A DNA stretch of 64,000 nt, taken from positions 1,116,001 through 1,180,000 of the forward strand of contig NC_083511.1 of NCBI RefSeq assembly GCF_032362555.1, given 5' to 3'. The DNA comes from Amyelois transitella. Lineage: Eukaryota > Arthropoda > Insecta > Lepidoptera > Pyralidae. Shown one piece after another: positions 1 through 64,000 of the stretch (its first letter is position 1; each line of letters opens with the position of its first letter). Below the pieces are notes generated by a model that was not told where the DNA came from, searched no databases, and saw only the letters and a program-made list of their open reading frames with translations. The translations under genes and the position numbers were made by a program.

Positions 1-368
1 TGAAAATAAAACTTTTCGGTGAAAAGATATACAACATATGTCAGTCAGTCACCTTTTACCTTTTAATCTTCAAAAGGTACAAAATAAAACAAGAAACAGG
101 ATACGAGTCAAAAATTAAACTTTTAATGACATGTAACTGAACTCGGCAAATAAGTCGGGTTTGTTTAAAAACTTTTGAAAATTAATTAAGTACATAAAGT
201 TTCACAAGCAATATAAGTAACCTTTTGAACTTTTTAAATAACGTAGCTAGTTCTTTGCAATATTTACTTTTAAACTAGCTTTCTTAAACTTTCTGTTGAG
301 GAAATAAGTTAATGTTGTCTTGGCAAACTACACTTGTGATACATTATTATGATCAGATCAGATAGAGC

Positions 369-447
369 GTCAGTAGTCGAATCGGTAAGGTGCCCGGTTA
401 AAACGCGTGTTGCGCATAAAGGCACCGGTTCGAATCCCACCTCGGCC
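369..447 (+). repeat. tRNA-derived SINE head
   Basis: Contains a perfect RNA polymerase III B-box core (GGTTCGAATCC, 427-437) and an A-box-like AGTCGAATCGGTAAGG. The 3' end reads CCTCGGCC, but no GGCCGAGG stands at the 5' end, so it cannot close an acceptor stem. It is a SINE head rather than a tRNA gene. Confidence 0.6.
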
Positions 448-453
448 ATGTAC

Positions 454-567
454 CAATGACTGTTTTCGAAGTTATTAATTATCTTGATAATTACTCAGAA
501 TCAATGTTCAAATGACTATTTTCGAAGTTATTCATTATCTTGATAATTACTCAGAATCTCAATGTTC
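454..567. repeat. 57-bp tandem duplication
   Basis: Two units starting at 454 and 511 share AATGACT(G/A)TTTTCGAAG and TTATCTTGATAATTACTC with few differences. It follows directly on the tRNA-derived SINE head. Confidence 0.75.
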
Positions 568-1240
568 AATAAGTATAGATCTTAAAAATAATAGTTATCT
601 GTAAAAAATAACTGTACCCTTGGAGGCGAATGATTCTACCAATCAACTTGGGGTAAAAATACATTTTTTATGTTATTCAAATAAGTTAATACCATAACAT
701 ATAATAACTAGACGTTTTTTGTATGTATGTATTATGTTTGTAACTCGGTAATTTTCGAATCGCTGGTCACGCATTTTTGATTTCATCAAAATCAGACCAA
801 CGGTTCGAAAGTTTTTTCGTCACAAACATACGAGTACATATATACAAAAATGTATTCTTCCTTTAAATTGATTTGAAATGCCAAAATACTAGATGAAAAG
901 TGGCTAGTACTATTTCATATTATCCAAAAACAAAAAAATGTACAAGAAAAGTTAATAGCTGAAATATTTCAATAAAATCTCCCTTTAGAATTATCTAGAT
1001 ATAGTTTATTTGCTTACATTGATAGTCGAGTTCGAAACAGTACTGCGGACATGAAAGGGCAAACTACTGAGCCTATATACATGTACCATCTGTGTCGAGA
1101 TTGAGTTTCTGCCCACAAAGGGAACAAATAAACTGCCACTTCAGATGCCCGTTTGAATGCCTCCTTTAGGATCTATCGATTGGTGAATTTCGCTGTCACA
1201 TTATACGGTTTTATGTCTTTGCAAACGGAGTTTGTACCTA

Positions 1241-1652
1241 CCGTGTGATACCCGGCATCAATACAAAAAGAATAGGACCACTCCATCGCTTTCCCATGGA
1301 TGTCTTAAAATGGCGACTAAGGGATAGGCTTATAAATTTGGGTTTCTTTTTTGAGGCGATAAGCTAGCAACATGTCGCTATTTGAATCTCAATTCTATCA
1401 GCATATATGCAGTTTTTTACCGCTTCTACTGCACTGACCTGCCTTGGAAGCGGCAGTAAACTTAGTTTTAAGTAATTTATTTGACGTCAACCAATGTTGT
1501 TAAACCAAACGTTTTGACAATTATTAAGCGATATGAAGTATACTATAATGAATAAAAATTTTGAAGTTGAAGTATCATTAAGGCAAAAAGCTGAACGTGA
1601 CCTATCAGTCTTTTCAAGACTGTTGGCTCTGTCTACCCCGCAAGTATGTACG
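1241..1652 (+). repeat. ATGT-tailed SINE, interrupted by another element
   Basis: Head and body 1241-1400 (CCGTGTG, GGACCACTCCAT, CCCATGGATGTC, GGGATAGGCTTA); tail part 1577-1652 (CTGAACGTGACC, CTGTTGGCTCTGTC). Between them lies an inserted copy of the GCGGCAGTAAAC repeat. Confidence 0.75.
1401..1576 (+). repeat. Non-LTR-like repeat (GCGGCAGTAAAC family) nested in a SINE
   Basis: Shares CACTGAC, CTTGGAAGCGGCAGTAAACT and TTGACGTCAACCAATGTTG with copies at 31604-31793 and 10531-10692. TATCA occurs at both edges (1396-1400 and 1572-1576), a possible short target duplication. Confidence 0.6.
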
Positions 1653-2199
1653 GAGTTTTTTTACGGTAGCGCGCGCAATGTTTCGGGCTCAACCGCCACT
1701 AAAAGAAACGTCCGCCAGATAAGGTGAAACGCGCGACAGACGATGTTGAATCGGAGATAATCCATGAAATCTTTACTTGCGCGATTTAGACTCTTCGCTA
1801 CAATTGGCTGATGGAGTAGCAAGCTGCACTGAAATTGGTCGATTGTGTGACGTTAGATCTGCCTCCACAATTCAATACATGTGCCATTTTGAGTTTCTGC
1901 CCAAAGTTTCTTACAAAGAGTACAAATAAACAGGATCTATCGATTTGAGAGTTTCGCGGTCGGGGAAATCGTAGACCTTTTTTTACGTTTACAAGGAAAT
2001 CTTTCCATATATATTTGGTAGCGAAAAAAAAACATAGTGTGTGCCAGCATCTTCTATTCCCAATGCATATTTTAAAAGTCGAAAGAGAGGAAAGATTTTT
2101 TCTTATTCAAAGCTCAAAAGGTTTAACGTATTTAAATTTTTTTTCATATACATTATTCAAGGCCTTAAAGGTAGTTCAATCCACGTCGTGATGGTTATA

Positions 2200-2614
2200 C
2201 AGGGTGACGTTTAAAACAATTGCATCCTTTTAAACATAGACTATACCCATGCTTCTGAGCTATTTGAGCCTATTTTTATTTAAATTAAACGGCATCATTT
2301 TCACATTTAAAAAACCCTCAAAAACTACGTCACACGCTTTATTAAAGACTAATACTACAAAAAGAAATTAAAACTAAACATGTAAATAAATGTCTGAAAA
2401 ATATATATATTTTTTTTATTTAGTATCAAGATAAAGTAAAGTACAGAGTTGTCGAGATCTTTTATTTTTTTATTTTTATTTTGATACTTTTATTTTTTTT
2501 CGTACTTTCTGAAATATGAACAGATATTTTTCTTTTAACGTTTTTAAATATCCTTTAGATGAGTACACTTAACAGTTAAATTTAATTTATGCAGTTGAAT
2601 TAAAAGTCACCCTG
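2200..2614 (+). mobile_element. MITE with CAGGGTGAC termini, copy 1
   Basis: Starts CAGGGTGAC after TA and ends GTCACCCTG before TA, so it has inverted termini with a TA-type flank. The interior, about 400 bp, is AT-rich and non-coding. It is the inverse-orientation relative of 37618-38074. Superfamily not assigned. Confidence 0.7.
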
Positions 2615-4072
2615 TATGTGTAGGTTATGTTCAATAAAGATTTCTATCAAAAATGCCGACGTACCTACCCGAAAATATCGCGTGACCAGACGTCGTTATA
2701 TCAAGTTATTTCGGTGATCGTAGTGGCGTTAAGTTATTAATAGGTACCCTGTTATATAGCCTACGAAAACAATGAATCACGACACTATTTGCTAGTAATT
2801 TTTCAAGAACGTATTAGAAAATATTATTAAGTCGGGTTTGCTCCCATTGCTATTTCTGTAAACTATAATAAAAAATCAAAATGTATATTTTATTCTGATA
2901 TACTAGTGTTAAATTTTAAATTGTATTTCCTTCTGTTGTAGCTAAATATTTTGTGTACATACATAATTTAAAAGAGGTCCATATTTAGTATTAAATGCAC
3001 TTTATTCTCCCTAACACAATGATATTTATTTATTGCACAAAAAGTATACGAAAAGCGAATGCCGTTTGGCATTCTCTACCAGTCTACCAGCTGTAAAGAC
3101 ATAAAAACTTCAAGTTAGAAGTAAGAAGATATTGGGGTATATAAAAGAAGAAAGAAAGTGAGTGTCTGAGTGACATATAAACATAACATCCGAACCGCTG
3201 GAATCTTAATTCGTGGTGTAGGTTCTTGATGTGGTCTAGGGCTGCACTAAGAGAGGATTTCCCGGAATTGCTGCGAGAACGGGAATTATTAGGCCTTCTA
3301 ATATAGAATAAGATGCTGTAATTTTATGTGCGCAGTTAAGAATTGTTCATTCATTAATATCTATAACTTTCACCTTATTTGCCAATAAAATCTTTCACAG
3401 AAAAATATAAAAGACTAATTTTCCGTCCAACTAATTGCTTCGGCCGGAGTTTGAGGCGTGCTCGATTCGCAGTCAAAGTCAAGGTTACCTTCTATTCATA
3501 ACGCCGCTCCCTTTGCCTCAAAGAAAAAGATTTCCATTTCAGTTGCTTCTACACAATAGATTTTATTAGATTTTGTACAGTAAATTTTCTGTTTCTCGGG
3601 ACTTCTTGGGAATTAAAATGTAATAGAATTTGTTAACTTATGAAATGTGTGTCAGTCAAATGATTCTTCTTTGTGCAGGTAAGTACTTTAACGTTATATA
3701 ACTGCTTAAAAACTCAATAAGTTACAAAAGATACAAAACAAGAAAAATATGTTCTTTAAAAAAGCTATATGTATGTAACTTATTTAACAATGCTTTGAAC
3801 TGTCCCTAGTCCTAATCACGAATACATTTAAATTATAACCTGTCAGAATTTTTGAGACCACAATTCCACCGTTCCAATTCTGGACGAAAGTTCTATAGAC
3901 AGTGTACCTAAAGCCGTGTTCGCTTTGCTGACGTCAGAAGGCTTTCATCGATCTGCCCGCGGCCTTATATCTATGGGTATGCTTCAATACGCCGGCCGCA
4001 AGCATTATAAATGGAAATGATAGTATCGCATAATGTTCTGAATACTTAATTTCTTTTTTGTTAGATTTTCTA
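2615..4072. other. Intergenic, mostly featureless
   Basis: AT-rich DNA with no ORF of note. 3220-3300 carries a fragment of the repeat with CACTA(A/C)GAG and TTTCCCG(G/A)AATT that recurs at 5870-5960 and 45740-45830. Confidence 0.4.
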
Positions 4073-4336
4073 TGTACATACATACATACATATTGTCACG
4101 TCTATATCCCTTGCGGGGTAGACAGAGACAGTCTTGAAAAGACTGTAAAGGCCACGTTCAGCTATTTGGCTTTATGATAGAATTGAGATTCAAATAGTGA
4201 CAGGTTGCTAGCCCATCGCCTAAAAAAAGAATCCCAATTTTGTAAGCCTATCCCTTAGTCGCCTGTTACGACATCCATGGGAAAGAGATGGAGTGGTCCT
4301 ATTCTTTTTTCATTGGTGCCGGGAACCACACGGCAC
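4073..4336 (-). repeat. ATGT-tailed SINE, near full length
   Basis: Minus-strand copy running from the (ATGT)n tail at 4073 through GTGACAGGTTGCTAGCCC and AGACTGT to the head GCCGTGTGGTTCCCGGCACC. About 265 bp, taken as a reference copy of the family. Confidence 0.85.
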
Positions 4337-4539
4337 TTAATTGTGCCTTGTAATTAAATTTAATATGTGCTTTATTTATTTGATTTAATATGTAAATGAA
4401 TGAATAAACGAACAACCGTCTTGAATACGGGGTCTATTCAAAGACTCCCATGTATAAAGTAGTTGGTCCGACCAACCACTCACTTACTATTTTAAAAGAA
4501 GTTTGATTAAAAGCATATTTTTTAACCACTCGTAAACTT

Positions 4540-4745
4540 TGGTCACGGGCGGATTCTGGACTTCTTTCAAAAGAGGACACAACCGAGACAAAAGAACGAT
4601 GTCCTTCATCCTCCTGGCTTTAGTCCCGGCTGCATCATCACCACTCTGGAGAGGAGCCCGTGGTATGCCTTTGTCCATGGATCCTGGATTGGGTGAGTCA
4701 GGTTTTTACACGAAGCGACTCCCATCCTTTGCAGGGGGAACCTAA
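4540..4745. repeat. Dispersed repeat with CTGGAGAGGAGCC
   Basis: CACTCTGGAGAGGAGCC, GATTGGGTGAGTCAGG and CACGAAGCGACT recur in degraded form at 24027-24110 and 24200-24240. Small open frames on both strands are by-products. Confidence 0.5.
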
Positions 4746-5040
4746 CCCGCATTGGATCGATCATGTTTACACTTAGTTTTCCCTCATCGTAACAGCATCG
4801 GTTAGTTTTCAAACAAATGCAAATAACTTAAGAAATAGTCATTGGGACATGTCCTGGCGGCATTGATAAAAGAAGGATGTCCTTGTTTACACATATGTAT
4901 GTACGGACTTCCAAAAGGGTTTTATCAAGGTTTGACAGTGAATATCAATGAATACGAACCCGGAACTCAATCAGCGCGGACGCCCTTCTGTGACGTCACG
5001 TTCGGTAAGAATTTCTCATAAATTGTTTTTCTTCGTTTAA

Positions 5041-5276
5041 GTGTCGTGTGGTTAAGAATAGGACTACTCTGTTTCGTTCCCATGGATGTCGTAAAAGACG
5101 ACTTAAGCTTATAAACTTGGGATTCTTCTTTTAGGCGATGGGCTAGCAACCTGTCACTATTTGAATCTCAATTCTATCATTAAGCCAAACAGCTGAACGT
5201 GGCCTATCAGTTTTTCCAAGACTGTTGGCTCTGCCTTCACCGCAAGGCATATAGACGTAATTATATGTATGTGTGT
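5041..5276 (+). repeat. ATGT-tailed SINE
   Basis: Head shortened, but the body (CCCATGGATGTCGTAAAAG, GGCGATGGGCTAGCAACC) and tail (CTGTTGGCTCTG, ATAGACGTAATTATATG) are clear. Confidence 0.8.
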
Positions 5277-6061
5277 ATTTTTTTTTTCTGTAGCCATATC
5301 TATTTAATGACTCAGCGTCCCGCGATTATTCAGCGGCAAACCTTGCAAATAAAATCCTTACAAATCGCGCACAAAAGCTCTGAAGGACGCTTAAATCTCG
5401 CTACGTCTGAGAAAGCTTAATCTTGTTCGCTTCTATTGATTTTCCAATGGTGCCAATTTGTTTCCTGTCGCATTTTTGATGAGTGATATTATGAAGGTTC
5501 CACTGATTTTCGTGTGATATTGTCTCCCTCTTTTTTGCGGCAGGACATGAGACAGGAAGTCTTATTTGATGCGGGCTCTGCCGTAATTCTTCACAGACGT
5601 ATCTATGTGGGATCATTGATGGCGACGGATATTTGAAAGAAAAGTGGGAGATACATTATGTATCTATTATAATATATAATTATAACATATTTATTATAAC
5701 GTATCTATTTTATTTTTATAACGTATCTATTATAACATATTATGTTTAATGTACCATTTTTAAAGAGGTTTTAGTGAACTTCTAAAGTAGTTGCGTCCGC
5801 CTTAAACAAGACAAAGTCCAGCAAATTTCCATTCCCGCGAGAATTTCTTGAAATACTCTCTAAGTGCACACCTAGACTAAGAGAGGACTTCCCGAAATTC
5901 CCTGAGGAATGAAAATTTGCAGGATTTCCTACGTAAGAATCTACGAGTACATAACAAATTTCAAATATCTTAAATATTTTTCTTAGGTTCTTCTTATTTA
6001 TCTTAGGTTTGAGCTTCGCGATGTGATATTGGTCAATCAGCTTACTAAAAATAATAATGTA

Positions 6062-7048
6062 CAGTAATACCCCGGACTTACGCGGTAGGTGGGTCCGAGC
6101 GGTTGCCGTGTAAGTCGAATTCGCGTAAGTCGGGGTTCAACGTTGCATATAAATACATATAAAGTTTGATTAATCGGGACCAGAGTGTAAAGAAAACAAT
6201 AATTTAGAAGAAAAATGTTAAATATAGTGTAGGATAATAAAAAAAACATTGTTATGAATAAAGTAAGCAAAACCAAAGTTATTTTGATGTCGAAGGCTTC
6301 ATATATTCTAACGAGTTAAATTTTTCTTCTTTTCACGTAAGTATAATTTCCTCGAAGCATACCAGTATTTTTTTTATTCCTCGTTTTTTGTAGAAACGCG
6401 TTCTTCATTACAATCAATTTTTTCTTAACTTTGTAACCCCTTTTCAATTGAATTGAGTCTTTCTGTTAAGTTTGCAATTGTCATTTGATTTACCGATTCA
6501 ACTGTGTCTAGCGAATCAGTTTATTCAATGTCTTGCTCTAAATTTAATTGCTTGGCGATATCAACAACTTCTTCTATTATGCTAGCGATTTGTTCAGGAT
6601 CTGAAATGGTGTCTCCTTGGGTTTCAGAGATGAAAAAAAATGGACACAGGTTTTTCCAGACACCACTGAGAGTTTTTTGTGAAACCTCATTCCAAGATTG
6701 TCCAATATGTAATTCTTACAACATCTAAAACATTGAATTGTTTCCTAAAATCTAACAGAAAGCTTTTTGTTCTGTCTTAAAGTTTCATGTAGATGTGCAA
6801 ATGACCGCCTTGTGTAGTAAGTTTTAAATGTTTTAATGACTCCCTGGTTCATTTCCTAGACATAATTAGAGATTATAAGTAAAACGCACTTGCCTGTAAA
6901 ACAATAGCACGCGGAACACGTTTAAACCTGTCCCAAATTGAACACTGAGTGGGCGGAGCGAGAGCTGAAGCTCGCGGCAAACAAAATTGAAAAACCGCGT
7001 ATCTCCGAATTCGCGTAAAACGGGGTAGCGTAAGTCGGGGTATTACTG
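6062..7048 (-). mobile_element. pogo/Tigger-like DNA transposon remnant
   Basis: Terminal inverted repeats CAGTAATACCCCGNCTTACGC stand at both ends, each flanked by TA (6060-6061, 7049-7050). Inside, the minus strand over about 6525-6708 encodes a readable fragment with SWNEVSQKTLSGVWKNL and VVDIAKQLNLEQDIE before a stop, like the C-terminal end of a Tigger-type DDE transposase. The catalytic part is missing, so this is an internally deleted, non-autonomous copy of about 990 bp. Confidence 0.75.
6525..6708 (-). pseudogene. C-terminal fragment of Tigger-type transposase
   Basis: About 60 codons remain open, with the W..V...TL..VW motif and an acidic end (LEQDIE) that are typical of the C-terminus. 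No DDE residues are encoded in the element. Confidence 0.6.
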
Positions 7049-7917
7049 TATATAAATTCTGAAATCAAATAATTTTCACTCCGTTTTCATGCCCACAAAG
7101 CGTTCACTAAATGTTTGTTCTTGTTTACAATAATATTTGCATTTAAATGATGTAATAATGTAGGACGGTGCTTGAATTATATTTTGGTTGAAAAAAACAT
7201 TTACAAATTTACTTATTTATCTCGCGCAAAGGACAGCGGTTCAACTATGAAAAAACAGCATCACTTTTTTCGTATTTTAAATTATTATATAATTTTCAGC
7301 TTTGTTTTGAGAATGTTTAATTGTACCTAATTAGGTTAAGATCAATTATTTTTTATTTATGTTAATGATTACAAATAAATTAATAGTTTACAAAAATATT
7401 ACGTTTCATAAAAATGCTCATAAAATTAAATTAGCTATGTTACTATTTTCCAATAAGGCAGTAATTTTTGTATATAATTCAGTTTATTTTTGTATACCGC
7501 GTCGTGGACTATTTGGGAAGGGTACAGTTAATTCGGTAGGTAACAGTCATCAACAATTCAAGTCGCCAGTTTGTATTGATTTACTAAAGCGGACAGAAAT
7601 ACATATACTGAAAGTTTTATAGGCCAAATCCAAAATAAATGCTCACTGAAATATGCTTTTTTTAAAAATAAACTGGTTACAAAACACGGATTTATATAAA
7701 ACGAGAAATATTTTTTGAGAACGGATCCTGTCTCATATTTTTTAACGCGATTAAACTTTTTTGTACTTTTTACTTTGCCATGTTTTACCTAGTTGAATTA
7801 CAAAATGGCAGAGATTTTTCCTACATCTACAATTTCAAATTAAATCATAATACAAATAAGTCATGGCAAGGGCTTAGGTATAAACTTGGGGACTATCTGA
7901 ATGACAATGTCATCCGG

Positions 7918-8001
7918 CCTGCTGAACGCGGTCTTTTAGTCTTCGAAACTGTTGGCTCTTTCTACCCCGTAAGGGATAAAGACTATATATGTACCTATAT
8001 A
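7918..8001 (+). repeat. ATGT-tailed SINE fragment
   Basis: Only the tail third remains: CTGAACGCGGTCTT, ACTGTTGGCTCT and TACCCCGTAAGGGATA. Confidence 0.6.
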
Positions 8002-8473
8002 TGTGGACAAACTAAGTAAAACAGTTTACATCGATTTGAATTCTAATACTATATAATAGGTTATGCAGAATCGGTTGATCTGATAACTATTATTATATCA
8101 TTGAAAAAAAAAATATTCGAAATTTAAACCACAAAAATGGCGCGTTTTATTCAATACAGAGTAAACATAGAAAATTTGTTGTTTGCAAACTCGACATAAG
8201 GCTGTGTACACAAAATTTTACGGCGACGTGTCGCGATAAGAGGCTTTATCTTCACAACTTATTTATGTTCCGAACAAAGTGAAAACAACTTAGACTAACT
8301 TAATTTTAATAGGAAAAGTTTTGAATCGGTTGTTAAAGGCTTTTTTAAATAGCGTTTTGTGTCACTTTCATGCTGCCTGTAACCTTCCGGTCTTTGGCAT
8401 TGAAAGCTACCGCTGAGAATTATCTTTTTATTGCCATTGAACAAACTGTGAAAGAAGGTCTTAGATGCGTATA

Positions 8474-8672
8474 ATAAACTTGCTGTGCCCGCGACTTCGT
8501 CCGCGCGGAATATTTATTTTAGGCATCATTGAAGCCCTCAAGGATGAATAATTTTCTCCGTTTTTTTTTTCACATATTCCATTATTTTTTTGCTCCTTAT
8601 ATGTGCAGTGTGATATTATATCGCCTCAAGCCTTTCTCGATAAATGGTCTATTCAACGCTATTAGTATAGAT
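8474..8672 (+). repeat. CCCGCGACTTCGTCCGCG repeat (RTE-like 3' end)
   Basis: Starts near CCCGCGACTTCGTCCGCG, contains CATCATTGAAGCCCTCAAGG and AAATGGTCTATTCAACGC, ends ATTAGTATAGAT. The same layout occurs at 12010-12271, 29135-29374 and inverted at 25733-26010. The RTE assignment is a guess. Confidence 0.6.
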
Positions 8673-8904
8673 TAAATACCGCGGCTAAGCCTGAGCAAAA
8701 AGCTTTTTATTATTTTTATAGAATTTTATTCTACTCGAGTAACATGCAATATATTTAATTTTGCGTAATTTTTCTGTGCGTTGTCTGTCACCCACGCAGA
8801 TGATTTTGAGTATAAACGATGTTTATTGATGGTCTTTTTTTATATATATACTCGTGCGGAGCCGGGGCGGGTCGCTAGTACATTTACATGTACATAAATA
8901 ACGC

Positions 8905-9100
8905 CTCTTTCTCGGAAGAGAGGACAACTTTTCACTTGCCACGATCATTGCATGCTTCTTTCGCTTCATCCATAACATCCTTGTACAAACTCGTCGGTTT
9001 CTGGTACTCTAAGCCTGGCCTTTTGCCGTGACGTCTCTGATTTAATCAAGGTGCGTTCGTCTAGGCCTTCCCACTCCACCAGTTCTATTCTTCCTTTGTA
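8905..9100 (-). mobile_element. 5'-truncated LINE with ATGT tail
   Basis: Minus-strand copy of the non-LTR 3' end: GAAGCGAAAGAAGCATGCA, GATCGTGGCAAGTG and a degenerate GGCGTTATTTATGTAC tail. Confidence 0.65.
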
Positions 9101-10530
9101 TATATTTGGTTAATTCTGCCCCTGAGAGTGTTATAGAGTTTTATAGGATTAAAAATGATATTAAAATCTGAATTGTTATTTTCAAGTTGCAAAGTAGAGC
9201 ACACATTTTTCACTTGATAAGAAAGCGATCAATGTATCAAGAATCATGTACAATGCTGCTATCGTATGGATAAGCTCATCACAGTTGGGTGCGTGGGACG
9301 ACCTGGATTACGTCCATAAAATATGTCCTGTAGGATCTGGGATTAAAGGCTACGTGAGACAGAATTAATGATGATGTGTAGGATGGCACGTAAAAAGCCT
9401 ATAATGGCGGGTTGTAAAGTATAAATTTAGGAAAGTATTGTTTTTTTTTTTTTTCATTAAAGTAGACATTTTTGTCTCTTCACGCACATTTTAGTAAAGT
9501 TAATTTTTCTAGTACCATTCAGTAACACAATTTTGAGGAGTTAAGTGAAAAAGACGGGTACATTTTTTGCTTATTTATCAAGATATTCCCTACCACTTTT
9601 ACTTTGAAAGTACAAGTGAAAAAAGCTTACGTTACATTACCAAAACTTTTACTAGACTTTAGCAAGGCCTTTAGGTACTCCCGTGGGAATTTACCGGCCT
9701 TGACTATATTAATCCTGTGTTTCACTACATCACTGTGCCAATCATCAAATTCTACAGCAGTTTTTGATATTATTCGTTACCAAAAAAAATACAAATCTTT
9801 TAAAGTTATACAATTAAATTAATATTAGTGTGGAGTAACCTAAAATGTCGTCAATCGATAACAAAACAAGTCGTAACTACAAAGAAAAGATAAAGCAATA
9901 ATATATTATTACTTTCTTAATTCTTAATATTAATACATTTTGAAACGACAAATCGATTTACTAACACTACTCAATATGGTGTAATCTTCGATTTAATTTG
10001 CCTAAGGCATATGAGTTGACCTACTGAACCAATGCAATCTAGAATCTAGACAGCCATTTCTATTCACATCGCAACCTAGATAGGCTATATGCGGGCACAG
10101 ACTGTCTGCTAAAGGTCATACATTTATTCCTAGTGCATCTAAAATGAAGGAAATTGAGGCCGGACGCCGGAGATCGAAGTCTTAACTTTTTTTTTTTAAC
10201 TTAATCTCAACTACATTCAATTTATTCCTGGCAGTAATCTCTGTGGTAAACCTGTATTGTTTATTTATTGCAGTTTTTATGTACGTTTATTAAAATTATA
10301 TTATTTTATATTTTGTGTAGGTATAAATATATTTATTTAGTATGGCTCCGCATAAAGTTCTCTGTCAGACCCAATGGTTGACTGGTAGATAATGCTTCTA
10401 GCATTAAGTTCGCCAATTGTGCTGTACATTTGTTTTTTGTGCAATGAAGTTTAAATAAATAAAAATAAATAAATAATCTTATTTGCGTTCTCACCTCTCT
10501 CGGGAAGAGCCCGGGGTCAGTTTGTAACTA
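9101..10530. other. Intergenic, nothing recognised
   Basis: AT-rich, with a T-run at 9440 and one chance frame at 9604-9822. 10430-10480 ends in an AAATAAAT run. Confidence 0.4.
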
Positions 10531-10692
10531 CCAGCAGTTGGTTACAGCTCTTCTGCACTGACGCTTTGGAAGCGGCAGTAAACTTTGTTTTAAGTATGTA
10601 ATTCATATGACGTCAACCAATGTTACGAAACCAAAAGATAAAATCATAAATTAAGTGATGTTTGAAATGTCCCATAATAATGAATAAAACAT
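10531..10692 (+). repeat. GCGGCAGTAAAC-family repeat
   Basis: CTTCTGCACTGACGC, GGAAGCGGCAGTAAACTT and TGACGTCAACCAATGTTA match the copies at 1401 and 31604. Directly abuts a minus-strand SINE. Confidence 0.65.
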
Positions 10693-10806
10693 CTAAGACC
10701 CAGGCCAATCAGAAAAAAGTTATTTTCTCATCATGCCCTGGCTGGGATTCGAACCCGGGACCTCCGGTGTCACAGACAAGCGTACTACCGCTGCGCCACA
10801 GAGGCC
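10693..10806 (-). repeat. tRNA-derived SINE head
   Basis: The minus strand reads GGCCTCTGTGGCGCAGCGGTAG (split here as GGCCTCTG, TGGCGCAGCGGTAG), then TGACACCGGAGG and GGTTCGAATCCC, i.e. A and B boxes, followed by CATGATGAGAAAATAAC. The acceptor ends do not pair, so it is a SINE. The matching tail of this family is seen at 44896-45057. Confidence 0.7.
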
Positions 10807-10889
10807 ATTGTAACATGTGTGTAAAAATAGTTGTATTAAATCTTATCTTGCGCGTAGGCGCCGTGTCAATAGCTAACTTGTATACGTGT

Positions 10890-11000
10890 CAGCCGGATAT
10901 ATCGATGGAACCGGATAAAACCGGTTATAACCGGATAAAACCGCTTGCCCGTCCGGATAAACGATGGCGAGTGATATTAACCGGATTACCGGGGCGTGCC
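10890..11000. promoter_or_regulatory. Cluster of AACCGGWTAA/AACCGGTT motifs
   Basis: Within about 100 bp CCGGATA or CCGGATT occurs five times and AACCGGTT once. AACCGGTT is the Grainyhead consensus. It could also be a repeat fragment. Confidence 0.3.
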
Positions 11001-11035
11001 CGGCTAGCTGTGTCAATATTTTATGTGTGCTGAAT

Positions 11036-12009
11036 AGGGGTTAAATTGATGTATTTTTTATTATAGCAATATGTATTGCTAGCTGTTGTCTGTGGATCGT
11101 CCAAACTTAAATTTTGATAAATTAAGTTATTGTCAAAGCTATACTTATTACTGTAAAGTTTAAAATCCATTCAGCTGTTATTGCGTGAAAAAGTAACAAA
11201 CACACACGCCCTCAGTGTCATAATTCGTAACATTTTGGTTAAAAGTACATTTTCACCTCTAATCTAAAAAGAGGTGTTATAAATTTGGAATGTCTATGGA
11301 TCTAACAGCATCCAAACATACGATATGAAAGTATAGTTAACAGTGGAGAAACCATCAGGTTTCTATTAACTTATATGGTTTTAGTGTGTATTAACAGGGA
11401 GTCATGCTTATCTGCAATTGACTGTACAATGAAAATTTGTAAAATGCACATACATAACTAAATACTCAAAACACATTATATTAAAGATTTGTGAGCATTT
11501 TTTAATAGAACATCCCTTCATATAAATCAAATATTTAAAAAAAGAATTACTGGCCAGTTACTTTACAAAAAGAGATTACAATTTGATATTAAGAAAATAA
11601 AAGATTTTTTTACTTTAACTTACCTTAAATTAGGTACAATTTATTAATTTGTAGAAGTTTAGAAACACTGAACTATATTTTAACGCACAAAATCGCTTCT
11701 TTACACAAACATGAATATTTCTGTTATCGTTTGAATTATTATGGATGAATTTGGAGTAAGGAGAATCGACTCAAATTTACTCATGTAAATACCGTAGATT
11801 GAGGTGAGGATGCCAAAGCCGAATAAATAGGATATTCTGAAAATGTGTCTACCTCATCAAAGAGTATTTGCCTTAGGCAGCATACAATATATATATATAT
11901 ATATATTTAATTTTGTGTAAAACCCTATGAATTTGGTACCCGATAGTAGGGTTACTTTAATTTTAAGATTAACTTTATCATTTGTAATACTACTAAAAAT
12001 ATTATAATA
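11036..12009. other. Intergenic, nothing recognised
   Basis: AT-rich. A (TA)n run stands at 11888-11907. Confidence 0.4.
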
Positions 12010-12271
12010 ACTAGCTATGCCCGCGACTTTGTCTGTGTGGAATAGTTATTTTCGGCATCATTGAAGCACTGGATGAATAATTTTCCCCGTTTTTTTTTCA
12101 CATTTTCCTTTTTATTTGCGCTTTATAGTTGCAGCGTGATGTTATATAGCCTAAAGCCGTCTTCGATAAATGGTCTATTTAACGCAAAAATAATTTTCAA
12201 ATAGAACAAGTAGTTCTTGCAAAAAAAAATAATTCCAAACAAACTCTTCAGCTTTATAATATTAGTATAGA
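12010..12271 (+). repeat. CCCGCGACTTCGTCCGCG-type repeat
   Basis: Diverged head (CCCGCGACTTTGTCTGTG) and a complete end (CTTTATAATATTAGTATAG). Confidence 0.6.
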
Positions 12272-13800
12272 TAATTGTATTACTATTGAAATATTATTTA
12301 ATAATAACGTTATTAGCGTTAGACCGACATAAATCTTTCTACTATATTGGTAATAAAAAAAATACTTTATTTAATTACATTCCTTGATCTGTCTCCTTTA
12401 TGAAAAAAAAAAACAATAGCAACCAAAAAAAACAATAGAAAGAATTAGTGAACCTCACTGAATTCCATCATTACGACATTCACTAAACGTGGTCAGAGTT
12501 TTGCAGAGTAAACAAACCAAATATGACCAAATAATATTGGGTATGTTTACACTGCAAGAAATAAAGACGCCATCTTGTTGTGTGCTTTGTATTTAGGTAA
12601 GCCTTTAATTAATACTCAGAGTAAATAGCTAATCAAAGATTGTAAATAAATTGACAAAAGCGTGATTTTCAAACAAGCTTTCACCACGAAACCGCATGAT
12701 GAAAAGCCGTCGCTCTACGGAATGATGAATCTGATCAAGATGAAATCGATTACCAATTTGTTTGAGAGCTCAGATTGCCGATGAATTGCGTCCGATTCAA
12801 TCGATATTATCACTCAGCACTGGTTTAATGACTGAACAAGTAATTAACTCGATGTTATTGATATTTTATTACTAGTAATAAAATTGTACTGTAAAATTTT
12901 GAGTATTTCAAAAGATGTCCCGAAAAATGTCCTTGATAAAATCGGTGAAGTTTTGACGAAAGGTCAAATGCCGATGATGATTAGCCTACTTTGACTATAA
13001 TGTTGATTAACCCTAACCTACTTCTGCTTTTGATGTTGTTTTAAAATCATCATCATCAACTCGACCTGTCTGATCTGTAGCGAGAAACTCCATAAAGAGT
13101 TTAGTAACCTATGATTAAAATTCAACACTAACAAAAATAAAACCTTAAAAACGGTCTGATTTCCATAACAAAGAAAAAAGCATACGATCTATAAAACTCG
13201 TCCATATCTCGCGAAAATCAAATTACCTTCAGCGTTGACTGGACATGGATTAATTCCGATCGAGTTGAGAATACAAGGAGTTACGAATCAAACAGAGTAA
13301 GGAGCTAACTGACAGATGCACAGACCCCATGATTACAACGAACAATATTGCAATTAATGCGATTTGTAAAACTAAGTAGGTATCATTTTGTAAAAGATGT
13401 TTTGGACTCGCCCAAATAATTCCTACTTCGTTATATCTCTGGCAGTTTTTTTTTTGATTATTGAAACGTTTATTTCACTAATATTGATAATGAAATTTAT
13501 TTCCGTATCTGTTTCTAAGCTTCTTGGCTATGCAACACCTCACGATCGCCAAACAATAAGCTGGTTATAATAATACGTAAGCTATTCGTATAACGTTATA
13601 GCTTATTGTATTATTATTGCATTAATTTTCGATATAAAGCACCGTATGCTTCCATCAATTTGAAATTGCTTTATTCAAATTTTGGTCTATATCATATAAC
13701 CTATGGTACATGTTTTATGCCCTTTGTTATGTCCAATATTACCAAATAATTCAATTGTTTGTTTAGATCCTCTGCTTTTAGCACGTTCTAAAACGTTCCT
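12272..13800. other. Intergenic, nothing recognised
   Basis: No open frames above 60 codons and no recognisable repeats beyond poly-A/T runs. Confidence 0.4.
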
Positions 13801-14053
13801 ACATACATACATATAGTCACGACTATATCCCTTGCGGGCTAGACAGAGCCAACAGTCTTGAAAAGACTAATAGGCCACGTTCAGCTGTTTGGCTTGATGA
13901 TAAAATAAAGATTCAAATATGTTGCTAGCCCATCGCCTGAAAAATAATCCCAAGTTTGTAAGCTTATCCCTTAGTCGCTTTTAACAACATCCATGGAAAA
14001 GAGATGGAGTGGTCCTATTCTTTTTTGTATTGGTCCCGGGAACCACACGGCAC
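13801..14053 (-). repeat. ATGT-tailed SINE, near full length
   Basis: Complete from ACATACATACATATAGTCACG to GGGAACCACACGGCAC on the plus strand. Confidence 0.85.
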
Positions 14054-14295
14054 TTAAATAATATCATAAAACAATTTCAGATTCAGTTTGTTTATAAATA
14101 ATTTCAATATGCACGGTGTGACGTATTCCTATCCAATGCAGAGACCAATCACGTGACCTCCCACGGGCACCACCCGGCAATTGCATCAGACAGATTATAA
14201 TCATGACATGAATACGCAAGAATGTACGATTTTGTTTATAAGTATGCCAATATACTTCACATAACTGTTAAAGTTATTTTTACTTCTTACATCCT

Positions 14296-14490
14296 ACTAC
14301 TATTATAAAGGCGAAAGTTTGTATGGATGTTTGTTACTCTTTCACGCAAAAACTACTGAACCGATTACCATGAAATTTGGTATGTAGGTAGCTGAAGACC
14401 CAGAATAACACATAGGCTACTTTTTATCCCAGAGTTCCCGCGGGATTGATAGGGTTTCCATGCGGACGAAGTCGCGGGCGGCCTCTAGTA
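14296..14490 (+). repeat. Dispersed repeat ending GCGGACGAAGTCGCGGGCGG
   Basis: CTACTATTATAAAGGCGAAAG at the left edge (written to 20: CTACTATTATAAAGGCGAAA) and ACTGAACCGATTACCATGAA inside. Its right end carries the CGCGGGC/GACGAAGTC core in inverse order. Confidence 0.55.
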
Positions 14491-14492
14491 AA

Positions 14493-14600
14493 TACATATA
14501 GTCACGTCTATATCCCTTACGGGGTAGACAAAGCCAACAGGCTGAAAGGCCACATTCAGCTGTATGGCTTCATGATGGAATTCAAATAGTGACAGGTTGC
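14493..14600 (-). repeat. ATGT-tailed SINE fragment
   Basis: Tail half only, with ATATAGTCACGTCTATATCC and GTGACAGGTTGC. Confidence 0.7.
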
Positions 14601-15598
14601 AATATGTCGAGTCTGCACTTATGAGTTCATAATATATTTGATAGGTAACTTGGGATGCATTTATTGCAACCCTAAGCGATATAAAGCGGTTAGGATTTTA
14701 CTCACGACATCACAGAACTTCATATTACGAAAGTTTTATCAATATTACTGTGTTATTAATAGATGTTATAAATAAGTTGATCTATACATTACTCTTGCTC
14801 TTATTGTAGTATTTCATTACTTACAGTATTGTATTATCAACTATTTGGTTCAAGGCTTGGGGCTTTAGAAAAGAAGACATGATAATTCTCACTCTCAACG
14901 ATAACGGAAGCTAAATTATACTTTTAGTAAGGAGAATTTATTTTAATAACCTCTAAAGACGTATTTTCTTCTATTAAACCAGAAATCTACATCCATTTCG
15001 GTAAAGTATTTTCCGATTCTAGGTAGTTTTAATCTATTAAAATTGGATATTCCGATGTGACTTTCAATAGAAGCTTATGAAAAATATAATATTCATTTAT
15101 GTTCAGAATAAACTCAACAGCGCGTTCTCGGAAACATGAAACGAGATGAAAAATATAACCAAGTTTGAGAACGGGTGTAGATAGTATTTGTTATTCACAA
15201 CGCGTTAACTCCTACGTCACTCAAAATTAATTTAGTTCTGATCACGTATAACCTAGAAAGGGCGGAAAGTATAAGGACATATACATACATATACATTAGA
15301 CATACTTATACTCGTATACTAGAGTCTTCCTCGACTTTATACGCGTAGAAAAATCTGTGATGGTAATGAATCAGGTGTTTTGATTACCAAAATGAATTGT
15401 ACTTATTAATGTAGCTATAAACCCCCGGCTTTGTAGCTATATAACAAAAAAATGTCAGCAAAATCCATCTAGTCCGGGAATAATTGTGAACAAACATACT
15501 TACTAGACTACTATTTAATACTGGATTTGTGAATAATCTATTCATTTGAATTTACGGGTAAAAGTTAGTTATTTATAATTTATCATCTCTTGTTACAG
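14601..15598. other. Region upstream of K2P exon A1
   Basis: AT-rich, no repeats I can name. It ends in a polypyrimidine tract and TTGTTACAG, so it is intron or alternative promoter sequence of the channel gene. Confidence 0.4.
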
Positions 15599-15708
15599 AG
15601 TCGTTAAAATGCGGCTTGTGGTCCCAGGATGTGTGAACGACGCCCGCGCAGTTCCAGCTCTGAGGGTGTTCGTACTGGCGTCCGCAATGGCGCTATATCT
15701 GACCATGG
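15599..15708 (+). other. K2P exon A1: 5' UTR end, start codon and most of TM1
   Basis: Acceptor TTGTTACAG ends at 15598. Ten untranslated bases follow, then ATG at 15609. The exon encodes 33 residues ending in ALYLTM and stops before GTAAGT at 15709, phase 1. The hydrophobic run [16 protein letters not shown] continues into exon A2, so TM1 is split by the intron. Confidence 0.8.
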
Positions 15709-16699
15709 GTAAGTGTTATCTATATTTCCAATCCTAACACCAAAACATATTTATCTACATCCCAACGAACATACGCCAAGGTGAACAATGTCTACACAGT
15801 TATGCAATAAATATTTTGAGTTTGAGTTGTCAATTTATGTTAAATTATTTATTTCACCTGATGAATATAGCGAGGAACAATTTGAAACGCAATTTATCTC
15901 AAGGCATACAAGATAATACAATTATTGCAAACGATGTGTCTGCACATACGAAGATTAACGTTCTTATTGCTTTACTTGTTTTGGCAAGTCACACAAATCT
16001 CACTTACTCATTGCAAAATAATCAAATATTCAGTGTGAAATCTACGTTAACATATACCTACATAGGTAGACAGAGCTAACAGTCTTGAAAAAGAGACTGA
16101 AAGGCCACGCTCAGCTGCTCGATTTAAGATGGAATTGAGATTCAAATAGTGACAGGTTTAGCCCATCGCCTTCAAGAAGAATACAACTTTACCTAGAAGA
16201 AGAATCACAAGGTTATTAGTCCTTTTTAAAATGACATGCGAAGGAGTCAACTGTCACACACGCAGATGATTAATACATTTATTTATTGTTTGCTCACAAA
16301 AACATGATGTTTATTAGCCTTTCCCTTAGTCGCCTACCTACCTTAATCCACATTAACCTTGACGAAAGCTCCTTTATTTCTGTTCTTATATTTTTTTATC
16401 AAAGAGAACAGAACTTTCCTAACAAAAGCGGCCGTACTTTCTTCGTCTGTCAAACTTTCAGCATATAAATGTTGAGGGTAGTAGGCGAATTCTCCAACAG
16501 TCACAAATATTGTTATGATATTAAGTAAGACTAACTTTTGTCTGCAAACTTCGTACGTGCGATATCTCCGAAATCACATATACACTTAATACATACATAC
16601 ATGTATTACATTATATCTGACACGTCTTCAACCTTTAAGGGGCGGACATAATCAGGAATCTAAGTGACTCAAGCCCCGTAAAGAATTAAAACATAATCC

Positions 16700-16730
<31 letters not shown>

Positions 16731-19700
16731 GTAGTAACCTAACGGTGTCTGTACTTGAAAGATATTGCCAAAATCGATATGTGTATGAATTTTAATTTTT
16801 GTCTGTCTGTCTGTATACTCGCATCATGCGAAAACTATTGTCCGTTTTGCGTACGGTTTTCTCAGATGATACATTTTAGTAGATAGACATTTTTATTTTA
16901 TTTTTCTACTGAACTGTCTCTCCTCACCCTTTTGTGGGAGCACCACAGTGGTCACCTTTTTTCATTTAATAGCGGACGAAGTCGCGGTTTGAAAATAAAA
17001 ATGCTTTTATTTCGTTCACTGTAAAGTATAAAAAATATGCATTAAGACTTTCTAGTGAGCAAAATATATCAAAAATTACTGCTTTTTCTGAGCAAATGTT
17101 ATATTTTTATTTATATTTATGTAAGTAGTTACATAAGATCTTAATTCTATCATTAAGCCAAGCAGGTGAACGTGACCTTTTAGTCTTTTGTTGACCGTCG
17201 GCTCTGTCTACCCCGCGGGGATGTGGACGTGATTATAATATACTATGTTACGGAATAATTATGTAAGTAGTTACATAAGATGTTAATTCTATCATTACGC
17301 CAAGCAGATGAACGTGGCCTTTCAGTCATTTGTTGACCGTCGGCTCTGTCTACCCCGCAGGGGATGTGGACGTGATTATATTATGTTACGGAATAGCCCA
17401 ATTCTAAACAATCCATCTTGGAATCCCCGGGCAACTCGTGGAATACTTTAACGCTCTTCATTTCGTCGGCGAATGTTATAAATCGTTTTGTAAAGAAAAA
17501 AGAGCGAATTGTATGGAATTTTCCCACATTTTTTTTTAAAAGCCACGGTGTTTTATCTTCAAGATGTTGTAAAATGGGTATTTTCCTTAACTTCCTTTGT
17601 AAAAGTCCCGTACAAAATGTAAAGGTTCATTTTATCAAGAATCATATGTAATTAGTAGGTAGCTATATGTATGATTATTTAATAAAATGAACCTATAATA
17701 CCATTTTTTTACTACCCTGAACCACCGACCCTGCAGAAAGAGAGTTATGGATGTAGATGAAACGAAAGAAGATGCAATCTCTGACTACTCCGGGAAGTGG
17801 CGTTTTTTCATATAGGAATATAAAATATGTAAATACGCGTTAAAAAACAGCCTGTTTGCAATAAAAAAAAATTAGATTTGACCGGTTATTTAATTAATGG
17901 TATAGAAATAATTATACATTAAGATTTGCTCCAAATAAATTGGGATCAGCGTTCCAAAAGCGTAGGTATTATGATAAATTCCAATTCAATATTAATTCGG
18001 CGACCATTTAAAATAGATTGGGAAGTTTACTTAAACAAATTCCACCCAAATTAATATCAGGGCTTCAATATACTTGTAGGCACTGGAATATTGTAATTGG
18101 TTTTATAAATAATGAATGGTAAACTGTTTAACCGTTAGCGCCCACATTTACGTCGAAACAAAATTTTGCTCTGAGAAAATGAGCAGGCGCTAAAATTGAA
18201 ATTTAACCTGGTTTGTTTTTAAACGATGTTTTAATTTCCTTTTTGTTTTTTAACGCTTGTGGAAAATTTAGAGTGCTTTGTTTAAAATTGAAACGTATAT
18301 TTTTGAGGGCCTAGTTTTTTTGTTACTGATCCGCATGGGCGTATATAGAGATTTACCTAGGGGTGGGCGGGATTTGGCCCCTTTGTCTTAACGTTTGAAG
18401 TCAATGGCCGAGATTTAAATCAGGTCAGGAAGAGAATGAGAGGAAATTAATTGGGCTCATCATGTAAAAGAAAAGCATCTTGTCAGTATAGAAAGCGACA
18501 AAAATTCAACTGTAATTAAAATCGCTTTGTTTTTACAGGAGCATCAGTGTTCCAAGCCATCGAAAGTCCACTAGAGAAAGAGATGGAAGAAAAAATGGCG
18601 CAGATCAAACTGGACTTCCTTAGAGACAACCCATGTGTCACAGGTAATTAAGTTATTGATAAATATTTATTTTATTTATTGGATTTGAATAGTTTAAGTG
18701 TCAGTTCACACCGAGGTAATATAGGTACGGCCTTAAGCTGCATTTAGCTTATAGAGCGATAATTTTTTTACTTTTAGTAAGCTAATAATATTAACTTTAT
18801 CTTCCTATCTTTTCATATCGAAGACAAATTTAAATTTCGAGCCGTTGTATTGAAATACATATATCTTGCTGTTGAACTGTGAAATATGACTTAAAAACAA
18901 ACTAATTTCAAAACTGGGGTTTAAAATTTACAATTGGACAATTATAGGTATACAACCTAAGTTACCCAGTAAAGTTTATATAATATGCTGTCATTTTGTA
19001 AATTACAAACAAACAAAGTTTATAAAAATGTTCAGTACACGAAATTTATAATGATTACTAAAGGAATTGAGTTTGAAACTTTTGAGACTTCAATGTGACA
19101 GAGGTATCAAATTTGAACGAGCTGTCTCAAGAGAGGACACCTGTCAATAACCTTAAGATAGGTTTCATTTTGAGTTTTGGGGTAAGCAACCTGACCCGTT
19201 ACTCATCGTTATAACTAGTTTTGGTAGGACCATTTAAGTTTGATATACGTTCGTCTGTTTATTTTTGATATTGTAGTTGATGAACCTGAACATAAATTGA
19301 TCAAATTCATATTTATAGCATCGAAATGTTGAAAAATCGGTTGACGAATTCAGGCACAAGAACGAAAAACATTAAGCACTTTACTTTTTTAAGCCTTTAA
19401 ATATTACGAAGAGAAAAATATGTATTTTTTACTACGCTTTTATTAGCTTGGGTTGTATGTATGTATGTAACGGAATCTTTGAGCTTAATTATGATGTAGA
19501 TGATATTCACATTTGATAATTTTTTTGTTTGTCACGAATAAACTCAAAAACTGCTGAATTATTTTTTTGATATTTGGCAATATCTTTATTAGCATTAATC
19601 GCGTATGCTTATATTTTGAGTGCAAACAGGAGCTAAAATGTTAGGGTTCAAATTATCACGATAGAACGCACCGCTTTGACGCACTTAATGATAACTATGA

Positions 19701-22700
19701 TAAGAGCACATTAGTACCCGAGTTCTAAGTAAGTAACTCTCGAACCTACTTATGTAAGAGTCACTATCTTTCATAGAATTAATACATGATAATATTATTG
19801 TGTCAAGAGGGCGAATACTTTGTTCATTAGGTACTAGCTGTGAACTGCAGCTGCGCCTGCGTCACAATTAAATGCCGATGTTACTTGTTACGAAATTTTA
19901 CACGGAGATAAAATACATTTTTATTTTACCTCCATGTAAAATTTTGTCAAAAATGATCCAGTACAAATACAAATATTTTATTTATTTATTTACTAATTTA
20001 TGTATACAGAAAACATCGAGACTGATAAACACAAGAAACAAAATTACAAAGGTTAATTTTTTTCTTTATAATATTGGTACGGATGAAACTTAACTTCCGT
20101 TTGGTTTTATGCAGATTAATAAATGTCTTGTGGTTTCCGTTATTTTAAATTAGAGCAATTCCATCCATTATCCTGGGCCAGAGATTCAGTTCCTGCGATT
20201 CGTAAATGGGTTTATATGAAAATAAATTATAATCAAGAAATCTCTAAAACTACTGAGCCAATATAAATGAAATTTGGAAGACAGGTAGACTGTAATAAGG
20301 AGACATCCGCTATGTAAGGAAGGACATTTGTTAATTCCATTTCTAAGGAGTTATAATAGGTGTTGCAAGTTTGTACCGTTTGATCTACTACCCGATGGCA
20401 GCCTCGAGATTTTTATGTAACCTACATGTGAAATACGTGGTCCAGGGGTATACTTAGGAGACGTTTTGTCGAAATTCCTACGTTATCGAGAGTTAACGGG
20501 ATTTACCGTTGTACGCGGGCGGAGTCGCGGACTTCCTTAAGTGTTTAGAAAGATATCGATCGGAAGGGCCTTGAAGCAGTGGTACAGCACAAGCTAATAA
20601 AAATTGTATGATCTGCAGTTAATTCATGCACTTCTAATTGTAATGGACCTATCGTTCAGCAAACTCGCTTAGTTATAATTCAACATGCCCTTGGCGCTTT
20701 TGTTTCTAGAACAACAGTAAATGTCCAAGTATATCGATCGACGCTATGCTGTCTTATTTGTATTCGTTTACTACACGAATCAATTAAATGAAATTCTTTC
20801 TTCACTGCTAACTGAAGTATTAAGAGATGTTACTCCGAAATTCCCACGAGTAGGGGAAATCAACAAGATTTTCCCATCCAAGCCCTCCCCAAGAAACCTA
20901 TAAAAGGTTGGCCCCTCGAATAAAAACTATATGAATACGCCCATGAGTAAACCCGGGACCTCAAATTCAGACAAGTAAGTTACCACGTCGCCAATGGGGC
21001 CATATATTATATTATGTAGTTACAATATTAACGATATAGATACCAAACTTTCTTATCAATAGTATAGTATCGCATGTTGGTACCTAATTAAATAATGATA
21101 AGAGTGCCCCGAGGAATGAATACGAGTACTTGGCGGTAGATATCGCCTTTTATTGAATCACCGTCCACTTAAAAACCAGTCAGCCATCGGACACCGGCCC
21201 CGTCGCATCGAGACGTTGCACTCACGCGCATATAGGGCTTCCGCCATATTTGATTACAAACTACACAGTGCTCCACTAAAATGTATCAAAATGGTGATTC
21301 TTAAACTCGAAAAATGCCGATGTGATACTAAAGTGACGGAATGTGTTATGTTTGTTGAACCTAATCACCCTAAAAGGTTTTTCAAGTACAGTTGACCAAA
21401 ACTCTGCCCTTAAGGGTTCTAAACTGACACGTGAAGTGAAAAAATTGAAGTGCGCTATCGTAATTTCAAATTTGCATTTCGAACATTTGAATATTTCACC
21501 GTTAATCGAATTTGGAATTTTAAAATTGACATTGATTTCTTTTTCACTTTTTAACAATGGAGAAGCTGAAGTATACGCGTATACAGTCTTATGGAAGTAT
21601 GAGTTCTGCACGAAGTGAGGATGATATGACTGTTCACAGCCAATTGTTTCCCTACCCGAAGAAGATGGTTGTGGAACAGGAGATATTGTATGAAGAAGAC
21701 CACCCGCCTTTTCAACCGTTATTCGCTACGACCAGAATCTTTGGAAAATCTAGATTCACTTGTCTTCTGCTGAGTTACGTGATATTTTACTTCGTGTATT
21801 TGGTGTCTGGCGCCTTGGTTTTCTCGGCCCTGGAGGCGCCTCTGGAGAACCAGATTAGGTTGGACGTGATTAGAGCCAAACAGGAGTTCATGTTGAAGCA
21901 CCCGGGTGTTACAGGTAAGAAATAACACCAATAAATTGTTAACATTAATTATATTTTATGTAGATGACATTTTTGGCGTTGGGCTGGCACCCTGTCTCTA
22001 TTTAAATCTCAGTTCCATCATTAAGCCAAACGGCTAAACGTGGAAAAAGTGTTGAAAAGGTTCTGTCTACCCCGCAAGAGATATAGACGCGATTTTATGT
22101 ATGTATGTAGATAAGATTTTGTCCAGGACTAAACATTTTCTCCATGGAATTTTCAAAGATTCTTCGCAAGTAGGTAGGTACATAAAAGTTAGACCTATAA
22201 AAGCTTTTTACTTTTTTATTAAGTACCTACATATATTAATGTGTTTGTTTGTCGTTATATCTTTTATCTTAGTTATCGTTTTTGATCAATATAAATACGT
22301 AACCGTTGGTAATATTCTATAGGGTAACAATTGTATAATTGTGTTCATGATTTTCGATACATAAACTTTGAAGTTATCGAATTCCCGGATGTGGGAATCA
22401 TTCACCAACAAATTTTTATGTAACAAATGTTAAAAAAAAGTACATGTAAGGTACTTTTTTCACCCATCAGTAGCTATACGGGGCACCCCTAAGGTGTGCT
22501 TGTTCCTTAGTCGTCTCTAATGACATCCACGTGAAAGACGGGTACCTATCACATTATCACTAAAACCATTTTATCTTTTTTTTTAATAAGCATTACTAGC
22601 AGGAACCTCTACCATAATGATAAATTAATTAATTAGACTAATTAAAACCATTGTGCAATTTGTCAATCAGTTTAACTGGTTTTTAAGTTACTATTTAATA

Positions 22701-25700
22701 ATACCTACGGTTTAAATTATTATCGCTCCGTTTTTAATCATCCATTATCACAGAATGCAAACTACTTACTTAATTTGTTAAATAATTAAAAAAAAAATAC
22801 AAATTGAAATTAGGTATATTCCTTTCTTTCTTGGAAGTTCTTGCAGAAATCGTGGCAAGTGGAAAGATGTAGAAGTCTCTGCCTACCCCTTCGGGAAAGA
22901 GGCGTGATTTTATGTATTTACGTATTAATTAATACGTACCCATCTGAAAAAAAAAACAATCTTTTAGAATTTGAACGAACTTGAAAATCACCAGTGGATA
23001 TTTCTCCGAATTAGCACCAAGTTCTATTCTTCCACAACATCAGTGTAAATACCAAAAATTATTTAAAAAAAAATATTATACTAGCTGTTGCCCGCGATTT
23101 CATCCGCGAAAAATATATTATATTTTTATATTATGAACTAAAAATGTTTAGTATGGTCTTGTGAGATAAAGCGTAAACATAGAGGTACATAAAAATGATT
23201 AAATACAATAAAATTGATGTCAAATAAAATCTACGCCTTATTTAACATCGTTTAAACTCTGCCTTTCTAAATAAAATAAATTCAACTGGAAAGCTAGACA
23301 TTTTATTACCGTTAACAAGTTTAACCAAACCTGTTTTTAGTTTGACAGTCAAATCTGTCGTGCAGTCACCTTTTTAATGGATGTAAGAACAAACAATTTA
23401 AAATATACTTAAAAAAAATATTTAATTGATAACTTTATTTTAATTAAATAAACACGAAATAACCCAAATTTACATACATATAGTCACGTCCATATCCCTT
23501 GAGGGGTAGACAGAGCCAGCAGTCTTGAAAAGACTGATAGGCCATGTTCAGCTTTTTGATCTAAAAGCAGAATCCCAAGTTTACAAGCCTAACCCAGTCG
23601 CCTTTTACGACATCCATGCGAAAGAGCAGGGGTAGTCCTAATCTTTTGTTTATTATTGGTACCGAGAACCCCACGGCATCCAAAAGTAATTACACGTATC
23701 TATATTAAGCCATTACACAAGGTTTGAAATTAATTTGAGGCTAACTCTATGGGTAACTTAATCTGTATATAAGTCCAAATACATTAATTTAATATCGAAT
23801 AAGATATTTTAAGTTACAATGTATATTTCTACATGCAATCCACATAACATACCCGATTACTTTCTTGAATTGACCGTTACTAAACCGATTTTAATGTAAC
23901 TTTGAATGGAATGTGCATTGTCTTAAACCCGACTGATATCAATCACTTTGAGAGAATACACTTCTCATGCTTTTTGTCAATTTTTTTTATAACATTCATA
24001 ACTACACATTTCTATTCTGCCTCTCACTCTGGAGAGGAGCCTGGCATACGCTCAAGACATTGAATCCTGAATAAGGACAGTCTGGTATTTTCACGAAGCA
24101 GATTTTCTTGATGACATCATACACATTTCAATTATGTAGCCTTTTTTATTGACCTTTTTATATAATATGATGTTTTATGAATATATGATGTTTTACGATA
24201 TGAATTAGGTGAGTCACGTTTTATCACGAAGCAGATTTTCTCGATGAAATCATACAAATTTCAATTATGTAGCAATTTTATTGACCTTTTCATATAATAT
24301 GATGTTATCTAAGTGTTACATAAACAAGACCAAAGTATATTATTTCGTTATCTAACAAACAGGAACGTGCTTGACCTCATTAAACTAATGACACTACCAA
24401 TTCTTAACTACTGTTACTGTTGTAATAAGTTATCAATTAGACTTATTACAGACGTAATTGATAAAGATTTTAAATATTTAACTTTGTAATTACTAGCATG
24501 ACATATGTTTGTTGTAGCAATATAAAATTTTGAACACTTATACTTAGGTGAACTGAGAAGTACCAGAAATGAATCATCAAAAATCGAGACTAGTACGCTT
24601 AAATAAAAATAGACTAAAATGAAAAGTCTAATGCCGTGTGGTTAACAACTTAAGAATAGGACCATTCCATATCTTTCTCATGGAAGTTGTAAAAAGGGGT
24701 TAAGGAAAAGGTTTATAAACTGGTGACTCTTGGGGATGTAGGCTTTGGGCTAGCGTCCTATTTAAGTCTCAATCTGTCACTATTTAAGTCTCAATGTGTA
24801 TAGCCTTTCGGTCTTTTCAAGACTGTTGGCTCTCTCTGCCCCGCGGATATAGACGTGATTATATGTATGTATATAATGTATTTGACGAAATATTCGTATT
24901 GAAATTATTAGTTTTACATTCATCCATGTTTTTTAATGTAGACAATGTGCGTTCGTACACGATTTAGATTTAAGAGATTTATATTTGTAAATTGACGTCC
25001 GGTGAATATACTGCAGTGTAGTTTGTTCCGCCGCTTCTTCTACACATGCGCTTTGGTAGTAGTTATAATTAGATTTAAGTGATGTGACGTCAATAAGTGA
25101 TCCAATTTTGGAAATAAATCTCTTCTATTCTATGTATGTAGAATTAAAAGTTACTGTAATAATAATATTATATTAACAAATTAATTTTGAACAGCAAACA
25201 ATATCTAAAACGGCCTATATATGTATGTAGCCATCGAATAATAAAGTTTCATCCAGTCTTTCGCAAACATTCTCCCAATAAGGTTACATGAAAGTTCCTC
25301 CGAGTGAATGCAAATATTTGTCGGTACATAGTTTCAGATATCTGTCCTAAACTAACATACCAACTGCTAGCTTAAACTGCACTTACTTTATTTCAACTAA
25401 CATGCATTACTAACATACATACATCACGTCTATATCCCTTGCGGGGTAGGCAGCGCTAACAGTCTTGAAAAGACTAAAAGATCGCTTTTAGCTGTTCGGC
25501 TAAAAGATAGAATTGAGATTCAAATAGTAACAGGTAGCTAGCCCATCGCCTAAAAGAAGAATCCAATGTTTATGAGCCTATCCCTTAGTCGCCTTTTACG
25601 ACATTTTCTTTGACTATTACTTTCTTTTATGGTATTTAATCACACGGTACAAAATATTTTAGGTATTATTTTAATCGATAAGGTTTTAATTTGATATTTT

Positions 25701-28700
25701 CAAGTGATTTTTTAATGTAATTTATTTGAAGTATCTATACTAATATTATACTTAAAGCTGAAGAGTTTGTTTGTTTGTTTGAACGCGCTAATCTCAGGAA
25801 CTACTGGTTCGAATTGAAAAATAGTTTTTCTGTTGAATAGACCATTTAACGAGGAAAGTTTTAGGATATATAACATCACGCTGCAACTTTAAGGAGCGAC
25901 GAAAAAATGGAAAATGTGAAAAAAAAAACGGGTAAAATTATTCATCTTTGAGGGCTTCAATGATGCCCAAAATAACTATTCAACGCGGACGAAGTCGCAG
26001 GCACAGCTACTATTATATAATATACTTGATATTGGCGTGTTACACTGTGTTACTTATTACTATATATATCTTTGTACCACCAAGCTTACACTCCCCAATT
26101 TTTTGCAGCTAATTTTAGTAACTGGAGGCAAAATGCGCAGTTGGCTTCTAAGTTATTCACAGCTCGGAACACACATTGTTTTCACGAACCGGTTATTTAC
26201 AAGCTTCGTACAAAGTTCCCGTTATAACCTGTGAATTTAAAAGTGCAGATGATTTTTTCGCGCCAAAACTTAACTATGAAACTGACATTGAATGACATTA
26301 GGTAATTACACAGGTTGATTTTATTATTTGTAAAGAAAATTTGTTATGATTTTTGCACTGAGTTTCGATAAAAACAAATATAAATGACGAAAAACACGTA
26401 AAATTTTTTTTTTTTTTTTATTTTTGTTTTTTTTTTGAGAAATGGTGATATGTAAGCACTTCGAGAGAAATGAAATTGTTCTATTCAAAAGAAAGTACGC
26501 AGCACCACACGGCCATGGTTCATATATGATGGGATGATACAAAAAACTAATTAGGTCAAGAACTTAATGACGTGTTATGACCTGGGTGAAATGTTATCGA
26601 TGTGTGGCCCGTGTCTGCTCCCGATAATGCGCAGACGCAATGGCTTGACGTTGTTCTCGAGTAGCTGATACCAAGACTTCTCTCGTAGCGTTTTCCTGAA
26701 ATAAATATTCTCTAACAAAATAGAATATTTATTTCAGGAAAAAAATTAGAATAATCGTTAGAAACAGTAAACTACGTGTAACGATACAGGAGACCTTAAT
26801 TTTCTTTCAGAGCCGTTTAAAGGGCACCTAAACCTCTTTAATTAAGCTTTTTACCTAAATTAACAACTATGATCCAACATGAGCTAGATTCCCATATAAA
26901 AGAGTCGCGGAAGTTAGGCTGGGATTGCTTCATGGAACTTCCTCACAGACGGTGGTTAAAGACAATACAGCGATGCCGTGCCGGCATCGCTGTATTGTCT
27001 TTAACCACTCGACGCCGTTTTTATCGCGAGAAAAACTATCGCCCTTTCGCTTTTTATTATGACGTAAAACGGGACAGCGATATTTTTTGCTCTTCCAATG
27101 GAGGTCGCTAACATCAGGGGAATAATGGTGACTAACTACTCGTATATTTATCATTTTACTTAATTGAAGTCATAAGTTCACAAGTTTATACAATTTATAT
27201 CTTAACCAGAAGCTTATATTTTTCCGATAAAATGTAATTTATAGAGTGTACGAGTATACAGGGGGTATTACTCAACCCTAGATAACCTGTGACTCGGGTC
27301 TGGATGTAGTTTATTACATGTGACGTTACAAAATGGCCGCTTGTATGTGAACCAACAGGAAAAGAACACAGTGAAAGCAATTATAATAAACTAGCGTTTG
27401 CCCGCTGATCTGCCCATGTTTACCTGAAATTTCAATTTATGGGAATATTCAGGAAATAAGTTGACTATTTAAAGTTACTAATGCTCTTTACGACATCACA
27501 CACATCTCTCCAGAATAAATAAATTGATTTCTATCTCTCTCTGGCTTTAGCTCACTCACTTAATGTTAATAACGTACATATTCAAATAACCAAAACTACT
27601 AGACTTATTTTGATGATATTTCGCAAAAAGATCGAGAAATCCTTAAAGAGTAACTAGGCTACTTTTTTTCTGAAAGTTTCCATGAAAGCGAAGGTAGGTA
27701 GTGCCCAAAAAGGACACTGAAATAAAAAAGACTTAGTTAACTTAGAAATTAGTTCCATAGCTCTTTCATTGTTCATGAGTCGACTTGTGTAACAAAACTT
27801 CGTGTGTGTATCTTGTCTAAATATCCCGAAATTTCGTCGCGACAAGAGGGTTAAACCATCACAATGGCCCTTGAGGGCAGATGTTTCAGGCGGCCTCCTG
27901 CGGGAATAAGTGCTGTAGAGTGATAACGAGCGAAGGGCAAGGGACTCTGACCTACGTGCCTTTTATAAAGAAAGAAAATATCTGTTAGTTAGTGTTCTCT
28001 CCCGTGGGAATTTAAAAGCCATGATGTTACTTCTGGATATTGTTGTTGCCAGAATGTTTTTTTTTATAACATGGAGTTCTTTTTATTTTACTACCATTTT
28101 TTAACTTCAACTTAGTGAAATCAAAGAAATCGAAATAATTTAGTATGAAACATCGGTAGTTACGCCAGTATAAGAAACAACCCCCAAGATATACAAATAT
28201 AAACTACGAATTGAATACACCAGTTTCACCCCAAGTTTTGGGTGCATTTCAAACCACCTATCTATATAAGACAATATTCAAAAAGGTATAGTGTGCGTGC
28301 AAACCACAGTATACATAAATTTCTGTATACTATGCGGCAAACTATATAGTACCCTCCCTCCACCGATAGTCCCCTAACTGCACTACATTTGTGCGGGCTG
28401 TAGGTTCGATGCATCTCCGGAACTGTGCTAACGCCCTCACTGGGTCACCGGCTGCGACCTGGGTATAAGCGGAGCGGACTATACTTATTGTATGTACTTC
28501 TATACTCTAACAAATAAGTCGTATTGTTGTTTGTAACGAATCAAATCTACGGCGACGATATCTCTCGTCAAATTTCGTACGGATTGGCGCATAAATACAA
28601 AATCGTCGGAGTGTGAGTGAGTGAACATCCAGAGTGGCGCAAGATCTTCCCTGCCTGAAACGTCGGTCTTACTACAATCTCAAATACTTAATATAATAAA

Positions 28701-31700
28701 TATTGTCCTAGTAAACTTACCGCTTTTTAAAAAGACAGATTGTCTCATTTATAACATAAGTTCATTATATTAACTAAATAGCTTTGATATGTATGTATAA
28801 ACAGGGTTAACTAATGCATCTTTTGTATGATCCTGGTGTTTGTCCTTTGGAATACACCGCCACCTATTTATTACCTCTATTTCAAAATAAACCTACACAC
28901 TTTCAAAAAGCCATTTCTTAAAAAAAAAGGCCATTTCTTAATTTTTTTTTATTATAAATTAGTTGGTTTGCGATCCGCTCCGCTCATCACAAAAATATGA
29001 TCGTTAGCTCCCCGAGGTCAGCCTCTGTATCGGGGGGTGTGTCCGATACGCTAGTGTGTATGGAAACTTACCGTGTGGTCCTATGAGAAATATTCGTAGT
29101 TTCCATGCGGTCTTTTTTACATACATACATAAGAACTAGCTGTGCCCGCGACTCCATCCGCGTGGAATAGTTATTTTGGGCATCATTGCAGCCCTCAAGG
29201 GTAAATAATTTTCGCCGTGTTTTTTTCACATTTTCCATTATTTCTTCGCTCCTTACAGTTGCAGCGTGATACGTTATATAGCCTAAAGCCTTCTTCGATA
29301 ATTGGTCTATTCAACACAAAGAGATTAGCGCGTTCAAACAAACAAACTCTTCAGCTTTATAATATTATTATAGATTTTGACTACAGTTTTGTCTATCAGT
29401 CTATGTATTATAATTATTAATAGCTTTTTATATCGATTTAAAAATGACGAAGTTCCATACAAATTTGCACCCCCTATTTCTTCCCCTTGGGATAGAATTT
29501 CAGGATAAAAAGTAGCCTATATCTGTGCCGAATTTCGTTCAGATTCGTTCGGTAGATTTTGCATGATGCGCGTACAAACATACAGACAGACAGATGGACA
29601 GACAGACAGACAAAAATTCTAAAAAAAATTGTTTTGGCTTCTATTGACCCTAAAAAGACCCCTTATATTTTTTTTTCTTAAATATCTTCAATGTACAGAC
29701 AAAGTTCAGTTATAGTTTTATTATGTTTGGATAATAATCACGTCTCTTCCCTTATGGGGTAGACAGATCCTACTGGTTTGGAACGACTGAGAGCCCACGT
29801 TCGACACCGATGGGAACGAGAGTTTATTGGTGGTGGAACCACACGGCAAATAAAAATAATAAAAGAAAAAGAGATTTATTTTCAAAATACTTCATGACTT
29901 CTACACATATAGTCAAATCTACTAAGTACCGCTTCCAATCCGCAATGTGAAAGAGACGGGGAAGCAATTCTAGTACAAAACAACTTCTTCTTATGTGATT
30001 ATTAGAATAATATTATAATTCTCAGAATATAATTGATAATTGTATATTGAATAACTTGAATACTATCCTATCGAATTAGGTATATCTGTAATGATAGGTT
30101 AAGTTTGTGAAAATAAATAAATAAATAAAAATAAATAAATAAATAACTATACAACTATACCTTATGTTACTTCCATGCTTTTGCTTACAAATTTATGACA
30201 TTGACCTTTTCATAATGTCAATACCAATAAAGAAAGAGAAATATAAATATTTTATCTTTCAGTTTATATTTGCGAACCTTTTATTTCTCTGCTGGTGTCA
30301 AAACGGTCACTGACGAGGGTCGCAAATGTCAGACACCTCTGTCTTCTGACTTTTTATAAACAACGCACAATTAAGCCCCTTGAGGTAACTGTTGTTACTT
30401 TTTACAGTTTTCTGGGAAAAAAAATCTGAGATAGAATAGATTTATTTTCAAAATTGAATACAAGGTATCACTTATTGACGACACAGGCTTCCAAAACGCA
30501 TATGTGTAGAAGAAGCGGTGGAACAAACTACACTGCAACATTATCATCGGGCGTCAATTTACAAATATAGATCTCTTAAATCTAAATCGTGGACGAATGC
30601 ACATAGTCTACATTAAAAAATCATGAATGAATATAGAACTAATTACTAATACTAAATAACTTGTAAAATAGGTCTACCTAGTCCTTAAAGTGACATTGAA
30701 AACCTGTCACTTTATATGAGTCTCAATTCTATCAGTAAGCCAAACAGCTGAACGTATTATAATTTGTTATATTAGTATTTTCAAGACTGTTGGCTCTGTC
30801 TACCCCGCAAGGGATATACGTGATTATATGTATGTATGTATTTATATCTAGTACTTCAAAACATATCAGATCTTCGTCAAACACCATTTAGGTACATTAG
30901 AAATTTGTATGCAACATGCTTGTTATAGAGGTACATGAAAACTACATGAACTAAGTAGTAGAATGAAAGTATTTTTCGTTGACTTACTACATTTTACATT
31001 TAGCCACGTTGTTATCCCTTACGGGGTAGACAGAGTCCACAATCTCGAAGACTGAAATGCCACGTTCAGCTGTATGGCTTGATGGTGGAATTGAGATTCA
31101 AATAGTGATAATATAATAGCCTATCGCCCAAAAGCAGAATCCTTTGGAAACTTTAAAAACTTACTTTACAAATAGGTAAAAAAGGGACAAATTTAAGGGG
31201 CGCCAAAAATGCATTTCGTCTCATTCAAAAGGCTTGCCTAGGGCCGTCACACTTATCCCTAGTCACTCTTGGACCTGCCAGCGACCATCCCGTCCCTAAT
31301 GGCCCATTATAAATTAGATTACATTTACTGTACCTACCATTCACTCCGCCCTTCACCCTGATTATAAATTCTTAACTCCAAAACTCGATTTTCTACTTAA
31401 TTATCTGTATAACTGTACTATTATGAAGGTGAGACGATGTCATCTGCATTAATTTAAATTTGATTAAGATTTTCGTCGAATCATTTACCGACAAAGATTG
31501 AAAAAATTAAATATAAGCTTTTTTAGAAGTCTTATAATTACATAAATAAAATTGTACCGTGAGCGAATAGAGGGTGTTTTACTACTGTAGTTTTGTTGAA
31601 GTAAATGCTGCAGTGCAGTTTGTTACCGCTTCTTCTGCACTGACGCCTTGGAAGCGGCAGTAAACTTAGTTTTAAGTAATTTATTTGACGTCAACCAATG

Positions 31701-34700
31701 TTGTGAAACCAAACGTTTTGACAATTATTAAGCGATATGAAGTATCCTATAATAATGAATAAAACATTTGAATTTTGAATTTGAATTTAGTACCTAAAAT
31801 ACCAAGAGAACCTTTAACTTACAATGACAACCTCGCATGAAAATATTGATGAATGAATGATGAATGCGAAAGAAGTATGCAGTATGATCGTGGCTCGAGG
31901 TATATCAACGCAATGTATTAAATAGCGTGATTCTCACCTAAATTAGGGCCGTGCATTCCTTTCTTGTGGACTTTTCTTGCTTTTAATTCTTCTACCTATT
32001 TATTTTATTCCAAAAAAAAAGTTTTCAACCTGGATTGGATTCCTGGACCGTGGTCACAAAGTCGGGGAACATCCGAAAAAAAAAACCCGTGCACAACATG
32101 TTTTATTCAATATCGTTTTAGTCTACAAGTAAATCGACAATTAATTTTACGTTATTTGTGTTAAGTTTACATTTATTTAATTCCTTCTTCTTTCCCCAAC
32201 AGATGACGACCTGGAGTTTCTCCTTGACGAAGTGGTCCGAGCCAGCAACCGCGGCGTGTCGGCCTCAAAGAACGTGAGCGGCGGTCCTAACTGGAGTTTT
32301 GGACAGTCTCTCTTCTTCTCCTCCACCGTCGTCACTACTATAGGTAAGATATTGAGAGCTTCGAATCGGAGTGGACCTGATGTGAATAGTAGCGAAGGGT
32401 GCTACTTGGAACACGCAAAAATGAGGGAAGGTTGTTAGGATTAGTTTTGAGCAGACATACTAATAATCACGTTTATATACCCTTGCGGTAGACGGAGCCA
32501 ACAGTTGCGAAAAGACCAATAGGCCACGTTCAGCTGTTTGGCTTAATGATAGAATTGAGATTCAAATAGTGACAGGTTGCTAGCCCGTCGCCTAAAAAGA
32601 GAATCTCAAGTTAATTAGCCATTCCCTTAGTCGCCTTTTAAGACATCATGGGAAAGAGTTGGAGTGGTCTCATTCTTTTTTCTATTGTTGCCGGGAACAC
32701 GACACACACGACACACGTTTATAACTTAATCAAGAAATAATTGGTAGTGACACCTTTTTTTCAGGTTATGGGCACGTCACTCCCCTCTCCAAGCCTGGGA
32801 AGCTGTTCTGCATGATGTATGCTCTACTTGGCATTCCACTGACCCTGGTGCTGCTCTCAGCGCTGGTGGAGCGCCTGTTGTTACCAGCCACCGCCTTGCT
32901 GAGGGCGCTGAACGCGTCTCTTGGACATTTGTACCGGCCTTTTACAATAAGGCTGGTGCATTTGATGATTATTGGTGAGTGTTCGTGTACTTCATCTCAT
33001 CCTGGTTTATCTAACACCCGTGGGAGAGTTCTTTAATTTAGGTTAGGTACATGAACCAAACTGTTATGGCCACGAAAGAGAGACAAACAAATAAAGCAAG
33101 CTTACTGTATGAATGCGCATTATACGGTTTCCTTTCTCCAAAGAGGTTTTTTGAGGAAGGTTTATACCTGGTTATAAGTACTACCCGTGCAAAGCTAGTG
33201 ATAAATAAAAAATAGGATCGTTACTATTACCTATACCTACTTATATTGATGGATATTTAAGAAGGTCCTGGCAAAGGTTCAGGTCAAGAGTACCCGAAAC
33301 CGAAGAGCTTGCATGACTAGAGTTATAATTGTGGATGAAGCGAAAGAAGTTTGCAGTGATTGTGACAAGTGAAAAGAAATACCTAGTCCTACCCCTCCGG
33401 TAAAAAGGCGTGATTAAATGTATGTTTGTATGGATATTTAAGATCTTAAACCAAGGCCATTTTCCAAAACAAGTTAGTTTTCCACCATGAACCAGGGAAT
33501 GAATAGGTATCGAACCTGGGATCGGTGGTGCAAAACAGGACACTTCCACTGCACCTTACAATTAGTCCAGTAAAGTTGAACCATATTATCAGTTAATTTT
33601 TTTTTCGTGCCGTGTGGTTCCCGGCACCAATACAAAAAAGAATAGGACCACTCCATCTCTTTCCCATGGATGTCGTAAAAGGCGACTAAGGGATAGGCTT
33701 ACAAACATGGGATTCTTTTTTAGGCGATGGGCTAGCAACCTGTCACTATTTGAATCTCAATTCTATCATTAAGCCAAACAGCTGAACGTGATCTATTGGT
33801 CTTTTCGTGACTATTGGCTCTATCTACCCCGCAAGGGATAAAGACGTGACCATATGTATGTATGTGTTTTTTGTTTCGTTTCAGTAACATCCCTTGTGCT
33901 ATTCTTCCTGGTGGTCCCGGCCACGATATTCGCGGCCCTGGAGCCTGATTGGGACTTCCTGGACTCGTTCTACTATTGCTTCATATCCCTGACCACCATT
34001 GGGCTCGGAGACTACATCCCTGGGGACTCCCCGGGACAGGAGTACCGGCCGCTGTACAAAGTTGCCACCACTTGTAAGTATGGACTCAATATATTATTGG
34101 GAAATCTCAATTCTATCATTAAGCCAAATAGCTGAACGTGGCCATTCAGTCTTTTCAAGACTATGTCTACCCCGCAAGGGATATAGACGTGACCATATGT
34201 ATGTATTTATGTATTATTGGGAATAGAAGGAAACAGTTATTTTCAAAATAAGATACAAAAAGATGGATAAAAATGATGACAACAAAGTTTATAAATACCT
34301 ACCGCTTCCAAAGCCCAAGTGTAAAATAAGATGTGGAACAATTTTTTGATCTCGCCAAGCGGAAAGAGTGGTCTATGCCTATCCCTCCGGGAAATAGGCG
34401 TTATTTTATAAATATTAACAATAAAAAAGAATTTGATTTGAATTTGAGAATAAAAATATAGTGTGTACCAGCTGTCTCAGTTTCCGCGTAGATTGTAAAA
34501 TTCAGTCTATAAAGACTTAAACTTGGGATCTTCTTTTTGGCGATGGGATTTCAAATTTATCATAATACTACACTTAAGTACCTACATAATTAAATAAAAA
34601 TAACTAGCTAAACGTGGTCTTCAAGTCTTGTGATTTATTGACTCTGTCTAGCTCGTAAGGGAAAAAGACGTGGTCTGTGTATGTTAAATTTAAAATATAC

Positions 34701-35179
34701 CGTAATGTAGGTACTTCCGATTTTCTTTTATTTTGTATAATTTAAATAATTTCAAACATATGTTTATAGCCAACAGTCTTTACAAGACTGTTGGCTCTGT
34801 CTACCCCGCAAGGGATATAGACGTGATAATATGTATGTATGTATATGTTTAATATATAATGTCACATTCTTTTCCAGTCTACCTCCTCATCGGCCTGACC
34901 TTCCTGATGCTGACTCTAACAGTATTCTACGACATTCCCCAACTCAACCTTAGCACCGTCTTCTCATCAGTGAAACTTGACGAAGACCCGGAGAAGATGC
35001 GTCTCAGCGGCTCCGGGGTTATGGGCCCAGGGTACGGGATTGGCGGGTTGGTGATGAGAGATGATTATAATCATCACGATCAACGCAGGTCGGTGGTGCA
35101 CATCAGGCCTCACCTGGACGACAGCCCGAGCCCCGAAGACACCACGCCGGTGCATGCCAGGGACATGAGAGTACATTAA
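15609..35179 (+). CDS. TWIK-type two-pore-domain K+ channel (KCNK1-like), isoform A
   Basis: Leak potassium channel of the plasma or endosomal membrane. Coding exons are 15609-15708, 18539-18643, 32203-32343, 32765-32974, 33885-34073 and 34878-35179, giving 348 aa (human TWIK-1 is 336). Order: TM1 about residues 17-40, extracellular cap, pore helix 1 with filter TTIGYGH, TM2 ([15 protein letters not shown]), TM3, pore 2 with [10 protein letters not shown]4 ([17 protein letters not shown]), then a tail of about 75 aa. Sequence around [14 protein letters not shown] matches the TWIK-1 cap, including an N-glycosylation sequon (NVS) at the site glycosylated in TWIK-1. Cys in NPCVT aligns with the TWIK-1 cap cysteine that links the dimer. 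Every coding intron is phase 1, and one splits the first Gly codon of GYG, an intron position conserved in K2P genes. The start follows an AG acceptor at 15597-15598, so a non-coding exon probably lies upstream. The final exon is followed by AATAAA at 35404. Family is certain; the exact insect orthologue is not assigned. Confidence 0.92.
16055..16190 (-). repeat. ATGT-tailed SINE fragment in K2P intron A1
   Basis: AGACAGAGCTAACAGTCTTG and ATTCAAATAGTGACAGG are recognisable. The head is missing. Confidence 0.65.
17117..17395 (+). repeat. 142-bp tandem duplication containing a SINE tail
   Basis: TTATGTAAGTAGTTACATAA begins at 17117 and again at 17259. Both units contain ATTCTATCATTA, GTCGGCTCTGTCTACCCCGC and GTTACGGAATA. 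The copies differ at few positions. Confidence 0.85.
18539..18643 (+). other. K2P exon A2: end of TM1 and cap helix with Cys
   Basis: A 105-nt phase 1-1 exon between TTTTTACAG and GTAATT. It encodes 35 residues including [12 protein letters not shown] and DNPCVT. The acidic/basic helix resembles the TWIK cap helix. Exon B (21557-21916) carries the equivalent segment, so A2 and B are alternatives. Confidence 0.85.
18644..21556. other. Intron/alternative promoter region before exon B
   Basis: Contains repeat fragments at 20190-20535 (TTAACGGGATTTACCGTTG, CGCGGGCGGAGTCGCGG) and a degraded tRNA-like SINE head at 20934-20999 (minus). 21150-21290 is higher in GC and free of repeats, and probably holds the isoform B start site and 5' UTR. 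Confidence 0.4.
21557..35179 (+). CDS. TWIK-type K2P channel, isoform B (alternative first exon)
   Basis: The exon 21557-21916 begins at an ATG in a good context (ACAATGG) and encodes 119 aa. A cytosolic N-terminus of about 65 residues, rich in acidic and Ser residues, is followed by TM1 (about residues 68-92) and a cap helix containing [18 protein letters not shown]. It ends ACAG|GTAAGA in phase 1, the same phase as the end of isoform A's second exon, and so can join 32203 in frame. Total length would be 399 aa. Exon A2 ([15 protein letters not shown]) and this exon ([15 protein letters not shown]) are clearly paralogous. Where isoform A has NPCVT, this exon has HPGVT, so the cap cysteine is replaced by Gly. 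Because it carries its own ATG and no convincing acceptor, I read it as an alternative promoter rather than a cassette exon. No transcript evidence is available here. Confidence 0.88.
21973..22110 (+). repeat. ATGT-tailed SINE fragment just after exon B
   Basis: Begins 56 bp after the exon B donor. AAATCTCAGTTCCATCATTA, TCTGTCTACCCCGCAAG and TATGTATGTATGT are visible. Confidence 0.75.
22843..22925 (+). mobile_element. 5'-truncated LINE tail
   Basis: GAAATCGTGGCAAGTGGAAAG, shortened here to ATCGTGGCAAGTGGAAAG, then CTCTGCCTACCCC and GAGGCGTGATTTTATGTA. Confidence 0.7.
23471..23688 (-). repeat. ATGT-tailed SINE
   Basis: Tail ACATACATATAGTCACG to head GAACCCCACGGCA; the middle part (GTGACAGGTTGC) is deleted. 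Confidence 0.75.
24632..24882 (+). repeat. ATGT-tailed SINE, diverged
   Basis: TGCCGTGTGGTTAACA at the head, AAGACTGTTGGCTCTCTCTG and GATATAGACGTGATTATATG at the tail. Confidence 0.7.
25012..25135 (+). repeat. GTGATGTGACGTCAATAAGTG repeat (non-LTR 3' end type)
   Basis: CTGCAGTGTAGTTTGTTCCG, GTGACGTCAATAAGTGAT and an ATTCTATTCTA end match 51406-51662 and the inverted 30428-30655. Confidence 0.65.
25411..25610 (-). repeat. ATGT-tailed SINE
   Basis: Tail to TTACGACAT on the plus strand; the head beyond it is lost. Confidence 0.75.
25733..26010 (-). repeat. CCCGCGACTTCGTCCGCG-type repeat, inverted
   Basis: ATCTATACTAATATTATA at left and GCGGACGAAGTCGCAGGCAC at right, the reverse of the 12010-12271 copy. 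Confidence 0.65.
26691..26742. repeat. Perfect 21-bp inverted repeat, 10-nt loop
   Basis: Arms 26691-26711 and 26722-26742 are exact reverse complements (core CCTGAAATAAATATTCT). It could fold as a short hairpin. Confidence 0.85.
26952..27008. repeat. Perfect 27-bp inverted repeat, 3-nt loop
   Basis: Arms 26952-26978 and 26982-27008 pair at every base (GTGGTTAAAGACAATACAGC and its complement are the outer parts). Downstream 27043-27080 shares CGCTTTTTATTATGAC and AACGGGACAGCGATA with 51339-51371, so it belongs to a dispersed element. Confidence 0.9.
27380..29134. other. K2P intron B, mixed repeat debris
   Basis: 27390-27700 holds diverged repeat pieces; 27840-28560 has GC-richer stretches (TTCAGGCGGCCTCC, AACGCCCTCACTGGGTCACC) that I cannot assign. 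Confidence 0.35.
29135..29374 (+). repeat. CCCGCGACTTCGTCCGCG-type repeat
   Basis: CTAGCTGTGCCCGCGACTCC, TTGCAGCGTGATACG and ACTCTTCAGCTTTATAATAT in the same order as the other copies. Confidence 0.65.
29737..29849 (-). repeat. ATGT-tailed SINE, internally deleted
   Basis: Tail (AATCACGTCTCTTCCCTTAT) and head (GTGGAACCACACGGCA) are present, with most of the body missing. Confidence 0.6.
30110..30145. repeat. (AAAT)n microsatellite
   Basis: Repeated AAATAAATAAAT units with one interruption. Confidence 0.85.
30428..30655 (-). repeat. GACGTCAATAAGTG-type repeat, inverted
   Basis: TAGAATAGATTTATTTTCAA at left, GTAGAAGAAGCGG and CTACACTGCA inside: the reverse of 51406-51662. Confidence 0.7.
30701..30846 (+). 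repeat. ATGT-tailed SINE fragment
   Basis: 5'-truncated: TCTCAATTCTATCAGTAAGC to TATGTATGTATGTA, with a short AT insertion in the middle. Confidence 0.75.
31001..31145 (-). repeat. ATGT-tailed SINE fragment
   Basis: CCCTTACGGGGTAGACAGAG and TTGAGATTCAAATAGTGATA are visible; the head is not. Confidence 0.65.
31604..31793 (+). repeat. GCGGCAGTAAAC-family repeat
   Basis: Best preserved copy: CTTCTTCTGCACTGACGC, GGAAGCGGCAGTAAACTTAG, then an ATAATGAATAAAACATTTGA end with TTTGAATT repeats. Confidence 0.7.
32203..32343 (+). other. K2P shared exon 3: cap and pore helix 1
   Basis: A 141-nt phase 1-1 exon, from the acceptor CCCCAACAG to the donor GTAAGA. It encodes [20 protein letters not shown] through VVTTI, that is the second cap helix, the NVS sequon and pore helix 1, stopping inside the selectivity filter. 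Confidence 0.92.
32467..32716 (-). repeat. ATGT-tailed SINE in K2P intron 3
   Basis: Near full length, minus strand. Its head ends about 48 bp before the exon 4 acceptor. Confidence 0.8.
32765..32974 (+). other. K2P shared exon 4: filter 1 and TM2
   Basis: A 210-nt phase 1-1 exon. It begins with the last two bases of the first filter glycine (GYGHVTPLS), contains TM2 and the TM2-TM3 loop, and ends before GTGAGT. Confidence 0.92.
33249..33443 (+). mobile_element. 5'-truncated LINE copy with target-site duplication
   Basis: Body 33263-33429 (CAGGTCAAGAGTACCCGAAA, GATGAAGCGAAAGAAG, CTACCCCTCCGG, GGCGTGATTAAATGTATG). ATGGATATTTAAGA stands at 33249-33262 and 33430-33443: a 14-bp duplication. Confidence 0.85.
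33607..33866 (+). repeat. ATGT-tailed SINE, full length, abutting K2P exon 5
   Basis: GTGCCGTGTGGTTCCCGGCA at the head to GTGACCATATGTATGTATGT at the tail, 260 bp. Only 18 bp separate its end from the exon 5 start. Confidence 0.9.
33885..34073 (+). other. K2P shared exon 5: TM3 and pore 2
   Basis: A 189-nt phase 1-1 exon encoding TM3 ([17 protein letters not shown]), pore helix 2 and TTIGLGDY, then a loop ending VATT before GTAAGT. Its acceptor lies about 18 bp after the tail of a full-length SINE. Confidence 0.92.
34091..34224 (+). repeat. 5'-truncated SINE with 12-bp target-site duplication
   Basis: TATTATTGGGAA occurs on both sides of a SINE tail half (ATTCTATCATTAAGCC to CATATGTATGTATTTATG). 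Confidence 0.85.
34768..34845 (+). repeat. ATGT-tailed SINE fragment abutting K2P exon 6
   Basis: AAGACTGTTGGCTCTGTCTA and GATATAGACGTGATAATATG, ending about 32 bp before the exon 6 start. Confidence 0.8.
34878..35179 (+). other. K2P shared exon 6: TM4 and cytosolic tail
   Basis: Begins after CTTTTCCAG and ends at TAA 35177-35179. It encodes TM4 and a tail containing a His/Asp/Arg-rich stretch ([10 protein letters not shown]) and [11 protein letters not shown]. The position matching TWIK-1 Lys274 in my remembered alignment (ELKK) reads QLNL, so no lysine is present there. Confidence 0.9.
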
Positions 35180-35777
35180 ACGCTCAATTTTATAACTGAC
35201 AGCTTGAGATACATTCCTTGAAATTTTTAGGTTAGAATTTGTTTGTTGTTGCGTAATGTTTTTTATAATGCACAGATATTTATATAATTTTCAAGAATTT
35301 ATCTAGTTACATAAATAATGGAAAAAAAAATACATAATTTATTGTAATGGCAGACTTAAATTATGGATATGGATACGTACCAACCAAACGGTAAGCTATA
35401 TTAAATAAAAATATTTTGCAAATAATTGGAAAAATAACATGCAAGAATTGGTTTACAAAATAAATTGTAATTCAAATAATTGGGAATGTTCTGGCCGAAT
35501 ATTTGATTAATTGGTTTCAAATGATAAAAAGATTTTGAAATTATTTTATGCATATTTTACGTCTTAAGATAACTTTATAACTGAACAAATTTATAAGTAG
35601 GTACAAAAAGTAAATGTTTTTTGGAAATAATAATTTGATTTATTTAGGTCCTATCTACCTATTATGTAAAATTTTCAGGAATGGATCTTGTCAGTTTGGT
35701 AACCAATACGCGTTCTCGTTTAAAAATGATAATAAACTTGATGAGTCTTATCAATTTAATATTATGTAATAGAAAGA
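35180..35777 (+). other. K2P 3' UTR and flank
   Basis: AT-rich sequence with the first AATAAA at 35404-35409, about 225 bp after the stop, and no SINE copies. The 3' UTR probably ends near 35430. Confidence 0.45.
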
Positions 35778-35939
35778 ATGCAATTTAGCGTATTTGTTTT
35801 TATTCTCCCGTTTCTCTTACAAACCGGCGACAATGTGGAAATCGATACGAGTTCACTAGGTAATTTTATATTTTTTTTTTTATTATTTGACTAAGTTTTG
35901 GACTGATGAAACCAAGTCGAGAAAGAGAAAAACAGGTTG
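35778..35939 (+). CDS. Candidate signal-peptide exon or small secreted-peptide ORF (tentative)
   Basis: ATG at 35778 with A at -3 opens a 53-codon frame whose first 15 residues (MQFSVFVFILPFLLQ) look like a signal peptide, followed by TGDNVEIDTSSLG. A possible donor (CTAG|GTAATT) at 35860 would make this the first exon of a longer gene, but I found no convincing partner exon before NO66. Without splicing the frame runs on through a T-rich tract and ends in a Lys/Arg-rich segment before a TGA. Chance is a serious alternative in AT-rich DNA. Confidence 0.15.
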
Positions 35940-37617
35940 ATATTTGCATTTTGTTATCTAGATTTATTTTAATTATTAATTGTGTATAACTTTGATTGAT
36001 GGATGGTTGAAGAGGTTGATCTTCAGAAAAATGCTCTCCTTAGTTTTAAGTTTTATAATAAAAATTATACTACCTACCTAGATCCTTTTTTTCTATGCAC
36101 TACTTGAAATATGTACCTATAGTCAACGCTAAATTGGAACGTTTCAAGATTCAGTCGAGGGACGCGAAATTATCGGATATTTGGATGTAATGTAATTTTT
36201 ATTAGAGTTTCCTTTCCTTTTTTAATAAGGTAACCTTTATCAAGGACCGTCCTATGGCTTGGATATTGCTGGAGATAAATAAATATAAACTCAATATTAC
36301 TAGCTGAACTGAGTTTATAATAAGACTGACAAAGTTTTTCAAATTTTCACACTTTTCTAATTGTTTTTTAAATTTTTTACGCGAACATCACAACTTGTTG
36401 GACAAGGATTGTTAATCTGAGTTTGGTAAATCAGAGTAATATCAAAAAATAGACTGATAAACCCACTATGTATACGCATATTGTAAGATTTTACATAAAA
36501 ATGAAAATACCTTTCAGTAACGGTTATATCACCATATCAAAAACCTTTGCTATTATATTTTAAAGTTTCATTAGAAATAATGGCATTACACTTTATCTAA
36601 AATATTCCATCTAAACGTGAAAACACAGATATTTAATGTTGTAAAACGTAGATATAACTAAAAAAATATTTATAGATAAAATAATAATATATAATAAAAA
36701 TCTTAAATATTTAATAATATGTATCTATTTGTAGTTAAATTTGACGTACGTATCAATTATGTGTGATAGATGACCAATAATTTAGTAGAACCATTAAATT
36801 TATTGAACTACTTATATAAAATGAATTATATATATGTCTTGCGTTAACAAAATTTAAAAATAGGTAGGTAAGTTATGTCAATATTATTAGCTTACAGATT
36901 TGTATTTCGGAATATTGAATAGAAGATGATAATTTAAGTACCTATTTAAACATTTGATTCTACCTATTTTATGCGATGAATGAAAAATGAGTTATTTACT
37001 TGTATTAAAATTTTATAGGGCATTTTTATAAAGTCACCTTCTGTTTAAACAACGGCTGTGACGCGTATATATTTCTTTTCCATTTAAATCTTACCTATTA
37101 TGTTTTTGAATCGAATTGAAATCAATGACAATATTTAAAAAAAAAAAAGCTTATGAAGAGTTTTAGAGTTTAGAAACGATAAAAACATATTTACATATAT
37201 TTAATAGATGGCTGCCTAAATAAGCTACTTGAGTTATATCTATAGCATAATTTTCTATTAACACCTACCCAAAGTTTATTAAAGTTTACCAAAATACCTA
37301 CACTTCATTCTTGTGGAAATATAAAAGGGATATTCAATTACAAAATAATAAATGTGTTATATGTAAGTACCTACTTATTTGTAATATTGATATATTGTTC
37401 GTATGATTCTATGAAGAAACCTATTTGTTAGAAATAGACGGTAGTGCATAGTGTTTAAACACAAAATGCCTTGAATGGATAACTGCATAGACAAAAACTG
37501 TATCCGAGATTATTCTTAATAAATCAGCTTAAAAGTAACATTATTGTTTCAATTATCCTATACAAACAGAACAGAAGCTGATTTTTAAATTGATACAATT
37601 ATCTTATTTAAGATATA
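35940..37617. other. Intergenic, nothing recognised
   Basis: Very AT-rich, with no named repeats and no frames over 60 codons. Confidence 0.4.
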
Positions 37618-38074
37618 CAGGATGACTTTTAATTCAACTGCAAAAATTTAACTGTTAAGTGTACTCATCTAAAGGATATTTAAAAACGTTAAAAGAAAAA
37701 TATCGATTCATACTAAAAGTAGCAAAATCCACGATCCTAAATACGTTATATCACCCCGGCCGGCAGAAAAGCGACGCGTAAGATTCAGAGGTCAACGACA
37801 CAATTCATTCAGCTGAGCGATCTCGACAACTCTGTACTTTACTTGATCTTGATACTAGAAAAATAATTTATTTTTCAGACATTTATTTACATGTTTAGTT
37901 TTAATTTCTTTTTGTAGTATTGGTCTAATTAATAAAGCGTGTGACGTAGTTTTTGAGGGTTTTTTAAATGTGAAAATGATGACGTTTAATTTAAATAAAA
38001 ACAGGCTCAAACGGCTCAGAAGCATGGGTATAGTCTATGTTTAAAAGGATGCAGTTGTTTTAAATGTCACCCTG
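37618..38074 (-). mobile_element. MITE with CAGGGTGAC termini, copy 2
   Basis: Starts CAGGATGACTTTTAATTC and ends AAATGTCACCCTG, both next to TA. The interior (GTGTGACGTAGTTTTTGAGG, GAAGCATGGGTATAGTC) is the reverse of copy 1, with an extra piece near 37720-37830. Confidence 0.7.
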
Positions 38075-38684
38075 TATAAGTACTACGTATTAAAAAAAAA
38101 AACAATGTAAGTTACTTATAAAAATAAGTGAAATACCTACATATTCTTTAAAATTCTGGTTCGAGGCCGGCCAGGCATCTGCTTTTCTTCTTTTATGAGT
38201 GGAAAGAGAGTTGCCAGGCTGCAGGTAGATAGATATCTTAATCACAGATCTTATGAGTTAGATTGTAAACACTATGAAGTTAGTAGATGTCAAAGCCTGT
38301 GGTCAAGCATAAAGCCACCCAGCCTCCAACAAGCCTCCACGTACAGAGAATGTAGATGTGTCCTATAATATGTATATCAAAATCTTGATTTCAGAACGTA
38401 GGTATCAATAACAATGACAATCTATTATTGTCAATACAGCTTTCAGTTATTGACATTGACAATTCAGCTGATAATAATTTTAAAGTAACCTCGAAACCGA
38501 TACATACCATACCTTTTTATTAATTTAATATTTTTAAAGTTTAAAAAATATGATTAAAGAATTATTCTGTTGGCTGTATTGAAATTAGTGTTCATTTCTT
38601 GTACTAACCAAAGTTGTATTGCAAAAGACGTCATAATTCGTCAGTATTAAAGCTTACTAATATTCACGTGTTTATTTCTGAAGA

Positions 38685-40421
38685 ATGGATTCGCCGGTAT
38701 CTGCTTTCGCGATCTACAATAGTAAGAAGAAAGTTAAAAAGCAAGAAAAGAAGAAAAAGGCTTTAAAACCACAAGTTATTCCCTCACCAAAAGCAACAAA
38801 AGAACTGTCCGACGAGATCATGATGAAACTCGCTCATAAAGTAAAACAGATACAGAAAAAAGACAAAGATAGCAAAAACATTGCTAAAAAGAAACTTCAT
38901 AAGAAGAAGAAAAATAAGGAAGCGGTCCAACACAATAAAAGCTTCGAAGAAAAAGTAAAAAGAAAACAAAATAACTCTGAAAGTGAAGATATACCTGCAT
39001 TGATAACTGCACCTAAATTAGAAGCTGAAGAAAATGAACATTCAGATAATTGTAGTTTTGAGTTCACTCCTGTGGAAACTGATAGTGTTGAAGAAGGTCT
39101 GAAAGTTTTTAAGTGGATGATAGCACCATATGATCCAAATGATTTCCTAAATCGAGTTTGGGAAAAGAAACCACTTCATATAGCCAGAAACAAGCCTAAG
39201 TATTACAGGGATTTAATTTCAACACCTATAATTGACAAGATGCTACGTAATGACAACATCCAGTTCACAAAAAATATAGATATAACATCATATGTCGATG
39301 GCAAACGAGAGACACATAATCCTGAGGGCAGAGCCCATCCATACTTAGTTTGGGATTATTATGTCAATGGATGCAGTATTAGACTATTGAATCCACAAAC
39401 TTACATGCAAAAACTGCATTTATTAAATGCAACATTACAAGAATTCTTCAATTCATTTGTTGGTGCCAATGCATATCTAACACCTCCAGATAGCCAAGGT
39501 TTTGCTCCTCATTATGATGATATAGAAGCTTTCATATTACAGTCTGAAGGGAAAAAGCACTGGAGAGTTTACAAACCTATAACTGAAGAAGAAGTACTAC
39601 CAAGAGTATCCTCCAAAAATTTTGAGCAAGAGGAAATAGGAGAACCAATATTAGAAGTGACTTTAGAAGCTGGGGATATGCTGTACCTCCCTCGAGGCTA
39701 CATCCATCAGGGAGTGACTATAGAGGGTGAGCACTCACTTCACGTCACAGTCAGCATGTATCAGAAACACTCTTGGGCAGATTTATTCGAAAAAATGATT
39801 CCGGCTGCTTTACAACTTGCTATCACAGAAAATGTGGAATTCCGAAAAGGTTTGCCATTTGATATTTATGACAACTTCGGTCTAGTCAATTCCGACGTTC
39901 AAACTCCACGAAGGAAAGAAATTGAGGAACTTGTGAGATCTCTCTTTGATAAAATAAAAGATAATTTACCAATAGATGAGGCCGTTGATCAGATGAATAA
40001 GAATTATCAGCATGATGCATTGCCTCCTGTTCTGAGTGACTTAGAGAAGGCTGTCACAGTTTTTAGTGACAATGATGTTGTAATGAAAGATGGCAAAGTT
40101 TTGAATAGAGTTGAAATAAGTCTTGATACAAAAATTAGATTATTACGTAAGAATATTTTGAGAATGGTTTCAGAAGACCGAATCAGACTGTACTATTATG
40201 TTGAGAATTCTTTGGAATATCATGGAAGTGAGTTACCTTATCTTGAAATAGAGGAGGAATTGGCACCAGCAATTGAGACCCTGATAACTTCATACCCCCA
40301 GTATGTATCGGTGGAAAATCTGGATGCTCCAAATGAGTCAGATAAGCTACAAATAGCAGAGACCTTATGGTCAAGGGGGTTAATTATGTCAGAGTACCCA
40401 TTAGAAACTGTAGATGATTAA
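38685..40421 (+). CDS. NO66: Ribosomal oxygenase 1 / NO66, JmjC histidyl hydroxylase
   Basis: 578 aa in one uninterrupted frame. Fe(II)- and 2-oxoglutarate-dependent oxygenase of the nucleolus. The vertebrate enzyme hydroxylates a histidine of ribosomal protein uL2 (L8), and histone demethylation has also been reported. Residues 1-100 are very Lys-rich (KKKVKKQEKKKK, KKKLHKKKKNK) and would serve as nuclear/nucleolar signals. The cupin/JmjC domain covers about 145-370. The metal ligands are visible as H276 and D278 in APHYDDIEAF and H341 in YIHQG; the lysine in EGKKHWRVY matches a conserved block. The C-terminal winged-helix/dimer region contains ENVEFRKGLP and HDALPPVLSD, both typical of NO66. 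I chose NO66 over MINA/RIOX2 because of the long basic N-terminus and those C-terminal blocks. Human RIOX1 also has an uninterrupted CDS. AATAAA lies directly after the stop. Confidence 0.95.
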   Translation: MDSPVSAFAIYNSKKKVKKQEKKKKALKPQVIPSPKATKELSDEIMMKLAHKVKQIQKKDKDSKNIAKKKLHKKKKNKEAVQHNKSFEEKVKRKQNNSESEDIPALITAPKLEAEENEHSDNCSFEFTPVETDSVEEGLKVFKWMIAPYDPNDFLNRVWEKKPLHIARNKPKYYRDLISTPIIDKMLRNDNIQFTKNIDITSYVDGKRETHNPEGRAHPYLVWDYYVNGCSIRLLNPQTYMQKLHLLNATLQEFFNSFVGANAYLTPPDSQGFAPHYDDIEAFILQSEGKKHWRVYKPITEEEVLPRVSSKNFEQEEIGEPILEVTLEAGDMLYLPRGYIHQGVTIEGEHSLHVTVSMYQKHSWADLFEKMIPAALQLAITENVEFRKGLPFDIYDNFGLVNSDVQTPRRKEIEELVRSLFDKIKDNLPIDEAVDQMNKNYQHDALPPVLSDLEKAVTVFSDNDVVMKDGKVLNRVEISLDTKIRLLRKNILRMVSEDRIRLYYYVENSLEYHGSELPYLEIEEELAPAIETLITSYPQYVSVENLDAPNESDKLQIAETLWSRGLIMSEYPLETVDD

Positions 40422-40422
40422 G

Positions 40423-40428
40423 AATAAA
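40423..40428 (+). terminator. NO66 poly(A) signal
   Basis: AATAAA begins two bases after the TAA of NO66. If used, the 3' UTR would be only about 20-40 nt, ending just before a SINE that begins at 40468. Confidence 0.5.
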
Positions 40429-40467
40429 TGTTATTAATTTGAATAATATATTTTACTTTTCAAATCT

Positions 40468-40836
40468 ACATACATCTATATCCCTTGTGGGGTAGACAGA
40501 GCCAACAGTCATTAAAAGACGAAAAGACCATGTTGAACTGTATAGCTTTAATGCCATTGAGATTCAAATAGTGACAGGTTGATTTGCTAGCGACTCTGAC
40601 TGTGAATGTGGATGAAGCGAGGGAAATATGCAGAGATCGTGGCAAGTGGAAAGAGGTAGTCTCTGCTTACCCCTCCGGGAAAGAGGCGTGATTTTATGTA
40701 TGTATGTATGATTTGCTAGCCCAATGCCGTCAAGAAGAATGGCAAGTTTATTGGCCTACCCGTTAGTCGCCTTTTACGACATCCAAGGAAAAGAGATGAC
40801 GTGGCCCTATTCTTTAGCGCCGGGAACCACACGGCA
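40468..40836 (-). repeat. ATGT-tailed SINE split by a LINE insertion
   Basis: Tail half 40468-40591, head half 40710-40836, with a LINE tail between. It starts about 45 bp after the NO66 stop. Confidence 0.85.
40592..40709 (+). mobile_element. 5'-truncated LINE inserted in a SINE
   Basis: GATGAAGCGAGGGAAATATG to GAGGCGTGATTTTATGTATG. Flanked by GATTTGCTAGC at 40581-40591 and 40710-40720, an 11-bp target-site duplication. Confidence 0.9.
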
Positions 40837-40849
40837 ATTCAATGATTGA

Positions 40850-43800
40850 ATTATACTGTAGTTATATCCATTTTGAAATATGCAGATTCTAGTACCAATT
40901 GCCTTCCTGACATGACATGGTTTATGGCCATGAGATTTGATTGTGTTTATCGCTAACTACTTGCGAATTGCATTAAATTCTCCAAGAGTATCGTATATGA
41001 TCTTACAAGTAAATTTCGGTCTATCTCATTAAGTTGTCACAATGTGAGGCAAGTACGTCGATTTTGTTTAAGTCAGTCGCAACGCTAAGAACGCTCCTTT
41101 CAGAAAGGTTGTGCGTGTAAATAGTTACATACTATTTTTGTGGTAAGAAATCTAGCGTCTTGATGGTACTTTGCACAATCTCCACCTAAAACTATCTTCT
41201 CAATCGAAATAAATCAACTTATGGTGCAGATGTGACTATACCCAATACTGTATTTAATACAGATAATAACTCATTTACTAATAGATTTTTATCAGAAAAT
41301 AAAAATTACATTTGCGTTATCTACAATTTTGTCTGAAATATGTTTATCCTAAAAGTAACTGTTTAGTTGAATGAAAGCAAAGACATTATGTACATTAGTT
41401 TAATAATTGCTAATTGATGCTCTTTCAGTCAGGAGAAACATCGTAAAACCCGTACATGATCGTGGTCACATTCGCACCTTGAGCTCCCCATCCATTGGGT
41501 ATTTTAAGCAAAATAAAACATCAAGTTATCTTAAATTATTATATTTAATTCTGAATTTCATATAAATTTGTGGACTTTCTGTTACAATAGTACTTCTGAA
41601 TTGATATCTTTTGTATAAAACGCTAAAATATGTTTTACAACTATTGTACCAGAGAGGGCCGTGTCACAAACATTCTCTCCACATAGGTACACATCATAAA
41701 CAGAAAATACACACACAATAATTTATATCTAAGCTTATTCTTTTTTAGAAATTAACCTATTATTAAAAATACCACCTAAACTTTAGGTACTTAAAGAGTT
41801 TCTAATGTTTTTCACACACACGCGCACTCATTATCCAACAGGTTTATGGAAAACAAAACAACAAAATGCTGGGCCAAGAACGCCTAGTAAACAACCTTAA
41901 AACATAGTCAATAAAGTCACAAGTGATGTAACAAAATTAGCCGGAATATCGGAGGATATACAATAGTACATCATGATACCGCTGGAAATATAGTCCATTC
42001 GCTTATATATTACCGCTTTAGGTATGAAATCGATGGAGGAAGATGGTTTCAGTTCACTGCATCGTCTAAAATATTTGTTGTTTTGTAGATAGCACGTCAT
42101 GCAAACCTGCTATTCAGTCAAAAGGTGACAAAGCGAACGAACTTTACATTGAATTTAAATTTTCCTTTGCAAAAACAAATTCTTTACAACATAGAAATGG
42201 TAATTGTTCTAATAAGGGTAAATAGATTTCATTTATCTATATTCTTCATGAATTATCACTACAAACAGGCAGTGAACATTTTTAACATTTGGTATTCGAC
42301 TGTACACGATTTTAACGCATTTTCAAGACAGAAATTTTGGTCCAAACAGGCATGACATTATTGCAATTCATTTTTATCCAAAATTCGCCATTATTCATGG
42401 CAACACTACTATATCTTAACCAAAATAAACACCGATCATATCAAAATATATTTTTATATGAAGCCAAAATCGTCCAATGATAAAAACATTTGATAATTTT
42501 AAATTCTTTGTACTGATATATAAAATTCCGCCACAATGCCTAACCGAATATTTTTACCGAATACTCTCGCATTTTATCATAAACTTACAAATGTCTAAAA
42601 CTATTGCCTACAGTTAACTAAGGCAACCTGACCTCGTCAACCTTCATAAACCACTGCTAACTTGGTTATGGAGTAACGTCCCATATATTCAAACAGGGCG
42701 GAAATTATAATTTTCCTTGCTTAAAATACAAGGTCTTTTACATGGAAATATACTCCCAACCTTAAACAAATAAAAAATGCTCGAATGCATAAAATATTAA
42801 TTAACTACAATCCAATTCACCTTCGGGAACAAATAGGTTACTCCATCAACCGAAAAAAGAAATTGTTAACATTTTTACTTTGTTAATTGTAAAATATTTA
42901 CAGTGATCTCTAGATTTCTTAAAATTAATAGTTAGTTACGTTAGTAAATTAACCTTTATATTCATATCTTCGTCCATAATAATAAATTTCACGGAAATCT
43001 ACTTGTGATGTAAAAAAAAACGAATATCTGATGCTGTTGAACATTTATAACGATATAGTGACGCGCTGCCAATTACAGAGTTAAAATGTTTTACCGAAAG
43101 TTTATTGATCAGCATTATTTTTACCCATATTTTTCATATTTCGTCGAAAGAATGTTTAACCTACGTTTTGACCACATAATTTTGTGTAAATGAATGTTTA
43201 ATTAAACCAACGCTTGGATTCTGATTTTCTTTTATTAATAGAGTCACTGTCCGTTCGATTGCACGTCACTATTTAATGCGATTACCAGATTTTATAATCG
43301 ATTACAATCTTCGTACTGATTCTAAAATTGTCTAAAGATAGAAAAGAGACTATGGATTCCGTAACTACACTACACCTACGATTTTAAGAAAGGCGGATTA
43401 CCTACCCGTGGCAGGCTTATAGGTTCCACAAGAACCGTTAAACCAATTTTACACTCACAAATTTTGTATTGATATAGTAGATATTTGACTGATAAATGAA
43501 AATACCAATTTTACTATAATTAAAAGCGGTGTTAACGTCATTAGATGATACCTTCTATAACCTTTGAATAAATCTTTGTCTGTTCTTTTAATGGATCGTT
43601 CAACTATTTAAACAGTAGCGATGCAAATGCGAGTGTACAACTGGTTTCTTAAAGGAATATCCTCATATAAAAGATTACGGAATCCATTACAATATTTGTA
43701 ATAATTTGACGAGGCATACGTTATCCATTTTACAACAACAGTGTACTTAATTTGAGTCTTAATTACCCAATAAAATAACTTAAAAAACAGCGGGTTACAA

Positions 43801-44342
43801 AAGTAAATACGAAATGATTATGCTGATAGATCGATAAAATAAATATCAACTTAATCCTTTAGTCATGGCACTAACGGAAGGAGAATTTGCAGATTTTTAA
43901 CTAATTGGGGGGGTTTATTATAAAAACGTATGTTATACGCCATTTTTTAAATTTCCAGTCTTATCGACAGTACTCTTTTCCGACACAATATTACTTAATG
44001 GAGCATAATAATTTGTTGGTTTGTGATATATTTATTGCAAATCAATATATCTTCCAGTCAACTGGCAAACAATAAAGGAACTAGATAATTAACTATATAA
44101 AAAAAAAGTTAAGTTTGGATGGCCATGGATACAAGCACTTTGAGGAATACAAAAAAAAATCGGTTTATAGTCTAAGTCTATTTTTTTTTTAAATGTAACT
44201 TTGAGGAATACGAAAACAAAAATATTCGGTTTATAGTCTAGTGTTCTTTTTTTAAATGTAACATGTCGTTTACCCTCCAGCCGTCAGTGTCACAACTATC
44301 GGAGCGAAGTACAAACCACGTAGAGTCTATGATATAACACTA
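40850..44342 (-). other. Repeat-poor block, possible long 3' UTR
   Basis: 3.5 kb with no copy of any of the repeat families seen elsewhere and no long ORF. It lies directly downstream of the stop codon of the minus-strand nuclear-protein gene, so it may be that gene's 3' UTR in part. No poly(A) signal could be assigned. Confidence 0.35.
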
Positions 44343-47300
44343 TTATTTCTTGGCCGGCGGCTTTCGTGGCGTGCGAGTGGTCTTGCCGGTGGACGTCGAC
44401 GGAGTGGGCACTATGGGTTTACTTTCAGCTGGGGGGAAAGATGTAAAATTAAAGGAAATATTTGCATTGAGGTGCCGTGTGGTTCCTGGCACCAATTCAA
44501 AAAACAAAAGGACCACTCCATCTCTTTCCCATGGATGTCGTAAAAGGCGACTAAGGGATAGGCTTACAAACTTGGGATTCTTCTATAGGCGATGGGCTAG
44601 CAACCTGTCTCTATTTGTATCTCAATTCTATCATTGAGCCAAACAGCTAAACGTGGCCTATCAGTCTTAAAAAGACTGTTTGCTCTGTCTAGCCCACAAG
44701 GGATATAGACGTGACCATATGTAGGTATGTATGTATATGCATTGAGAAACATTAACAGAAATGAAGGGAGACCCTCGTAATTTGGGATTCTTATACAGGA
44801 TAGCGCCTAATCGCAAATTAGAAGCTTATAAATCATTCAATCATATCATATGATATCAATCCCAATTAATCGTTAGCTATCTTGTCTCTTCTAATTCACC
44901 CAGGTCTTGGATGTTTATCTATATAAGTCAATATTGTATCTTTTAGTTAGTACCTCGTAACCAAAGTTTCGAATTTACTTCGAGGCTAACTCAATCTGTG
45001 TAATTTGTCCCGTGTATATTTATTAATTACTGTTCGCTTTATATGTAAGTAATAAATTAATAAATACATGATAAAATAATTCCTTACCAGCCGTAGATCT
45101 CCTTCCCTTCCTCGTGGGCGTGGACACAGGCGTCTCCTTCTTCGCTGGGGTTCTCTTAGGCGTGCTCTTGGCTTTAGCCTTCTCCGTCACCGCCGTCGCG
45201 GTCTGAGGAAGGTTTCTTGGTTAAGTGAGGAAGGGGGAATGTACTTAGTTGTTGTTCAGTTACGTGTCAATGCAATCGTTGATAACAGGAGCCAAAAAAA
45301 AGAAAACATTAAAATTTTCTCTTATTAGAGAAAATTCATTCTTTATGACTTTTGGCTCAAAAATAGACAAGTTTGGGTTATATTTGGTATTTATACGCAT
45401 GGTTTTAAACGCTTTCCCAAAAATAGTCCACATCTCAATTGCATTGACATACTACTTAACATTGGAACACACACATAAAGGTTTTATTTATTTTAGGCAT
45501 TTCATATCATTGGACTGTTCTTAATCAGTTTAAAAATTAACTTTACGACATTGCCACTTGGGTCCTCAAAGTTACAAATTTTATTACATTTATATTACAT
45601 AATAAACCAGTGACATATTAGTTGTAATTATTGTTATAACACACATTGGTATTGAATAAAGGGAAACAGTAAGTCTGAGTCTACTTTCTCTGGGTCAAGG
45701 AATTTAAAATTTAACATCTTGGTTACTTATGTGGTCTATGGGTGCACTACGAGGGTATTTCCCGAAATTCCCGCGGGAAAGGCAATTACCAAAATTTTTC
45801 ATTTACCACGAGCGAGACGTAAGGGAACGGTAGTATTTTATAAAAATACTTATATAACAAATACGTAATTAGCTTTTAATATTTAATATAAGTACATCAG
45901 ACTTACAGTTTCCCTAAAAAAATAATACCAAAACATAACTCATGCGATAAGAGCATGCCAAATAAAAAACAGTAAGATAATAATCGCAAACAATAGAAGA
46001 ACTGAGGCGATTAATTATAAATAAACATATGTAAAATGTTAAAAACACAAAAAGCAAGCGATGATGATGAGTGAATGTGAATGTTGGAAACGAATTGAAG
46101 TGTTAGTCAAAGTTTTCTAAAGAAATCTTCAAATTAATTAGAAATTGTTAGTTTTAAGAGAAAATGCGCGGGAATAGAAGAACATTTGGAAATTTCATAA
46201 ACTTTAATCATCTGACCCTAAAAAAACTAAGGATTTAGAGTATTTTGAGATAATAACCGTATAAATACCAAAAAAAACTTCGAAAAAACTTTGTTGTATT
46301 TGTTGAAAACTTTGTTCAAAAGTTCTAATATGGAAAATGTTAAATTATACAAAAATATAACATATTCTCAATGTAAAGTGCTTTAATTTTGAGGACATTT
46401 ATACCAAATTAAATCTATTCCCGCTTTGAAAGAGTTGAAACTTATTTCTATTCCTGAACCATACGACCCATAAAACAGAAATTCTTGGGCAGAAAAAGAC
46501 AGAATTCTAAAAGAGAAATAACAAAGTTTCTCTATAGAGAAAGTTTTCTAAGAGTTAAACAAAAAATAAATTCTATATTCCTTAGCCGGTCTTAGTTTCG
46601 GAAAATAATCATGCAATCGTGCATTCTATTTTGACGGTAGCATATTAAATGAAGTTTGATAAAACTTTTAAACGAATTAAATTTCACCGAAAACCGAAAA
46701 AAGAAATTTAATTATTCAGGTATTTGTGGCGAAAATTTAGTTTAACTTCGACAAACTGTTTTAGCTATGTACCTAGGTATCAATAAAACAGTTGTTAATA
46801 ATTCCTATTGATTTAATCATCAAAAATTATAAAAACTATATTGAACGATAAATAACGGTTTCCGGTCAAATTTATTCGACCTATCCTTATGCCTTAGTCT
46901 GAGAGCCTATTAACCCTAACACGAATCCAATGTGTGGTATGACTGTGAATAAAAAAATTAAAATAATATACCTCGACCAAAAATAATTCCGGTTGGAAAC
47001 TGGATCCTCGAATATGTACAATAAGCATGCGCATTTGTAAAAATAATCCAGTCATCAAACGATCTATCAACAATATTCTTCTAACTAATCACTTTTATGG
47101 ACAAATTCTAACTGCGCTTTGTCTGTTTAGCGAAACACAAAAAAAAACATCAGTACATTTAAAAGTTATAGATTTTTAGTAGACTTTTTTTGGAAATTTA
47201 AAACAGTTTATCTTAACTAAAAATGCATACCATTTTTTGGAAATCTTAACTCCATGCATTGTTACTTTTATTCAATTATTTGTAGAAAAACTATTCACTT

Positions 47301-50300
47301 ATAAAAAATTTGGCTAAGATTAAAAATAGAAGGTACATAGGCATGCATTTTCAGTTAAAACTTCTAAACAACGAATATAATTCAAAAAAGGAACGTAAAA
47401 AAATCGAATCTACAATATAATTTAAATCAAGACCGCACTAAACAGACACATCGGCGTCTCGCTCGCGCACACAAAGCAACCTTTTAATCGCGAGCGAGAC
47501 GTCGAAAGCGACCACACACACCTTCAGTCTGACATGAATGTAAATGGCTGTGATTGCTGATACGTACATTTCTATATATCCGTTGTACTATGCCTACCTT
47601 GCTTGTGCTCGCCACAGAGGGCGTGGTACCTGCCGATTTTCGTTTATTTGTCTGTGGTTTGGTCGGTGTCGGTGTTGATTTGGATTTTCGCGCGCTTTTC
47701 GGGCTACGCTTGGGCGTCGTTCGCGCCTTTTTTAAGGGCGTCGAAACTTCTTTCTGGAAATTGGTACGTTGTATTAGTATCGCTGTTTTTTTATTGCATT
47801 TCATGATTATGTCAGTAATGTGCATTTTTAGTAAAAGAACAGCGAAATATCTTCTCTTAAAAGAGTTAGTTTGGTCATGTTAGTTTAGTTATGTAAGAGG
47901 ACAAAGATAATTTCCCTCATTACTTGAACTTAAAACCTCTTGGCCTTAATTTTGTATTAATTAGGAACACACTATAACTTTTACAGGATCCGCTTTACAT
48001 CGACCTAAATTGTGGTTAAACGTGTACTATATAAAGCGACTTTCAACTGCGGACTCAGTGAGTACGGGTTTATCCTTTTAACGCACACTCCTATAAAAAC
48101 TCATTGGTCATAGTAGAAGTCGTAGACGTAGAAAAAAAAGAAGACGGAGTTTTACTTTAATGAAGCACCAATAGTATATAAATATAGCCCTCTGTATAAA
48201 TACACGCCACGCACACACTTTCAGCAATAGTGTGACAGTCGGCCGCCATTATGTCAAAGATGCGTCATAGATTATCTCACGAAATAGCAAGTTTTCTGTC
48301 ACCCACACATGCGTACGACGCCGCCATTACGATGCTTCACTTTTTTTAAGCCACACTATATCCGCCTTTTTTATACGTCTATGGTAGAAGTATCAATTAT
48401 TATCTTAACTTCTCAGCTGCCTAAGCACTGATCAGTGCACTGGCCTCAACCGCTTAAGCTCTGATCAGCTCAGTTTTTTATTTTTTTTGCATTACTATAA
48501 GTTAGGAAATACTACTTTCTCGATCGAAAAATTGGTTTACCGCGTCAGATGCGAGTGTAAATCGGACCGCGAGTTCGGCAGCTTAGAGGTTAACTAGAGA
48601 GAATATAAAACTACTCACAGCAGTCTCGTCCGCCTCCTTCGTCGGCGACGACTTCGATCCGCGTTTCCTCTTCTTCTCCAGTTGTGACTCGTCTGTGTAT
48701 AGCGACAAATCCACTACAGACAGACAGACAAAGTTAACCCGTGCCCAGTACATGCTCTCACACATATATATTCATATGTTGAAGCATACATTTGATATAA
48801 GAAGCTCAATATCGCTATACAATAAAAATATTGCTGCAAACTAAAAGGTGATTAAGTGACATTTGTTTTTTTTTTACTTTTTAAAACCACAGTCTATGTA
48901 CGTTTTGTTTTTACACCTAAATGCAGGCTGCATAGATTTATTAATTTAAGAAAGAAAGAACAGTCTTTGACTTCTGTTTTCATATTCTGAAGTCCACACT
49001 GAAAGTTTATTTAGAGGTGGTATCATCACCATGAAAAAAAGAAAACTTCACGTGTCAAATAAACTTACAAGTTAAATATACATGTAAGTTAAATTGTATC
49101 CTTCAAAACTACTTATTTTGCGGCAAGCTTCGTTTGTTTTTGTCACTTAACCGCCTTTTATCGGAAGTATAAAAGCAAACATATTATGATCATTAAAAAA
49201 AATATATTTTTTATCATAAAATTCAGAGAGAAACACTCTTATCCCGTAACCCGCTAATCTATTTTTATACTAATTTCAATTCTCGATATCATGTTCGTAT
49301 AACCAAAAAAATTAAGCAAAGTACTATCTTGCTCCATACAAACTTACTTGTGATATATAAAAGGTAATAAATCTTTACTTAATGTCATAATTGTATATAT
49401 ATTTTTTTTTCTATATTCTGTACAAAGAAGTAAGTTTATACGAAGGTCTTTAGCTAATTTTGAATCCAAATTTCAGCTTGAGTTTCAAAGTTCAGACATT
49501 TGTTGTAGTCTATCAACAAAACACATAACAATAAAGCTATATAAAAATAAGTGCAATGTGCATTGCAAACAAATTCTGTAATAGGTACTGCGAAATAGAC
49601 ATTTTAAGCTGCAAACGAAGGCAAAATTACCACAAAAAAAAAACAAATATATGGCTCATTAAAAAAAAAACAAAACCTAATAAAAAAAACAATTTTCACT
49701 CATCATGCAATTAAGACAATTTACGACAAAATATTTTAGACTTAACAACCATTAAAGTTTTCAAAATCTTGACTAAAATCCCTTTTTTGATCATATGTTA
49801 AGGCTATTCAAGTTGATAAATCATACTTCTCTCTCATTTCTTGCGTGAACCTCTGAATGAGAGAGAAGTTATCGACGTTTGTAAATGATCTCCTGATTGC
49901 ATTCTCAGTTAAGCTCCAAATGTCTTGGTCTGCTACAGACATCATGTAGTGATAATAAACTTTGTACACTTGAAAAAGATTTGTCAGTTTTAAACGGTAA
50001 TTTACTACCTGCCCATAGATATGGTAGGTTTTATGAACAGCTATCTGCCCGATAAATATCCAACATAAGGGAACTTTTCGGATACAAGTTATTATTATAT
50101 TATCATAGTCCCCTTAGAACAAACATTAGGCTTTCATAAATATGAAAGCAAAATCATATATTCTACTGAAAGAACTTTTTTTTATTAAAGGTTTTTTTAA
50201 TTTTAGAACGCCATAAAATCGTAAACACAATTCTAAGAAGAATTTAGTATTGATTCCTATTAATAACAAAAAAAAAAACAAAAGAACTGCAAATAATTAA

Positions 50301-53300
50301 AAAGAAAACAAAATTCAAAAATGGAACGTTGTTAAATCGAATACTCACGGCCATCGGGGTGTTCCTCTGTCAGTTCCATGTTGTTGCCCCCGCTCTGCTC
50401 GGCCTTGATAGCGCGTTGCAGTATGGAGCTGGCGCGCGCGTGCTCGCCCGCCTTCAGCAGCTGCGCGCCGCCGCCGCCCGGGGCGCGCGACAGCGACAGG
50501 GTCGTCAGCACGCATTCCATGTCTGAAATTTGTATGCTTTATAAAAAAAAATCATTCGAATTGAGAACAGCTATCCCTTTTTTTTTTTGTCGTTATATAA
50601 TATTACACTTTATCGTCACTGTATATTGGACAAAAAAAAAATTTTGAATTACGAATAATGAACAATTATTTCAAGATTTGTTTTTTGTGTTTATTTATTA
50701 CTATTATGGGTTTGTATCTGTGCCTCAGATTTTATATGCAATATTATTATCTACTGTAAATCGGACAAAAACGGTATTCGACATAAAATGAAAATAACCC
50801 TATAAATGTTCTTATTTTTTTACCTATCTAAAACTGCAAATTGCAAGCGAGGCGACTATTAAAGTAACATAAAATCATTTCATATTATAAATAAGAATTT
50901 TGGATTCAAGTCAATTTTATCTTAAAACTATAAAAGATTAAGGAACACAGAAATTTCAAAGTGAAAATCGAAAAGAAGTATTACTTAATTTTTTTTAATC
51001 TCACCCGTAACATCATAGAAATCAGGCTTATAAGTCTCTCCGGATGGATCGGCGGTCTTGTCCTGTGACAGCCAACGGATCTTGATCTTCCGGGTGGTAC
51101 GATACACGTTTTGCATAGCTTGGCACACGTAGAAGCCACCTTCGGCGTTACGGACCGCGAGGTACTCGTTCCTGGAATAAATTGTAGGATTACTTTAGAA
51201 ACAACTTCATATATTTCCTATTGATGTCGTAAAAAGCGACTAAGGGATAGGCTTATTAACTTGGGACTATTTTGTTAGGCAAAGGGTTAGCAACTTGTCA
51301 CTATTTGAATCTCCATTCTATCATTATCTCTGTTTCGCTTTTTATTATGACATGAAACGGGACAGCGATAGCGCGTACCATGCTAACCCCGCTGGCATAT
51401 AGGTATCCATATCAAAACATGTGGAGTTCTACATTCATTCATGGTTTTTAATGTAGACTTTCACATTGAATTCGTCCATGATTTAAATTTAAGAGATCTA
51501 TATTTGTATATTGACGTCCGATGAAAATGCTGCAGTGTAGTTTGTTCCGCCGCTTCTTCTACACATGCGCTTTGGAAGCGGTAGTAGTTATAATTAGATT
51601 TAGGTGATGTGACGTCAATAAGTGATACCTTGTATCCAATTTTGAAAATAAATCTATTCTATTCTGTGTACTTACTTGTAGAAAACTATCAGCTTGTCAT
51701 CGTTGGGTTTGGTCGGCGTGGAGCGGCCCGCAGAGGCTGACAGCTTGGTAGCCATAGCGATCTCAGGAGTCGGAGACTGGTACAGTTGTACCTGGAATTC
51801 AATTTATTGGACATTAGAAATTCCTAATTTTTTTTTGTTATTGTATTTTAATTAAGTTTAGTTATTATACTACCAAGTTCCCTATTTTTACAAACTTTTT
51901 TATTTCTTACAAAATTTATTTAAAACACCACAGTATACTTTGATAGATACATACTTAAGAAAACAGATTTAAAATAAAAATTAAAGTGTTTTCAAAATAA
52001 ACTTTTAACTTTAATCATCAATGCAGGTCCATCAGGTCATGAAAGAAAATAACTTTTTTTCTAAGAAAGAAAGAAAAGAACTGTTTATTTGTCACAAATT
52101 TCAAAATGCAAATTAAAAATATGACAATTTATATTCAAAAATGTACCAAAATTTTAATTATTATTATCCTATACTTGAGTATACTATTTTGATATTTGAT
52201 ACTATACTATCTTTAAGTAAAAAAGACTAAGGACTAGCTCTTAGTTCATAAATATATGATCTAAGGACTAGCTTAATGATTCTTCCCTACATGACTAAAT
52301 TAATTAAATAAATTAAGTATAATAAATCATGTAGGGACAAATATTAGGTTAATTTTGGGTGTTAGCATTTTAATATGGGCATCAAACAAACAATTTTATT
52401 AGCATAGTTTATATTTAGATCATGATGATATATTGTGATTATATCATCTCATGTCATTCAAACTCAAACTTATCACTCTTAGTAAAAAACTTATATGTTT
52501 TACTCTCTCAGTTTTAATTTCAATGTTGTCTTGCCCCCAGCCTAGTTAATTTTAATTATGATAAACTTAATTCCTACTCATAAAATAATCATAGAAATTG
52601 AGTCATTGCTATGTTTATCTTGTAGCTTAATCTATGTTTTGCATCAAATAAACCTGTATAAACATTCATCTGTACATATTAACATTGAATTTATTTTGAC
52701 CTAGGATAATTGAGCTATTCTGGTCTAATCCCCAAAATCTGATACATCTGATCCCCTTCCCAACTGAATATTTCAGAGTGGATCAGATCCAACAAAAGAA
52801 ATAAATAATAATGAAGAATGGATCCTTTGGGAGATCAGACAGAGTAACTGCGTGTGTGGCAGGTATCTACTTAATAATAACCTACATACATATAATCACG
52901 TCTATATCCCTTGCCGGGTAGACAGAGCTGACAGTCTTGAAGACTGTAAGGCCATGTTCAGCTGTTTGCATTCATGATAGATGTAAAATCCAAATTTTCA
53001 TAAGCCTATCTCTTAGTCTCCTTTTATGACATCCATGGGAAAGAGATAGAGTGGTTCTATTCTTTTTTCTATTGGTGCCGGAAACCAACGGCACTAATAA
53101 CACGGCACTTTAAACAAATACCCACCAATAACAATAAGTAAAAAAAAGCGACAAACCTGAGTCCTATTTCTTTTTGTTCTAGAATCGGGAGTAGACTCTG
53201 CTTCCGTTGCAGCCTTTTTCGGCGGACTCGGGCCATCAGCTGTCTTATTCAATGATGCTTGCCTTCTCTTTCTTATTGGAGGGGTCACAGTCGCCAACTT

Positions 53301-54422
53301 CAAAGTTGACTTTGCAAGGGCTTTTACTTCCTTTGCTGGTGTTTTAGATTCGGATTTTTTCTCTTCAACTTTTTCCACTGGAGTATCAACTTTTTCTACC
53401 TTCTGGGGCTTATCTTGCTCCTGCTCCTCTTTAGCAGCTTCAAGCTTACCAACCTTTTCATCTCCCTTATTTTCTGATGCGCTTTGAGATTTCTCAACCT
53501 TTGCCTCTTCTCTTTTTTCCTCTGGCTTAGCCGGGCTCTCGGTCTTAGAGCTCTCCGCCGTCGAGGCCTCTGGTTTGGTGGGAGTGGCCTGTTTATCTTG
53601 TAATTGACTATCATTGGCCGATTCAGGCACTGGCTTGCTGTCACTCTGAGTGGGAGCGACGTCAGCAGTTGGTGATGGTTTCAACTCTGTTGGTTTGGAT
53701 GGAGATTTCTCTGTAGGCTCATTAGCTGTGGCCACTTTTGGTTGAGCTGGACCATCAGCCTGGCTTACAGGGTTATTGGCCCCTTCAGTTTTCTGTGGTG
53801 TATTTGGAGTATTGTTAGGAGTACTTGGTTTTTCAGGGGGCTTTGGAGTGCTTGGTGATGTCTTAGCAATGTCTTGTTTATCTTTATTTGGCTCAGGATT
53901 GTGGGGTTTGAGAGACGCTGGGGCATTTGACCCAGACTTAGGTGACTCAATAGTACCATTAGCTTGTCCTGTAGAATCAGGTTCTTTCTTCTCAAGAGTC
54001 CTAGTTAGAGCAAGTGGCTGTGATGGTGTCGGAGCATTAGGTTTGTCTTGCACTAAACTTAGCGGTGCACTAGTGCTGGCGCTTTTACTTGGACTCGCAG
54101 CATTATTGGCAGGTGTAACAGAGTTCTGTGTAACATGGGAGAGGTTGCCATGGTGACTCATATTCTGTGCCATCTGCGCCATGTTGGCGGTGACGGGGGC
54201 CATGGAAGGAGCTGCGTGCGGAAGCGGCTGAGCTGCAGGCACGTGAGCTGTAAGGTTCTGGCCTACAAGGCTGTTGCCATGGTTAGGGCCGTGATGCAGG
54301 GAGTTCTGTGCACCCTGAGGGAGCCCCACAGCGTGGTTAGCTGTAGCCACGTTCGCTTTGGCGGGACTCGCTTGACCGGCCGGTTGCGGCTGTGACAATA
54401 CCGGCTTTAAGGCGGAATTCAT
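44343..54422 (-). CDS. Unrecognised nuclear-type protein with Lys/Pro/Ser-rich arms and a small central domain
   Basis: Eight coding exons on the minus strand join in frame to 724 aa: 54422-53157, 51791-51676, 51171-51005, 50522-50349, 48713-48619, 47753-47598, 45202-45088 and 44428-44343. All donors begin GT and all acceptors end AG. Residues 1-422 are low complexity: Ala/Gln/His/Asn-rich first, then Pro/Ser/Thr, then Lys/Glu, ending with nuclear-signal-like PIRKRRQ and RTKRNRTQ. Exons 2-4 (about 423-574) look folded: KLIVFYKNEYLAV, GGFYVCQAMQNVY, KIKIRWLSQD, ETYKPDFYDVTDMECVL, then a helix-like SSILQRAIKAEQ. That could be a Tudor/BAH-like barrel, but I do not recognise the family. Exons 5-8 form a basic TP-repeat tail (KRSPKSARKS, TPKRTPAKK, PRKPPAKK) like histone H1 or AT-hook arms. 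A chromatin role is inference only. Confidence 0.82.
44471..44738 (+). repeat. ATGT-tailed SINE, full length, in last intron
   Basis: GGTGCCGTGTGGTTCCTGGC at the head to GTGACCATATGTAGGTATGT at the tail. It lies antisense to the host gene, 42 bp upstream of its last-exon acceptor. Confidence 0.85.
44896..45057 (+). repeat. 5'-truncated tRNA-SINE tail
   Basis: GGTCTTGGATGTTTATCTAT, TTCGAGGCTAACTCAATCTG and TTTGTCCCGTGTATATTTAT: the tail of the family whose head is at 10693-10806. Confidence 0.65.
45203..47597. other. Intron of nuclear-protein gene
   Basis: AT-rich. A TTTCCCGAAATTCCCGCGGG repeat fragment lies at 45750-45780. Nothing else recognised. Confidence 0.4.
51222..51328 (+). repeat. 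ATGT-tailed SINE fragment
   Basis: GATGTCGTAAAAAGCGACTA and AGCAACTTGTCACTATTTGA; both ends missing. Confidence 0.7.
51406..51662 (+). repeat. GACGTCAATAAGTG-type repeat, best copy
   Basis: TTCATGGTTTTTAATGTAGA, CTGCAGTGTAGTTTGTTCCG, CTTTGGAAGCGGTAGTAG and an AAATAAATCTATTCTATTCT end. Confidence 0.7.
51792..52882. other. Intron 1 of nuclear-protein gene
   Basis: AT-rich, without recognisable elements apart from the SINE at its 5' side (52883-53092). Confidence 0.4.
52883..53092 (-). repeat. ATGT-tailed SINE beside the exon 1 donor
   Basis: ACATACATATAATCACGTCT to GCCGGAAACCAACGGCAC, in the same orientation as the host gene, about 60 bp beyond the exon 1 donor. Confidence 0.8.
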
Positions 54423-54451
54423 ATTATACCCGTCCAGAGAGTGTACACAAG
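54423..54451 (-). other. 5' UTR part of the coding exon 1 of the nuclear-protein gene
   Basis: On the minus strand an acceptor (GTGTTTCAG) lies at 54452-54460, so 29 untranslated bases precede the ATG. A donor-like GTAACT at 54667-54662 suggests an upstream non-coding exon ending at 54668, with transcription starting somewhere in 54700-54960. Confidence 0.45.
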
Positions 54452-56130
54452 CTGAAACACAAAGTTTGACAGGTCAGTGAAGTTGTTGACGCTACATAAC
54501 ACGCTAGGACGCCTTTGACCCACAACAATCACACTCATACATAAACGTAACTAGGTACATTCGTGGTATATTCCGAAGTAACAACGAACGGGGTTAGTCC
54601 CGCGCATAAAAGTACTTTCTAATACAAACAACAAGAATATGATTAAAATATATCGTTGGAAAGTTACCACTAGCTGTTTTGATGACTGAAGCTCATAGAT
54701 TTACTCAGTGTTTCGACCGCGGTGGAGATAGCCGCAAAAAATATGCGATGCTATTCCAAGAAACTTCCGTAAGATTCGCCCGCCGTTGGAAGAGTACTGG
54801 AAATTGCACTTTTTCGTTCGGGATATAAAACAAATACTTGGTTTCACTCGCGACGTAATATTTTCATGATTCAACAACAGTTTTATCCACAAATTAACAT
54901 GCACCTCACTTTGAACAAGTACATAATAGGCACAGTAGTTTCAGAGATGGCGTCGGCAGAACGCGCATGCGCCACCCTCGTCTACTTTCGACCAATCGAA
55001 AATGAATGACGAAGAAATAACCGAAATCTGACGAAAATGTACGAGCTGTGCGTGCGTCAACGAAGATGGCCGAATGTTTTGTCTGTCTGTGGCATGTCGT
55101 TCGCCTGCATCATAGTCTTTTACACGTCTCTTTCTATCTTCATTGCAATTAAATTATCCATCTTTGTCAGTGCTTAACAAAAAACGCACGCTCGATCGCT
55201 AGCTGTCAAATCCCTACAAAGATATGAAATTAAATAAACCTAGACAGTATTTCGAACTTTTGACATTTTTTAATTCTATTCATTTTCCTTTTAATTTAAT
55301 TTAACAAAGTAATATCTGTACTAATTAACGCAGTAATAAAGTAGATATACTGCGACATTTCGATTAATAAAACATTTTATTCATGAAAAAAGTCCATTTA
55401 GTACTTGTTCTTTGCGACAGCTGTCAAATGCATACAAGATGTCTTTTTCGCACCTACGTCAAGATAACGTTCCATCAAACGTGATTATTTACAACTGGAC
55501 CACATACAATATGACAGCCAGGTCTTGGGCCCTCATTTTGACCGTGGTAAGCGTCCAAATGAGATGCAAATGGCCGTGTTGTTTGGACTAGGGATTAGAA
55601 TTTCTTAAATAAAAAACTATTAATAATGAGTCTACTGTTTCTAAGATCGCGGACGAAGTCACAGGCGGCTGCTAGTCAATTAATAATTTTTACGACGCTA
55701 TATAAAAGAATCTGCATTTTTTAAACCTTGTTAAATCAAATGCCAATATGCTTTTAAGTTATTTGGTAAAAATTTAGGTGAATTGGATAAAATCACTTTC
55801 TTTTCTTTCCTTGTTTATTTTGTCACGTGAAATATGGTATGGAGATTGAATAAAGGTTTATTCTATCTATTAAGTGTTAGTGGAAAAGTTGATAATGTTA
55901 AAGTGGAGACAGGGTACATTTCACGCGGGTGGAAACGCTGCCAAAAGCTGACAGTTTACAATTCGGTCTATTAAAGAAAAAGCTTTTAAGTTATATTTTT
56001 ATTCTGTATGTATACATATACCTATAATCTCTGGTTTAGAAAAATATAAAAGATTTCAAGAAAATTGCTAAATACATTATGAAAAAATACAAAACATATT
56101 TAGCAACAACATTTTATTTGATTTGATTTG

Positions 56131-56322
56131 ATTAAAAATAGATACATGCATACATAAAATCACGCCCCTTTCCCGGAGGGGTAGGCAGAGACTGCATCTT
56201 TCCACTAGCCACGATCTCTGCATACTTCCTTCGCTTGATCCACATTTATAACTCTCTTCATACAAGCTCGGCGGTTTCGGGTACTCTTGACCTGACCCTT
56301 TGCCAGGACGTCCTTATATTAT
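56131..56322 (-). mobile_element. 5'-truncated LINE with ATGT tail
   Basis: Minus strand: CAAGGACGTC-like start lost, then CAGGTCAAGAGTACCCGAAA, GATCGTGGCTAGTGGAAAG, CTACCCCTCCGGGAAAG and GGCGTGATTTTATGTATG. Directly precedes a SINE in opposite orientation. Confidence 0.8.
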
Positions 56323-56331
56323 TCCAGTGTA

Positions 56332-56600
56332 TGTGTCGTGTGGTTTCCGGCACCAATACAAAAAAGAATAGGACCACTCCATCTCTTTCCCATGGATGTC
56401 GTAAAAGCCGACTAAGGGGTAGGCTTATAAACTTGGGATTCTCCTTTTAGGCGATGGGCTAGCAACCTGTCAGTATTTTGAATCTCAATCCTATCTTAAA
56501 GCCAAATAGCTGAACGTGGCCTATCAGTCTTTACAAGACTGTAGGCTCTGTCTACCCCGCAAGGGATATAGACGTGATTGTATGTATGTATGTATGTATA
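56332..56600 (+). repeat. ATGT-tailed SINE, full length
   Basis: GTGTCGTGTGGTTTCCGGCA at the head to (TGTA)n at the tail, about 240 bp before the PBDC1 initiator. Confidence 0.9.
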
Positions 56601-56842
56601 AACGACAAATTTTTATACTGTTATCGATAAAATCCCTACATCCTTTTTCTCGATATTGGCTTTGGCACAATGTTGCATTGTCAATTTTATTTGCGGCCTA
56701 CATGTTGGCTAATCCATTTTTATTTCGTTATTTTAGTACTTTCCTTTTTTTAAGGAACTCGCGACTCATAAAAGGAAGTGATTACATACTGTTTGGTCCC
56801 GAAATAGGGTGAAGAAAAGCAATGACTATATTTTTATTATAC

Positions 56843-57019
56843 GTTACGTCAGTCCGTCGTCAATTCGTCAGTCGAGGACAGTTGGCAACACAGTGGCAGA
56901 CTGAAGAAATCGCACGTGTTTTTGTGTGCGTGCGTGCATTTTTGTATTGTTATTTTTAGCTTGTAGTAACGCCGGATTTTCAAGAAAGAAATAAATAAAT
57001 CGATAGAAATAACTTTGCA
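56843..57019 (+). promoter_or_regulatory. PBDC1 core promoter and 5' UTR (candidate)
   Basis: Two initiator-like TCAGTC motifs occur at 56849-56854 and 56868-56873, matching the arthropod initiator TCAKTY. They lie about 150-170 bp before the start codon, in a stretch of higher GC with no repeat. No TATA box stands at a fitting distance. Confidence 0.35.
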
Positions 57020-58858
57020 ATGGTAAGAAATATTATAGGATTACTATGCTGTAAGATAAACAGTTATTTTAAACATTGTTGGTTCTGTTTGTTTGTCAGT
57101 AGCAAATTTTTTTTAGATATTTAATATTATTTTTATCTCTGTTTATGAATGAAAATGTTATTTTACATCTTGCGCCAAATAAAGATATTTCTTTCTTTCT
57201 TTCTATAAATGTGTGCTATTTTCATAAATAACAAATGATCGGCAAATATAATTTGTTAGGATATTAATGAAATCCATGTAATTTGTATAGGTCTTATGTG
57301 CTAAATAGAACCGTACCGGCATGATGTTTTATTAACTTAAATGTACATAATTATCTCTCACAACTTTACGAGGCAGACAGAGCCAAAAGGCTCGAAAAGA
57401 TACGAAGGCTATGTTCAGGTAGTGGGTTTCGAGATTGAATTGAGATTCAGACAATGGCACATTGACAAAGAACGATCCCAACATTTCTTGTTGGACTTAC
57501 TTTAAAAAGATAAGCTCGCACACACAATGCTTTTTCTTCACTTTCATCATTTTGTTTATGGAATAGTTTTATTCTTGCAGGTTTTATAATTTGCAAGTAT
57601 AAAACTTATATAATTGCAGGTACAAACATTCATTTCATACTTAATTGCCTTTTATGACATTTATGGGAAAGAGATATTTCATTGTTCTATTATATTTTTA
57701 GGATGTGCTGTCGAGACCGGCTGACGAATTTGGCAATGATGAGACCTTGGAGCATATGTGGGCAGCTAGAGCTATGGAACACAGCGATATCTACTTTAAT
57801 GTTAGTTTTTACCATACTATTTTGTTTTTGCATGTGAGCTGTTCTTTCATTCTTTCTTTTCTATATTATGGCTTCCACCTGACTTTCGGTGATTCTGCCA
57901 ATGTCATGGATTGAAGAGACACAAAGTTACGAAATTGGTTGATGAATGGTTATACGATCTAACAAATTTACAAACACAACAAGTACCTAGGTATTGTTAG
58001 TAAAAGAGGTCAAGTTAAAGATAATAATGTGTAGGGAGTGTACACTATGAAAGTTTTGTAGTACAAAGGAGCACAAACGTAGAGATTTCGGAGGTAGGGG
58101 AAAAAGGGTTAGGTGTAATGGGAACTAAAGTCTTAGGTTATTTTTAAGTTACGTAGGTAAGTGTACATGCAAGCTCAAATAATGTTTTTGCACTCTTGCC
58201 TTGAAAGTCCCTAAGTTATTAGGAAACAGAGATATGGGCAGGGAAATTGGCTTTGAACAGGCATGATTCAGTTTAAAGGCACAGGACAGTACAATATACA
58301 CAGTACAATAATATTTATTAAATAAAGCTCTTTCTATATTTCTTCATACTTTCCACAAGATATCCTTAAAGATTACATTAAAATTATTGTTTCCATGCTT
58401 TTTGAGGTGTGGGTTCAAGTTCCACTTGAGAGCAAATTTTTATTGTATAAAAAGAATGTTGGTTTTTCCAGATGCTCTGTTCCGTTGACACCAGGTGGTT
58501 GCGGCTGACTCCTCACGACGACCTCATTTATACTCACTTCAGGCAAGATTTCCCAGACCTAGATGTTAAATATATCAAAGAGAATGAAATTAAAAACAGT
58601 ACGAACAAGGCACGCTGGAGATTATTCTGCGAGAAGTTCAAAATGACTGTAGAAGATTACAGCTTTGGTACACTATTGAGAGCAGACACTAATGGTGATT
58701 ACTCTGAAGAAAATACGATCTTAGTGCCAAGAGTTCAATTTTATGCTATAGAAATAGCAAGAAATAGGGAAGGCTTAAACAATGAAGTAAAGAAACGATA
58801 CAAATGTGCGTCCAAGTCAAATCTACAGGCGGAACACAAAACTGAAGTTGCGGTTTAA
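57020..58858 (+). CDS. PBDC1: PBDC1 (polysaccharide biosynthesis domain-containing protein 1)
   Basis: Three coding exons: 57020-57022 (ATG only, directly followed by GTAAGA), 57702-57800 and 58472-58858, giving 162 aa. Conserved blocks match human PBDC1: EFGNDETLEHMWAARAMEHSDIYF, which I split as FGNDETLEHMWAARAME and HSDIYF; KARWRLFCEKF; VEDYSFGTLLRAD; YSEENTILVPRVQFYAIE; and IARNREGLNN. Human PBDC1 is longer because of a Glu/Lys-rich tail, absent here; this protein stops soon after the conserved domain. The protein is small, soluble and poorly understood; the name comes from a domain label, not a shown reaction. The first intron's acceptor sequence looks SINE-derived. A likely poly(A) signal AATAAA is at 59054. 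Confidence 0.92.
57355..57701 (-). repeat. Old antisense SINE in PBDC1 intron 1, reaching the acceptor
   Basis: 57360-57500 keeps GAGGCAGACAGAGCC and AATTGAGATTCAGACAATG. 57643-57701 keeps TGCCTTTTATGACATTTATG, GGGAAAGAGATA and GTTCTATTATATTTTTAG, matching the SINE head region up to the acceptor AG. About 145 bp of unrelated DNA separates the halves. Confidence 0.65.
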
Positions 58859-59489
58859 AGTTTTGGAGCCAAAGAGCAAAGGATCCTGCCAATAATTTAG
58901 TATTTATTGATATTTCATAAATCAAATAGCCATAGTTTGATTATTTGGGACAATGATAAGCTGAAATGGCGCTATAAGTGCTAATAAGGAAGTTAGACCC
59001 TTCAACACAACAGAATAGCGAGAACAAAATAGTAACAGTAGTTGCACCTGGTCAATAAACTGATGTGGAATATTGACTATTTCTAAAGATTGATGCACTA
59101 TTTCATATTAATATGCCTAATTATATTCAGATGTTTTTACAAATCTAATAACTACATGTTTTGAGCGAGGAACAAACTCATTTCACAGCTTTGCAAACAT
59201 TTTTATACTGTTGAATGTACCATAATATATTTTTAGCTGTTTGTGTATACAATATTCCTATAACTAGTGGTTAAACCTATATTATAATAATAATCAAATA
59301 ATGAGACTGATCATTTTATATAGATGTCTCTGTGCAGATTAATTTGACGTTTTCTGGTGAAACAACTAGCCATGATTCTTAACACACACATCAGTCTGGA
59401 AAAGTGTACTGAATATCTGATTGCCAGCTTTGAAACTTTCGCTCCATCCACTCAAAAAATGTCATGAACAAGTAAGGCTGATTTCAGAG

Positions 59490-59700
59490 TCACGCGATTA
59501 ATCAGTGCCGGCTACACACGCGGTGTATTTTGCATTAGATAGTAGCCTTGTTTCATAGTAACGCAGCTCAAAAGCCGGTCCTAAGACGCGCTGCCAAAGT
59601 GTCAAAGTACGTTGCAACGAAACGCGATAGGCGCTACCCGTTTCACAGCGCGCCTCTGGTAGAACGCGCTACTCAACGGCGCGTCTTGCCGGCGTCACTC
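59490..59700. other. GC-rich unassigned patch
   Basis: Contains repeated GCGCG-type words (AAGACGCGCTGCC, ACAGCGCGCCTC, GAACGCGCTACTC, CGGCGCGTCTTGCCGGCG) that partly mirror each other. No ORF. Confidence 0.4.
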
Positions 59701-60149
59701 TTAAACCAGCCTGAATAAAATTGTAAAACAAAAGTAGGTAGCAATGTATCTACATAAGTAATTTTTTTTGGAGTTACGCCGACAGATGAAGTTCGCATGC
59801 TTAATCTTAGTTGATAAGTAATGAAAATGAATGAGGTGCTCAATTTCTCATACATTTTTTTACATGAATAAATTTAAATATCTAAATTTTTGTTTGCTTT
59901 CCCTTTTTGACATATTTTCGCCATCGAATATATTGGGATATTGTGTTCAACAACTATATAGATCATTATAGATATATAGGTCAAAAATGTTAACATTAAA
60001 ACTGTGATAGTCATGGAATCACCCGATGACACGCGACATGATATTCATGTAGTCGAACTACTCAATACTATTTAGGTGTCCAGCAGTGCTGACAGAAACT
60101 GCATTATAACTTGGCACATTTATTTTCTACAGACTCGACTCCCAGGCAT

Positions 60150-60432
60150 GATGGTAGACTCGATGTTAGAGAAATGTGTGGAGTGAAAGAGGATATGGGT
60201 GACCAAAATTGAAAAGGGTATGTTGAGATGGTGTAGACATGTCGAGAGAATGGAAGAGCACAGATTAACGAAAGGAATTTATAAGGCAGAGCCGACTAAG
60301 TGGAAAAGGGCCAGCTACGTCTAAATTTTAAGGACCAAATTTCAAATGCCTTAAAAAGACACGTTAGGAGTACCCGTAAAAATCTAGTCTGCCTGCCCCA
60401 ATAGGAGACGGGCGTGATGATATGATGTATGG
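60150..60432 (+). pseudogene. Non-LTR retrotransposon 3' end with reverse-transcriptase C-terminus remnant
   Basis: The frame 60199-60302 reads VTKIEKGMLRWCRHVERM and then EEHRLTKGIYKAEP, a C-terminal block of lepidopteran LINE polyproteins. A one-base shift separates it from MCGVKED upstream. It ends with GGAGTACCCGTAAAAA, CTGCCTGCCCCAATAG and GGGCGTGATGATATGATG. Confidence 0.7.
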
Positions 60433-60643
60433 CCCTTAGGAATAGTGGAATTCTCCCGTTTATTGACCATGAGGAAGCAGCTGTTCCGCTGCTACTCACA
60501 GTGGGAGAAGTAGGTATTAGTTATGTGGTTAGATGTTGGCAGTATTCCTCTTGGGTTAGTCCAGGTTGCATACTCGCAATAGAGGTACGCCATGACTACG
60601 ATTCTGGATAGTCGAAATTTTTACATGAAACGATTCTCACTCA

Positions 60644-61251
60644 ATCATTGGTTATGAACGTCAAGATGACGGAGCCACCTCGCAAAACACAAATATTGTC
60701 GAACCAGCCCTTAGTACCTGGTTTGTACCTTTTGGTACCTATATCAAAAAATTTGGTTCTATTATTATTATTTATTTGGTTATATACAACTCGTTTAAAT
60801 GACATAACATTTGCATTGTGCTTTTAAATAATTAATAAATATAATTTTTTGTACTAAATCCTAAACGCCTAGAACTATTTTGAAGTAAAGTTTTTGTTTA
60901 ATTCATTTTGCTTTAATTAATCACAGGCACTTCTGTCATTTTCATTTTGTTAATTATTTTCTTAAAAAACGATTATAGCGTTAAGATCTTGGGAGGTACT
61001 AACCAGGTACTAAGTGTCCGTGTGGTCATCTCGACGGTATACATTATATTTTTATAAGAAACGAAGGTGGTTCCTCCATTTTGACGTCAAGATGGAGGAA
61101 CCATATATCACAATCGATATTTTTGAATTCTTTGAGGTACAAAATTTTTTGATATAGGTACCAAAAGGTACAAACCTGGTACTAAGGGCTGGTTCGACAA
61201 TATTTGTGTTTTGCGAGGTGGCTCCGTCATCTTGACGTTCATCATTGGTTA
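60644..61251. mobile_element. Fold-back / MULE-like non-autonomous DNA transposon
   Basis: Inverted repeats of about 108 bp (60656-60763 and 61133-61240) are near identical (GAACGTCAAGATGACGGAGC at the tips). ATCATTGGTTA stands outside both ends (60644-60654, 61241-61251). Long inverted repeats with 9-11 bp duplications are typical of Mutator-like elements. No transposase frame inside. Confidence 0.75.
61069..61102. repeat. 34-bp near-perfect palindrome centred on TGACGTCA
   Basis: GGTTCCTCCAT, then TTGACGTCAA, then ATGGAGGAACC; a single complementary pair is mismatched. It lies inside the fold-back element. Confidence 0.85.
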
Positions 61252-61305
61252 GTAGCAATGATATTTTTTACTTCAGATTCAGGTCCAACACCTGTGATGT
61301 ACGGT

Positions 61306-61344
61306 AGTACGGTCACCGTGTATCACATACACGGTGACCGTACT
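61306..61344. repeat. Perfect 17-bp inverted repeat, 5-nt loop
   Basis: Arms AGTACGGTCACCGTGTA (61306-61322) and its exact complement (61328-61344). It lies about 100 bp downstream of the RpL26 poly(A) signal, in the PBDC1/RpL26 intergenic gap. Confidence 0.85.
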
Positions 61345-61445
61345 TAAATAAGAAATGCAAGGCGCGGCATACAGATTGTTTATACCTGGATTACAAGGTT
61401 CGTAAATCTACAAAAATAAAAGCAGAAATATTTGAATTTTGGATT

Positions 61446-61451
61446 TTTATT
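61446..61451 (-). terminator. RpL26 poly(A) signal
   Basis: AATAAA on the minus strand begins 20 nt after the TGA, giving a short 3' UTR typical of ribosomal-protein genes. Confidence 0.6.
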
Positions 61452-61470
61452 TGTCTTATAATCTATGTGT

Positions 61471-63440
61471 TCAAGAGGTCTCCATTGCGGTGGCGGTTTC
61501 CTCAGTGTATTTTCCCTTATCCTTGCCAAGGGCGGCCAGCCTGCCCTTCGCCCTGCGATCCAGAATCGATTTCCGATCCTTGTTCATCTTTAGTTTGACA
61601 ATTACGCACTGGGAACAAAAAAGAAATTGTAAGTCTATGGTTGACATTGTAAAGAAATTGGTAGTTTATGGTAAGATGATCAGAGCCATGGAAGTGTTTC
61701 AGCAGTAGCTATGCCCATTCTCACATAAACCTTCAGGTACGTGTGAGAAGTGATAACATAGTCTAAGTGAAAAGATATCATCATTTTTATTTTATTAGGT
61801 TACCAACAGAATGCATGAAAGATATTAATATTTCACTCAATGTTCTAGCAGACAACCCATATAAATGTGGTATTACCCAATCACACACACTTTCAAAATA
61901 TATAACTTAATAAAAACACAATAACAAACATTGTTCTTAGCATAACACAATTTCAGTACAAATATGAGTATTAGTGCTTTCTAGTGTAGTAGAATAGTAA
62001 ATTGTGGGACTTTTAGAATTTTAAATAAGCAATTAAAGCTCTTAAAAAAATACATTAATAGCACATATGATATTTTATAAAATCTTTTCAGTCAGTCACT
62101 CATTTTCTGTCTTATAGGATCAAAACTTTAAACATTAGCATTTTAGCCTGGGGTTCCCCTATGATCACAATGTATCCAAAAATGGAAAAGTGGGAAAATA
62201 CAATATAGGAACTGCAATTTGTCTGCCAAATATTCTAAAAACAAACTAAATTAGATCAATTACCATTCAGCTGCCTGATTCCAACATCACAATATGTCTT
62301 GGATCAAAAAATATGTCCATACACATTTGGTACATTGTTAACTAATAGAAAAAGTTCTAGGTAAAACCTAGGTCCGTCATTTCAAAGATTTTTAATTATA
62401 CCTCTACAAGACTTTATTGCTTATTACTTTCTCAATCCGTGTAGTGATAATGATCAAAAAGGTATATATTTATAAAAGATAATTTTGTCACAGAATAACT
62501 AAAACAGTGAATTGACAAACCTTTGAGGGGTGGATGCCTACATATACACTGGCACCGTTAGCCTTTTCACGCTGGATCCTCTCAATATAGACAACGAATT
62601 TCTTACGGTACACTTGGACTACTTTGCCTACTTGTTGGCCTTTGTAGTGCCCTCGGACAACCTGAAAAATTTAAAAGGAGCTGCAGTTTCACCTGGTTGA
62701 AAAAAATGATTTACAGACATATGTAATAGGGAACTTATATCAGAATATTAAGTTTGGAACTATTATTATAATGTATTTCAACATAGACTTAGCTTGAGAC
62801 ACAAATAAGTCTTTTGTAAACATACTTATTTGAAATTTTAAAGAGGATGAAGTATTTACTTAATTTCAACCTATTTATTGAGAATTGTAACCTTTCTCTT
62901 GCAGGTTTTAGATGAATTATAATGTTTTTCACTTTCTAAATTGTAAATGAGCTTCGACCATTAAATAGTAAAACTTCTTCCTGTTCTTTGTTCAGTGAGT
63001 CTCAAGATGTACATTACATTATTGAGGCAAAATAATCAGAGCCAATTTTTGAACCATGGTACTGACTAGCAAGGCAAGTTACAGATTCACTGAAGAAAAC
63101 CTTCAGTTCATCCGTCACGAGCAAGCAATCGTCAGCTGTCTGTGAATGGTTTGTCTTCATCACTTTATTTTGCACCCACGTGAAAAATGTAAGATTGACG
63201 GCAACCATAACCTATACCGTCGAACATTTTTGTTTACGAATTTATTAGGAATTAACTAAGGTTTCTCGTTACCTGAACTTCGTCGTCTTTGCGGATTGGC
63301 ATAGATTTGACGTTGAATTTCTGCCTCAATTCCTTAGATAATGGAGACGACATGAGAACTCTTCGTATATGAGAAGGGGCGCTGAAATGCCTCTTCCTGT
63401 TTTTCCTCCGCGAGGATGTGACGAGCTTGTTGTACTTCAT
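61471..63440 (-). CDS. RpL26: 60S ribosomal protein L26 (uL24)
   Basis: Three coding exons on the minus strand: 63440-63273 (56 codons), 62661-62521 (47) and 61608-61471 (45 plus TGA), giving 148 aa against 145 in human. It binds 23S/28S rRNA near the exit tunnel of the large subunit. Sequence blocks are nearly identical to human: [49 protein letters not shown] (KOW region, spanning the first coding intron), [20 protein letters not shown] and VGIHPSK. The C-terminal part is more divergent ([17 protein letters not shown]). All introns are phase 0. The MKYN start matches the family start. An in-frame upstream ATG seen in genomic DNA lies in intron sequence beyond the acceptor at 63455-63456. 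Confidence 0.97.
61609..62520 (-). other. RpL26 last intron
   Basis: AT-rich, no repeats or convincing snoRNA. Confidence 0.4.
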
Positions 63441-63686
63441 TTTGACGCTCTTCGCTGAAAACGTAAAATACCACGTTTCATTTAAAAACACCAAACTATT
63501 TAGGTTATTGACACCCTATGCGTGCTAAATGTCAAACTGTCCCGGTACATATTTTGACCACTATCGGCCTTTACTTTGAAAATAATCATTATTTCGACCA
63601 CAAAATACAATTGGTAAAGGCAAGTAATTGATTTTAAAAAATAATATCACTGCAATTTCACGATTTTTACAGATTGAACAACATAC

Positions 63687-63720
63687 CCAAAACAACACGG
63701 CAAAGAACCGAAGTAAAAAG
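63687..63720 (-). promoter_or_regulatory. RpL26 non-coding first exon with TOP-like start
   Basis: On the minus strand CTTTTTACTTCGG starts at 63720 and the segment runs to a donor G|GTATGT at 63687/63686. Spliced to the acceptor at 63455-63456, the 5' UTR would be 34 + 14 nt. Ribosomal-protein mRNAs usually begin with C followed by a pyrimidine run, which fits the CTTTTT here. The exact start is inference. Confidence 0.5.
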
Positions 63721-64000
63721 AAATTACTAAACGATGTTGCCATACGTAAAAGAAAATTAAATTAGACTCTGGATATTTCTCATTGTGAAATAAAATAGAG
63801 ATAGAACAAAAAAAAATATTGTCAATGAATGATGTTTGAATATGTATTAATAATGCAATGATAATATGAACATTAAACGAAGGTGTAAATTATATTTAAG
63901 TTTCAAAGCTAAAATTTTTTTTATGAGCTTTATTGATGGTTGGTAACACTTAAGATTGAAATGTCAAATTCAGTTGTTACATTCCGCTGTGCGCAAACAA

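Follow-up and report, generated by a model that had tools for sequence, protein, structure and literature searches.

A TWIK-type two-pore domain potassium channel gene in Amyelois transitella with two predicted alternative 5' coding modules that differ at the cap cysteine

The channel gene and its neighbors

The window, a 64-kb stretch of the Amyelois transitella genome (NC_083511.1, positions 1,116,001-1,180,000 of the forward strand, from an assembly of 327 Mb in 33 contigs), contains a gene predicted to encode a two-pore domain potassium (K2P) channel, with two pore domains and four transmembrane (TM) segments per subunit. Its exons, together with other features of the window, are listed in Table 1. 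Exons A1 and A2 make up one 5' coding module and exon B the other, giving an A form and a B form of the protein. A ribosomal oxygenase gene with JmjC_2 and RIOX1_C_WH domains in one open frame sits 3.5 kb downstream of the channel gene. We also noted a PBDC1 family exon (Pfam PF04669, E 3.4e-48), a 459-codon open frame on the minus strand that has a high content of Pro, Lys, Glu, and Ser and no Pfam match at E 0.01, and a tRNA-His (GTG)-like sequence reported by ARAGORN that is possibly part of a tRNA-derived SINE.

Table 1. Predicted exons of the channel gene, codons at the cap-cysteine column, and neighboring features; positions are those of the window.
Feature	Position	Strand	Content
tRNA-His (GTG)-like sequence	10734-10805	-	ARAGORN prediction
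Exon A1	15599-15708	+	Reading frame from ATG 15609; encodes a short N-terminus and the beginning of TM1 (MRLVVPGC...YLTMG)
Exon A2	18539-18643	+	Remainder of TM1, then first cap helix; closes with NPCVT in phase 1
Cys66 codon (TGT), A form	18634-18636	+	Column of TWIK-1 Cys69
Exon B	21557-21914	+	Cytosolic N-terminus of about 65 aa, TM1, and first cap helix in a single exon; ends HPGVT, phase 1
Gly117 codon (GGT), B form	21905-21907	+	Column of TWIK-1 Cys69
Shared exon 3	32203-32343	+	Second cap helix, NVS sequon, pore helix 1, start of first filter (..TTI)
Shared exon 4	32765-32974	+	GYGH filter, TM2
Shared exon 5	33885-34073	+	TM3, second pore (TIGLGDY)
Shared exon 6	34878-35179	+	TM4, C-terminus, stop
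RIOX1/NO66-type gene	38688-40418	+	Ribosomal oxygenase
Open frame	53094-54473	-	459 codons
PBDC1 family exon	58451-58858	+	PF04669

The channel exon ends were re-derived from the window sequence and then confirmed by translation. All six donors start with GT, and all six acceptors finish with AG, counting a putative acceptor before exon A1 (15598|15599). The donors of the 5' exons are GG|GTAAGT at 15708 for A1, CAG|GTAATT for A2, and CAG|GTAAGA at 21914 for B, while the acceptors of A2 and exon 3 are TTTTTACAG and CCCCAACAG (at 32203), respectively. The junction of exons 3 and 4 splits the first glycine codon of GYG. A first-pass annotation of this DNA had taken both A1+A2 and B to code for TM1 together with the first cap helix, to finish in the same phase, and to be able to join exon 3. 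Translation bears this out, with in-frame junctions that read ...NPCVT-DDDLEF for the A form and ...HPGVT-DDDLEF for the B form, and it also yields the two module endings that the annotation had described. Its end for exon B, 21916, proved to be 2 bases too far; its remaining coordinates are correct. Both frames stay open until the stop at 35179, giving 348 aa for the A form and 399 aa for the B form. The extra N-terminus of about 65 aa ascribed to the B form does precede TM1, but about 19 aa precede it in the A form; the two proteins differ in length by 51 aa.

Comparison with solved structures (phmmer, Protein Data Bank chains) placed KCNK1 (TWIK-1) first for both the A form (E 6.7e-68) and the B form (E 9.2e-69), with KCNK6 next and the TREK, TASK, and THIK channels after. 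The bit scores for KCNK1, KCNK6, KCNK10, KCNK9, and KCNK13 were 233, 198, 167, 135, and 105 for the A form and 236, 196, 162, 136, and 98 for the B form. In both forms, the KCNK1 alignment runs from TM1 to past the second pore and TM4, and each form contains two Pfam PF07885 stretches. Among the solved structures compared, the gene thus appears to fall in the TWIK (KCNK1/6/7) subfamily rather than with the TREK, TASK, or THIK channels. With TWIK-1/KCNK1 (PDB 7sk0, 3ukm) and TWIK-2/KCNK6 it shares the two-pore arrangement by sequence, a GYG first filter, a TIGLGDY second pore, and, in the A form, a filled cap-cysteine column; it differs from them in having two alternative TM1/cap modules, one of which lacks that cysteine. 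The first filter reads TTIGYGH here and STTGYGH in TWIK-1, which places Ile, not Thr, at TWIK-1 position 118 (chain 7sk0). Since TWIK-2 as aligned (TTVGYG) likewise lacks the Thr, this residue is a trait of TWIK-1 and not of the subfamily. The filter threonine of TWIK-1 underlies its sodium leak in low potassium, and a channel with Ile in its place may therefore be more strictly potassium-selective.

Choice of the 5' module

An in-frame TGA at 21533 stands 21 bases before the ATG of exon B at 21557 with no AG between them, so B is, from its reading frame, the first coding exon of its transcript. Its use as an internal coding exon of an A transcript was rejected on the same ground. At the other module, a good acceptor ends 10 bases before the ATG of A1, and the frame is open from that acceptor on. 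There is thus probably a further exon upstream for the A form, whether coding or non-coding, and this form may carry a longer N-terminus encoded there. Exon B lies 2.9 kb past A2, within the 13.6-kb intron of the A form. An exon inside the intron of another form is a common layout for an internal promoter, and two promoters would be the simpler layout.

The first-pass annotation had gone further and read the locus as an alternative-promoter arrangement. Two 5' modules are very likely, but the acceptor before A1 also permits a single upstream promoter, with one or more non-coding first exons from which splicing would pick A1+A2 or B and leave both proteins unchanged. That acceptor makes an upstream exon likely for the A form, and two AG sites found upstream of B in 20500-21556, at 20710 and 21068, have scores similar to those of the acceptors of the gene itself. 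However, neither is near the ATG of B, and chance gives a similar yield: of the 489 AGs in 22000-32000, 25 score as high, which amounts to 2.6 per 1057 bases. Together with the familiar internal-promoter layout of B, this leaves a shared upstream promoter rather unlikely, though worth bearing in mind.

Our preferred reading is one of two alternative modules on a common body. Transcripts beginning with A1+A2 or with B would splice to the same exon 3, so that the pore body is common and the N-terminus, TM1, and the first cap helix are exchanged. The A form would keep the cap cysteine, and the B form would carry a glycine and about 50 extra cytosolic residues. We infer that the two transcripts both occur, in a mutually exclusive fashion, and that the choice of start site or of 5' splicing selects the module. 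Automatic annotation may already carry both forms as predicted isoforms.

The cap cysteine and its replacement by glycine

In both the phmmer and the further alignment, Cys66 of the A form, Gly117 of the B form, Cys69 of TWIK-1, and the TWIK-2 cysteine occupy one column, as the first-pass annotation had supposed in placing the swap at the point where TWIK-1 subunits are linked. The cap-apex cysteine of the TWIK subfamily is thus present in the A form and absent from the B form. The A form has cysteines at 8, 66, 131, and 217 and the B form at 69, 182, and 268; exon 3 encodes none, and the cap contains no other. B/B and A/B pairs would therefore be unable to form the apex bond, and the predicted crosslinking pattern, in which A/A pairs can be linked and A/B and B/B pairs cannot, follows directly from these positions. 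The partner of the cap cysteine is described differently in a review (PMC4436565).

The modules also differ in the charge of the first cap helix, which over 26 residues has 4 basic and 6 acidic residues in the A form and 4 basic and 3 acidic in the B form. Its spaced hydrophobic residues are kept in both (M/M/I/F in A, I/V/A/F in B, L/L/L/F in TWIK-1, as aligned), so a packed cap is expected with either module. A packed cap has likewise been modeled for TASK-1 (PMC4726246). The N-terminus of the B form holds two YxxPhi patterns, YTRI and YGSM, a motif common by chance.

The first-pass annotation had called the swap a switch of channel assembly, with one disulfide-linked form and one without the bond. 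The loss of the cap cysteine from the B form stands, but the stronger wording does not fit reported experiments. In recordings with Rb+, functional expression of TWIK-1 C69A was not greatly reduced (Goldstein et al. 2016, PMC4726246), and the same paper reports that TRAAK C78A, TREK-1 C108A, and TASK-4 C68A stay functional and that cysteine-free TASK channels work and form a cap. It also reports that TASK-1/3 shift on DTT gels as TWIK-1 does, so that these gels do not separate cysteine from cysteine-free channels; this weakens the non-reducing gels proposed earlier as a test of the two isoforms. An older result points the opposite way: according to a review (PMC4906011), C69 mutants in Lesage 1996 lost both the covalent dimer and function, and it is on this result that the assembly switch of the first-pass annotation rests.

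A true assembly switch, in which A/A dimers are locked by the bond and the B form is left free to pair with cysteine-free K2P subunits, strikes us as improbable. Such a switch would draw on the clean Cys/Gly difference in a cap with no further cysteine, on the different helix charge, on the loss of function reported for the C69 mutants, and on the suggestion that the cysteine may serve heterodimerization, for which a disulfide-linked TWIK-1/TREK-1 pair is cited, although this pair is contested and reports conflict (PMC4726246). Against it are the functional cysteine mutants, the reported pairing of TWIK-1 with cysteine-free TASK channels (PMC4726246), and the many further positions at which modules A and B differ. 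Because of the functional C69A channel and the uninformative DTT gels, we rate the bond as a secondary difference under the two-module reading; the exchange of TM1, cap-helix charge, and N-terminus is the likelier functional one. Through TM1 and the N-terminus, the forms would differ in trafficking, gating, or partner choice, and the redox-sensitive covalent bond within A/A dimers would have a secondary role, not that of an on/off control of assembly.

Divergence, maintenance, and relatives of the modules

Modules A and B are homologous. Their local alignment scores 80, a value reached by none of 2000 shuffles (mean 24, maximum 50), and a 40-residue core is identical at 16 of 40 positions (40%). 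BLOSUM62 sums over the 40-residue cores are nearly equal for A against B (80), A against TWIK-1 (80), and B against TWIK-1 (79), so the split between the modules looks about as deep as the split from TWIK-1, unless the modules evolve fast. Against the piece of TWIK-1 compared, the B form shows 41% identity. At the nucleotide level, the cores of A and B agree at 20/40 first, 28/40 second, and 14/40 third codon positions; third positions look near saturated and second positions conserved.

We also let either core drift neutrally to 16/40 identity, with 3000 runs in each direction under a crude mutation model. Stop-free cores remained in 613 runs for B and 547 for A, and no run in either direction gave a core that was both stop-free and as TWIK-like as the other module, a wide margin even for so simple a model. 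The simulation speaks against long neutrality; a recent loss of use of one module remains compatible with it. Codon usage was scored with a model trained on the 856 codons of the shared exons and the neighboring RIOX-type gene, with null windows of 33, 34, and 40 codons; the shared exons sat in the training set, and their own scores are therefore uninformative. A1, A2, and the TM1/cap part of B each scored above all 600 null windows. For the whole of exon B, 3 of 600 null windows (40 codons) reached its score, and the first 65 codons of B scored weakly (reached by 17 of 600 windows of 40 codons). Both modules look as if they had been maintained for a long time; that either is an old relic was rejected because the frames are open, third positions are nearly saturated, and the neutral simulation speaks against it. 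That only one module is in use, with the other a relic or a rarely used exon, is very unlikely overall: the weak score at the start of B would suit it, and recent disuse would leave no trace in the coding and simulation tests, but each module has an open frame and canonical splice sites and remains TWIK-like after near-saturated third-position divergence, a state that no neutral run reproduced.

Searches of the A. transitella genome, in which only the best candidates were scored, used the B form and the A module with exon 3. With the B form, 5 of 27 matches were the gene's own exons (86-99% identity) and the other 22 lay elsewhere at 27-51% identity, 21 of them overlapping PF07885 matches. With A plus exon 3, all 4 matches fell at the channel locus, B being the weakest. 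Among these candidates we found no second TWIK-type gene, and thus no such gene as a source of the exons of A or B. Within the window, tblastn returned only A1, A2, and B at E < 0.1. No insect copy was found in prokaryotic and viral contig collections, a scope in which absence says little; one repeat scan of prokaryote contigs gave 20 loci at 24-44% identity, in records with bacterial titles.

Paired TM1 modules were not seen in other K2P genes across 11 stretches of genome, a sample far from complete. A regular expression for TM1 picked out one TM1-like exon in each of stretches L056 and L062 and missed one in L053, which marks it as insensitive. With the modules as tblastn queries, weak matches came up in L053, L056, L062, and L061, among others. 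The L053 exon (3635-3901, minus strand) is separated by about 110 kb from K2P pore exons downstream of it, at C12:8064-8067 kb, and its assignment to them is a candidate pairing only.

Alternative first exons of K2P genes are already known. The C. elegans gene twk-40 is reported to produce isoforms a, b, and c from alternative upstream exons and to have two promoter regions that differ in their neuronal activity; mutants specific to single isoforms behave differently (PMC9049526). It resembles the present gene, whose alternative upstream exons are predicted, in being a single K2P gene of this layout. However, the twk-40 exons extend the N-terminus of a shared channel region, whereas here the difference extends beyond the cytosolic N-terminus, and TM1 and the first cap helix are themselves swapped. 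A parallel for the cysteines comes from the invertebrate Cav3 T-type channels, where exons 12a and 12b of one gene give extracellular turrets with different cysteines (PMC4436565); these belong to another channel family, are internal exons, carry 3 versus 5 cysteines, and have a measured effect on selectivity. Like TASK-1/3/5 and THIK, which have no cap cysteine (PMC4726246), the B form must hold its cap without the bond, but those channels are separate genes, whereas here the same gene also encodes a cysteine form. In the open-licence literature, judged from the titles and abstract openings of the best-ranked matches, there is no description of K2P isoforms in which TM1 is exchanged along with the cap cysteine.

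The DNA itself shows intact exons in a common phase and two homologous modules that have diverged under protein constraint and differ by Cys versus Gly at the cap column. We hold it to be highly probable that this is a TWIK-type K2P gene, single-copy as far as searched, with two homologous alternative 5' coding modules that join exon 3. More tentatively, it is possible that the gene is an old, conserved dual-module K2P gene in which promoter choice decides between a lockable and an unlockable cap. If so, it would give three dimer species on an identical pore, A/A linked and A/B and B/B unlinked, with differing redox sensitivity, trafficking, and partners. The alternative first exons of a K2P gene would then replace more than a cytosolic tail, namely a membrane helix together with half of the cap. 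PMC4726246 asks why K2P channels retain a cap cysteine that homodimers seem able to do without, and cysteine and glycine forms on one pore body, both apparently kept by selection, would offer a native test of its role.
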